This document shows, in pieces, positions 1-35,382 of a DNA stretch of 35,382 nucleotides. The stretch is from a bacterium. GTDB lineage: Bacteria; Chloroflexota; Anaerolineae; Epilineales; Epilineaceae. Location of the stretch: assembly GCA_003576755.1 (NCBI GenBank), contig QEVT01000031.1, positions 1 to 35,382 on the forward strand, written 5' to 3'. The position numbers and the translations under genes were made by a program. Positions within the stretch are counted from its first letter, which is position 1, and each line of letters opens with the position of its first letter. A model generated the notes under the pieces. The model worked only from the letters and a program-made list of their open reading frames with translations, did no database searches and had not been told where the DNA came from.

Positions 1-1020
1 GGCAAGCTCGGCGACCCCCGCTTTGCCGCGCAGACCGGCGCCGACGGCCGCTACCTCGACCCGCCGCTGGTCGCCATCCCCGCCGGCGAGTATCCCGTCG
101 GCGCGGCCGACGCGGGGCCCGGCGCGGCGCCGGCGCACGGCGTGCCGCTGGCCGGCTTCGCCATCGGCGCCTTCGCGGTCACCAACGCCGAATGGGCGTG
201 CTTCGTCGCCGCCGGCGGCTACGACGATCCCCGCTGGTGGGACACCCCCGCCGCCGCGGCGTGGCAGCGCGGCGACGCCACCGCCGAGGGCGCGCGCTGG
301 AACTACCGCGAATGGCGCCGGCGCTTCCGCGCCGACCCGGGTTTGGCCGAGCGCATGCGCGCCGAAGGCCGGCTCCCGCCGGCGGTGCACGAAGCCTGGC
401 GCGCGCGGCTGGCGATGAGCGACGAGGCGTTCGAGGAGCATCTCGCCGCCAGCCACCCCGCCGGGCCGCGGCGCGCCCCCGAGCAGTGGGCCGACACCCG
501 CTTCAACCACCCCGCCCAACCCGTGGTGGGCGTGTGCTGGTACGAGGCGCGCGCCTACTGCCGCTGGCTGGCCGCGCAGTCCGGCCGCCCGTTCCGGTTG
601 CCGACCGAGGCCGAGTGGGAGGCCGCCGCCCGCGGCCTCGCCGGCCGGCGGTTCGCGTTCGGCGACGCGTTCGACCCGGCCGCCTGCAACGCCGTCGAGA
701 CCCACGTCCGCCGCCCGACCCCGGTGGGCGTCTTCCCCGCCGGCGACACCCCCGAGGGCGCCGCCGACCTCACCGGCAACGTGTGGGAGTGGACCGCGAG
801 CGCGTGGGGCCCCGATGCCGACGCGCCCGCCTTCGGCTACCCGTACCGGCCCGACGACGGCCGCGAGGCTCCGGCCGCGCCCGACGCCTGCCTTCGCGTG
901 GCCCGCGGCGGGTCGTGGCTCAACGCCGCCGACCTCCTCCACGCCGCCTACCGCTACCCGTTCCACCCCGGCCACCGCAACGATCTCTACGGCTTCCGGG
1001 TGGCGCTCGGCCCGGCGTGA
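1..1020 (+). CDS. FGE-sulfatase (formylglycine-generating enzyme-like) domain protein, 5' truncated by window edge
   Basis: The frame is open from base 1 to the TGA at 1018-1020, so this is the C-terminal ~339 residues of a longer protein. The visible part is a complete FGE/SUMF1-type domain: an opening VAIPAGEYPVG strand, FRLPTEAEWEAAARG in the middle, GNVWEW, then RGGSW and a closing YGFRVAL. FGE domains have a C-type-lectin-like fold. True enzymes carry active-site cysteines near the RGGSW segment; here that segment reads RGGSWLNAADLL without them, so a binding role is more likely than sulfatase activation. The same fold carries the variable repeats of the two downstream DGR targets, but this copy shows no near-identical DNA match to the template repeat. 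The missing N-terminus could hold a TIR, kinase or NACHT module. Confidence 0.85.
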   Translation, partial: GKLGDPRFAAQTGADGRYLDPPLVAIPAGEYPVGAADAGPGAAPAHGVPLAGFAIGAFAVTNAEWACFVAAGGYDDPRWWDTPAAAAWQRGDATAEGARWNYREWRRRFRADPGLAERMRAEGRLPPAVHEAWRARLAMSDEAFEEHLAASHPAGPRRAPEQWADTRFNHPAQPVVGVCWYEARAYCRWLAAQSGRPFRLPTEAEWEAAARGLAGRRFAFGDAFDPAACNAVETHVRRPTPVGVFPAGDTPEGAADLTGNVWEWTASAWGPDADAPAFGYPYRPDDGREAPAAPDACLRVARGGSWLNAADLLHAAYRYPFHPGHRNDLYGFRVALGPA

Positions 1021-1100
1021 CCGCCCGGCATCGGGACGACGCCTCCGCCACGCCGTGGGTCGCGGTCCGCCGCGGCTGGCCACGCAACCCCCCGAGGCAC

Positions 1101-1250
1101 GCGTTCAACCACGCGTCACCCCCCTGCCGAACGCATAGGGGGCAGGTTTGAAACCTGCCCCTACCGGGTCCGGATCATCGTCGGCAGCATCCGGGCGTCA
1201 TCGGCGCATCTGCTCAGCCCGGCCCGACACCGCCGACCTGGGCTGAACAG
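1101..1250. repeat. Dispersed palindromic repeat R1, copy A
   Basis: About 150 bp nearly identical to 25083-25234. The core is a palindrome, GGGGCAGGTTT-G-AAACCTGCCCC, followed by CTACCGGGTCCGG and a conserved tail ending in CTGGGCTGAACAG. A shorter degenerate copy lies near 7794-7833. It sits in the gene-free stretch 1021-1382 together with a terminator. It carries no credible ORF; it resembles a non-autonomous, REP-like interspersed element. Confidence 0.8.
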
Positions 1251-1292
1251 GCGCCCTTCTATCTCCTACTTTCTATCTCCTATCAGACAACA

Positions 1293-1326
1293 ACCGAGGC
1301 CGCCCCATGACCAGGGCGGCCTCGGT
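1293..1326 (-). terminator. Strong stem-loop terminator after the secreted-protein gene
   Basis: A perfect 13-bp inverted repeat (1293-1305 with 1314-1326) has an 8-nt loop. Read on the minus strand it follows the stop codon at 1383 and leads into a T-rich run (TTGTTGT). It could also stop transcripts arriving from the plus-strand FGE gene. Confidence 0.65.
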
Positions 1327-1382
1327 CGGCGCTGCGCCCGCCGCGCCCCGATCCGGGGGCGCCGCGGCCGCGGCTCTCCATC

Positions 1383-2078
1383 TCAGTAGGGGTGGTACAG
1401 CTGCGTCACCCGCCCCTCGTCGAAGACCAGGCCGTAGGGCTCGATGAAGTACGCTTCGGCCTGCAGGTCGTGGTAGCCCCGCGCCGAGGCGGTGCTGAAC
1501 CAGAAGCTCTTCGTCGACGTCACCCGCATCGTCGTGTACCCCGGCACCGCCACCGTGCCCGCGTCGAGCACCTGCCAGGTGCACGACCAGCAGCCGTAGG
1601 GCCGGGTGACGAACTTGACGTAGCGCTGATACGCCGACCCGCAGCTGTTGGACAGCACGGTCTTGATGTAGAACGACCGGCCCGACACGAACGTGCTCGC
1701 GCGATAGCCGGTGACGGCGTCGACGGCGTAGACGTCCGACATCGCGATGCAGTCGGCCGCGGTCCCCGACGGGTTCCGCGCGTCGCTCGCGGGCGCGTCG
1801 TCCGCCGGCACGCCCGCCGCTTGGGCGGCCTCGTCGGCCTGGCCGGCCGCCGCGGCGGCCGGCTCGCCGCCGTCGAGCACGGCGTCGGTCTCCGGCATCT
1901 CCAGCAGGTCCGACTCGACGGCCTCGGCCGCTTCGATCCCGCCCGTGCGGATCGTGTCGGCCGACGCGTCGTCGGCATGGGCGGCACCCTGGGCGGCCAG
2001 CGCCGCGGCGCCGGCCAGGGCAACGGACAGGGCGAGGCGCGTCAGCGCGCTCGCGGTCGGCAGCAGGTTGCGGTTCAT
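1383..2078 (-). CDS. Secreted protein of unknown function
   Basis: 231 residues from the ATG at 2078, chosen because AAGGAG lies 7 nt upstream and a clear signal peptide follows: MNRNLLP, a hydrophobic Leu/Ala-rich stretch to about residue 33, then AHADD as a probable signal peptidase I site. Residues ~35-105 are a low-complexity acidic Ala/Asp/Glu linker. The C-terminal ~120 residues form a cysteine-containing, aromatic-rich domain (YVKFVTRPYGCWSCTW, SFWFSTASARGYHD) that looks like an extracellular beta-rich module. I do not recognise a family. It is transcribed in the same direction as the M3 peptidase but about 156 bp away, so it probably has its own promoter. Confidence 0.75.
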   Translation of the reverse strand: MNRNLLPTASALTRLALSVALAGAAALAAQGAAHADDASADTIRTGGIEAAEAVESDLLEMPETDAVLDGGEPAAAAAGQADEAAQAAGVPADDAPASDARNPSGTAADCIAMSDVYAVDAVTGYRASTFVSGRSFYIKTVLSNSCGSAYQRYVKFVTRPYGCWSCTWQVLDAGTVAVPGYTTMRVTSTKSFWFSTASARGYHDLQAEAYFIEPYGLVFDEGRVTQLYHPY

Positions 2079-2234
2079 GGTCGCTCTCCTTGTGAGGTCT
2101 GTGGGTCGTGATCGGAAGCGTCCGATCGAGATGACCCCAGTGTACGACCATGCCGACCGCGTCGATAGGCCGATCCGGACGGCCGCCGGACAACGAGCGG
2201 ACAAGCCCGCCGCCGCCCGCGCGCCCTCCCCGCC

Positions 2235-3977
2235 TCAGCTCCCCGCCGCCCCTCCCGCCTCCTCCAACGCCGCCACCGTCGACTCGATCAGCGCCACCGA
2301 CGCCCCCAGCGTGTCGGCGTCGAACGCCAGGCGCGCGCCCGCCGCCTGGTAGAGGTCCGGCAGCGTGGCGGTGCCGCCGAGCGCCAGCGCGCCCCGGTAG
2401 GCCGCCAGCGCCGCCGGTCCGCCCGCCAGCGCGCGCGCCCAGACCTGCGCCGCGCCCAGCGCGGCCAGACCATACTCGACGTAGTAGAACGGCGCCCGGA
2501 AGATGTGCAGCTTGCGGTGCCAGCCCGTGACGAGCTCGTCGTCGAGGCCGCTCCAGTCCACCGCCGGCATGAACCGCTCCCACAGCGCGCGCCACGCGGC
2601 GTCGCACGCGGCGGCCTCGCGCGCCTCGGCGGGATGGGTGTACACCCAGTGCTGGAACGCGTCGACCACCGCCATGTAGGGCCAGAAGAGGATCATGCCC
2701 TCGAGGTGCTCGACCCGCGCGCGGGCGGCCTCGGCGGCGGTGTAGAAGCCGCCGGCGTCGCGCTCGAGATGGGGCGCGGCCAGGAGCTCCATCGCCATGC
2801 TGGCAACCTCGTTGAACTCCATCGGGGAGTGCCGGTGGAAGATCGTGGGCAGGTCGGCGCCCGCGAAGGCGTGGAACGCGTGCCCGGCCTCGTGCAGCAG
2901 GGTCTGGACGTCGTCGGGCTGGCCGACGGCGTTCATGAAGATGAAGGGCCGCCGGCTGACGGCGAAGTACGTGCAGTGCGCGCCCGGCGACTTGCCCTTG
3001 TAGTTGTCGAGGTCGAGCAGGTCCTCGTCGCGCATCCGCTGGAACGCCGCGCCGAGGTCGGGGTCGAGACGCCGGAACATCTCGGCCGCGCCCGCGGCCA
3101 GCGCGGCACCGTCGCCGATCGGCGTCATCGGCGCGACCCCGGCCGGCTCGGCCGGCCGGCCGAACTGGCCGTCGGTCAGGTCCCACGGGCGCAGGCGGTC
3201 CACGCCGAGGCGGCGGCGGTGCTTCTCGTAGATGCGGGTGGCGGCCGGCACGCACACGGCCTCGATCGACGCCTGGAACGTCTCGCTGTCGGCCGGCGTG
3301 TAGTCGAAGCGCATCCGCTGGCGCCAGGCGTACTCCCGGTAGTCGGCCAGGCCGGCGTTGGCGGCGACGCGGACGCGCAGGTCGACGAGCTGGCGCCAGA
3401 GGTCGTTCAGGGCCGGCCGGTCTTGCAGCCTGCGCGTGTGCGCCAGGCGCCACGCCTGCTCGCGCCGCGCGCGGTCGGGCTCGGAGAGGACGGGCCGCAG
3501 GCGGGTCAGCGTGACCTCCTCGCCGTCCCAGGCCACGGTCTGGGCGCCGACGATCTTGTCGTAGGCGGCGCCGAGCTTGCTCTCCTCGACGGCCAGCGGC
3601 AGGTTGGCCTCGCGGAAGAGGTCGGCCTCGGCGCGGAGGTTGCGCATCGGGACCTCGAAGTCGGCGGGCACGAGGCCGCTCTCGAGCAGGCGGGTCTTGA
3701 GCTGCTGCTGGCTGGCCTGGAAGGCCGGCCCGACGTGCTCGATGAACCGGAAGAAGCGGCGCTCGGCCTCGGGGTCGGTGGTGTGCTGGTTGTACGCCAG
3801 CGCCAGCCGCGCGCGCGTCTCGCCGACGAGCGACGCGAGGGCCGACCAGTCGTGCATCCAGGCGTCGAGGGTCGCGGCGGTCAGCGGGCGCGCCAGGAGG
3901 TCGCGGGCATACGGCTCGAAGCGCTCCCACGGCCATTCGGCGGTGGCGCGGGCATCGGTGGGCAAGGTGTCGAACAT
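2235..3977 (-). CDS. M3 family oligoendopeptidase (PepF-like zinc metallopeptidase)
   Basis: 580 residues, typical for bacterial M3B oligopeptidases, which cleave short peptides in the cytoplasm. The zinc motif is intact: HEAGH at residues 362-366 (context LLHEAGHAFHAFAG), followed about 25 residues later by EFNEVASMAMELL, which supplies the third ligand. The substrate-channel segment FNEVASMAMELLAAPHL is characteristic of the family. The start at 3977 is preceded by GAGGAG about 11 nt upstream. It is divergent from the PadR gene, with a promoter candidate in the shared region. No signal peptide is seen. Assignment to M3 is firm; PepF against another M3B subfamily is less certain. Confidence 0.93.
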   Translation of the reverse strand: MFDTLPTDARATAEWPWERFEPYARDLLARPLTAATLDAWMHDWSALASLVGETRARLALAYNQHTTDPEAERRFFRFIEHVGPAFQASQQQLKTRLLESGLVPADFEVPMRNLRAEADLFREANLPLAVEESKLGAAYDKIVGAQTVAWDGEEVTLTRLRPVLSEPDRARREQAWRLAHTRRLQDRPALNDLWRQLVDLRVRVAANAGLADYREYAWRQRMRFDYTPADSETFQASIEAVCVPAATRIYEKHRRRLGVDRLRPWDLTDGQFGRPAEPAGVAPMTPIGDGAALAAGAAEMFRRLDPDLGAAFQRMRDEDLLDLDNYKGKSPGAHCTYFAVSRRPFIFMNAVGQPDDVQTLLHEAGHAFHAFAGADLPTIFHRHSPMEFNEVASMAMELLAAPHLERDAGGFYTAAEAARARVEHLEGMILFWPYMAVVDAFQHWVYTHPAEAREAAACDAAWRALWERFMPAVDWSGLDDELVTGWHRKLHIFRAPFYYVEYGLAALGAAQVWARALAGGPAALAAYRGALALGGTATLPDLYQAAGARLAFDADTLGASVALIESTVAALEEAGGAAGS

Positions 3978-4001
3978 GGGGTTGTGTCTCCTCGGGGAAG
4001 G

Positions 4002-4030
4002 ATTCTAGCGCGGCGGGGGAGGGCTTGCCA
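4002..4030 (-). promoter_or_regulatory. Candidate sigma70 promoter for the M3 peptidase
   Basis: On the minus strand, TGGCAA (-35, plus positions 4025-4030) is separated by 17 bp from TAGAAT (-10, 4002-4007). The -10 matches five of six consensus bases, the -35 only three. The distance to the ATG at 3977 gives a short leader of about 20 nt containing GAGGAG. Confidence 0.4.
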
Positions 4031-4072
4031 CGTGCGACGGGCGGATCGGGCGGGCGGCTGCGATCGGGGAGG

Positions 4073-4101
4073 TTGACATGCTGTGCGACGTATGGTATTA
4101 T
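4073..4101 (+). promoter_or_regulatory. Near-perfect sigma70 promoter of the padR operon with possible operator
   Basis: TTGACA (4073-4078), exactly 17 bp, then TATTAT (4096-4101): a close consensus promoter in a very GC-rich genome. Transcription would start about 7 nt later, at or next to the ATG at 4109, implying a leaderless or nearly leaderless mRNA. TGTGCG (4082-4087) and CGCACA (4104-4109) form an inverted repeat around the -10 box and may be a PadR operator; that part is speculative. Confidence 0.7.
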
Positions 4102-4108
4102 GGCGCAC

Positions 4109-4468
4109 ATGGCTATGGACAACACACACCAAGAGACAACACCAACCATCGACCTCGAGCTGCGGCGCGGCGTGCTGGTGCTGGCGGCGCTGCGGTGCCT
4201 GCACGCCGAGGCCTACGGCTACGCCCTGAAGAAGACCCTGGCCGAAGGCGGGCTGGACATCGACGAGGGCACGCTCTACCCGCTGCTCCGGCGGCTGGAG
4301 GCCCAGGGCCTGCTGGCCAGCGAGTGGCGGGTGGAGGAGGGCCGGCCGCGGCGCTACTACCGCACGAGCACGGCGGGCCTGGCGGCGGAGGCGGGGTTGA
4401 CCGAGCGCTGGCGCGCCATCGTGGCGGCCATGGACCGGATCCTGGACGACGGAGGGAGCGAGGCATGA
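4109..4468 (+). CDS. PadR family transcriptional regulator
   Basis: 119 residues from the ATG at 4109; in-frame ATGs also exist at 4100 and 4115. I chose 4109 because the -10 box ends at 4101, so 4100 cannot be transcribed. The protein is a PadR winged helix: LRRGVLVLAALRCLHAEAYGYALKKTL, then the recognition region with EGTLYPLLRRLEAQGLL and the wing EGRPRRYYRTS. These match the PadR N-terminal domain almost throughout. The short form lacks the long C-terminal dimerisation region (PadR-s1 type). Its stop overlaps the next gene's ATG (ATGA, 4465-4468), so the two are translationally coupled. PadR/HAAS pairs commonly act as autoregulated switches for membrane functions. Confidence 0.93.
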   Translation: MAMDNTHQETTPTIDLELRRGVLVLAALRCLHAEAYGYALKKTLAEGGLDIDEGTLYPLLRRLEAQGLLASEWRVEEGRPRRYYRTSTAGLAAEAGLTERWRAIVAAMDRILDDGGSEA

Positions 4469-5460
4469 ACACGAACGAGCTGGTGGACCGCTACGTGCAC
4501 GCGGTGGTGGGCGGCCTGCCCAAGGCACAGCGCGACGACGTGGCGCGGGAGCTGCGCACGCTGGTCGACGACATGGCGGCCGAGCGGGCCGCGGCGCGCG
4601 GCGCGGCGGTGGACGAGGCGGCGGTGGTGGAGTCGCTGCGCGCCTTGGGCCAGCCGGACGCGGTGGCGGAGCGCTACGGCCGGCCGCGCCCGCACCTGAT
4701 CGGCCCGGCGTACTTCGCGGCGTTCAAGGCGGTGACCGGCGTGGTCGTCGCGGTGCTGGGGGTGCTGTTCCTGGTGTCGACGGTGTGGTCGCTGTCGCTG
4801 GCGGGCGGTCCGCCGGCGGAGGTGCCGGGCCGGCTGCTCGAGGCGCTGCTGCGGTTCGGCACCACGGCGCTGGCCAACGTCGGCCTGATCGCGCTGATCT
4901 TCGCGGCCATCGAGCGCGCCTCGCCGGCGGGCCCGGCCTCGGAGGCGGCGGACTGGGACCCGCGGTCGCTGCCGCCGGTGGTGGACGCCGACCGGCTGGA
5001 CCGCGGCGGGCAGACGGCGGAGCTGGCCTTCGACCTGGTGGCGATGGTGATGTTCAACTGGGTGGTGCAGTGGCGGCTGCCGATCGTGATCATCGGGCCC
5101 GAGGTGACGCGCACGTGGGTGGACTTCACGCCGGCGGCGCTGGCGTGGGTGCCGTGGGTCAACGCGACGTTCGTGCTGAGCATCGCGCTGAGCCTGGTGT
5201 TGCTCTGGCGGGGCCGCTGGCAGGTGTCGACGCGGCTGGCGGACATCGCCATCAACGTGGTGTCGGTGGCGGTGCTGGTGCGGGTGCTGGCGCTGGACCG
5301 CATCGCGGTGGCGGGCTGGGTCGACACGCTGGCGCGGATGGGGCTGGGGGTGGTGGTGGTGATCGTGGTGCTCGACGTGGCGGGGCAGGTGGTGCGGCTG
5401 GCGCGGGGATGGTCCGGCGCGGCGGCGGTGGCGGAGCCGGAGCGGCGGCAGGCGGTCTAG
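4465..5460 (+). CDS. HAAS-type membrane protein paired with PadR
   Basis: 331 residues. The N-terminus (LVDRYVHAVVGGLPKAQRDDVARELRT, then an E-rich helix and LGQPDAVAERYG) is a HAAS-like cytoplasmic domain, the usual partner of PadR-s1 regulators. Hydrophobic segments follow near residues 90-112, 128-145, 228-243, 255-275 and 288-305, giving about five membrane spans. The start overlaps the PadR stop by 4 bp. Function is probably to sense or gate a membrane signal transmitted to PadR; the ligand is unknown. Confidence 0.8.
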   Translation: MNTNELVDRYVHAVVGGLPKAQRDDVARELRTLVDDMAAERAAARGAAVDEAAVVESLRALGQPDAVAERYGRPRPHLIGPAYFAAFKAVTGVVVAVLGVLFLVSTVWSLSLAGGPPAEVPGRLLEALLRFGTTALANVGLIALIFAAIERASPAGPASEAADWDPRSLPPVVDADRLDRGGQTAELAFDLVAMVMFNWVVQWRLPIVIIGPEVTRTWVDFTPAALAWVPWVNATFVLSIALSLVLLWRGRWQVSTRLADIAINVVSVAVLVRVLALDRIAVAGWVDTLARMGLGVVVVIVVLDVAGQVVRLARGWSGAAAVAEPERRQAV

Positions 5461-5467
5461 GCGGGGA

Positions 5468-5586
5468 GCGGCCCCCACCCCCCGGCCCCGTCCCCCAAAA
5501 CGGCTGGGGGAGGGGGAGATTCTCGGGGCCGCACGGGCGTGGAGACTGGGTTGGGGTGGGCGCGGGGGGCTGGCGGTGTCGGGCGC
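5468..5586. repeat. Dispersed repeat R2, copy a (left flank of DUF1800 gene)
   Basis: About 119 bp that recurs at 7242-7363 in the same orientation. It contains a G/C-tract palindrome (CCCCC...AAAA...GGCTGGGGGAGGGGG) and the shared tail GGGGCCGCACGGGCGTGGAG. The two copies bracket the DUF1800 gene. The hairpin could terminate the upstream padR operon. Confidence 0.75.
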
Positions 5587-5650
5587 GCAGGCGTGACGAT
5601 CGCCGTCCGCCGCGTCATGTGGCAGGTGATCGCCAGGAGGTCGAACGCCC

Positions 5651-7223
5651 ATGACGCACCGCGCCCCCCGCCGGCTGTCGCGCCGGCAGCTCTTCGGTCT
5701 CGGCGGCCCCGCCGCCAGCGCTCCGGCCGTGCGCTGGTCGGCGCGCGCCAGCGCCGACATGCCGCCGCCGGACCCGGTGGTCCACCTGCTCAACCGGGCG
5801 GCCTTCGGCGCCTCGCCGGGGGACCTGGCGCAGGCGCGCGCGATGGGCGTGGAGGCGTGGATCGACGCGCAGCTCGACTTCGCGTCGATCGACGCCGCGG
5901 CGGTGGAGGGGCCGCTGGCGGCGGGGCTGCCGTCGTTGGCGATGAACCTCAACGACCTGTCGCCAGATGGACCAGCGCACCTACCGCGTCACGGACGCGC
6001 TCAACGCGGCGACGTTCTTCCGGCAGGTCTTCAGCCCGCGTCGGCTCTACGAGGTGATGGTCGACTTCTGGAGCGACCACTTCTCGGTCTATCAGCTCAT
6101 GGAGAACGCGGAGGTGTTCAAGACGGTCGACGACCGGGCGGTGGCGCGGGCGCACGCGCTCGGGCGGTTCAAGGACCTGGTGACGGCGTCGGCGCGCAGC
6201 GCGGCGATGCTGCACTACCTCAACAACGACGAGAACACGAAGGACCACCCGAACGAGAACTATGCCCGCGAGATCATGGAGCTGCACACGGTCGGGGTGG
6301 CGGTGGACGGCGTGCCGTACTCCGAGGCGGACGTGTTGGAGGTGGCGCGGTGCTTCACGGGCTGGACGTGGGACCGGACGTGGAACGACCCGGCATACGG
6401 CACCTTCAAGTTCGTGCACGACCGTCACGACAACGGGCCCAAGCGGGTGCTCGGCCGCCTGCTGCCGGCGGGCGGGGGCGAGCACGATGCGCTGGAGGTG
6501 ATCGACATGTTGTGCGCGCACCCGGCGACGGCACGGTTCCTGGCGCTCAAGCTGGTGCGGCGCTTCGTGGCGGACGACCCGCTGGCGAGCGCGCCGGCGC
6601 TGGTGGACCGGGTGGCGGAGGCGTACACGCGGACGGACGGTGACATCAAGGCGATGGTGCGCACGGTGCTGACGTCGCCGGAGCTCGCGGGGGCCTTCGG
6701 GCGGCATGGGGGCAAGCTGACGCGGCCGATGGACGTGGCGGTGCGGATGATGCGCGCGGCGGGGGTGCCGCAGGCGGCGCTGGTGCCGCGGATGGGCGAC
6801 GTGAAGGCGCCGTTCCAGGTGTGGTACTTCGAGCTGGTGGGCTACGCGGGCTACATGCGGCGGATGGGGCACATCCCCTTCGGCTGGCTGACGCCGGACG
6901 GCTACCCGGACGTCAAGGAGCCGTGGTCGTCGGCGGTGGGGATGCTCTCGCGCTGGAACATGGCGCTGGCCCTGGCGACGGGCGGGATGGTGCCGGGCTT
7001 CCGGCCGCACGAGCACCGGCCGGCGGGGCTGGCGGGGCCGGAGGCGGTGGTGGACCACTGGATCGACGCGCTGCTGCACCGCCCGATGTTGGCGGAGGAC
7101 CGGGCGGTGCTGGTGGACTTCTACGCGCACAACGGCCCGCCGGGCCCGGCGACGCCGCCGGCGCTGCGCGAGGCGCAGACGGTGGCGCTGGTGCTGGCGA
7201 GCCCGTATTTTCAGTGGCGGTGA
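5651..7223 (+). pseudogene. DUF1800 domain protein, single frameshift (Tat-exported)
   Basis: Start ATG at 5651 with AGGAGG about 10 nt upstream. The N-terminus SRRQLFGLGG is a twin-arginine export signal. Residues 38-105 (VVHLLNRAAFGASPGDLAQA) match the opening of DUF1800. The frame shifts at 5963-5964, where one extra C breaks NLNDLS/QMDQRTYR. Everything after 5964 continues in another frame to the stop at 7223, with the DUF1800 hallmarks VMVDFWSDHFSVY, NENYAREIMELHTVGV and EVARCFTGWTW. Removing one C restores a single protein of ~523 residues. DUF1800 genes are usually followed by a DUF1501 partner; none is present. This could be a real mutation or an assembly error. Confidence 0.85.
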
Positions 7224-7241
7224 CGGGGGGTGTGGCGGGGG

Positions 7242-7363
7242 GCGGCCCCCACCCCCCGGCCCCCTCCCCCAAAAAAGGCTGGGGGAGGGGGAGATTCTCG
7301 GGGCCGCACGGGCGTGGAGACTGGGTTGGGATGGGCGCGGGGGGGTTCGGTGGTGTCGGGCGC
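7242..7363. repeat. Dispersed repeat R2, copy b (right flank of DUF1800 gene)
   Basis: Same-orientation copy of 5468-5586 with a few substitutions. The hairpin arms CCCCTCCCCCA and TGGGGGAGGGG pair perfectly. It lies 19 bp after the DUF1800 stop and may serve as its terminator. Confidence 0.75.
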
Positions 7364-7793
7364 AATCGGCGGGCGGCGGGCAGGCGGCGGGTGTTCGACT
7401 GGCAGGCAGCCTTAATAAATGGGCGGGTGGAGCGTATTCCATGAAGAACAATCGCATGCCGGCGCCACGCTGCCGCGGAACGGCCGTCCGGGCAGCGGCG
7501 ACGGCGGCGGCACCCATCGGAAGGAGCAGCGGCATGGCAACAGCGATACTGGCGGTCGTCGGGCATGGGCTGTGGGCGGTGGTGGTGTTGGCGTTGGGGC
7601 GTTGGGGGGCAGGGGGCGCTTGGGGCGGCGAGCGGGTCTGCCGGTCGGCGCGGTTCCGTGCGGGTGGGCGTGACGGGGTGGCGGCGGTGCGGGCGCGACC
7701 AGGCGGCTGGGGGTGGCAGGCAGGTCGGGAATCCGAGGGGCGGTGCCGGCCCGCCGGGCCAGGCGGCGCGGCGAGGTGTGTATTCGCGGGGTG

Positions 7794-7833
7794 GGTAGGG
7801 GCGGGTTTGAAACCCACACCTACCGGGTCCGGA
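7794..7833. repeat. Degenerate partial copy of repeat R1
   Basis: GGTAGGGGCGGGTTTGAAACCC-ACA-CCTACCGGGTCCGGATC resembles the palindromic core of R1 copies A and B but lacks their long tail. The surrounding 7364-7960 contains ORFs without recognisable domains; I see no supportable gene there. Confidence 0.55.
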
Positions 7834-7966
7834 TCGCGACTGCCGTGCGGCCGGGGGTGGCGGTCGGCGCGGGCTTCACCGCCCGGCGCGTAGACGCGCG
7901 GCGCTACAGCGGCCGTCGACGGCCGACGGGGGCGGCGATGGGTGGGGCAATCGAACAATCAGCGTG

Positions 7967-7994
7967 ACGGGGCGGCCTATGTCGGCCGCCCCGT
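7967..7994 (+). terminator. Perfect 11-bp stem-loop, terminator-like
   Basis: ACGGGGCGGCC (7967-7977) pairs with GGCCGCCCCGT (7984-7994) around a 6-nt loop, followed by TT. No clear gene precedes it; it may insulate the DGR target promoter region. Confidence 0.4.
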
Positions 7995-8038
7995 TTGCGC
8001 GTTTCGCGGCGGCGACAGCGGCAAGAGCGGTCGGCAGC

Positions 8039-8192
8039 AAGCAAAGAAGTGGGTGGCGATCACGGTAGATGCGGTGGGTGATAAGCAAAGAAGTGGGTCG
8101 CGATAGGCAAAGAAGTTGTTGGAGTTAGCCAAAGAAGTCGTCGGTGATAGCCAAAGAAGTCGTCAGCGATAGCGGTAGACGTGGGCGGGAAT
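8039..8192. repeat. Seven-unit 22-bp tandem array upstream of DGR target 1
   Basis: Exactly seven contiguous 22-bp units (boundaries at 8061, 8083, 8105, 8127, 8149, 8171). Five carry the core CAAAGAAGT near their start; units 2 and 7 are a second type with CGGTAGA. The 22-bp period is not a multiple of three, arguing against a coding repeat, and equals about two helical turns, so sites would lie on one face of the DNA. It ends ~90 bp before the promoter candidate. Confidence 0.85.
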
Positions 8193-8283
8193 GGCCGAAG
8201 GTGCAGGTGAATGCGCAGGAGCCTGTCATACGAATGTCTATAATATTGTCGCCATCATGCCTCACACGTCGGGTGGGTTGTCG

Positions 8284-8312
8284 TTCAGATTCTGCGGTCT
8301 TTGCGGTATGAT
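8284..8312 (+). promoter_or_regulatory. Candidate sigma70 promoter of the TIR-NACHT-FGE gene
   Basis: TTCAGA (8284-8289), 17 bp, TATGAT (8307-8312), in a locally AT-richer island. A second isolated TATAAT lies at 8239-8244. Either start would leave a leader of more than 150 nt before the ATG at 8479, including a small GAGAG-GTTA-CTCTC hairpin near 8329-8342. Confidence 0.45.
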
Positions 8313-8478
8313 ATTGAAGCCATTGACGAGAGGTTACTCTCGAAGATCCAGTCGAGCGTAACGTGACGTTCTCGCAGGCTTTGTCTCGCCTGGATTGCCT
8401 GGACTGACCGCATCTCGCACATCAACTTGCCGCTGTCGGTGGAGCGCGATACCATCCCCATGCCATGGATCCTGCCAC

Positions 8479-11466
8479 ATGAGCGAAGCCCTTCGCTCGC
8501 CCCCGTCGCCGGGAGGGCATGCCCTTGCGCCGCTGCAAACCGTCGCCACGCCGCGCGGCGAGCGTCGGCCGGCGGTGTTCGTGAGCTACGCGCATGCCGA
8601 TCGGGCGTTCGTCGAGCGGTTGCTGGAGGACCTGCGGGCGGCGGGGCACGCGTGTTGGATCGACACGACAGCCATCAAGGGTGGCGACGAATGGACGCGG
8701 GCGATCACCGCGGGCATCGAGAACGCCTACGCCTTCATCAGCGTCGTCAGCGCCGCTGCCAACCGCAGCCGCTGGGTGCAGCGGGAGTTCCTGTGGGCGG
8801 ACCGGAAAGGGCGCTCGATCTTCCCGGTGCTGGGGACGGGCGACGAGCTGCCGATCTACATGGTCGACCGGCAGGCGATCGCGCTGCACCCGGACTACTC
8901 GGGCGGCATCAGGCGGCTGCTGGAAGCGCTGCCGGATCCGGCAGCGGCGGCGGCAGTGTTGGGCGCGGCGGTGCGAGATCCGGCCGGCCGCCGGGCGTTG
9001 GAGCTGGCGTACTTGGACCGTCTCAGGTTCGAAGAGCTGCAACACGCCGACCTGTACACCCCGATGGCCGGCACGGCGCGGGCGGCGCCCAAGCCGAAAC
9101 GACCGGGCGGCTTGCCGTCGGTGGTGGCGCGGCCCGAGGCCATCGACATGCGCCAGCAGTTCGAGGTGTTGCGGGCCATGCAGAGGGCAGACCCGGACTC
9201 AGTGGCCGGGGCGCCGCCGGAGCCGAAGCGGTTCGACAACATCCTGGCGGCGGTCGGCGCGGCCAGACGTGCGGTGGTGCTGGGCGAGCCGGGCGCGGGC
9301 AAGACGACGACGCTGTGGAAGCTGGCGAGCGACGCGGTGGCCACCGCCGAAGGCGATCCGGCGGCGCCGATCCCGCTGTTGGTCCGGCTGGGGCGGTGGA
9401 TCGACCCGGACGAGCCGCTGGAGTCCTTCGTCGCCCGCGAGCTCGGCGATCTCGCGGTGCACCTGGACGCGCTGCTGGCGGAAGGGCGGGCGGTGCTGCT
9501 GCTGGACGGGCTCAACGAGACGCCGGCGGCGGCGCGCGAGGCCAAGGCCGCCGAGGTGCGTGCGCTCCTCGAGCGATGGCCGTCGCTGGTGGCGGCGGTG
9601 ACGTGCCGCGAGCTGGACTACACGGACAAGCTGGACCTCGCGCTGGACCGCATCACGATCCGCCCGCTCGACGCGCCGCGCATCCTGGCGTTCGTCACGC
9701 GGTACTTGACGGCGACGGCACCCGGCGACACGCCGGAGGCGAGGGAGGCGGCCGGCTCGGTGCGGGCGGACGACATGTTCTGGAAGCTGGCCGGCGGCGC
9801 CGCCTTGCGTGGGGTGTGGTCGGTGTGGGAGAAGGCAGGAGCATCGTTCGAGCAGTTCTGGTCGGCGCCGGACATTCCGCGGGCCGACCCGGACGTTTAC
9901 ACGAAGACCACGGTCGCCCAGGACACGGAATGGAACAACGCGGTCAAGAACCCTCGCGGGCTGATGCGGCTGGCGGCGAACCCGTACATGCTGTACATGC
10001 TGACCGACGTGTACGAGCTTCTGGGCGACGTGCCGGCCAACCGGGCGGCGCTGTTCGCGAGCTTCGTAGCGGTGTTGCTGAAGCGTGAGGAGATTCCGGA
10101 CGACGAGGCGACACCGCTGATCGAAGCCCTCGCGTCGCTGGCATATGCGATGCAGGTGCGGAGCGCGGCGGTCGACGACGACGGGGGTGCGGTGACGGCG
10201 GTGCCGCGTGCCACGGCGTTGGAGCTGCTTGCGGAACGCCAGATCTACCGCGCGGCGAGCGCCAGCCTGATCACGGCCGACGACGAGGTGCGCTTCACCC
10301 ATCAGCTCCTGCAGGAGTACTTCGCCGCCCGGCGCATGGCCGATCTGATCCACAGCGGCAAGCTGCAGGCATCCGAGATCTGGCCGCAGGAGCGGTGGTG
10401 GGAGCGCACGGGCTGGGAGGAGGCGGCGGTGCTGCTGGCGGGGCTGATGACGGACGACTGCACGGTGGCGCTCGAATGGGTCGCCGCCGCCAACCCGGAG
10501 GTCGCGGCCCAGTGCGCGCTCCGCAGTGGGGCCAAGGTGCCAGAAGCAACGCTGGCGCGGCTGAGGGATCTATGGATTCCGCGCCTCACCGACCTCGGCC
10601 GTGACCCGGCCCCCGAAGCCCGCGCCGCCGTCGGGCGTGCCTTGGGCGTGCTCACCATCGACGGCCTGCCGCTCGACAACCGGCCGGGCGTCGGGGTGCT
10701 GCGTGACGCGGATGGTCGGTGGATGCCGGACATCGACTGGGTGACCGTGCCGGCCGGTCGTTTTGTCTACCAGGATGGCGAAGCCCGTCGCGAGATCGTC
10801 CTGCCGGCCTTCGACATCGCGCGCCATCCGGTGACGTGGATCCAGTTCCAGGCATTCGTCGACGACCCTGACGGCTACGTTGACGACCGGTGGTGGGTCG
10901 ATCTTGACGACCGGCCTTCGGCGCCGATGGCGGCGGCCTTGCCGATCGCGAACCACCCGCGTGAGACGGTGTCGTGGTACGAGGCGGTGGCATTCTGCCG
11001 CTGGCTCACCGATCGCATGCGCGAGTCGGGGCGAATCGAAGCGGCTGGCATTGTGCAGCTCCCGACCGAGGAGCAGTGGGAGAAGGCGGCACGTGGCACC
11101 GACGGGCGCGAGTACCCGTGGGGCGACGGTTATCGCGTGGGGCATGCCAACATCAACGAGACGTGGGAACGGATCGGCCCCCACAACCTTGGCCGGACGA
11201 GCGCAGTGGGGATATACCCGCACGGAGCATCGCGTTGCGGCGCTCTGGACATGGCGGGGAATGTGTGGGAGTGGTGCTTGAACGAGTATGGTAAGCCTGA
11301 CCGAGTAGGAGTCTCGGGGAATGCCGCTCGCGTGTTGCGCGGGGGCTCGTGGAACAGCGACCGGCTCAGCGCGCGGTCGGCGGCCCGCGGCCGCGACCGC
11401 CCGCACGACCGTAACGACAACATCGGGTTTCGGGTGTGTGGGTCTTCCCCCATCTTGAGGCACTGA
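8479..11466 (+). CDS. DGR variable protein 1: TIR-NACHT-FGE sensor
   Basis: 995 residues from ATG 8479; upstream in-frame TTG 8395 is less likely, and no strong ribosome site is seen for either. TIR domain at ~31-155: VFVSYAHAD box at 33-41 and the putative NADase glutamate E103 in SRWVQREF. NACHT NTPase: Walker A GEPGAGKTT at 269-277, Walker B LLLDGLNE at 340-347, and the helical HQLLQEYFAARR segment near 605. FGE domain from ~753 (DWVTVPAGRF) to 991, with LPTEEQWEKAARG, GNVWEWC and RGGSW. Residues ~949-991 are VR1, varied by the adjacent DGR. The architecture is that of an NLR-like receptor: lectin-fold sensor, oligomerising NTPase and probable NAD-cleaving output. RGGSW is followed by hypervariable residues rather than the FGE catalytic cysteines, so the domain should bind rather than catalyse. 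Confidence 0.93.
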   Translation: MSEALRSPPSPGGHALAPLQTVATPRGERRPAVFVSYAHADRAFVERLLEDLRAAGHACWIDTTAIKGGDEWTRAITAGIENAYAFISVVSAAANRSRWVQREFLWADRKGRSIFPVLGTGDELPIYMVDRQAIALHPDYSGGIRRLLEALPDPAAAAAVLGAAVRDPAGRRALELAYLDRLRFEELQHADLYTPMAGTARAAPKPKRPGGLPSVVARPEAIDMRQQFEVLRAMQRADPDSVAGAPPEPKRFDNILAAVGAARRAVVLGEPGAGKTTTLWKLASDAVATAEGDPAAPIPLLVRLGRWIDPDEPLESFVARELGDLAVHLDALLAEGRAVLLLDGLNETPAAAREAKAAEVRALLERWPSLVAAVTCRELDYTDKLDLALDRITIRPLDAPRILAFVTRYLTATAPGDTPEAREAAGSVRADDMFWKLAGGAALRGVWSVWEKAGASFEQFWSAPDIPRADPDVYTKTTVAQDTEWNNAVKNPRGLMRLAANPYMLYMLTDVYELLGDVPANRAALFASFVAVLLKREEIPDDEATPLIEALASLAYAMQVRSAAVDDDGGAVTAVPRATALELLAERQIYRAASASLITADDEVRFTHQLLQEYFAARRMADLIHSGKLQASEIWPQERWWERTGWEEAAVLLAGLMTDDCTVALEWVAAANPEVAAQCALRSGAKVPEATLARLRDLWIPRLTDLGRDPAPEARAAVGRALGVLTIDGLPLDNRPGVGVLRDADGRWMPDIDWVTVPAGRFVYQDGEARREIVLPAFDIARHPVTWIQFQAFVDDPDGYVDDRWWVDLDDRPSAPMAAALPIANHPRETVSWYEAVAFCRWLTDRMRESGRIEAAGIVQLPTEEQWEKAARGTDGREYPWGDGYRVGHANINETWERIGPHNLGRTSAVGIYPHGASRCGALDMAGNVWEWCLNEYGKPDRVGVSGNAARVLRGGSWNSDRLSARSAARGRDRPHDRNDNIGFRVCGSSPILRH
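11324..11449 (+). repeat. DGR variable repeat VR1
   Basis: 126 bp aligned without gaps to TR 11656-11781 (constant offset 332). There are 13 differences, all at the 27 A positions of TR; no C, G or T of TR is changed. Changes fall at 11357, 11359, 11363, 11366, 11369, 11389-11390, 11392-11393, 11395, 11399, 11407 and 11416. The last 29 bp (11421-11449) are identical to TR and are the expected initiation-of-mutagenic-homing segment. Confidence 0.97.
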
Positions 11467-11517
11467 CTTCTGCATGGCGCGTAGCGCCAGCCTTTGCGCG
11501 AAGCGCTCTGGTCTCTG
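11450..11517 (+). promoter_or_regulatory. Post-VR1 hairpin element (putative homing recognition structure)
   Basis: Immediately after VR1 and spanning the stop codon is a segment homologous to the one following VR2 (13615-13683) but absent after TR. A 33-nt core (11474-11506) is identical. It holds two tight hairpins: TGGCGC-GTA-GCGCCA (11475-11489) and GCGC-GAA-GCGC (11496-11506). A third, CGCGC-GAA-GCGCG, lies at 11537-11549. In the Bordetella phage DGR, a hairpin just after the VR marks it as recipient; this may be the equivalent. Confidence 0.65.
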
Positions 11518-11587
11518 CTGCCGTTGCCGTTCTGTTCGCGCGAAGCGCGTCGCAATTGTTAAATTCCTACGCTCGTCCGATCGCCGC

Positions 11588-11616
11588 TTGACAAGATGGC
11601 CGCTACCCACGAGAAT
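11588..11616 (+). promoter_or_regulatory. Candidate promoter for the template-repeat RNA
   Basis: TTGACA (11588-11593), 17 bp, GAGAAT (11611-11616). The -35 is perfect and the -10 matches four of six. Transcription would begin near 11623, about 30 nt before TR. Confidence 0.5.
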
Positions 11617-11655
11617 AGTGCTACCGGCATGGCCGGTGGGGCACTCTGCGAAGTA

Positions 11656-11781
11656 CCGCTCGCGTGTTGCGCGGGGGCTCGTGGAACAACAACCAGCACA
11701 ACGCGCGGTCGGCGGCCCGCAACAACAACCACCCGCACAACCGTAACAACAACATCGGGTTTCGGGTGTGTGGGTCTTCCC
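11656..11781 (+). repeat. DGR template repeat (TR)
   Basis: The non-coding donor. Read in the target frame it would encode RGGSW-NNNQHN...NNNH..N..NNN, that is, AAC-rich codons at the positions to be diversified, the hallmark of DGR templates, since AAC mutagenised at A yields many amino acids and no stop codons. Its 27 adenines are concentrated at 11685-11752 between conserved GC-rich ends. Confidence 0.96.
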
Positions 11782-11981
11782 ACACCTCCTTCCCCCTTCC
11801 TGGGCGCGGGCCGGCAGTTCGGACCCGTTGCGAGCACGCCCACCGCTCAGGCACGGGCGCGGCTTCCGGAATTGCCTGCCGACTACGGTTTGCAGGCCGA
11901 GGCGAAGGCGAGGAGATGGCGCAGGGTGGTCCCGCCTGTACGGCACGGTGTTGGCTTCTGCCGTCGGGCGCATACAGAGAC

Positions 11982-12020
11982 GAGGCGCCGCCTGGGTGGT
12001 TCGCCGCCCCGCGGCGCCTC
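11982..12020. terminator. Stem-loop between TR-RNA spacer and avd
   Basis: GAGGCGCCGC (11982-11991) pairs perfectly with GCGGCGCCTC (12011-12020) across a 19-nt loop, and overlaps the avd stop codon (12019-12021). It could end avd transcripts on the minus strand and the template RNA on the plus strand. No T-tract is evident. Confidence 0.4.
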
Positions 12021-12360
12021 ACTGTTCCGACCGGATCCAGCCTCCAAGCATCCGCCCGAGTTCGGCGACCATCCGGCTGACGTGTGCGAACTGGCCGTCT
12101 GTCAGCCACGCCCAGCGATGCGCGAGCCGGAGGTATACCCGGAGCTTGTCCAAAGCCGCGTCAGCCTCGCGCAGGTGTCGCTTGCGCGTGGTGCCTCCCT
12201 GACTCTGCGCGTCGTGGAGCGCGTCGTGGAAGTCGAGCGCTGCTTTCATCATCCGTTGCGTGATCGACGATCGATAGGGTCGTGGGAACAGTTCTGCCTT
12301 CGGCAACAGCCACTCCAGCATGTCGTAGGTGCGCGTGAAGATCACCATTTCCTCGGCCAT
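12019..12360 (-). CDS. avd: DGR accessory variability determinant (Avd, four-helix bundle)
   Basis: 113 residues, the usual Avd length. Recognisable by the helical pattern and conserved C-terminal signature: YDMLEWLLPKAELFPR, LRVYLRLAHRW, then HVSRMVAELGRMLGGWI, with the final GRxLGGWI box diagnostic of bacterial Avd. Avd forms a positively charged pentamer that binds RT and template RNA for mutagenic reverse transcription. Start ATG at 12360 has GAGGAG 7 nt upstream. Its orientation is unusual: it is divergent from the reverse transcriptase (only 14 bp between start codons) and antisense to the template RNA path, whereas avd, TR and RT are normally co-oriented. Confidence 0.88.
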   Translation of the reverse strand: MAEEMVIFTRTYDMLEWLLPKAELFPRPYRSSITQRMMKAALDFHDALHDAQSQGGTTRKRHLREADAALDKLRVYLRLAHRWAWLTDGQFAHVSRMVAELGRMLGGWIRSEQ

Positions 12361-12374
12361 GAGGCATCTCCTCG

Positions 12375-13567
12375 ATGAATAGCCCGGCTTTCGAGCGCGT
12401 GGCTGCGTGGGACAACCTGCTCATGGCGTTCCGGCGAGCGGCGCGAGGGAAGAGAGGCGCCCGGTCGGCAGCGGCATTCGAGTACCGGGTGGCGGATCGA
12501 CTTCTGACGTTGCACGATGAACTGGTCCATGGACGGTATCAGCCTGGTCCATATGTACACTTTCATATTCATGAGCCGAAGCTCCGAAAGATCAGCGCCT
12601 CGCCGTTTCGCGATCGTGTGGTCCATCATGCGCTCTGCCAGGTGATCGAGCCCCGCTTCGAGCATTTGTTCATCGCTGACAGTTACGCCAATCGCGTCGG
12701 CAAGGGAACACATCGGGCAGTAGATCGGTTGCAGACGTTCTCCCAGAAGTATCGATACGTGTTGCGCGCGGACGTGGTGCAGCACTTTGCCGCATTGGAC
12801 CATGCTGTGCTCAGGGCGACTTTGGCCAAGGTCATTCCTGAGCATGACGTCATGCATCTGGTCAACATCATCATCACCAGCGGCATCGGTGTGCTGGACG
12901 ACACATACACGATGAAGTGGTATCCAGGCGATGATCCTGAGGGCGTGACAGAACGTTTGATCGAAGGGCTTCCTGGGAGCGCCGGCATCTTGCCGGCTGG
13001 AAGCCGGCGCTCCCAGGATCTGCCACCCGCCCGGGTCAGGGCGATGATCTGTGGGCCACGACCAGGCCGCGCGGGCTGCCGATCGGGAACCTGACGTCGC
13101 AGTTTTGGTCGAACTGCTACATGAACCCGTTCGATCACTTCGTCGTCCGCGAACTGCGCTGCAAGGCTTACCTCCGCTACGTCGACGACTTCGCGCTGTT
13201 TGCCGACGATCGCCGGCAGCTCTGGCACTGGCGAAGGGCGATCATCGAGCGCTTGGGATCGCTGCGGCTCAGCATCCACGAATCATCGGCCCAAGTGGTG
13301 CCCGTCGCCCATGGCATCCCATGGCTCGGCTTCGTCGTCTATCCCACCCATCGTCGCGTCAAGGCCCGCAACGTGCGCAACTTCACCCGCCGACTCCGTG
13401 CCCGCTGGACCGACTACTGCGCCAACCGCATCAGCTTTGCCGAGTTCGACGCCAGCGTGCAAGGCTGGATCAACCATGTTCGATACGCCGATACTTGGGG
13501 TCTCCGCAGGCATGTGCTCGGCCGGCCCATGCCGCGCGAGGGGCCGAGGTTCGGCAAGGCGCAATAG
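12375..13567 (+). pseudogene. DGR reverse transcriptase, interrupted by a 103-bp element
   Basis: The first 187 codons (12375-12935) contain palm motif [15 protein letters not shown] with D133. The reading frame is then broken by an inserted sequence. The downstream part (13040-13567) resumes in another frame with the DGR signature [13 protein letters not shown] (motif 4) and RYVDDF (motif 5). Deleting 113 bp (insert plus one copy of the 10-bp duplication) joins YPGDD to [18 protein letters not shown] and gives 359 residues, normal for DGR RTs; YVDD would be residues 231-234. As it stands, translation from 12375 runs through the insert and stops at 13094, before motif 4. The 3' part could only be made separately, for example from ATG 13121. 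Confidence 0.93.
12937..13039. mobile_element. Small palindromic element (MITE/REP-like) inserted in the RT gene
   Basis: 103 bp flanked by direct repeats GGCGATGATC at 12927-12936 and 13040-13049, interpreted as a target-site duplication. The element begins CTGAGGGC and ends with GGGTCAG, giving only about four terminal inverted bases (CTGA). Its centre is a perfect 16-bp stem (12971-12986 with 13003-13018, TCCTGGGAGCGCCGGC) with a 16-nt loop. No ORF; mobilisation would need a transposase elsewhere. Confidence 0.8.
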
Positions 13568-13614
13568 TCGCAATCGCTCCCGTCGACGGCAACGACAACG
13601 TCAACGACCAACGC

Positions 13615-13683
13615 CAGAGACCAGATGCGCTTCGCGCAAAGGCTGGCGCTACGCGCCATACAGATGTCAGTGCTACACGATGG
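13615..13683 (-). promoter_or_regulatory. Post-VR2 hairpin element
   Basis: Minus-strand homologue of 11450-11517. The 33-nt core (13627-13659) matches exactly and forms the same two hairpins, GCGC-TTC-GCGC (13627-13637) and TGGCGC-TAC-GCGCCA (13644-13658). It lies just beyond VR2 and spans the target 2 stop codon. Confidence 0.65.
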
Positions 13684-16570
13684 GGGAAGACCCACACACC
13701 CGAAACCCGATGTAATGAAAGCGGTCGTGCGGGTGGCTGAGGTCGCGGGCCACCGACCGTGCGTCGTGCTTGTCGTCACCCCACGAGCCCCCGCGCAACG
13801 CGCGATGGGCATTCCCCGCGACTCCTATTCGGTCCCGCCTTCCGTACTCGTTCAAGCACCACTCCCACACATTCCCCGCCATGTCGAGGGCTCCTACCGG
13901 AGACATACCGGCTGGATACATGCCGCCGGCTACGGTGCGCCCCAAACGGCTTTCGGCCGTGTTCGCCTTCTCCGAATCCCACGCCGGCCCCCACGGGAAC
14001 TCGTTCGCGGCGTTGCCCCCTGTCGCCGCCTGCTGCCATTCCCACTCCGTCGGCAACCGCACGACTTGCCCTGCCGCCAACTCGCCCAGCGCCTGTATAC
14101 GCGCCGTTAGCCAGCGGCAGAACGCAACCGCGTCGTACCACGAGACGTTCTCGGCGGGACAGTTGGGCTTCTGACGATACTGCTCCCCTGGCTCTTGATC
14201 CTGAGACAGCCCGTCCCACCACCGCCGATCCCCATACCCGCCCTCAGCCTCGACGAACGCCCGGTACTGCGCCCATGTCACCGCATACTTCGCGATCCTG
14301 AACGGCGACACGTCGAACTCCGCTCCCTCTCCCCTGTCAACGTCAATCGTCACCCGCCCACCCGGCACCTCGCACCACACGATGTCCGGCAGCCCGTCCG
14401 GCCGCAGCCCCACACCCGGACGCGGGTCGCCGATCGCCGCGAGCCGGTCGCCGGTCTCCGCACGGCGGTCGTGGCTGGTCGTCGGATCGCTCAGCTCGTC
14501 CTGCAGCCGCTCGGCTTCAGGGCGAATGAAGGCCTCCTCGTCGTCCGTCAAGTCGGGCTGCAACTGCTCCAGCATCGGCGGCAACAGCGCCAGCCACTCG
14601 TGCGGGCGCAAGAGCGCCCGGCTCTTGCCCCGCGCGACCCATTCCGCCGCCAGCGTGCGCACCTGCCGCAGCAGCACGTAGTGCTCGCGCCGGACCTCGA
14701 TCCACTCCGCAAGCCGCGGCCAGTGCGTGAAGAGCGCCTCATGCGCCACCCCGACCGTCGGGGACTCCCCTTTGTCCGTGACGAGCAACCGCGCATCGAC
14801 GAAGGCCTCGACCAACCGCCTCGCAGGATCGTCCGCCTCAACCTGCGCCTTCGACACCCTGCGCCGCGTCGGCACGCCGCGCTCGTCCACCTCGACGAGC
14901 TGCCGGAACACGTCCGTCAACTTGCCCTGTACTTCGGTCGGGAGACCGCCCAGCGTGGCGTCCGCGCGCCGCGCGATCGCGCCCTTGACGCCGCCAAAGG
15001 CTTCGTACGCCTGCTGCGTCAACCGCCCGTCTCCCGACCGCCGTTCATAGAGCTCCGACAACGCAAACGCCAGCAGCGCCAGGCTCCCCTCGCCCGACCC
15101 GGCGTCGTCGAGGACGCGGTCCACCAGCCCGTCGTCGAAGTCCAGCCCGGCCCGGTACGCCGGCTGGGTCGTCATCGCCCGCAGCGCCGACCGGTCGGCC
15201 GCGGCCAACGGATACGTGCCGGCACCGCGCAGCACCGCGGCCAGCCCACCCGCCACGCAGTGGTCGTAGAAGTCCGCGCGCACTGTCGCCACCACCCGAA
15301 CGGCCTCCATCGCGGCCAGGTCCACGATGGCCTCGAGAAACGCCGGACGGTGTCGCGCATCGACGATCGTGAACACCTCCTCGAGCTGATCGACGAACAC
15401 GACGAGCCGCGCCCACTCCGGACGGCCGGCCACCACCGCGTCGACCACCGCACGCCGTCTCGCCGCATCCCGCAGGTGCTCCGCAACCTCGCGCGGTGCC
15501 CCGCCGCCGGCGCCGAGCACCGGCTTCAGCGCATACGCCAGCGCCACGAACGGATCGCCGCCGGCCTCGCCCGGCGTGAAGCGGTCGGCCAACACCCAGT
15601 CCTTGCCGCCCTCGACCGCGTTGGCCTTCAGACGCGGCACCAGACCCGCCGCCACCAGCGACGACTTCCCCGAGCCCGATGCCCCGACCACCGCCACGAA
15701 GCGCGTCGCCGGATCGGCAAGGGCGCGGATCAAGCCGTCGACCTCCGCCGTGCGGCCGAAGTAGATCGGAGCGTCCTCTTCGGTGAACGCCCGCAAGCCC
15801 GGGAACGGCGAGCCTTGCCACAAGTCCGCCGCCGCGACGCCGTGCCCGCCGCTCCCCCCTCGGGCAGTCGCGCGTCCGCCAGGGCTCCCACTGCCGACGG
15901 GCGCTTCTGCTCCGGCCTCCATCAACCGCGCGATACGCTCCCGCAAGTGCGTTTCGACCATCTTCTCGAACGCGGCCGGCGTCTCGTACGGGTTGAAGCC
16001 GCGCCGGATCGAACCGTCGGGCGCGGCGAACTCCGCGAAGAACGCCTCCACCCGCCCCCACTGCGCCTCCTTGTCGGCGCGCAAGGGGTCCCGCGCCCCC
16101 CACTTCGGCTCCTCCGTCCGGCGATAGACCAGCACATCCGGCCGTCCGCCGGCGTCCGCCGCCCGCACGGCATCCGTGTACTCCCACTCCGTGCCCGACC
16201 AGTAGCGGCTGCCGTCCGGCTTGATGAACTCGCCCCCCGCATCCTCCGGCAGCGGCGTGCCCATCCGCGACCAGAACACCACGACAACGATGTCGCACTC
16301 CGACGGGCGCGGCAGCCCGTTGGCGATCGCTTCCTGCGGGATCAAGTTCGCCAGCATCGGCGTGCCGCCGCCGGGCGTGTCCCACGCCACTGCCTCGATC
16401 TGCACCTTGCCGCGAAACGATGGGTCGTAGCGCAGCTTGTCCAGCACATCGCGCGCAACCTTGCGCTCGTCGGCCACGTCGCCCGGCGACGCCAGGAACA
16501 CGCGCACCGTGCGCGGCGCTCCTGCCGCACCGTCGCCCAGTCCCCCCGCGTTCCTCGGCCAATCATCCAT
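13673..16570 (-). CDS. DGR variable protein 2: DUF4062-nSTAND1-FGE sensor
   Basis: 965 residues from ATG 16570; an in-frame GTG at 16660 would add 30, and ribosome sites are weak for both. DUF4062 domain from ~22 (VRVFLASPGDVADERK). nSTAND1 NTPase: preceding FPGLRAFTEEDAPIYFGR, Walker A GASGSGKSS at 296-304, Walker B VVFVDQLEE around D394, and THWPRLAEWIE in the C-terminal part. FGE domain from ~727, with VSWYDAVAFCRWL, GNVWEWCLNEYG and RGGSW; residues ~921-963 are VR2. The FGE C-terminus shares long near-identical DNA with target 1, showing recent common origin of this domain although the effector and NTPase modules differ. It lies tail to tail with the RT gene. Likely a second diversified NLR-like receptor; DUF4062 probably acts as signalling or effector module. 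Confidence 0.92.
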   Translation of the reverse strand: MDDWPRNAGGLGDGAAGAPRTVRVFLASPGDVADERKVARDVLDKLRYDPSFRGKVQIEAVAWDTPGGGTPMLANLIPQEAIANGLPRPSECDIVVVVFWSRMGTPLPEDAGGEFIKPDGSRYWSGTEWEYTDAVRAADAGGRPDVLVYRRTEEPKWGARDPLRADKEAQWGRVEAFFAEFAAPDGSIRRGFNPYETPAAFEKMVETHLRERIARLMEAGAEAPVGSGSPGGRATARGGSGGHGVAAADLWQGSPFPGLRAFTEEDAPIYFGRTAEVDGLIRALADPATRFVAVVGASGSGKSSLVAAGLVPRLKANAVEGGKDWVLADRFTPGEAGGDPFVALAYALKPVLGAGGGAPREVAEHLRDAARRRAVVDAVVAGRPEWARLVVFVDQLEEVFTIVDARHRPAFLEAIVDLAAMEAVRVVATVRADFYDHCVAGGLAAVLRGAGTYPLAAADRSALRAMTTQPAYRAGLDFDDGLVDRVLDDAGSGEGSLALLAFALSELYERRSGDGRLTQQAYEAFGGVKGAIARRADATLGGLPTEVQGKLTDVFRQLVEVDERGVPTRRRVSKAQVEADDPARRLVEAFVDARLLVTDKGESPTVGVAHEALFTHWPRLAEWIEVRREHYVLLRQVRTLAAEWVARGKSRALLRPHEWLALLPPMLEQLQPDLTDDEEAFIRPEAERLQDELSDPTTSHDRRAETGDRLAAIGDPRPGVGLRPDGLPDIVWCEVPGGRVTIDVDRGEGAEFDVSPFRIAKYAVTWAQYRAFVEAEGGYGDRRWWDGLSQDQEPGEQYRQKPNCPAENVSWYDAVAFCRWLTARIQALGELAAGQVVRLPTEWEWQQAATGGNAANEFPWGPAWDSEKANTAESRLGRTVAGGMYPAGMSPVGALDMAGNVWEWCLNEYGRRDRIGVAGNAHRALRGGSWGDDKHDARSVARDLSHPHDRFHYIGFRVCGSSPIV
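13684..13809 (-). repeat. DGR variable repeat VR2
   Basis: 126 bp, gap-free match to TR on the opposite strand. About 14 differences are at TR adenines and about 10 at other bases (mostly transitions), unlike VR1. The 3' homing segment (13684-13712) is identical to TR and VR1. Encoded residues are RGGSWGDDKHDARS...DLSHPHDRFHY. Confidence 0.93.
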
Positions 16571-16642
16571 GGTCGCGCGATGATACCCATCCCGCTTGCG
16601 CGGCGCCAACCAACCTCCAACATCGTCGCGCAGCACCATCAC

Positions 16643-16716
16643 CACCTTGCCCGCCGACACCGTCGTTCACCACCACAGCCACCTTGCCCGCAAACACCGT
16701 CGTTCACCACCACCGC
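16643..16716. repeat. Two 37-bp tandem repeats in the divergent intergenic region
   Basis: 16643-16679 and 16680-16716 share CACCTTGCCCG, CACCGTCGTTCACCACCAC and differ at few positions. They lie between target 2 (minus) and the SLATT operon (plus), in the upstream region of both. Confidence 0.7.
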
Positions 16717-16748
16717 ATCGTCCTCGCCATCGCCACCGCCACCGCACA

Positions 16749-16777
16749 TTGACAATCCCCCTTGAGCAGAGTAGCCT
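16749..16777 (+). promoter_or_regulatory. Candidate promoter of the SLATT/SLOG-TIR/CHAT/RyR operon
   Basis: TTGACA (16749-16754), 17 bp, TAGCCT (16772-16777). The -35 is perfect and the -10 weak (three of six). It lies ~70 bp before ATG 16845. Confidence 0.4.
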
Positions 16778-16844
16778 ACCCCCATCGCACCCACTCCCAA
16801 TACACCACCCCATCGTCGCGGCCATCGGCGACAAGGAACCGCGC

Positions 16845-17309
16845 ATGGAACCACCCATGACCCCCGCCGCGTACCTCGACACGCGCGTGCAGGACCAGAT
16901 CGACTGGCACGACGCCAAGAGCCGGTGGAACAAGACGTGGTACCGCCGCCTGCAGGGCGCCGTCATCGTGCTCGGCGCGCTCCTCCCGTTCCTCGCCGGC
17001 TTCAGCGGCGCCCCGGCGCCCGGCGCCCGCCTCGCCATCGGCGCCGTCGGCGTGGCCGTGGCCGTCCTCACCGGCCTCGTCACCCTGCTGCGCTTCCACG
17101 ACACGTGGGTCGAGTACCGCCTCACCGCCGAGCGCCTCACCCACGAGAAGTACCGCTACCTCACCCGCACCCCGCCCTACGACACCGACGACGCCTTCGC
17201 CCGCCTCGTCGAGCGCACCGAGGCCATCCTCGGCGAGCAGAACGCGTCGTGGCAGCGCCAGGCCGCGTGGGGCGACGGCGCGCCAACCGCGGCGCAGCCC
17301 CCTCCGTAG
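16845..17309 (+). CDS. DUF4231/SLATT-like two-helix membrane protein
   Basis: 154 residues; start chosen for AAGGA about 9 nt upstream. An N-terminal amphipathic segment (YLDTRVQDQIDWHDAKSRWN) is followed by two adjacent membrane helices at ~residues 33-49 and 55-77, then a cytoplasmic helix LTHEKYRYLTRTPPYD and FARLVERTEAILGEQNASW. This is the pattern of DUF4231, related to SLATT domains, which are proposed pore-forming effectors in nucleotide-signalling conflict systems. It is followed 97 bp later by a SLOG-TIR gene, a context that supports this role. The C-terminal EQNASWQ box is typical of the family. Confidence 0.82.
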   Translation: MEPPMTPAAYLDTRVQDQIDWHDAKSRWNKTWYRRLQGAVIVLGALLPFLAGFSGAPAPGARLAIGAVGVAVAVLTGLVTLLRFHDTWVEYRLTAERLTHEKYRYLTRTPPYDTDDAFARLVERTEAILGEQNASWQRQAAWGDGAPTAAQPPP

Positions 17310-17406
17310 TCTGGCCGATCGAAAGCGATACCACCCAACCTGCCCTTCTACATCCATCCCGACCAATCCGACGCCCGCGCCATCCCTCCGTCCACCGGAA
17401 CACGCC

Positions 17407-18495
17407 ATGGCACAGAACGTACAACGCTGGGTCCTCACGACAGGGTCGTCGTTCCCGTTCGCCCGGCCCGCGCAGCGGGCCGCCCGCATGGCGGGCCACC
17501 TGCTGGCGCAACTGGACCTCGGCCTCGTCGCCGGCAACGCCACCGGCGTCGACCAGTGGGCGAGCGAAGCGTACTGCAGCGAGATCGAACGCCAGGGCCG
17601 GTCCACCGACAGACGCTTTACCCAGCTCTGGCTCCCGTACTGGCGCGGCCGAGGGAGCTGGTGGCCCATGCCCGGGTTTCGCGCGCCCGCTGCTTGCCGG
17701 CAGATCGTGCGCCGTCAGGCCGACTGGATCGAGCACGCATTGACCGCCGCCGATGCCGCGATCATGATCGGTGGGCAGTCCGGAGCGCTCGACATCGCCC
17801 GCCGGTTCATCGACGCCGGCAAGACCGTCCTGCCCGTGCCGTTCACCGGCGGCGCATCCAACGCCGTGTTCCAGGACATCCTCCGCACATGGGGTGACCA
17901 CCCCGTTCCCGGGCTGTCGCGTACCCAGTTCCTCAGCCTCGGCGAGCCGTGGGTCATCGGCGCCGGCCCGCTGCGCAACCTTGTGCTGGGCATCTTCGCC
18001 GACGCACCCGACATTTTCATCTCCTATCGTCGCGCCGACGCGCTGGCCGACGTGGGCCGTCTGTACCACGACCTGGCCGAGCACTTCGGCGAACGCCGCG
18101 TCTTCGTCGACCTCCAGGACATCGGCGCCAGCGACCGCTGGGCCACGACCATCGAGGGCGCGCTCGACGCGTGCAGCATCGGCATCGTCGTCATCGGGCG
18201 AAGCTGGGTGAGCGACCGCCTGCAAAGCGCGCACGACGTGCTGCGCCGGGAAGTCGAATACCTGATCCAGCACGACAAGGTCATCTTCCCCGTCCTCATG
18301 AACGGCGCGGCCTTGCCGACGCCCGAAGCGCTGCCCCCGACCTTGCACCCCCTGCTGGAGCGTCAGGCCCGCAGCCTCGACACGGCCGGCTGGTCCGCCG
18401 CTGTCCACGACCTCATGCGCCAGATCGATCGCCGCCTGCGGGCGTCGCCCCGTTCCACCAACGATCCTTCCTCGCCCGTGGAGATGCGCCCATGA
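17407..18495 (+). CDS. SLOG-TIR fusion protein
   Basis: 362 residues. Residues 1-165 form a Rossmann-like SLOG domain with glycine turns VAGNATGVD (41-49) and IGGQSGALDIARRFIDAGK (121-139), a fold that binds or processes nucleotide-derived ligands. Residues ~201-345 are a TIR domain: PDIFISYRRAD, VFVDLQDIGASDRW, CSIGIVVIGRSWVSD, and candidate catalytic glutamate E282 in RREVEYL. The fusion suggests that ligand recognition by SLOG controls the TIR, perhaps as NAD consumption or signal production. Its TGA overlaps the ATG of the CHAT gene (18492-18495), giving translational coupling. Confidence 0.88.
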   Translation: MAQNVQRWVLTTGSSFPFARPAQRAARMAGHLLAQLDLGLVAGNATGVDQWASEAYCSEIERQGRSTDRRFTQLWLPYWRGRGSWWPMPGFRAPAACRQIVRRQADWIEHALTAADAAIMIGGQSGALDIARRFIDAGKTVLPVPFTGGASNAVFQDILRTWGDHPVPGLSRTQFLSLGEPWVIGAGPLRNLVLGIFADAPDIFISYRRADALADVGRLYHDLAEHFGERRVFVDLQDIGASDRWATTIEGALDACSIGIVVIGRSWVSDRLQSAHDVLRREVEYLIQHDKVIFPVLMNGAALPTPEALPPTLHPLLERQARSLDTAGWSAAVHDLMRQIDRRLRASPRSTNDPSSPVEMRP

Positions 18496-21400
18496 CCACG
18501 ACCCTGGTCGTCCCCGGCATCGCATGGCAGCCCCCCGCCGACGACGTCGACCGGCAGATGCTCGATAGGTTCGGCCTGAAGGTCACGACCCGCCGGGCCG
18601 TGCGCATGGGGCCCGCCGCCCGCGGCGCCGCCGACGTGGTGCGCATCCCCGATGCTCCCGACGATGCCGTCGTCGAGCTCACGTACCCCGACCAGACACG
18701 CGAGTGGCTGCGCGTCGACGAGCTGCGCCGGCGCATCGGCCCGTCGGCGCGCGGCGGTGAGTCGCGGGCCGAGCTCGTCGTCCCGCCCGCCCTCGGTGTT
18801 GCCACCACCCGCGGCGCTTTCGACCTCGTGCTCGAGGGCCTCAAGCTGTTCGACATCGACCCCATCGGCGACTGGTCCAAGACCACCGTCGTCGACATGG
18901 TCGACGCGTTCGAGTCGAAGCTCTTCGGGCAACCCGCCCCCGGCCACCCCGCCCAGCGCGCCGCCGAAAGCGACTGCACGCCGCGCCTCGGCCTCAATCG
19001 GATCGACGCCGCCGGCCGGCTCGAACCCGTCGTCGGCCCACTGCCCGCCGGAGCGGGCCAACCCTACCTCATCCTCCTGCACGGCACCTTCTCGTCCACC
19101 TGCGGCAGCTTCGGCCGGCTGATGGGCTCGCCCGAGTGGGCGTGGCTCCACGAGCGCTACGGCGACCGCATCCTCGGCTTCGACCACTACAGCCTCAGCC
19201 AGAGCCCCGCGCGCAACGCGCTCGACCTCGCCCAGAGCCTCCCCGACGGCGCGCGGCTCGACCTCCTCAGCCACTCGCGAGGCGGAGTGGTGGGCGAGCT
19301 GCTCAGCCTGCGCGAGCTGCCGCCGTCCGCGCTGAGCCACTTCGAGGTGGCCGGGCGTGACGGCGACATCGACGACCTCCGCGCGCTGCTCCGCGTGCGC
19401 GCGGAGAAGCAGCTCCGCGTCGAACGCTTCGTGCGCGTGGCCGGCCCGGCGCGCGGGGTGTGGTTCATCCATCGATTGGACCGTTACCTGTCCATCCTGC
19501 TCAACCTCCTGGAGCTGGTGCCCGCCTTTAGCGCCGGCCCGCTGTTCCCGTTCGCCAAGGCGGTGGTCCTCAGCCTCATCCGGCGCAGCGCCGACCCCGC
19601 CACCGTGCCCGGCATCGAAGCCATCATGCCGAGCTCGCCGTTCATCGACCTCGTCAACCAGCACGGGCTCGGCGCCGAAGGTCGGCTCGCCGTCGTGGCC
19701 GGCGACGCCGAGGGGCGAGGGTTCGCCGGGCGGCTCAAGACGCTGGCCGTCGACGGCCTCCTCCGAGAGATCAACGACCTTCTCGTCGAGACGCGTTCGA
19801 TGTACGGCGGCCTCGCGCGCGCCGAAGACAAGGCCGTGTTTGCGTTCCATCGCGGCCCCGACGTGTGTCACACGACCTACTTCGCCAACGACGCGAGCCG
19901 CAAGTCGCTCTGCGCGTGGCTTGCCGGGCGCGACCAGCCGCCGTCGTCCGCGTTCCGCGCCCTGACGCCCGAGGCGGTGGCGGTGGCCGAGGCGCAGAGG
20001 GACCGTTCCCGCGGGCGGCGCACGGGAGCGGGCGGCCGCGCCGCCCCCATCGGCATGGTGCTCGTCGTCCCGGACGTCATGGCCAGCCACCTCAAGGACG
20101 ACCGCGGCCGGATCTGGCTCGACCCCGCGCGCCTGCGCGAAGACGGCATCGAGCCCCTCCGCCTGGCCGACGACGGCGAACCCGGCGGCATCCGACCCGA
20201 CGGCCTCTTCGACACCACCTACGATCGCCTGATCGATGCCCTCTCCGGCCGCTTCGAGGTCGCCCCGTTCGCGACCGACTGGCGCCGCTCGATCCGGGCC
20301 GAAGGCGCGCGTCTGGCGGACGAGATCTCGCGGCGCCTCACCAGCCAGGCGCTGCCGCTGCACGTCGTCGCCCACGGGGCCGGCGGCCTGGTCGCGCGCG
20401 CGGTCATGGCGGACCATCCCGAGGCATGGTCCGAGCTCGGCCAACGCGGTGGGCGACTCGTGATGCTCGGCACGCCCCACGCCGGCATGTTCCAGACCCT
20501 GCGGCTGTTGACCGGCGAGGCGGACATCGTGCGCCAGGTCGCGCTGCTCGACCCCCGTCGCGACGACGGGCGGGCCGCCGCCATGCTGCGCACCCTGCCC
20601 GGGATCGTCGAGCTGGTGCCGCACGCGCTGACCGCGGCGGGCGCCGCCGCCCCCGCCGCCGCCGCGGCCTGGTGGACGGAACCTGCATTCCAGGCTCGCT
20701 TGCGTGCGGCGGCCGAGTGCCACACCGCGCTCGAGCGCGCAGTCGATGCCGCCCGCATGGTCTGCGTGGTCGGCAGCGCCGACACTACCCCGGCCGGCCT
20801 GTGCGAAGACCACGACGGCCGCCTCACGACGTGCGACGCCGACGGCGGCGACGGCTGGGTGACCGATGACCGGGCGGCGCTGCCCGGCGTGCCGGTCTGG
20901 CGCGTACCCAACGCCCACGGCGACATGCCGCGTGCCGAGTCGGTGGTCACGGGCATCGCCGAGATCTTGGAACGCGGCGACGGCGCCAACCTGCCCCAAG
21001 CGTCGCTGCCGACGCGCGGCGCACGCCGCGGGTTCACCCCGCCTGCGGCCGTGCCGTTGCTGTTCCCCACCGCACCCGAGATGCTCGCCGCCGCCACCGG
21101 GGGCACGCCCCCCGGCGTCCCCGAGGCCGACGCGTTCGTCCTGCGCCTCTCGGTCGCCCACGGCAGCCTCGAACACGCGCGCCACCCCGTGCTGGTGGGG
21201 CACTATGCCGGCGACAGCATCGCCGGGCCCGAGGCCGTCATCGACCGCTGGCTGGACGGGCGGCTGACACGCCGTCACGCGATGGGTCTCTACCCCGGTG
21301 CCGTTGGCACCGCCGACGTCCTCCTGGCGCCCGGGAGCAAGCCGCCCGGCTGCCTGGTCGTCGGCCTCGGGGAGGTCGGCGGCATCTCTCCTGGGTTGCT

Positions 21401-23942
21401 GACCGACGGGGTCGCGGCGGCGGCGCTGCGGTACGCGCTCTCCGTCATGGAGCGTCCGGCCGCGGGAGACGAAGCACTCGGCTGGTGCTCCGCCGCCTTC
21501 TGCGCGTTGCTCGTCGGCAGCAACACCCAGACCTTCACGGTGCAAAACTCGGTCGCGGCCATCGTCGGCGGCGCCCTTCTCGCCAACCGGATGCTGCGAG
21601 AGCAGAACCTGTGGGACCGTGTCCGAATCGACGCCGTGCAGTTCGTCGAGATCTACGAGGACGTCGCCACGGTGGCCGCGACGACCGTCCGTGACATCCA
21701 CCAGCACCTGCGTGTCCATCTCGACATCTCGGAGCGCTTGCAGGCGGAACCCTATCTCGAGAGCCTGGACGGCGGCTTGCTGCGCCGCCCCGTCGCCATC
21801 TACGCCGACAACTGGTGGCGACGCCTGCAGGTGCGCGAGCGGACGGACTGCGTGGCTCCCGGCGCGGCCGCCGATGGCGACGCGCAGCTCGAGTTCACGT
21901 TGCTCACCGACCGGGCCGGCGCCGGCATGACGCTCCAGCCAGCACAACGGCGGCTCGTCGACCAGCTCATCGCCCGAACGGTCGGACGGTCGGACGACCT
22001 CGACGTGCCGGCGACCTTGTACGAGATGCTCCTTCCCAACGCCCTCAAGGAGCGGGCCTACGAGCTCGCCGGCCTCCAGCTCGTTCTGGATCCCGCAGCC
22101 GCGCGGTACCCCTGGGAGATGCTTGCCGAGCGCGGGCGCGACGGGCAGGCCATTCCCCTCGCCGCCAGGATGGGGATCGTCCGCCAGCTCACCACCGCAG
22201 CCTTCCAACCGCGGCTCCGCCCCCCGGCCGGGCGCAACGCGCTGGTGATCGGCGATCCCGATCTCGGCGCTCAGACCCGCTTCGCGCGACTGCCCGGCGC
22301 CGCCGTCGAGGCCAGGGAGGTTGCGGCGCTGCTGCGAACGTTCGGCTACGACGTCTTCGAGCTCGTCGGGACGGCAGCGAGCGCGGTCAGCATCGTCAAG
22401 GCGTTGTTCGCGCGCGACTACCGCATCGTGCACATAGCAGCCCACGGCGTGTTCGACCCCCTGCGGAAGGACCGTACCGGCGTCGTCATCGGCGCCGACG
22501 TATACCTCACCCCCGGCGAGATCGCCCAGATGCGCGTGATGCCGGAGCTGGTGTTCCTGAACTGCTGCCACTCCGGCACGACCGCCGCGGGACCGGACGA
22601 CGTGGAGCCGGCCGACACCACGGATGCCGGCGGCACGGGCGCCGCAAGCACGCAAGGCTCGGCAGCGCAGGGGCAGCCGCCGGCTGGCGCTGGCGGCGCG
22701 CCCGATCCCGCGACGTCCGCCTGGCATCACCTCGCGTCGAACGTGTCCGAGGCGTTGATCCACCAGGGGGTGAGCGCGGTGGTCGCGGCAGGCTGGGCCG
22801 TCAACGACGCCGCTGCGCTCGACTTCGCCCGCGAACTCTATCGGCACTTGACCGGCAACCGCCGCACCTTCGGCGACGCGGTGTTCCGGGCGCGCAAGCA
22901 CCTGTTCGAGCACGCGGCGCATCGCCGCACCAACACCTGGGGCGCCTACCAGTGCTATGGCGACCCGGCCTTCCGGCTGCGAGCGGGCGGCAACCCGCCG
23001 CCGCGCGAGCCCGCGCCAGCCGTGGCCCTGCACGAGGTGATCCGCGAGCTCGACGAGCTCGCCCGTCGCGGCGCCGCCGGGGACGACGACACCCGCCGGC
23101 ACAGCCTCGCCCGCGTCCGCCACCTCGCCACGTCCGGGCATCAAGCCTGGGCTCGGCACGGCAGGCTCCAGTACCGCCTGGCCAACGCCCTGGCCGAGCT
23201 CGGAGACCTCGAGGGGGCCGTCGCCAGCTACCGGCGGGCCCTAGAGACGTCGAGCGATGCCGAGGACGTCCCCATCCGGGCGGTGGAACAGCTCGCCAAC
23301 CTCGAGTCGCGCCTCGGGGAGCACCTGTGGCGCGAAGGCGGCCCCCGCGAGCAAAGCCTGAACCTCCTCGAGCAGGCGCGAACGCGGATGGAAGTGGTGC
23401 TGGCCATCCACCAAACCCCCGAACGCCTGGCGATCGCCGGCGCCACCGAGCGGCGGCTGGCCGCCATCCTCGACACGGCCGACGACGCTGCTGCGCGCGA
23501 GGCCGCGCTGCGTCGGGCCGCAGCGCACTACAAGGCAGCCTTCGAGGCCGGCGAAACCCCGTTGGAGCCGGACCCGTATCCCGCCCTGGCGTGGATCGAC
23601 CTCGCGTGCGTGCTGGGCGACGGCGAAACCAGCGGTCTCGAGAACCTTGCGCAGACGTGCCTCCAGCGCGCCCGCGAGCTCGCCGCCGCCGAGCCGAGCT
23701 ACTGGCACCGCGTCTACGTGCCGGATGCCGAGAAGAGCCTGGCGCTGGTGCGGGGGGACCTGCCCGCGCACGCGGCCGCGATCCGCACGAAATATGCCGC
23801 CACGTTCGCCCTCGGCGCGACCCTCCGCGAGCGCGACAGCACCGTCGGCTACCTGCGCTGGCTGGCGGCGATGCTGGAATGGCGCAGCCGCGACGCCGAC
23901 GCCGCCGCGCTGCGCGAGATCGCGGCGGCGCCCGATGGATGA
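18492..23942 (+). CDS. Giant alpha/beta-hydrolase x2 - CHAT protease - TPR protein
   Basis: 1816 residues. First hydrolase/lipase-like domain: HGTFSS at 197-202 and nucleophile elbow SHSRGG with S262. Second hydrolase-like domain near 515-760 has the partner sequences LVVPDVMASHL, PFATDWRRS and LGTPHAGMF, but its elbow is AHGAGGLVAR with glycine (G629) where serine should be. CHAT caspase-like protease: ALVIGDPDLG, EAREVAALLRTFGY, HIAAHGVF with H1318, and FLNCCHSG with C1359. A Gly/Ala-rich insert separates the catalytic cysteine from VSAVVAAGWAVND. The C-terminal ~300 residues are helical TPR-like (LQYRLANALAELGDLEGAVASYRRAL). Probably a protease whose target is engaged by the TPRs. Middle residues ~900-1250 are unassigned. 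Confidence 0.88.
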   Translation: MTTTLVVPGIAWQPPADDVDRQMLDRFGLKVTTRRAVRMGPAARGAADVVRIPDAPDDAVVELTYPDQTREWLRVDELRRRIGPSARGGESRAELVVPPALGVATTRGAFDLVLEGLKLFDIDPIGDWSKTTVVDMVDAFESKLFGQPAPGHPAQRAAESDCTPRLGLNRIDAAGRLEPVVGPLPAGAGQPYLILLHGTFSSTCGSFGRLMGSPEWAWLHERYGDRILGFDHYSLSQSPARNALDLAQSLPDGARLDLLSHSRGGVVGELLSLRELPPSALSHFEVAGRDGDIDDLRALLRVRAEKQLRVERFVRVAGPARGVWFIHRLDRYLSILLNLLELVPAFSAGPLFPFAKAVVLSLIRRSADPATVPGIEAIMPSSPFIDLVNQHGLGAEGRLAVVAGDAEGRGFAGRLKTLAVDGLLREINDLLVETRSMYGGLARAEDKAVFAFHRGPDVCHTTYFANDASRKSLCAWLAGRDQPPSSAFRALTPEAVAVAEAQRDRSRGRRTGAGGRAAPIGMVLVVPDVMASHLKDDRGRIWLDPARLREDGIEPLRLADDGEPGGIRPDGLFDTTYDRLIDALSGRFEVAPFATDWRRSIRAEGARLADEISRRLTSQALPLHVVAHGAGGLVARAVMADHPEAWSELGQRGGRLVMLGTPHAGMFQTLRLLTGEADIVRQVALLDPRRDDGRAAAMLRTLPGIVELVPHALTAAGAAAPAAAAAWWTEPAFQARLRAAAECHTALERAVDAARMVCVVGSADTTPAGLCEDHDGRLTTCDADGGDGWVTDDRAALPGVPVWRVPNAHGDMPRAESVVTGIAEILERGDGANLPQASLPTRGARRGFTPPAAVPLLFPTAPEMLAAATGGTPPGVPEADAFVLRLSVAHGSLEHARHPVLVGHYAGDSIAGPEAVIDRWLDGRLTRRHAMGLYPGAVGTADVLLAPGSKPPGCLVVGLGEVGGISPGLLTDGVAAAALRYALSVMERPAAGDEALGWCSAAFCALLVGSNTQTFTVQNSVAAIVGGALLANRMLREQNLWDRVRIDAVQFVEIYEDVATVAATTVRDIHQHLRVHLDISERLQAEPYLESLDGGLLRRPVAIYADNWWRRLQVRERTDCVAPGAAADGDAQLEFTLLTDRAGAGMTLQPAQRRLVDQLIARTVGRSDDLDVPATLYEMLLPNALKERAYELAGLQLVLDPAAARYPWEMLAERGRDGQAIPLAARMGIVRQLTTAAFQPRLRPPAGRNALVIGDPDLGAQTRFARLPGAAVEAREVAALLRTFGYDVFELVGTAASAVSIVKALFARDYRIVHIAAHGVFDPLRKDRTGVVIGADVYLTPGEIAQMRVMPELVFLNCCHSGTTAAGPDDVEPADTTDAGGTGAASTQGSAAQGQPPAGAGGAPDPATSAWHHLASNVSEALIHQGVSAVVAAGWAVNDAAALDFARELYRHLTGNRRTFGDAVFRARKHLFEHAAHRRTNTWGAYQCYGDPAFRLRAGGNPPPREPAPAVALHEVIRELDELARRGAAGDDDTRRHSLARVRHLATSGHQAWARHGRLQYRLANALAELGDLEGAVASYRRALETSSDAEDVPIRAVEQLANLESRLGEHLWREGGPREQSLNLLEQARTRMEVVLAIHQTPERLAIAGATERRLAAILDTADDAAAREAALRRAAAHYKAAFEAGETPLEPDPYPALAWIDLACVLGDGETSGLENLAQTCLQRARELAAAEPSYWHRVYVPDAEKSLALVRGDLPAHAAAIRTKYAATFALGATLRERDSTVGYLRWLAAMLEWRSRDADAAALREIAAAPDG

Positions 23943-23975
23943 CGCCGGCCGACACCCCGGATAGGACCGCCCCCC

Positions 23976-24260
23976 ATGACCTACCGCCCGCGCCCCCTCG
24001 ACACGTCGGACGTCGTGCTGCCGCCCGACCTCGCCGACCTCGTCGAGCGGCTGGCCGAGAACGTGCACGAGGTCTACGTCAGCCGGCGCCTGGCCGAAGG
24101 CTGGCGCCACGGGCCGCGCCGCGACGACGTGCGCCGCGAGAACCCGACGCTGGTGCCCTACGAGGCGCTGCCGGAATCCGAGAAGGCCTACGACCGCGCC
24201 ACCGTGACCGAGACGCTCAAGGCGATCGTGGCGCTGGGGTATCGGATCGAGAAGGGGTGA
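23976..24260 (+). CDS. RyR-domain small protein
   Basis: 94 residues, essentially one RyR (ryanodine receptor-type) domain: PRPLDTSDVVLPPDL at the start, then VHEVYVSRRLAEGW, GPRRDDVRRENPTLVPYEALPESEKAYDR and TLKAIVALGYRI. This tandem of EGW...GPxRDD...LVPYxxLPExEKxYDR is diagnostic. RyR domains in bacteria recur in conflict operons with TIR, SLOG and CHAT proteins and are proposed ligand sensors. It lies 33 bp after the CHAT gene, same strand, so is the last gene of the operon; a terminator follows. Confidence 0.9.
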   Translation: MTYRPRPLDTSDVVLPPDLADLVERLAENVHEVYVSRRLAEGWRHGPRRDDVRRENPTLVPYEALPESEKAYDRATVTETLKAIVALGYRIEKG

Positions 24261-24267
24261 TGGGGTT

Positions 24268-24316
24268 CGCGGGCGGCGGCGGCGCGTGCCCGTTCACGCG
24301 CCCGCCGCCGCCCGCG
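24268..24316. terminator. Bidirectional terminator between RyR and XRE genes
   Basis: CGCGGGCGGCGGCGGCGCGTG (24268-24288) pairs with 24295-24316, with one bulged base, around a 6-nt loop. It lies between two convergent genes and overlaps the last codons of the XRE gene. Confidence 0.6.
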
Positions 24317-24512
24317 GCCCGTCGTCCGCCTCGAAGATCGCCTCGATCGGCAGCCCGAAGAGACGGGCGATGCGAAACGCCAAGGGCAGGCTCGGGTCGT
24401 ACTTGCCGGTCTCGATGGCGTTGACCGTCTGCCGCGACACGTCGAGCGCATCGGCCAGGTGCGCCTGGGTCCAGTCGCGCTCGGCGCGCAGCACCTTCAG
24501 GCGGTTCTTCAC
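24294..24512 (-). CDS. Small XRE-family helix-turn-helix regulator
   Basis: 72 residues from a GTG start at 24512. KNRLKVLRAERDWTQAHLADALDVSRQTVNAIETGKYDPSLPLAFRIARLFGLPIEAIF is a textbook XRE/Cro-C1 domain (the IETGKYxPSLxLAFxIAxxFxxxIExIF subgroup). The start codon overlaps the stop of the upstream membrane protein (GTGA, 24509-24512), so translation is coupled. This subgroup usually sits beside a small multi-span membrane protein, as here, and probably represses its own operon through the palindrome at 25012-25029. Confidence 0.9.
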   Translation of the reverse strand: MKNRLKVLRAERDWTQAHLADALDVSRQTVNAIETGKYDPSLPLAFRIARLFGLPIEAIFEADDGPRAAAGA

Positions 24513-24946
24513 CGGTACCGCCGGGCGGCGACCGCCTGCCAGCCCGCCCAGACGACGAGCATCACGATGAGGGGGTCGTTGATGTCGAGGTCCGGGGCAC
24601 CGAGACGCTCGAACAGCCGGTACCCCATGCTGAACAGCACCCCCACGCCGAACCCCATCGCCAGCGCCTCGAGCTGCACGCGCTGCTGCAGCTCGTCGGC
24701 GGCGCGCAAGTAGCGCGTGTACGCGGCCAGCGCCGCGGCGCCGACGAGGGTCGGCACGATCGCGACCGCCAGGGCGGCGGCGCCGGGCAGCGACACGCCT
24801 CCCGCCAGCACGAACGTGGCCGCCACGAAGCTGACCGCCCAGGCCAGCGACCACCGGGCGAACCGCTGCAGGTTGCGAACGTCGCGCTCGGGCGCGTCGG
24901 CACATGCGCCCCACCCCCACCAGGGTCGCTTGGCTTGCGATGCCAT
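24509..24946 (-). CDS. Four-helix membrane protein paired with XRE regulator
   Basis: 145 residues from ATG 24946 with AAGGAGG at the ideal distance. Hydrophobic helices near 32-52, 57-75, 95-112 and 122-137. The segment RYLRAADELQQRVQLEALAMGFG is the conserved cytoplasmic loop seen in the membrane partners of XRE regulators. Function unknown; likely membrane-state sensor or stress protein. It is first in a two-gene operon. Confidence 0.8.
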   Translation of the reverse strand: MASQAKRPWWGWGACADAPERDVRNLQRFARWSLAWAVSFVAATFVLAGGVSLPGAAALAVAIVPTLVGAAALAAYTRYLRAADELQQRVQLEALAMGFGVGVLFSMGYRLFERLGAPDLDINDPLIVMLVVWAGWQAVAARRYR

Positions 24947-24988
24947 TGTCGTGCCTCCTTGTCGTTGTGTAAAGCATACTTGACGGCA

Positions 24989-25029
24989 AGGATACGCACT
25001 CGAAGGCGAGATGTCAAGAGGACTTGACA
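24989..25029 (-). promoter_or_regulatory. Promoter and palindromic operator of the membrane protein-XRE operon
   Basis: On the minus strand TTGACA (plus 25012-25017) is followed after 17 bp by TATCCT (24989-24994). The -35 is embedded in a perfect inverted repeat TGTCAAG-AGGA-CTTGACA (25012-25029), and a third half site CTTGAC lies near 24979-24984. A repressor bound here would block RNA polymerase directly. Confidence 0.6.
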
Positions 25030-25082
25030 AGGCCAGTCGCAACCTTGACTCTTGCCTCGAAGAAGATATGGACTTGTCGTAC

Positions 25083-25234
25083 GCGTTCAGCCACTCGTCA
25101 CCCCCCTGCCGAACGCATACGGGGGCAGGTTTCAAACCTGCCCCTACCGGGTCCGGGCCATTGTCGGCAGCATCCGGGGCGTCATCGGCGCATCTGCTCC
25201 GCCCGGCCCAACGCCGCCGACCTGGGCTGAACAG
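25083..25234. repeat. Dispersed palindromic repeat R1, copy B
   Basis: Nearly identical to 1101-1250 in the same orientation, with the palindromic core GGGGCAGGTTT-C-AAACCTGCCCC. It lies in the gene-free stretch between the XRE operon and Uma2. Confidence 0.8.
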
Positions 25235-25240
25235 TCCCAC

Positions 25241-25330
25241 GTCCCTCTCCCAGCATTGGGAGAGGGACCGGCTGAGCGCAGCTCAGCCAGGGTGAGGGCC
25301 CGGAGGGGCGCAGAGGAGCCGGCCCTCACC
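25241..25330. repeat. Cluster of three perfect hairpins
   Basis: GTCCCTCTCCCA (25241-25252) pairs with 25257-25268; GGCTGAGC (25270-25277) pairs with 25281-25288; GGTGAGGGCC (25291-25300) pairs with 25321-25330. This composite palindromic element follows R1 copy B directly and may also end transcription of the Uma2 gene. Confidence 0.65.
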
Positions 25331-25361
25331 CCCCGCCCCCCTGTACCCGTTCACCCACCCG

Positions 25362-26069
25362 TCACCCCCCCGCACGCCGTCGGTCCAGCTCGATCCGCAG
25401 CCGCGCCAGATCCGCCTCGGCCCGCTCCGCCCGCCGCCGTTCGAGGTCCAGCGCCCGCTCGGCCGCGGCCAAGGCTTCGGCCCGCTCGCTCGGCCGCGGA
25501 AACGGCTGGCCCGTCACTGGGTCCAACAACTCGAGTCGACCGTGGTCCAACCGCAAGCCCACAGCCAACCGTTCACTGCGCAGCGCACCGGATTCGTCCG
25601 GCGCCATCACCGCATACACCTCACCTTCCAACCGGAATCCCTGCAGCGGCGGGCGCAAGTACTCGCCCGCGGGGTCGTAGAGGTAGTACTCCGCCACCCT
25701 CAGCTCGGCATAGAGCGCCATCTTCGACAGCAGGTCCTCGCGGCGCGTCTTGCGACTGGTCACCTCGATCACCACTGCCGGCGGGACACCCTCGGACCAC
25801 AGCTTGTAGACGCGCCGCCGCGCTTTGGGCACGCCGAACACCACGAACACGTCCGGCGCCACCGAGGCGCGCGGGTTACCCTCCTCGTAGTACAGCAGCA
25901 GGTTCCCGGAGACGTACACGTCAGGCACATCGGCATAGCGCTGCTTCAGCAGGCCGATGAGCTCGACCATCTCGTCGCGATGCAGGTCGGTTTCCGCCAT
26001 CGGCTTGCCGTCGGATTCTGGGTAGTCGATCTCGACCTGGCCCGTGGCAAGCTCGTGGATCTTCGTCAT
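25362..26069 (-). CDS. Uma2 family (DUF820) nuclease-like protein
   Basis: 235 residues from ATG 26069. The PD-(D/E)XK-type core is visible: VSGNLLLYY, then SVAPDVFVVFGV with D73 and VPPAVVIEVTSRKTRREDLLSKMALYAELRVAEYYLYDP with E102. The C-terminal ~45 residues (SERAEALAAAERALDLERRRAE...) form a charged coiled coil usual in this family. Uma2 proteins are abundant in Chloroflexota and cyanobacteria; their biological role is unresolved and may be mobile-element or restriction related. It stands alone with about 224 bp upstream. Confidence 0.9.
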   Translation of the reverse strand: MTKIHELATGQVEIDYPESDGKPMAETDLHRDEMVELIGLLKQRYADVPDVYVSGNLLLYYEEGNPRASVAPDVFVVFGVPKARRRVYKLWSEGVPPAVVIEVTSRKTRREDLLSKMALYAELRVAEYYLYDPAGEYLRPPLQGFRLEGEVYAVMAPDESGALRSERLAVGLRLDHGRLELLDPVTGQPFPRPSERAEALAAAERALDLERRRAERAEADLARLRIELDRRRAGG

Positions 26070-26293
26070 GGCCACCTGCGCACCCTCCCGCCCGGGTCGC
26101 CTGCCGCCCGGCCCGCCAATTCTAGCACTCGCGCCGGACCCACGGATTCCCCCGCCACAACCATCGCGGCCAGCGTACCACGGCGTCCTATCAGCCGCAA
26201 CAGAGTGTACGACATCGCCAGGACACGCCTGCGACACACCCTTGCGCACGTTGCGTCCGTTACGCGCGCCGCCGTGGCTTGGCCGCCGCCCCC

Positions 26294-26962
26294 CTACACC
26301 GCCGCCACGCACGCCGGCCCGTCGTTGCGGACCGCGTTGACCAGCGGGCTGACCGCGTGCGCCGCCATGGCCGCGGCCGGGTACGGCTTGAGCAGCGCCA
26401 AGAGCGGTCCCGGCTGGTCGATGTCGGGGTCCAGCCAGTCCGCGAACGCCGCCGGCGGCAGGAACACCGGCATGCGGTCGTGGATCGGGCGGACGAGGTC
26501 GTTGGCCTCGGTCGTCAGGAGCGTGCACGACTCGACGACGTCGCCTTCCGGCCCCTCCCAATGCTCCCACAGCCCGGCGATGGCCAGCGGCGCGCCGTCC
26601 GCCGCATGGATGTAGAACGGCTGCTTGCGGCCGCCTTCGGCGCGCCACTCGTAGAACCCGCTGGCCGGCACCAGGCACCGCCGACGCTTGAAGGCCGACC
26701 GGAACGACGGCTTCTCGGCCACCGTCTCGGCCCGCGCGTTGATCAGCCGTGAGCCGATGGACGGGTCCTTGGCCCAGCTCGGGATGAGGCCCCAGCGCAC
26801 CAGCGCCAGCTCGCGGTGCCCGTCGTGCGGCGCTGTGCGGACCACCGCCACCGGCTGCGTCGGCGCGATGTTGTAGCGCGGCGGCAGCGCCGGCGCTTCC
26901 GGCAGGTCGAAGAGCGCGGCCAGCGCCTCGGGCGTGGCCGTCAGCGTGAAGCGTCCGCACAT
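26294..26962 (-). CDS. yedK: SOS response-associated peptidase (SRAP/HMCES, YedK-like)
   Basis: 222 residues, normal length. Starts MCGRF, so C2 becomes the N-terminal nucleophile after Met removal; it forms a thiazolidine crosslink with abasic sites in single-stranded DNA. Other active-site residues are in place: N75 in INARAET, E105 in GFYEW and H161 in RPIHDRMP. The family protects abasic sites during replication. No operon partner is obvious; the M6-like gene lies upstream on the same strand, ~98 bp away. Confidence 0.95.
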   Translation of the reverse strand: MCGRFTLTATPEALAALFDLPEAPALPPRYNIAPTQPVAVVRTAPHDGHRELALVRWGLIPSWAKDPSIGSRLINARAETVAEKPSFRSAFKRRRCLVPASGFYEWRAEGGRKQPFYIHAADGAPLAIAGLWEHWEGPEGDVVESCTLLTTEANDLVRPIHDRMPVFLPPAAFADWLDPDIDQPGPLLALLKPYPAAAMAAHAVSPLVNAVRNDGPACVAAV

Positions 26963-26987
26963 GGTGGACTCACTCCTCGGAACGCCG

Positions 26988-27011
26988 GTCCTCCTCGACG
27001 ACGAGGAGGAC
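26988..27011 (-). terminator. Possible terminator after the M6-like gene
   Basis: A 10-bp perfect stem (GTCCTCCTCG with CGAGGAGGAC) and 4-nt loop, lying between the M6-like stop (27061) and the yedK start (26962). It has no T-tract, so support is modest. The adjacent 27011-27055 is a GACGAC/GATGAC low-complexity run. Confidence 0.3.
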
Positions 27012-27060
27012 GATGGCCAGCACGACGACGATCACGACGATGACGACGACCACGGCCCGC

Positions 27061-30000
27061 TCACTCGGCGTTGCGCACGACCGGCAGCCACAGCACCGGG
27101 CGCGGCGCCACCGGCACGGCCAGCCGCCGCTCCCAGCGGTGCTCGCCGTCGTCGAAGCGCGCCACCCCCGTCACCTTTGCATCCGGCGGCAGCCATGCGT
27201 CGGCCGGGACCGTGACCGTGTGCGACCGCCGGGCCGACGCGCCCGGGGCCACCGGGACCACCGGCATCGCCGGCGCCTCGAAGAGCAGCCGGTCCATCAG
27301 CCACCCCTCGAGGGTCACCGTCACCGCGCGGGGCACGCTGCCGCGGTTGTGGATGTCGAGGTCGAAGCGCAGCGGGTGCCCGATCGTCGCCGTCGGCACG
27401 TCCGACGCCAGCGTGTAGTCGACCGCCGTGTTGCTCACCCGGACGGCGCCCCAACTGCCGTCGGCCGCCTGGCCGACGAGCTCGAGGCGCACACCGAGCT
27501 GGGCGTTGGCATCGCCGGGATTCCCGGTGCCCAGCACGTGGCCGCCGGCGTAGGCCGCGCCGTAGCGGTCCAGCGCCGGCCGTCCGTCGCCGCCGACCAC
27601 CCGCGTGCTGTACATCGCCCCGCCGACCGACGGCACGACGACGCTGGCGGTCGCGTCCCACGGCGCCGGCTGGCCGTCGGCGCCGAGCCGCATGCCCGGG
27701 GCGTGGCCGCGGGCGTCGTCGAAGCGCCGGACGCCGTCGCGCCCCTCGAACGCGTCGACGCCCGTCACCTCGCGGCTGTCGGGGTCGCGCACCTCCAGGC
27801 GGAAGTCCGGCTGGCGGGCCGTCGACAGCGCGGCGTCGAGGCTCTGGAGCTGGCCGCCGAGCGCGGCGCCGCCGGGACGTTCGCGCGGCGCGAAGAGCGG
27901 GTCCACGACCAACAGCGCGTACTTCGCGCCCCAGCTCGGCGGGTCGGCGAGCTGCGGCCGGATGGCGCCGGAGAACGGGTACTTGAGGTTGCGGTACATC
28001 ACGACGGCCCCCGGCAGGATCGCCGGGACCCGGTCGACGCGCCACTCGTCCTGGTCGTGGTAGCTCGTCTGGTACGCGCCGCGCAGCGACCGGTCCCAAC
28101 CCTCGTCGTTGCGCCACTCCACGAGGTAGTGGTGCGGGTGCCGCAGCGTGTACGGCACGGCCTGCCAGCCTTCGACCTGCCAGCCGCCCAGACCGGCGTC
28201 GAAGTCGTCCACCCGGAAGCGCAGGTCCTGGCCGAGCTCCTGGATGTGCAGCGCCGCGTCGTCGATCCACACCCCGGTGCCCGGGCCGCCGCGGTAGGTG
28301 ATGTAGCGCAGCCGCAGCCGGACCGCCTGCCCGCGCCAGCGCGAGAGGTCGAAGCGCAGGACGGTCGCGCCCGGGCCCGGGCCCGTCAGGCCCCACCCCT
28401 CGTTGAGGCCGAACGGGTTCTGGTCGCTGAAGTGGCCGTCGCGGTCGGGCAGCGTCCTGAAGTCCTCGCCCGGCGGCGCCGCCTCGACGAACAGGTAGCC
28501 CCAGTAGCGCGGGATGTTCCAGTACGCGCGGAGCCTGAGCTCCGGCCCGTCGCCCGCCGGCAGGCGGTCGAGGTCCAGCGTGCGCACCAGCGCGCGCGTC
28601 TCGCCGGCGTCGGGGCCGGTGTACGCGCCGCCGCCGGTGCCGGCGCGGTTGGGGACGTTCTCGACCTGGACCGGCAGGTCGACGCGCAGCCCCTCGTGGA
28701 TCGTCTGGCCGGCGAACGGCCCGTCCTGGACGGTGCCGCCGGCCGGCGTGCCGGCCTGGCCCAGGACGACGGTGCGCGGCGCCGTGGTGTAGGTGACCGC
28801 CGCCACGGGGTCCGCCCAGCCGCACGGCCGGCCGCGGCAGTCGGCCACGGAGCGGAACCACAGCGGCATGTTGACCGGCCGCGTGCCGCCGAGCTCGCCG
28901 CCCCAGATGCCGGCGGACATCGGCGCCCACCAGCCCACGGAGTTCTCGGCGTCGTTGGTGTACAGGTCGGGGAAGCCGAAGAAGCTGTGCCCGAACTCCT
29001 CGATCAGCACGCCGATGTCGCTGTCCTCGGGCATCAGCGTGAACGGTCCGAGGCGGATGTCGTCGGCGGGGGCGTCGGGCGTGCCGCCGTCGTGGATCAC
29101 GTGGCCGCCCTCGTGGTCGGGGTACGCCGCCACGTCGGTCGACCGCGACCAGATGGCGGCCTCGCCGTCGCTGCCGCCGCCGTATTCCTGCCCGCGCCCG
29201 GCGTGGATCACCCACAGGCTGTCGACGAAGCCGTCGCCGTCGGCGTCGAGGCGCCGCCAGAAGGCGTGCTCGGCGTAGGGGCCGCCCATGGCCTTGAGCG
29301 CCTCGGCGGCATCGACGGTCATGTCGCCGAGCGAGCCGAGCTGCTCGTCGGGGATGGCGCGCGGGCTGACGTTGGGGATGCAGACGTCGAGCCCGTAGTA
29401 CGCCTGCGGCCGGTCGAGCGCCACCCACGGCGCGACGGTGCCGGTGATGGTCACGCTGTGGTCGGACTGGGTCTCGAAGTAGCGCTCGACGGTGAGGCCG
29501 GAGATGTCGACGCCGCGGCCGCCGTTGACGTTGGGGTCTCCGGCGCGGATGGGCTCGGTGTAGCCGGTGCGCCCGAAGATCAATCGGGCGTAGTCCTCGG
29601 GCTCGGTGGATGGGTAGTAGACGGTCTGGTTGTCGATGCTGGCGCCGGGCGCGCCGCCGGGGTAGGGGATGGCGCCGTGCAGCGGCCCGCTGAACATCCC
29701 GGTGGTGGTGATGCACGCGGTGCGGTCGGGCGTGTGCACGCGGTAGTGCAGCAGGGAATGGCCGGCGAACTCGACCGGCAGCACGAGGATGGTGGCGGTG
29801 ACGGGCACGGGGCCGGCGGCGGGAGCCTGGGCGGGCGCGCGCCCGGATCCGTCGGTGCGCGCCAGGACCGCCCGTTCGTGGGCCAGGGCGCGCGCCTCGG
29901 CGCGGGCGGGCCCGGGCAACGGGGGCAGGGCGGCGTAGGCGGGTGCCGGGCGGCGGTCGACGTCGTCGGCGGACACGGCCTCGCCTGTCGTGTCGGCGCC

Positions 30001-30243
30001 GGGCGGCAGCGGGTGGAGGCCGGCGGGCCACGGCGCCTCGCCGCCGTCGGCCGGGGCATGGAAGCGGGCGGGCGGGCGGCGGAGGGCGGCGCCCGTCGAC
30101 GGCGCCTCGGGTGGCTGGTCCACGGCCGGCCGGGCGCCCGGCGCGCGGGGGAGATCGGTCTCGGGCGCCTGCACGACCAGCGAGGCCCCGGCCAAGGCCA
30201 GGATGCCGAGGCTGGCGAGGACGACGTGAATCCAGCGGGCCAT
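27061..30243 (-). CDS. Secreted M6-like (immune inhibitor A type) metalloprotease homologue with altered zinc motif
   Basis: 1060 residues from ATG 30243 with a GGAGGGAG ribosome site. N-terminal membrane/signal segment WIHVVLASLGILALAGASLVV, then a Pro/Ala-rich propeptide-like region to ~140. The protease-like region contains DADGDGFVDSLWVIHAGRGQEYGGG, GPFTLMPEDSDIGVLIEEFGHSFFGFPDLYTND and MSAGIWGG, all typical of M6. The zinc motif, normally HEFGH, reads EEFGH (415-419), so the first histidine ligand is replaced by glutamate. The second half has galactose-binding-like and immune-inhibitor-A-like beta segments (FRVDDFDAGLGGWQVEGW, YLVEWRNDEGWDRSL). Probably extracellular. It may be inactive, use a different metal ligand, or act by binding. 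Confidence 0.8.
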   Translation of the reverse strand: MARWIHVVLASLGILALAGASLVVQAPETDLPRAPGARPAVDQPPEAPSTGAALRRPPARFHAPADGGEAPWPAGLHPLPPGADTTGEAVSADDVDRRPAPAYAALPPLPGPARAEARALAHERAVLARTDGSGRAPAQAPAAGPVPVTATILVLPVEFAGHSLLHYRVHTPDRTACITTTGMFSGPLHGAIPYPGGAPGASIDNQTVYYPSTEPEDYARLIFGRTGYTEPIRAGDPNVNGGRGVDISGLTVERYFETQSDHSVTITGTVAPWVALDRPQAYYGLDVCIPNVSPRAIPDEQLGSLGDMTVDAAEALKAMGGPYAEHAFWRRLDADGDGFVDSLWVIHAGRGQEYGGGSDGEAAIWSRSTDVAAYPDHEGGHVIHDGGTPDAPADDIRLGPFTLMPEDSDIGVLIEEFGHSFFGFPDLYTNDAENSVGWWAPMSAGIWGGELGGTRPVNMPLWFRSVADCRGRPCGWADPVAAVTYTTAPRTVVLGQAGTPAGGTVQDGPFAGQTIHEGLRVDLPVQVENVPNRAGTGGGAYTGPDAGETRALVRTLDLDRLPAGDGPELRLRAYWNIPRYWGYLFVEAAPPGEDFRTLPDRDGHFSDQNPFGLNEGWGLTGPGPGATVLRFDLSRWRGQAVRLRLRYITYRGGPGTGVWIDDAALHIQELGQDLRFRVDDFDAGLGGWQVEGWQAVPYTLRHPHHYLVEWRNDEGWDRSLRGAYQTSYHDQDEWRVDRVPAILPGAVVMYRNLKYPFSGAIRPQLADPPSWGAKYALLVVDPLFAPRERPGGAALGGQLQSLDAALSTARQPDFRLEVRDPDSREVTGVDAFEGRDGVRRFDDARGHAPGMRLGADGQPAPWDATASVVVPSVGGAMYSTRVVGGDGRPALDRYGAAYAGGHVLGTGNPGDANAQLGVRLELVGQAADGSWGAVRVSNTAVDYTLASDVPTATIGHPLRFDLDIHNRGSVPRAVTVTLEGWLMDRLLFEAPAMPVVPVAPGASARRSHTVTVPADAWLPPDAKVTGVARFDDGEHRWERRLAVPVAPRPVLWLPVVRNAE

Positions 30244-30301
30244 GGTGCTCCCTCCCAGGCGCAACGCTCCGGCGGAGCGGCGGTGACGACGGTGTGGGGG
30301 G

Positions 30302-30310
30302 ATCATACCA
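30302..30310 (-). promoter_or_regulatory. Extended -10 promoter candidate for the M6-like gene
   Basis: On the minus strand TGGTATGAT (extended TGn plus TATGAT) lies ~60 bp before the ATG at 30243. No good -35 is seen. A CCACCGGTGG palindrome abuts it upstream. Confidence 0.35.
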
Positions 30311-30406
30311 CCGGTGGGAAGGGGGGAACCAGCGGTGACGGGCGCGTGGCGGGTGGCGGAGAGGGCGAGGCCGCGGGACGTCCAGAGCACGGCGCGGCCG
30401 CCGTCG

Positions 30407-32245
30407 TCACTCAGGCACGGCGAGCTCGGCGCAATCCGAGATGACCGACGGCTGGAGAATCTCGATGTTGGCGTTGGCAGGCCACCGACCAAGCAGGGCG
30501 TACGCGGTCAACGCCGCCGACGCGCCGACGATCGCGATGTAGGCGGTCAGGAAACCGGTTGAGAACCGCACATGGGCAACCCGGAGCGCGAATCGGCCGG
30601 CCGCTCGCATGGCCAAGAAGGCCACCGATCCGACGAGCATGGTGGGCATCAGCATCAGGTAGTTCCAGGCATACCCCGCCGACGTCAGGTCGCCGATCGA
30701 CCGGCAGCCTGCCGGCCATTGGGTGACGCTGAGCCACAGCAGGCCCAGGACCGCCCCGAGCACACCGCCGACGAAGGAAATGCGGTGGGCGCTCAGCGTG
30801 TGCCCCCCTGGGAGCGCCACGACGAAGCGGTAGAACCACGCGTACACCTGCTGGAGCAGCACCGCATGCACGAGCAGGAGCCCCGTCGATCGCGCGAGCG
30901 TCAGCAGCGCGCCCGGGAAGCCGGGCGTCAGCTCGGACGCGACCATTGCCAGCAGCGCGACACCGACGACCATCCATCGGCCGCGCGTCAGTTGCTGTTC
31001 CCCGACGTGGCGCCAGCGCCAGTCCAGGATGCCCGGCACGAGCGCGCGGTAGAAGACCTCGTAGCGGGCGTCGCGCTCGCCTCCGTCGATTCCGGAGGCT
31101 GCGAGTGGCCTGAGCACGCGCATATCGGACCGGCACAGGCGTTCAACCACCGACGCGATGCGGTCGTCGGGCAGCTCGGTGTAGAACGCCAACGTGCCGA
31201 CGCCGAGGGCTTGCATCGATCCGTCCGGCGTGACCAGGTACTGGAAGATGCGCGCCGCGATCTCACGATCCGATCGGTTCAGCCGCGCGAGGGACCGGTC
31301 GATGTGGTCGCCGACGATCTGTGGAACACTTCCCATTCGACGGAGGCTCGCGCGGCGCAGGGTGTTCGACCCGCGGCCGACCTCCTCCGCCCACAGCCGT
31401 TGCATCACCAGCTGGAGATACGGGGCCTGGACGCTGACGTCGACCTGGATGTCGTCCACGCCGCCCACGGCTTGAGAGGTCGCCTCGGGCACGGCGAGGT
31501 CCGCGTCGATGCTCTCCGACTGCAGTCGCTTGACGACGTCCTCCGCCAGCCCGGGCTCCAGACGGATGGGTTCGTCTCCAGGGCGGGATCGGTTGAAGGC
31601 CTCCAGCGGGCCTTCGACCGCATCGATGGCGGCGGCGGGCTTCAAGTGCTGAAGCTGGATGTAGCTGCGCAGCACCGCGGCCATCGACCCGGCAAGGCGC
31701 TGGAGCATGGCGAGCGCATCCTCGCGGATGGCGATGAGCACGTGGATCGGGCACTCGGGCTGCGCCAGCAGGTGCATGAGCGCGACCGGGAACGTGCGGG
31801 AGTCCATCGTCAAGAGGTCGACACGCTGGGTGGCGGGATGAAACACGAAGTACTCTTCGAACTGATCGAGGAGCAGCACAAGCGGGACATCCAACACCGG
31901 CGCGAACCGGCTGGCATACGTCGCCAGCGCGCTGTCATCGGGATCGGCAGTGGGGACTCCCGCCACGCGCGCCACTTCGGCCCCGATCGCCCGTTTCAGG
32001 TTGCCGACGACGTCGCCCTGCCAGTCCCGGAACACCACAGCGGTGCGGCCGGGTGTCTGGTGCACGCGATAGGCCACCCCGGCTTCCAGCAGCGACGTCT
32101 TGCCTACGCCGCTGGGGCCGCTCAGGACGGTCAGGCGGCTGGCGTAGACATGGTCGAGCACCACGCGCGCCTCGCGGTCGCGCCCGAAGAACAGCGGGCC
32201 ATCGCGCTCTTCGAATGCCGCCAATCCCTTGTATGGTGAATCCAT
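30407..32245 (-). CDS. nSTAND1 NTPase with C-terminal membrane domain
   Basis: 612 residues. N-terminal YKGLAAFEERDGPLFFGRDRE is the classical lead-in of nSTAND1. Walker A GPSGVGKT at 43-50, Walker B LVLLLDQFEE with D127. A winged-helix-like region follows (LARLNRSDREIAARIFQYLV) and a helical region to ~430. The last ~180 residues hold about five membrane helices (MVVGVALLAMVASEL; LLLVHAVLLQQVYAWFY; ISFVGGVLGAVLGLLWL; LMLMPTMLVGSVAFLAM; FLTAYIAIVGASAALTAYALL). It lies 37 bp after the SIR2-like gene, same strand. A membrane-anchored sensor/switch ATPase is likely; the membrane domain may instead be the killing effector. Confidence 0.88.
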   Translation of the reverse strand: MDSPYKGLAAFEERDGPLFFGRDREARVVLDHVYASRLTVLSGPSGVGKTSLLEAGVAYRVHQTPGRTAVVFRDWQGDVVGNLKRAIGAEVARVAGVPTADPDDSALATYASRFAPVLDVPLVLLLDQFEEYFVFHPATQRVDLLTMDSRTFPVALMHLLAQPECPIHVLIAIREDALAMLQRLAGSMAAVLRSYIQLQHLKPAAAIDAVEGPLEAFNRSRPGDEPIRLEPGLAEDVVKRLQSESIDADLAVPEATSQAVGGVDDIQVDVSVQAPYLQLVMQRLWAEEVGRGSNTLRRASLRRMGSVPQIVGDHIDRSLARLNRSDREIAARIFQYLVTPDGSMQALGVGTLAFYTELPDDRIASVVERLCRSDMRVLRPLAASGIDGGERDARYEVFYRALVPGILDWRWRHVGEQQLTRGRWMVVGVALLAMVASELTPGFPGALLTLARSTGLLLVHAVLLQQVYAWFYRFVVALPGGHTLSAHRISFVGGVLGAVLGLLWLSVTQWPAGCRSIGDLTSAGYAWNYLMLMPTMLVGSVAFLAMRAAGRFALRVAHVRFSTGFLTAYIAIVGASAALTAYALLGRWPANANIEILQPSVISDCAELAVPE

Positions 32246-32282
32246 GGCGGAACCCCTTCCAGGTTCCGATCCTTCAGGAGCG

Positions 32283-33275
32283 TCAAGTGAGCGGATCGTG
32301 TGGAGGGCGTCCGGCTTCCATGCCCGCGACGAACTCGTTCATCGGCATGTCGAAGATCAAGACGTCGCGTTTGAGCCACAGGTCCCGCTCGATCGGGGAC
32401 ACGGAACGCTGAATGGACCAGGATTGGAACGCCCGGCTCCGGTAGCAGTCGCGGTCGTTGTAGACCTGATGCCACATCAGGCGATACGTCCAGTCGCGAA
32501 GACTGTACCCCAGGAACAGGAAGCGTCGCTGGGCGAGCGCCGCCTTCAGGAACATCGGCAACGCCACGCTGCTCCCCAGCCGTTGCAGCGCAACGGCGTA
32601 GTCGTTCTCGGTCACGCAATAGTCGTCGCGGGCCGACTCGCGTATGTCCACCGTGCCGTGGAGCTTGTAGACGACATCGCGTGATTCGACGTCGATGTGT
32701 AACGCCTCGATGCCGTTCGCGAACACCGGCCTGAGGTCTGACTCACCGGCCTGGCGATGGTAGAGGACGGCCGGGTGCGCCAGGGGATCCAAGCCGTTTC
32801 CGCCGGGCGACAGGGGAGACCCGTCGAAGGGCTGCACCAACAAGTCGAATGGGCGTCCACGGGCCTCGAAGACATCTTCGATCAGGGTGTCGTAGTTGGT
32901 GGTGATGACCAACAGCTTGGCTGGAACGGTCGCGATGAGGTCATGCAGGGGTCCTTGCGGGAAGCGCCGGCTGAAGACACGCCTGAGCGTGTTGCGCAGC
33001 CCGGCGCGCGCTTTCCTGACCTCGTAGTACTGCGCTGCACGCGCCAGGTCGGAGTCGGTTTCCCCATTCGGGTAGACCTGTGAGCTGAGGTGGCGGCTGA
33101 GCTCGGCCCCCGACGGCGGCCAGATCGGGTTCTCGATCGTCCAGCGGTAGTCTTCGGGTCGCGAGGCGATGGACGCGCCGGCGCCGAGGAACAGAACCAC
33201 GCGGCGGCTATTCAGAGCATCCCAGATCTCGGCATATGGGGGTGCCGCACCGGCGACAGCCTGTGGATCGGGCAT
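32283..33275 (-). CDS. SIR2-like NAD-binding effector protein
   Basis: 330 residues from ATG 33275 (GAGGGA upstream); ATG 33293 is an alternative overlapping the preceding stop. SIR2 motifs are present: VVLFLGAGAS (26-35), LLVITTNYDTLIED with N127, and YKLHGTVD with H206, followed by FLFLGYSLRDWTYR. No zinc cysteine cluster is seen, so it belongs to the SIR2-like domains of defence systems, which deplete NAD, rather than to protein deacetylases. Its position between a lipoprotein and an nSTAND1 ATPase suggests a multi-gene conflict system in which the STAND protein senses and SIR2 executes. Confidence 0.9.
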   Translation of the reverse strand: MPDPQAVAGAAPPYAEIWDALNSRRVVLFLGAGASIASRPEDYRWTIENPIWPPSGAELSRHLSSQVYPNGETDSDLARAAQYYEVRKARAGLRNTLRRVFSRRFPQGPLHDLIATVPAKLLVITTNYDTLIEDVFEARGRPFDLLVQPFDGSPLSPGGNGLDPLAHPAVLYHRQAGESDLRPVFANGIEALHIDVESRDVVYKLHGTVDIRESARDDYCVTENDYAVALQRLGSSVALPMFLKAALAQRRFLFLGYSLRDWTYRLMWHQVYNDRDCYRSRAFQSWSIQRSVSPIERDLWLKRDVLIFDMPMNEFVAGMEAGRPPHDPLT

Positions 33276-33286
33276 CACGGGATCCC

Positions 33287-34783
33287 TCAGCATTCGAAGA
33301 AGCACAGACCGATGCGGATGTTCAAGATGATGGCTTCCGAAGTCGTGCTCTTCTTGTTCGGCAGCGGCTTGATGATCTCACCGGTAAGCTTGGCCGGGAT
33401 CACGATGGTGGTGGCAGTCGAGTTGAATTGGCCGAACCACTTGTCCGCGGTGCCGTCCCGTGTAGCGCGAATCGCGTAGGTTCCGACAGCCACGGTCTGC
33501 CCGTCGCTGTCGATCGGCGAGTCGACGATCACGGTGCCCAAGAGCTCGCCTTCGGTCGGCTCGGCCGGCAACGGCGTCGGCGTGGGTGTCGGGGCGGGTG
33601 TGGGGGTCGCGGTGGCCGTCTGAGCATGCGCCGTGGACGCCCACGTCAACCAGTCGGGCCACCATCGCGCGAGCACGGCCGCCATCCGCGCCACCGGGTG
33701 CGGCGGCGGCGTCGGCGAGTGGCCGACAAAGGTGCGGCTGATCACCGTCGTGGCGATCATGCTCGCACGGCGGGCCGCGACGGCTGCACGACCTTCCAGG
33801 TCCGGCACCGTGGCATCCACGTTGAGCGCCGACTCGCCGGCCTCGATCAGTCCCGCCGTCCGCAGGTCGGCTTCCGCCTCGGCCATCCGCGCTCGCATGG
33901 CCTCGCCTTCAACGGCGGTGAGCAGGTCGCGCGGCCGTGGCCCGAAGCAGAGCTGCATGTTGCCCCACGCCTGGCAGATCAGCGCGTGCGTGAGCACCGA
34001 CTGGGGGGTTGGCGTGTCGCGGCCAATGCGGAGGTCGGCGTCGCGCGTGATGGTGGCACCAGCGGTCTCGATGTTCCCGGGCGCCAAGTACACGATCCGC
34101 GCGCGATCGCCCCCCATCCCGGACACCGTGACGAGATACACGTCGGGCTTGAGCACGGTGTCGTCGCCGGCGGCCAAGGGCACCGGCCGGCAGGTCCGAA
34201 GCACTCCGACGACCGTCTGGCGACCCTGCGCGAATAGCGCTTGCGGCAATGGAACCGTGGGGACCCGCAGCGGAACGCTCATCAACAGAATGCCATGCGT
34301 GCCCGGGCTCAGGTCCTCGTGCGGCGGCAAGGCGAACGTCACGGTCTTCGCCAAGTTCACATCGGCCGGGGTAAGCTGGAACCGGGCGAGGAGGGGGGCG
34401 AGTCGGTCGAAGTCGGGTGTGAACGACAGGCCCGGTGCCGGCTCGCCTGTCGAACCATGGGCAAGCGTGACGATCTGCCTGCCCTCGCCGGATGCCCCCG
34501 TCGGGCTGTTCGCAGCCAGGGTATGACCGATGCCCGGGCAGGCGATGCCGGGGTCGACGAATGCGGGGTCGACGAGGTTGGTTGACCCTGGCATAGGTGT
34601 GGTGGGCGTCACGGCCGGCGGCGCTGGCGTGCCGACGGTCGCCTTGTCGACAGGACTGGGCGGGCTGCCGACCGGTTCAGGTTCAGGCTCCGGCTGCCCG
34701 CACCCCTGCAACATCCACGAGAGCCCCAATCCAACCGCGGTGGCGATCAGCACAAGGAACCGGCTGCGTCTTTGTGTCAACAT
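33287..34783 (-). CDS. Putative lipoprotein, unknown function, in SIR2-STAND operon
   Basis: 498 residues. N-terminus MLTQRRSRFLVLIATAVGLGLSWMLQGCG has a lipobox with C28. Residues 30-65 are a Pro/Thr/Glu linker. A mostly beta domain with conserved-looking segments (VTFALPPHEDLSPGTHGILLMSVPLRVP, KPDVYLVTVSGMGG) follows. Residues ~415-432 are a PTPTPTP linker, then a small beta domain (LGTVIVDSPIDSDGQTVAVGTYAIR). Ends CFFEC at 33287, abutting the SIR2-like gene, so probably first in the operon. I do not recognise the family. Confidence 0.7.
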   Translation of the reverse strand: MLTQRRSRFLVLIATAVGLGLSWMLQGCGQPEPEPEPVGSPPSPVDKATVGTPAPPAVTPTTPMPGSTNLVDPAFVDPGIACPGIGHTLAANSPTGASGEGRQIVTLAHGSTGEPAPGLSFTPDFDRLAPLLARFQLTPADVNLAKTVTFALPPHEDLSPGTHGILLMSVPLRVPTVPLPQALFAQGRQTVVGVLRTCRPVPLAAGDDTVLKPDVYLVTVSGMGGDRARIVYLAPGNIETAGATITRDADLRIGRDTPTPQSVLTHALICQAWGNMQLCFGPRPRDLLTAVEGEAMRARMAEAEADLRTAGLIEAGESALNVDATVPDLEGRAAVAARRASMIATTVISRTFVGHSPTPPPHPVARMAAVLARWWPDWLTWASTAHAQTATATPTPAPTPTPTPLPAEPTEGELLGTVIVDSPIDSDGQTVAVGTYAIRATRDGTADKWFGQFNSTATTIVIPAKLTGEIIKPLPNKKSTTSEAIILNIRIGLCFFEC

Positions 34784-35179
34784 CGAAGCCCCCTGTTATG
34801 AATGAAGACGAGTCTCCATTTGCTTGGCTGGTCGCTGGGACGCATGCGCGCACCCCCATCGTCTGCGTGCATCTGCTCCGGCGCAGCTGCAACGCGCGGG
34901 CAACCGCGACACGGCACAACCCGCGCGCAGAGTGTACGCATGCCGCGTATCATGCCGCGTCTGCCCGGCGTCTCCTGGTCGTCTTTTCCGAGGGGTGGCG
35001 GCGACAGCGCCGGGTGCGGTGCGGCAGTCGTCCCGGCCCTCCGTCACACTCTTGTCACCAGCCTGTCGCCCCGCCCCTGGCGGCACGACCCGCGCGCCGG
35101 TATCCTGCATCCCGGATCAGGGACCGGCCGCCCGTCGGACGGCGGCGCACGGCCGGTCCCGCGCCCATCCGGAGCACCG
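34784..35179. other. Divergent intergenic region with 5' leader hairpin
   Basis: 396 bp between the lipoprotein gene and the right-edge membrane protein. I see no gene. A perfect 10-bp stem (GGGACCGGCC 35120-35129 with 35151-35160) lies 19 nt before the ATG at 35180, with an inner CCGTC-G-GACGG hairpin; this could be a leader structure. Confidence 0.4.
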
Positions 35180-35382
35180 ATGACCCCGCTCGTGCGTTTC
35201 GCCCTCGCCTGGCTGGCCGGCCTCCTGGCCGCCATGGCGTGGCTGCCGGACACATGGCCCGCGTGGCCGCCGCTCGTGCTCGCCGTCGCCGTGCCCATCA
35301 CGTGCGCGGCCGTGCGCGCCGCCGTCGCGGCCCGGCGCCGCGCCTCCGGGTCGTCAAACCCCGCGCGCCGGATCGCGCCGGG
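35180..35382 (+). CDS. Membrane protein N-terminus, possibly ComEC, truncated by window end
   Basis: 67 codons from ATG 35180 (GGAG 6 nt upstream), open to the window edge. MTPLVRFALAWLAGLLAAMAWLPDTW followed by PPLVLAVAVPITCAAVRAAVAARRR gives two membrane helices and a basic loop, as at the start of ComEC/Rec2 DNA-uptake channels. The fragment is too short to be sure. Confidence 0.45.
   Translation, partial: MTPLVRFALAWLAGLLAAMAWLPDTWPAWPPLVLAVAVPITCAAVRAAVAARRRASGSSNPARRIAP

What the first reader, a model, noticed from the sequence alone, without database searches (positions are those of the whole stretch)
8039..8192. Seven exact-period 22-bp repeats upstream of DGR target 1
Units keep strict 22-bp length while their sequence diverges, with two unit classes (five CAAAGAAGT, two CGGTAGA). 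Fixed helical phasing suggests cooperative protein binding before the sensor gene's promoter, or copy-number switching.
Basis: partly seen in the sequence, partly recalled or inferred. Interest (0 to 1): 0.55.

Follow-up and report, generated by a model that had tools for sequence, protein, structure and literature searches.

The report
Phased 22-bp arrays beside HU-like genes
The seven 22-letter repeats are real, and similar evenly spaced arrays recur through this bacterium and its relatives, often beside a gene for a DNA-packaging (HU-like) protein, so they look like docking strips for such proteins rather than a switch for the neighbouring sensor gene.

Summary
In detail: seven ungapped 22-bp units lie at window 8041-8194, in two sub-classes that share A5 G6 A7 and G16/G18. 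The array is not private to the DGR target. The same MAG (class inferred as Anaerolineae) holds four more arrays of the same family, and a Candidatus Sumerlaeia MAG holds a copy identical over units 1-5.

More generally, ungapped period-22 arrays with different unit sequences are the commonest non-codon-multiple tandem period in random stretches of two relatives. They are linked to genes for HU-like proteins (Pfam HU-HIG, 26 of 28). 12 of 30 HU-like loci have a period-22/44 array in their flanks, against 3 unlinked arrays in 1.10 Mb of a relative. Three of three isolated arrays compared, the window's included, match an HU-linked array of their own genome best.

Best explanation: the window array is a satellite operator array. 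An HU-like protein, probably the one encoded at contig C219, binds it cooperatively on one DNA face and forms a local nucleoprotein structure. Binding is inferred, not shown. Promoter control of the sensor gene is not supported; copy-number switching is untested beyond one unit of difference between two phyla. Closest known: IHF-binding RIB/BIME repeats and REP-RAYT pairs.

The parts
8041..8194 (+). array of seven 22-bp units (units 1,3,4,5,6 class SCAAAGAAGT; units 2,7 class CGGTAGA)
8019..8040 (+). possible degenerate unit 0 (CGGCAAGAGCGGTCGGCAGCAA), 20 of 22 identical in L040
7969..7992 (.). GGGGCGGCC..GGCCGCCCC hairpin; 7 such places in the genome, 4 of them beside a 22-bp array (C149, C219, C268, C248)
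8004..8150 (+). stretch shared with Candidatus Sumerlaeia contig L040; units 1-5 identical at 110 of 110 positions; homology starts about 8004
8195..8337 (.). lower-GC stretch after the array, 86 of 124 aligned positions identical to L040
8338..8442 (.). conserved block shared with L040 (82 of 104 identical), nature unknown
8479..11466 (+). TIR-NACHT-FGE protein, DGR target 1; neighbour, not shown to be controlled by the array

Best explanation
The array is a satellite operator array of a two-part system of this bacterial lineage. A small HU-type DNA-binding protein (HU-HIG family) is encoded next to one array of 22-bp-spaced sites, and further arrays with the same site sequence are scattered elsewhere. 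The window array belongs to the CAAAGAAGT family, whose HU-linked member is on contig C219. I infer that the C219 HU-like protein (or a close paralogue) binds the seven sites cooperatively, on one face of the helix (contacts every 11 bp). It would wrap or bend about 150 bp into a compact nucleoprotein structure that acts as a local chromatin boundary, silencer or supercoil sink. At this locus the structure would sit between resident genes and the acquired DGR/TIR island. Shown here: array family, spacing, conserved positions, linkage to HU-like genes, sharing of site sequence between HU-linked and solo arrays, presence in Sumerlaeia. Inferred: binding, cooperativity, wrapping, function.
For: Family: 14 of 17 CAAAGAAGT occurrences in the 4.41-Mb genome lie in four arrays, counted from the listed places; a fifth array, lacking the exact word, is on C438. 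All units of the family are exactly 22 bp. In 34 pooled units, columns are far from evenly variable (0 of 2000 simulations): A5 G6 A7 in 32-33 of 34, G16 and G18 in 32 of 34, others down to 13 of 34. AGA and GNG centres are 11 bp apart. No RNA fold above shuffles (z -0.89 and -0.02) and no Rfam match. HU link: 30 HU-like loci, 12 with a period-22/44 array at z>=5.5 (9 downstream, 3 upstream), or 10 of 28 without the two loci that led me there. In G002, 5 of 12 HU loci carry one, against 3 unlinked arrays in 1.10 Mb sampled (expectation about 0.11, Poisson about 1e-7, my arithmetic). 20 control loci of other genes (90 kb): no period-22 array. E. coli 250 kb: no period that is not a multiple of 3. 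Site sharing: three isolated arrays match the HU-linked array of their own genome best (C149-C219 0.73, C306-C248 0.78, G002 C53-C28 0.60; median of all pairs 0.285). HU nature: 26 of 28 match PF18291; the profile finds 27 PDB chain sequences, all named HU, IHF, histone-like or TF1. The C219 and C248 proteins (84% identical, different arrays) have no difference at residues 28-70 but 6 at 71-88, the stretch corresponding to the HU arm (longest clean run p=0.002).
Against: No binding data. HU sequence and array sequence are only weakly correlated over 12 pairs (Mantel r=0.19, p=0.06), and the 84%-identical pair has dissimilar arrays (0.36). 18 of 30 HU loci show no period-22/44 array at z>=5.5 (three of the 30 have short downstream flanks). 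Two of the 12 are weak (z 5.8, 5.9). The window array and three sisters have no HU-like gene near. The Sumerlaeia genome that holds the array has no HU-like match (0 of 1), so the array can persist without it. G033's two strong random-sample arrays (L253) are not near its HU genes and have a different, palindromic make-up.
Confidence: 0.5

Rival explanations
1. The array is a multi-operator that regulates the TIR-NACHT-FGE sensor (DGR target 1) from upstream of its promoter.
For: It lies 284 bp upstream of the ATG of target 1 on the same strand, in a lower-GC stretch; one sigma-70-like site at 8284-8312 against 0.1 expected.
Against: Sister arrays stand beside unrelated genes. In L040 the FGE gene is convergent with the array. 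Most HU-linked arrays are downstream of the HU gene.
Confidence: 0.1
2. The arrays are dispersed minisatellite or MITE-like repeats without function, tolerated in intergenic regions like the MITE-like tandem repeats described at DGR loci of Thiohalocapsa.
For: Other dispersed repeats lie around the arrays (170-bp and 57-bp families). The L040 copy sits in the 3' end of a gene that its nearest relative keeps longer. Dore et al. 2024 report MITE-like tandem repeats at DGR loci (passages).
Against: No indel in the 34 pooled units although units diverge by about 30%; near-invariant positions; linkage to HU-like genes; same spacing with unrelated unit sequences; 110 of 110 identity in units 1-5 against 74% in the flank.
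Confidence: 0.15
3. The arrays are real protein-binding arrays, but for another protein (transcription factor or transposase); HU-like genes are only frequent neighbours.
For: Several cores are dyads typical of dimeric repressors (ATCACSGTGAT, 7 of 7 in C248 and C306). Weak HU/array co-variation. No HU-like gene in the Sumerlaeia genome.
Against: The linkage to one gene family is strong, and solo arrays copy the HU-linked core of the same genome.
Confidence: 0.17
4. The array is an iteron-type origin, or the end of a mobile element that carried the DGR module: contiguous 22-bp direct repeats followed by AT-richer DNA.
For: Contiguous 22-bp iterons are known from plasmid origins (recalled). The array is followed by lower-GC DNA in C149, C219 and L040, homology to L040 starts at the array's left edge, and the L040 left gene is cut short there.
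Against: No replication initiator or transposase was seen right beside the arrays of this family, but not every neighbouring gene was scanned. C105 and C438 have no comparable GC shift. At least five arrays in one genome. No HU-like relative on 72,556 plasmid or 50,697 phage records.
Confidence: 0.08

Closest known systems
RIB / BIME-1 repeats of E. coli (IHF-binding repeats at 3' ends of transcription units)
   Same: Dispersed extragenic repeats, mostly downstream of genes, tied to a member of the HU/IHF superfamily.
   Different: RIBs are REP-flanked single IHF sites (recalled); here 5-8 contiguous 22-bp-phased sites with locus-specific sequence, and the protein gene sits beside its own array. 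No binding shown here.
REP/REPIN with RAYT
   Same: A protein gene carries its cognate repeat next to it, with solo copies elsewhere in the genome; several paralogous pairs per genome.
   Different: No transposase: the protein is HU-like. Repeats are direct tandem arrays, not flanking inverted REPs.
Plasmid iterons (22-bp iterons, e.g. R6K and pPS10; recalled)
   Same: Contiguous direct repeats of 22 bp, about two helical turns, several in a row.
   Different: No initiator gene seen; many arrays per chromosome with different units.
MITE-like tandem repeats at DGR loci of Thiohalocapsa PB-PSB1 (Dore et al. 2024, PMC10907252; passages read)
   Same: Tandem repeats beside DGR loci with diversified conflict-system targets.
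   Different: Those match terminal inverted repeats of IS elements and are predicted to form stem-loops; this array has no RNA fold above shuffles.

Membership tests
RIB/BIME (IHF-binding extragenic repeats) | contains REP palindromes around an IHF site | tested here: not met
   no consistent dyad in the CAAAGAAGT family (4-6 of 7, p 0.02-0.91 over five arrays); no RNA fold above shuffles
RIB/BIME (IHF-binding extragenic repeats) | bound by an HU/IHF-family protein | not testable with these tools
   only genetic linkage to HU-like genes
REPIN-RAYT | RAYT tyrosine transposase gene flanked by the repeat | tested here: not met
   linked gene is HU-HIG
Plasmid iteron origin | initiator (Rep) gene beside the iterons | tested here: inconclusive
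   no Rep family among the neighbours scanned; not every neighbour was scanned
DGR component (TR/VR, accessory) | array confined to DGR loci | tested here: not met
   sister arrays stand beside genes with no DGR-type match among the neighbours scanned
HU-HIG (PF18291), for the linked proteins | match to the Pfam model | tested here: met
   E<=0.01 in 26 of 28 members; above the gathering score in the three members whose scores were shown
MITE | terminal inverted repeats and target-site duplication | tested here: inconclusive
   only one boundary seen, in L040; no inverted partner array in the window

The most novel reading that the evidence does not exclude
A lineage of Anaerolineae has made a set of paralogous HU-type proteins sequence-specific, each with its own 22-bp-phased address array beside its gene and satellite arrays elsewhere. 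This would be a modular, addressable chromatin system that marks or insulates chosen intergenic sites, among them defence and DGR islands.
Probability: 0.3. Interest if true: 0.88.

Novelty: new variant of a known kind. Interest (0 to 1): 0.7.

Why it matters
HU is the textbook non-specific bacterial chromatin protein. A family of HU-like proteins each paired with its own phased array would be a rare case of sequence-addressed HU and a bacterial counterpart of boundary or centromere-like chromatin. It gives a directly testable protein-DNA pair: the C219 HU-like protein and the window array. The array also offers a marker for how such strips move between phyla.

Tried and rejected
RNA element: folding of both strands no better than shuffles, Rfam empty. 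Coding repeat: conserved positions recur every 22 bp whatever the codon phase, so a protein repeat is unlikely (inference). Phage or plasmid origin of the array: no match of 7960-8480 in 50,697 phage and 72,556 plasmid records. Class-wide presence of this unit sequence: the sequence model found it with E<=0.001 in 6 of 396 genomes; the five other than G000 are single weak hits (21-24.5 bits) without a visible array when I read the printed stretches. Exact doublet CAAAGAAGT-N13-CAAAGAAGT: 38 stretches in the species collection and 10 in viral contigs; of these 48 only L040 scored as this family with model R1. A second viral pattern gave 4 stretches, not followed up apart from an HU-like search. 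My first column-heterogeneity test used a wrong null and is replaced, in which only 6 of 16 single arrays reach p<0.05, while the pooled family is decisive. HU-like genes elsewhere: none in viral contigs by peptide patterns (28 candidates, 0 confirmed). In-print check: paper searches found no description of such HU-array pairs; the library is open-access only. The 'other phyla' loci L028-L075 are no fair control for period 22 because they were selected by a 22-bp pattern.

Full report
1. What is there. The window holds seven contiguous 22-bp units at 8041-8194. Classes: A (SCAAAGAAGT, units 1,3,4,5,6) and B (CGGTAGA, units 2 and 7). In 40 order-1 Markov versions of the window z reaches 5.2 at most, the array 10.2. 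A worn unit 0 may precede it (8019-8040). A GGGGCGGCC hairpin stands at 7969-7992.

2. It is a dispersed family. The own genome (G000, 4.41 Mb, 489 contigs, 81.67% complete) has sister arrays at C105:9970-10124, C219:2780-2934, C268:about 14005-14180 (minus strand) and C438:17265-17440. Each has 6-8 units, always exactly 22 bp. The class of G000 is inferred as Anaerolineae, because G038 ('same class') carries a contig of the same length and match position as WFSD01000255.1, titled Anaerolineae bacterium. Pooled over 34 units the columns are very unequal: A5, G6, A7, G16, G18 nearly fixed; 10, 11, 13, 15 near random. The two fixed groups are 11 bp, one helical turn, apart.

3. Neighbours of this family's arrays. 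C149: TIR-NACHT-FGE with DGR parts. C268: Phd/YefM antitoxin gene and a TIR gene. C219: HU-like gene on the left, Uma2 and a type IIG restriction-modification gene on the right. C438: PemK/MazF toxin gene on the left. C105: M20 peptidase gene, whose reading frame runs into the array and stops in unit 3. Four of five lie near defence- or toxin-antitoxin-like genes, but I have no background rate for that.

4. Copy in another phylum. A contig of Candidatus Sumerlaeia MAG_26 (JABWBI010000006.1, L040) holds the array with one A unit fewer. Units 1-5 are identical at 110 of 110 positions, the right flank at 168 of 228 (74%). If the array had drifted like its flank, 110 of 110 would have a chance of about 3e-15, so the array is either constrained at every base or was exchanged more recently. 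L040's left gene has a match in 21 of 21 genomes searched, itself included. It diverges from its nearest relative (62% identical) at the array's edge and stops there, about 35 residues short. The FGE-domain target gene in L040 points towards the array. An assembly chimera near the contig end cannot be excluded.

5. A wider phenomenon. An ungapped period scan shows period 22 repeatedly with other unit sequences. Random stretches of G002 (same family, 1.10 Mb, z>=5.5): periods that are not multiples of three are 22 x4, 10 x3, 14 x2, 23 x1. G033 (same class, 0.40 Mb, chosen before I knew of HU): 22 x2, 8 x1. Random contigs of G000 (0.19 Mb): none. E. coli K-12 (0.25 Mb): none. In G000 two more arrays, C248 and C306, have the dyad core ATCACSGTGAT. 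C248 was found through its hairpin and C306 had been fetched because of a weak model hit, so neither is a random find.

6. The link to HU-like genes. Both C219 and C248 have, just left of the hairpin and array, a gene for a protein of about 134 residues matching HU-HIG. Searching with it gave 6 good paralogues in G000 and a match in 5 of 60 genomes, own included (G000 6, G001 8, G002 13, G012 1, G033 3). Of 30 loci examined with up to 1.5 kb of flank, 12 have a period-22/44 array at z>=5.5: nine downstream (C248, C219, C403, C157; G002 C65, C64, C25; G001 C336 and C267, weak) and three upstream (G002 C13, C28; G001 C231). Near misses, not counted: period 23 at G002 C49 and period 21 at G033. 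18 loci have no period-22/44 array at that threshold. 20 control loci have none. Each HU-linked array has its own core, for example TTGCA, GGAGCACNGTGAAT, TGTCT-N5-AGACA, TTCAAGAA, GTAGCCTTCG.

7. Cognate sets. Comparing column profiles in all rotations and both strands, the three solo arrays tested match the HU-linked array of their own genome best (C149-C219, C306-C248, G002 C53-C28). Related HU proteins sometimes have related arrays (C403/C157 0.79; G001 C336/C267 0.54), but overall the correlation is weak (Mantel p=0.06), and the closest HU pair, C219/C248, has unlike arrays. That pair differs at 21 residues, none in 28-70 and six in 71-88, where the alignment to HU structures puts the DNA-contacting arm (the arm's role is recalled knowledge). 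This fits a change of specificity but does not prove it.

8. Reading. Best reading: operator arrays of HU-type proteins, phased so that dimers line up on one face. The window array is a satellite of the C219 pair. The molecular outcome (boundary, silencer, supercoil sink) is a guess from the company it keeps and from IHF-binding RIB elements. The title of Boccard and Prentki 1993 (RIBs at 3' ends of transcription units) was seen only in the reference list of PMC2817692, of which I read passages. For PG0121, an HU-like protein tied to an inverted repeat at a capsule locus, I read the abstract and outline (PMC3969353). For Dore et al. 2024 I read passages.

9. The phasing idea is right in spirit. 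The tie to the sensor promoter is not supported. Switching is untested.

Noticed in passing
window 1099-1266, 25081-25250; related 7798-7887; L019 2964-3134: A dispersed repeat of about 170 bp (90% between the window copies, about 84% to C219); the 7798-7887 relative carries a GTAGGGGCGGGTTT...AAACCC palindrome, and one copy starts 30 bp after the C219 array.
   Followed up: partly
window 12975-13031; L017 7706-7762: A 57-bp repeat, 98% identical, lies at the end of the first RT reading frame in the window and about 545 bp from the C268 array.
   Followed up: no
window 12375-13567: The DGR reverse transcriptase seems split into two reading frames (12375-13094 and 13121-13567); only the second has a weak RVT_1 match.
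   Followed up: no
window 16619-16713: Tandem repeat of period 37 (2.6 copies).
   Followed up: no
window 30407-33305: nSTAND1 NTPase beside a SIR2-like gene with ThsA-like matches: possible defence operon.
   Followed up: no
window 8338-8442 and L040 860-960: Block of about 100 bp shared across two phyla, with open reading in several frames; no Pfam match for one frame.
   Followed up: partly
L253 8960-9257 and 11253-11504 (G033): Period-22 arrays with palindromes whose arms change together along the array, next to gene 3' ends, not near HU-like genes.
   Followed up: partly
L032, L057, L058, L059, L061 (rumen Bacteroidales): 11- or 22-bp tandem arrays of the type AAAGAAGTGAC, unrelated by model R1; no HU-like gene of this family in these loci.
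   Followed up: partly
L045 3555-3834 (Halanaerobiaceae): Another 22-bp tandem array (TCTTTGATGATACACTTTTACT type) in an unrelated phylum.
   Followed up: no
L175 10669-12171 (G002), L019 2252-3719: Uma2 nuclease-like genes stand beside the array and the HU-like gene at two loci in two genera.
   Followed up: no

What the first reader, a model, noticed from the sequence alone, without database searches (positions are those of the whole stretch)
11324..11781. Diversity-generating retroelement with adenine-only divergence between TR and VR1
126-bp TR and VR1 align with no gaps. All 13 differences fall on the 27 adenines of TR, none on the other 99 bases. A random mutational process would hardly do this; adenine-specific mutagenic reverse transcription is the known cause. 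Affected codons are the AAC, CAC and CAG positions of the lectin-fold tip.
Basis: partly seen in the sequence, partly recalled or inferred. Interest (0 to 1): 0.92.

Follow-up and report, generated by a model that had tools for sequence, protein, structure and literature searches.

The report
Immune-receptor mutator cassette, reverse transcriptase broken
A bacterial cassette that deliberately scrambles the recognition tips of two immune-receptor-like proteins is really here and worked recently, but its reverse transcriptase gene is now split by a small jumping element; a folded RNA next to its template is conserved in relatives from several phyla.

Summary
It is a diversity-generating retroelement (DGR) in an Anaerolineae MAG. 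VR1 ends a TIR-NACHT-FGE protein. The accessory gene avd (12019-12360) is antisense. The RT gene is split by a 103-bp MITE (12937-13039) flanked by a 10-bp target duplication: a frameshift before the YVDD motif. The cassette was probably active until recently and is now dead in cis. The only other RT found in the genome belongs to a different DGR without the same template RNA, so rescue in trans looks unlikely. The layout VR1-TR-[avd antisense]-RT-VR2 marks one RT clade across Chloroflexota, Pseudomonadota and Acidobacteriota. Between TR and avd lies a covarying structured RNA (11853-12022), absent from Rfam, which alone finds other DGRs. DGR-diversified STAND/TIR receptors with MITE-broken RTs are published (Dore et al. 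2024), so the locus is a new member; the RNA and antisense-avd clade are fresher.

The parts
8395..11466 (+). Target gene 1: TIR - NACHT - FGE-sulfatase (C-type-lectin-like) protein, 1023 aa
   Evidence: Pfam TIR_2 6.9e-24, NACHT 8.7e-09, FGE-sulfatase 1.5e-45
11324..11449 (+). VR1, variable repeat at the 3' end of target gene 1
   Evidence: 13 differences to TR, all at TR adenines
11475..11489 (+). Short inverted repeat TGGCGC-GTA-GCGCCA downstream of VR1, present after VR1 and VR2 but not after TR (candidate VR stem-loop)
   Evidence: sequence; alignment of VR1/VR2 flanks; fold (not better than shuffles overall, z about 0)
11656..11781 (+). TR, template repeat (A-only match to VR1 extends over 11654-11784)
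11853..12022 (+). Conserved structured RNA element (model R1), 3' part of the presumed TR-RNA, analogous in position to the BPP-1 spacer
   Evidence: covariation; found beside TRs in other genomes; no Rfam match
12019..12360 (-). avd (bAvd-like accessory gene), antisense to TR and RT
   Evidence: Pfam bAvd 1.6e-19
12375..12936 (+). RT gene, 5' part (model positions 2-188), no YxDD motif
12937..13039 (+). 103-bp MITE-like palindromic element inserted in the RT gene; flanked by 10-bp target duplication GGCGATGATC (12927-12936 and 13040-13049); 113 bp added in all, frameshift
   Evidence: 67 matches in own genome; same 10-bp duplications at five other copies
13040..13567 (+). RT gene, 3' part (model positions 180-340) with YVDD, in another frame
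13684..13805 (-). VR2: 14 differences at TR adenines and 8 at other bases
   Evidence: A versus non-A Fisher p = 2.8e-6
13676..16660 (-). Target gene 2: nSTAND1 - FGE-sulfatase protein, N-terminus weakly DUF4062-like, 995 aa
   Evidence: Pfam nSTAND1 6.8e-106, FGE-sulfatase 3.2e-39; DUF4062 E = 0.002, below cut-off

Best explanation
This is a cellular DGR of Anaerolineae that diversifies the C-type-lectin-like tips of two STAND-type conflict receptors. TR is transcribed into an RNA whose 3' part (R1) is a folded scaffold. An RT-Avd complex copies TR with random bases opposite adenines, and the cDNA replaces VR. VR1 was rewritten recently; VR2 has not been rewritten from this TR for a long time. 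A MITE has since inserted into the RT gene and split it before the catalytic YVDD motif, so the cassette is now inactive in cis in the assembled genotype. Shown: A-only divergence, the parts, the insertion with its target duplication, the conserved RNA. Inferred: recency of activity, loss of RT function, the role of R1 in recruiting RT-Avd, the role of the targets in phage sensing.
For: A-only VR1 (p 1e-10). bAvd, RT, FGE, NACHT, TIR and nSTAND1 domains. 47 RT relatives, most with the same VR1-TR-avd(antisense)-RT-VR2 layout and A-only TR/VR pairs. RT is one open frame over model 1-341 in most relatives but split at 188/180 here. The insertion is a 103-bp dispersed element with a 10-bp target duplication, as at five other copies, which an assembly join would not produce. 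The flanks joined across it align gap-free with the intact C62 RT at the site. R1 covaries in the training set and in 17 independent loci. DGR-diversified TIR/NACHT/nSTAND1 targets and MITE- or transposon-broken RTs are published for clade 5 DGRs (PMC10907252).
Against: No reads were available, so neither present inactivity nor recent activity is measured. VR1 changes are skewed to G (11/13, against 42% in relatives), among the most skewed of 40 pairs. The MAG is 82% complete, so an unassembled cognate RT cannot be excluded. The targets' role in defence is inferred from domains only.
Confidence: 0.85

Rival explanations
1. The cassette is still active in trans: an RT-Avd encoded elsewhere in the genome (the intact C62 DGR or an unassembled one) copies this TR.
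For: The genome has an intact DGR RT and avd on C62 with A-only VRs and a third bAvd at the end of contig C404. Trans diversification is inferred in Thiohalocapsa PB-PSB1 (PMC10907252). VR1 carries no non-A drift.
Against: The C62 RT is only 47% identical and falls in the other (avd-sense) clade. Its TR is followed by no R1-like RNA even with filters off. R1 occurs once in the genome.
Confidence: 0.15
2. The population is mixed: strains with an intact RT coexist with the MITE-bearing one, and diversification continues in the former.
For: Exactly this was seen with long reads at DGR 3 and DGR 7 of Thiohalocapsa PB-PSB1 (PMC10907252). VR1 is free of non-A changes, which fits activity up to the recent past.
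Against: No direct evidence; the MAG gives one consensus.
Confidence: 0.3
3. The two RT pieces are made as separate polypeptides that reassemble into a working enzyme.
For: Both pieces keep their conserved motifs, with no further stops or frameshifts.
Against: The 5' frame runs on through the element without YxDD. The in-frame ATG for the 3' piece (13121) lies 27 codons after the break. No relative has this arrangement by design; other broken ones look like decay.
Confidence: 0.03
4. VR1 and TR are ordinary duplicates and the adenine bias is accidental or due to selection or gene conversion.
For: TR and both VRs are related by duplication, and VR1 changes are mostly A>G transitions.
Against: Chance of the pattern is 1e-10. 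RT, avd and the same pattern occur in dozens of homologous loci.
Confidence: 0.01

Closest known systems
Clade 5 (5D) cellular DGRs of Dore et al. 2024 (Thiohalocapsa sp. PB-PSB1 DGR 3 and 6; PMC10907252)
   Same: Two targets with STAND NTPase (NACHT or nSTAND1) plus C-terminal CLec/FGE domain, some with TIR; several loci per genome; degenerate loci; MITE-like elements or transposons breaking RT genes
   Different: Here the organism is an Anaerolineae MAG; avd is antisense between TR and RT (that paper's main text does not use the word avd or discuss its orientation); a covarying RNA 3' of TR is shown. Membership in clade 5D was not tested with their tree.
Bordetella phage BPP-1 DGR (avd-TR-spacer-brt; AY029185)
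   Same: TR/VR with adenine-only change, avd, RT, C-type-lectin-fold target, structured RNA between TR and the next gene that recruits RT-Avd (PMC12875486)
   Different: avd antisense and 3' of TR instead of sense and 5'; two targets on opposite strands; R1 does not match the BPP-1 spacer; target is a receptor-like protein, not a tail protein
Second DGR of the same genome (contig C62)
   Same: bAvd, DGR RT, FGE targets, A-only VRs (18/24 A changed)
   Different: RT intact (YCDD), avd sense, order RT-avd-TR, no R1 RNA

Membership tests
Diversity-generating retroelement | TR and VR near-identical with differences only at TR adenines | tested here: met
   VR1 13/27 A, 0/99 other; VR2 14/27 A and 8/95 other
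Diversity-generating retroelement | DGR-type reverse transcriptase gene nearby | tested here: met
   RVT_1 5.2e-07 on the 3' part; 57 loci with related RTs, most of them beside avd and A-only TR/VR pairs
Diversity-generating retroelement | RT intact and catalytic in this copy | tested here: not met
   split by a MITE with frameshift between model positions 188 and 180, YVDD on the separate piece; inactivity itself not measured
Diversity-generating retroelement | Accessory gene avd or HRDC | tested here: met
   bAvd 1.6e-19, antisense
Diversity-generating retroelement | VR lies in a C-type-lectin-fold (FGE) or Ig-like domain | tested here: met
   FGE-sulfatase 1.5e-45 covering VR1 and 3.2e-39 covering VR2
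Diversity-generating retroelement | Inverted repeat just downstream of VR but not of TR | tested here: inconclusive
   TGGCGC-GTA-GCGCCA after VR1 and VR2, absent after TR, but short and folds no better than shuffles overall
Diversity-generating retroelement | Structured RNA between TR and the next gene | tested here: met
   R1, 18 of 26 pairs with compensatory changes; 92% cells paired versus at most 44% when slid; repeated on 17 independent loci
Diversity-generating retroelement | Diversification seen in the population | not testable with these tools
   no reads
Clade 5D DGR (Dore et al. 2024) | RT falls in clade 5D | not tested
   reference tree not at hand; a Chromatiaceae relative (L099) groups with the window RT
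Clade 5D DGR (Dore et al. 2024) | two targets with STAND NTPase and single CLec domain | tested here: met
   NACHT-FGE and nSTAND1-FGE

The most novel reading that the evidence does not exclude
DGRs with antisense avd form one lineage that spread over several phyla and use a distinct, so far uncatalogued TR-RNA scaffold (R1) lying between TR and a convergent avd gene. The template RNA would thus be an independent transcript ending near the avd stop, not part of an avd-TR-RT operon, and R1 can serve as a search handle for DGRs including RT-less ones.
Probability: 0.55. Interest if true: 0.5.

Novelty: new member of a known kind. Interest (0 to 1): 0.42.

Why it matters
It adds a DGR that hypermutates the sensor tip of TIR-NACHT and nSTAND1 receptors, that is, an anticipatory, antibody-like diversification of bacterial immune-type receptors, and catches it just after its reverse transcriptase was broken. 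The conserved RNA beside TR gives a concrete handle for biochemistry of a cellular DGR (the phage BPP-1 RNA is the well-characterised one) and a way to find DGR templates without relying on the RT.

Tried and rejected
Rfam scan: no credible match. C325 FGE fragment as a further TR: no repeat to its VR-like stretch. C259: first taken as an RT-less active cassette, but its TR is truncated after 74 bp and lacks the 3' end, so it is a remnant. VR2 as a current target: rejected as recent, since its non-A divergence (8/95) is about that of the duplicated flanks (6 differences in 60 bases 3' of VR). Orientation relative to replication as a general cause of VR2 staleness: relatives often have both VRs clean. 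R1 in BPP-1 and in C62: no convincing match. Free-energy test of R1 in the window sequence alone is weak (z -1.6); the support is covariation, not stability. PADLOC: only TIR-, SIR2- and RT-level partial matches, no complete named system.

Full report
Observation. TR (11656-11781) and VR1 (11324-11449) align over 126 bp without gaps; 13 differences fall on the 27 adenines of TR and none on the other 99 bases: 11 A>G, 1 A>T, 1 A>C. Chance of that placement is 1.2e-10. The A-only match extends to 11654-11784.

Anatomy. VR1 lies at the 3' end of a 1023-aa TIR-NACHT-FGE protein (8395-11466). A second copy, VR2 (13684-13805, minus strand), ends a 995-aa nSTAND1-FGE protein (13676-16660) that faces it. 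Between them lie a bAvd gene on the minus strand (12019-12360) and the RT on the plus strand. VR2 differs from TR at 14 adenines and 8 other bases. Adenines are still strongly over-represented (Fisher p 2.8e-6), so it was diversified by a DGR, but the non-A divergence (8/95) is about that of the duplicated 3' flanks (6 in 60). VR2 has therefore probably not been overwritten from the present TR for a long time, whereas VR1 has been.

The RT is broken. The 5' part (12375-12936) carries RT model positions 2-188 and the 3' part (13040-13567, with YVDD) positions 180-340, in different frames. Between them is a 103-bp palindromic element, CTGAGGGCGTGACAGAACG...GGGTCAG, flanked by the 10-bp direct duplication GGCGATGATC. 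The search with its core found 67 matches in the same genome, eleven of them identical over the 61 bp searched, this one included, and five other copies (L012, L013, L015, L020, L021) carry their own 10-bp duplications. Joined across the insertion, the flanks align gap-free at that site with the intact RT of contig C62. A wrong assembly join would not give a matching target duplication with both RT halves in register. Most of the 47 relatives with a usable RT match have a single open frame; L069 (in-frame stop) and L109, L112, L113 (N-terminal part missing) are other decayed cases.

Can another RT serve it? The genome assembly (82% complete) holds one more DGR RT, on C62, with its own avd, TR and A-only VRs (18 of 24 adenines changed), and a third bAvd at the end of C404. 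The C62 RT is 47% identical, falls in the other RT clade, and its locus has no RNA like that of the window. Rescue in trans is possible but not favoured. C259 holds a remnant: a truncated TR, an A-mutated VR (13/16) and no RT.

Relatives and layout. A search of GTDB genomes with the RT 3' part found 57 loci, mainly Anaerolineae and other Chloroflexota, Accumulibacter and other Pseudomonadota, and Acidobacteriota, plus a Candidatus Poribacteria MAG. Most show VR1(+)-TR(+)-avd(-)-RT(+), often with VR2(-), and A-only TR/VR pairs, the longest of 90-136 bp. On the RT tree the loci with antisense avd form one group, apart from Chloroflexota loci with sense avd, which include C62 (midpoint-rooted FastTree, supports not examined). 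The window's genome is of class Anaerolineae: genome G257, reported as same class, is the genome of L087, an Anaerolineae MAG (identical contig position of the RNA match).

A conserved RNA. The stretch between TR and the avd stop (mostly 170-400 bp) is non-coding yet conserved at about 60-68% identity across phyla. Its last about 170 bases (window 11853-12022) fold into conserved helices: 26 pairs, 18 with compensatory change; 92% of cells paired against 31-44% when the partners are slid; 78 double changes against 25.6 in shuffles. A covariance model (R1) found the element beside TRs in loci not used to build it. Searched by RNA alone in 400 genomes of the phylum it hit 7 (the window's own included), and in four of the genomes first reached this way (L129-L132) the hit lies immediately 3' of an A-only TR. 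On 17 loci outside the training set the pairs again covary: 94% paired, 90 double changes against 28 shuffled (that alignment is fitted to the model). It matches nothing in Rfam 15, not the BPP-1 DGR, and occurs once in this genome. In BPP-1 the spacer 3' of TR folds, recruits bRT-Avd and primes cDNA synthesis (PMC12875486); by position R1 is its counterpart (inference).

Surroundings. The window also codes a SLATT/DUF4231 protein (16596-17309), a TIR protein (17407-18495), a CHAT/TPR protein (within 17949-23942), a separate nSTAND1 protein (30407-32245) and a SIR2 protein with a ThsA-like N-terminal match (32283-33305): a conflict-system neighbourhood.

What is known. Dore et al. 2024 (PMC10907252) describe clade 5 DGRs of multicellular bacteria that diversify STAND receptors with NACHT or nSTAND1 and CLec/FGE domains, some with TIR; several loci per genome; MITE-like elements and transposons breaking RT genes; strains with intact and broken RT side by side; and trans activity. 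Kaur et al. 2020 (PMC7159879) linked FGS (FGE) domains and DGRs to conflict systems. The window is therefore a new member of a known kind. In the searches of the held library I found no mention of avd orientation in this clade or of a covarying RNA there, but most subscription papers are not held, and the supplement of Dore et al. was not read.

Verdict. Observation confirmed; DGR interpretation supported; the cassette is most likely recently active and now RT-dead in cis. Interest is moderate: the locus is of a published type, and the covarying RNA with the antisense-avd lineage is the part worth following.

Noticed in passing
G000 contig C62 (L060): RT 12533-13642(-), avd 12214-12513(-), TR 12031-12115(-), VRs 8897-8981(-) and 13726-13816(-): A second, intact DGR of the avd-sense clade in the same genome, with up to 18 of 24 TR adenines changed in VR.
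   Followed up: partly
G000 contig C259 (L063) 11171-11244 and 11449-11522: DGR remnant: A-only VR (13/16), TR truncated after 74 bp by other repeats, no RT on the contig; the facing FGE gene (11754-14954) is a 64% homologue of the window's TIR-NACHT-FGE gene.
   Followed up: partly
G000 contig C404 (L059) 8503-8802: Third bAvd gene 68 bp from the contig end; a further DGR may be cut off there.
   Followed up: no
window 12937-13039 and about 67 matches in G000: Dispersed MITE with ends CTGAGGGCGTGACAG.../...CCGTCAG and 10-bp target duplications; lengths 103, 131-132, 143 and 208 bp.
   Followed up: partly
window 11324-11449: VR1 substitutions are 11/13 A>G, while relatives show G 279, T 275, C 117.
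   Followed up: partly
L094 1702-1809 and 2295-2401 (Candidatus Accumulibacter meliphilus): Dispersed copies of the 3' half of the R1 RNA (93-95% identical to the DGR's own) inside a repeat unit without TR.
   Followed up: partly
L109, L112, L113, L069: Other DGRs of the clade with truncated or interrupted RT but A-only TR/VR pairs: recurrent loss of RT.
   Followed up: partly
window 142-1020: Another FGE-sulfatase domain protein; its C-terminus resembles the VR region but matches no TR. The genome has about 30 FGE-sulfatase matches.
   Followed up: no
window 30407-33305: nSTAND1 protein next to a SIR2 protein with ThsA-like N-terminus: candidate separate defence pair.
   Followed up: no
window 17407-23942: TIR protein followed by a long CHAT-TPR protein with a DUF7379 domain: candidate conflict operon.
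   Followed up: no
window 8041-8172: Tandem array of about 22-bp units GCAAAGAAGT...GATA upstream of the TIR-NACHT-FGE gene.
   Followed up: no

Follow-up and report, generated by a model that had tools for sequence, protein, structure and literature searches.

A short MITE insertion with a 10-bp target duplication interrupts the reverse transcriptase gene of a two-target DGR

Disruption of DGR reverse transcriptase (RT) genes by MITEs or transposons is already published. According to the relevant sections of one report (PMC10907252), MITE-like arrays and transposons have degraded the DGR RTs of Thiohalocapsa PB-PSB1, with arrays of MITE-like repeats replacing RT genes and a transposon interrupting one of them; evidence for activity in trans is presented there, and at DGR 3 of that organism interrupted and intact RT alleles coexist. 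For cyanobacterial DGRs, the pertinent part of a second report describes transposases nearby and one degraded DGR, and does not report the element considered here (PMC7517822). Our locus lies in a window of 35,382 nucleotides (the whole stretch of DNA analysed) from a draft Chloroflexota genome of 4.4 Mb in 489 contigs, 81.7% complete. As far as those sections of the Thiohalocapsa PB-PSB1 report go, the two organisms share a DGR RT destroyed by a MITE or transposon, several DGRs in one genome, and targets resembling conflict systems. In contrast to Thiohalocapsa PB-PSB1, however, the window locus has a single short MITE that carries a clear 10-bp duplication and splits an otherwise intact RT, and no IS is known to match it. 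It is a simpler locus of the same kind, and its single insertion adds a clean further case to the published transposon decay of DGRs.

The window carries RT, Avd, a template repeat (TR) and variable repeats (VRs) with adenine-specific differences, the components that define a DGR, with the exception that an intact RT is absent. The Avd accessory protein, which is open and matches both bAvd and Avd PHROG profiles, is encoded on the opposite strand (12019..12360, −), and the TR lies at 11656..11787 (+). VR1 (11324..11455, +) forms the 3′ end of a target gene (8395-11466, +) whose product has TIR_2-NACHT-FGE-sulfatase domains, and VR2 (13681..13805, −) the 3′ end of an nSTAND1-FGE-sulfatase target gene (13673-16660, −); both targets have conflict-system-like architectures. 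Two candidate remote variable repeats (L200 and L201) were rejected as weak template matches with differences that are not adenine-specific, and a third weak match (L202) is very short. Also near the DGR are genes for a DUF7379-CHAT-TPR-S protein and for another nSTAND1 protein (17949-23942 and 30407-32245).

The RT gene itself is divided between two forward-strand frames, both of which match profile phrog_1423. The 5′ part (12375..13094, +) encodes RT residues 1-187 and then continues into the element until a stop codon; in its present form the frame is broken at 12937 and ends at 13094 after 239 codons. The 3′ part (13050..13567, +) contains the YVDD motif, and because its frame has no start codon before 13121, a separate 3′ product would be without LPIGNLTSQ. 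Between them lies an insert of 103 bp (12937-13039), flanked on each side by an identical 10-bp direct repeat, GGCGATGATC, whose two copies repeat comparison places at 12927..12936 and 13040..13049 (+). The insert opens with the left terminal inverted repeat CTGAGGGCGTGACAGAACGTT (12937..12957, +) and closes with TCAG (13036..13039, +), the sole remainder of the right terminal repeat in this copy; its stem arms, TCCTGGGAGCGCCGGC (12971..12986, +) and GCCGGCGCTCCCAGGA (13003..13018, +), are perfectly complementary over 16 bp and enclose a 16-nt loop. A sequence-only reading had proposed a 103-bp insert with a 10-bp duplication and a perfect 16-bp stem, and coordinates and complementarity bear out all three. 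On the given strand, the insert segment folds better than 200 of 200 shuffles (z −3.6 with DNA parameters, −3.8 with RNA parameters), and a single DNA strand is predicted to form one long hairpin with both 10-bp repeats at its base. Rfam profiles gave no match in the window.

When the insert and one repeat copy are removed, the two parts join into a single frame of 359 codons, which confirms the earlier proposal that this operation restores a full, intact 359-residue DGR RT. That homologous RTs might carry the same segment in frame had been named beforehand as grounds for abandoning the idea; none of 99 related RT loci does so, all of them aligning across the insertion site without a gap or extra residues. 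These loci comprise 19 from relatives and 80 retained from 542 in named genomes, the latter relatives being mostly from Chloroflexota and Accumulibacter-type bacteria; plasmid records also contain RT relatives, all at less than 60% identity, and 7 of the 99 loci have a stop codon somewhere in the aligned stretch. It is conceivable that a working RT is still made by recoding, with ribosomes hopping between the repeated GGC GAT GAT codons or shifting frame within the element, as the strong hairpin flanked by matched codons and a downstream frame open across most of the element might suggest. However, 113 nt would have to be bridged, inspection by eye revealed no slippery site, and not one of the related RTs has such a segment, so that we regard recoding as extremely improbable.

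The insert matches many other contigs of its own genome (E down to 7e-46), its longest matches being stretches of 95-105 bp at 97-100% identity; the genome search for the same element that the sequence-only reading had called for has in this way yielded many further copies. When the copies are lined up, the complete element proves to be ~147 bp long, its inverted ends reading CTGA[G/C]GGCGTGACAGAACGTT, a terminal sequence also given as CTGA[G/C]GGCGTGACA, and an 18-mer of this end has 36 matches in the genome at up to two mismatches, as compared to one for a reversed control pattern. Fifteen copies or relatives have two ends, and 14 of them are flanked by a 10-bp duplication at 9 or more of 10 bases (10/10 in 11 elements, 9/10 in three); one (L066) has none, and duplication lengths of 8, 9 and 11 do not fit. 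For the window copy and one other (L005), both without a right inverted repeat, the right boundary was placed at the first TCAG after element base 95. Left-only copies (L002, L007, L009, L010, L012) and right-only copies (L013-L019, L021-L024, L027) stand outside this count; at several of these single-ended loci (L013-L015, L017, L019, L022, L023), other sequence rather than a contig end adjoins the element. Recurrence of the insert in the genome, together with a repeat length of 10 in nearly all two-ended elements, excludes a chance origin. The units have the properties of MITEs: they are short (103-147 bp), present on many contigs of one genome and devoid of their own transposase, with terminal inverted repeats of ~20 bp in full copies (reduced to TCAG at the right end of the window copy) and target duplications of constant length. 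A multi-copy family thus supports the claim that a transposable palindromic element disrupted the RT and left a 10-bp target duplication.

A second, more diverged group of such elements (L062-L068) is 93-110 bp long with mostly 10-bp duplications; its members share the first 14 terminal bases, CTGAGGGCGTGACA, followed mostly by CATCG. A related palindrome core also occurs in a different inverted-repeat context with GGCGTCAAGAG ends (L026, ~1016-1128), which suggests that such palindromes are common to several small repeats. REP-type palindromes have a GC-rich palindrome core, and the window MITE is like them in this respect, with related palindromes elsewhere in the genome and in one relative (G016). 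Unlike them, however, it possesses terminal inverted repeats and 10-bp duplications, and therefore behaves as a transposon.

Beyond its own genome the element was scarcely encountered. The 19-base end pattern had no match in viral_contigs or in genome_contigs; among 60 genomes, its own included, the 147-bp form had matches in two, the other being G016, where the palindrome core alone was matched; and the 14-base end pattern occurred in 3 of 150 genomes, again including its own, at one site each in the other two. No description of the element was found in the literature on DGR insertions, MITEs, the IS4 family, or MITE excision and phase variation. Within the genome and contig collections and the literature searched, the MITE family is apparently new. 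The IS4 family provides a partial comparison: the pertinent section of one survey gives its target duplications as ~10 bp and notes that the IS10, IS50 and ISPepr1 subgroups prefer 5′-CT ends (PMC2266710). These CT-ended subgroups duplicate 7-9 bp in that account, as opposed to 10 bp here, and we do not claim membership. An IS4-family mobilising element would be expected to encode a DDE transposase with the YREK motif, and no transposase was recovered. PF01609, the sole transposase family searched, had no match in the window assembly (81.7% complete), no IS-sized pair of matching ends was recognised among the listed MITE ends, and the open frames listed at loci with single MITE ends provided no identified partner; within these bounds, the suggested genome search for the element's transposase found none.

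Several features of the assembly call for care. Contig breaks in this genome fall at set points within the MITE repeat, one copy includes a stretch of Ns, and several other copies end abruptly or join unrelated sequence at fixed repeat points; on visual inspection, L007 and L018 have flanking duplications in common, as do L010 and L016, as if each pair were the halves of one copy. Given such abrupt ends and joins, short-read assembly around the family is unreliable, and one might suspect a misjoin that placed the insert in an RT gene that is really intact. A misjoin, however, would not duplicate exactly 10 bp of RT sequence right at the ends of the element, nor would it keep both halves of the RT in a single gene order and allow the frame to be restored perfectly, and we consider such an artefact very improbable. 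The window copy is also without ~44 bp just before its final TCAG. L005 shows a similar loss, at an equal length of 103 bp and likewise with a 10-bp duplication, and the right-end deletion of the window copy may be genuine or may reflect misassembly of a repeat; the insertion as such is secure, the internal deletion less so. As it stands, with nearly all of its right terminal repeat missing, the window copy should not be mobile.

The DNA itself shows an element family with near-identical copies and 10-bp duplications, a reading frame that is restored when the flanks are joined, and homologous RTs that do not have the segment; on these grounds we think it highly probable that a recent MITE insertion broke the DGR RT and froze both targets. 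The element would be a non-autonomous DNA transposon of a recently expanded family, presumably moved by a transposase acting in trans, and its transposition would have involved staggered cuts 10 bp apart in the RT gene of the two-target DGR. Translation would then enter the element and stop, yielding an RT without the LPIGNLTSQ and YVDD motifs, and the interrupted allele would probably be unable to make cDNA. Under such circumstances the TIR-NACHT-FGE and nSTAND1-FGE targets would remain frozen at their present variants, barring excision of the element or an RT supplied in trans; if the RT is dead, immune-like sensors would have been fixed as they now are. Counting against this explanation are the failure to find a transposase partner, the two-ended L066 without a duplication, the near loss of the right terminal repeat from the window copy, and a joined RT that is not clearly under relaxed constraint: at otherwise invariant columns it has four unusual residues, as compared to 0 to 7 in relatives. 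By that comparison relaxed constraint on the joined RT is not shown, and no RT decay is evident beyond the insert.

Evidence on the age of the insertion comes from both the MITE copies and the variable repeats. The left 95 bp are identical in 11 of 11 copies compared, with no substitution (L011, the twelfth, has an indel difference and is outside the substitution score), and thus the MITE burst is recent; of 14 right halves, 11 are exact, one has one substitution and two have a 3-base deletion. VR1 differs from the TR at 14 of 29 A sites and at 1 of 103 non-A sites, the latter near the 3′ edge, while VR2 differs at 15 of 29 A sites and 8 of 96 non-A sites. VR1 thus appears to have been written recently and VR2 not, and a recent burst fits a VR1 that differs from its template almost only at adenines. 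The lack of substitutions among the copies and the near absence of non-A changes in VR1 both support the recency of insertion that had been proposed at the outset. The insert represents a datable, probable loss of function at a DGR in which VR1 still has a freshly written look; since the joined gene is intact and drift has affected one VR but not the other, the locus could serve to time the shutdown of a DGR.

The same lack of drift would also be seen if only part of the cells carried the insert, pairing of the palindrome allowing slippage to excise it precisely and restore the RT. The predicted hairpin, which brings both 10-bp repeats to its base, accords with such a mixed population or reversible switch, as does the coexistence of intact and transposon-interrupted RT alleles at DGR 3 of Thiohalocapsa PB-PSB1, so far as the relevant part of that report describes it (PMC10907252). 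However, a recent MITE burst also accounts for the missing drift, and the empty-site junction pattern had no match in viral_contigs, a collection in which it was not expected, so that we view a mixed population as rather unlikely. It is more doubtful still, and indeed highly unlikely, that the MITE and its 10-bp repeats constitute a reversible off-switch, in which slippage excision would restore the RT in a minority and frozen and diversifying targets would alternate.

Recent insertion with loss of RT activity, the reading we prefer, must also be weighed against rescue by another RT. A search for a second intact RT in the genome, suggested by the sequence-only reading, found one on contig C62 (L059, L061), where a complete-looking DGR has an open RT of 370 aa together with a template and an Avd-like gene; its two variable repeats depart from that template solely at template adenines, indels apart. 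This RT scores above the RVT_1 cut-off and shares its RT PHROG with the RT of the window, and with its Avd-like protein and its own template and repeats it could conceivably copy the window template in trans and keep the DGR active. However, the two systems have diverged (RTs 47% identical, Avd proteins 34%), with no significant nucleotide similarity between their templates and spacers (best match 13 nt, E 0.06); VR1, moreover, matches its own local template, of which no further copy was found in the assembly. Supply in trans from C62 is possible, but we do not favour it and judge it distinctly unlikely. The locus lends itself to asking, as a natural experiment, whether another DGR of the same cell is able to step in.

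Partial RT matches were also seen in relatives. Of ten such matches that were retrieved, six are, judged by position, remnant-like and lie away from contig ends (L203, L204, L205, L206, L207, L209), and four sit at contig ends (L208, L210, L211, L212). One of the six (L203, on contig C425 of G001), in a genome of the same family, consists of only a C-terminal remnant of a related RT inside its contig. RT decay thus seems to be recurrent, with one case in the same family.
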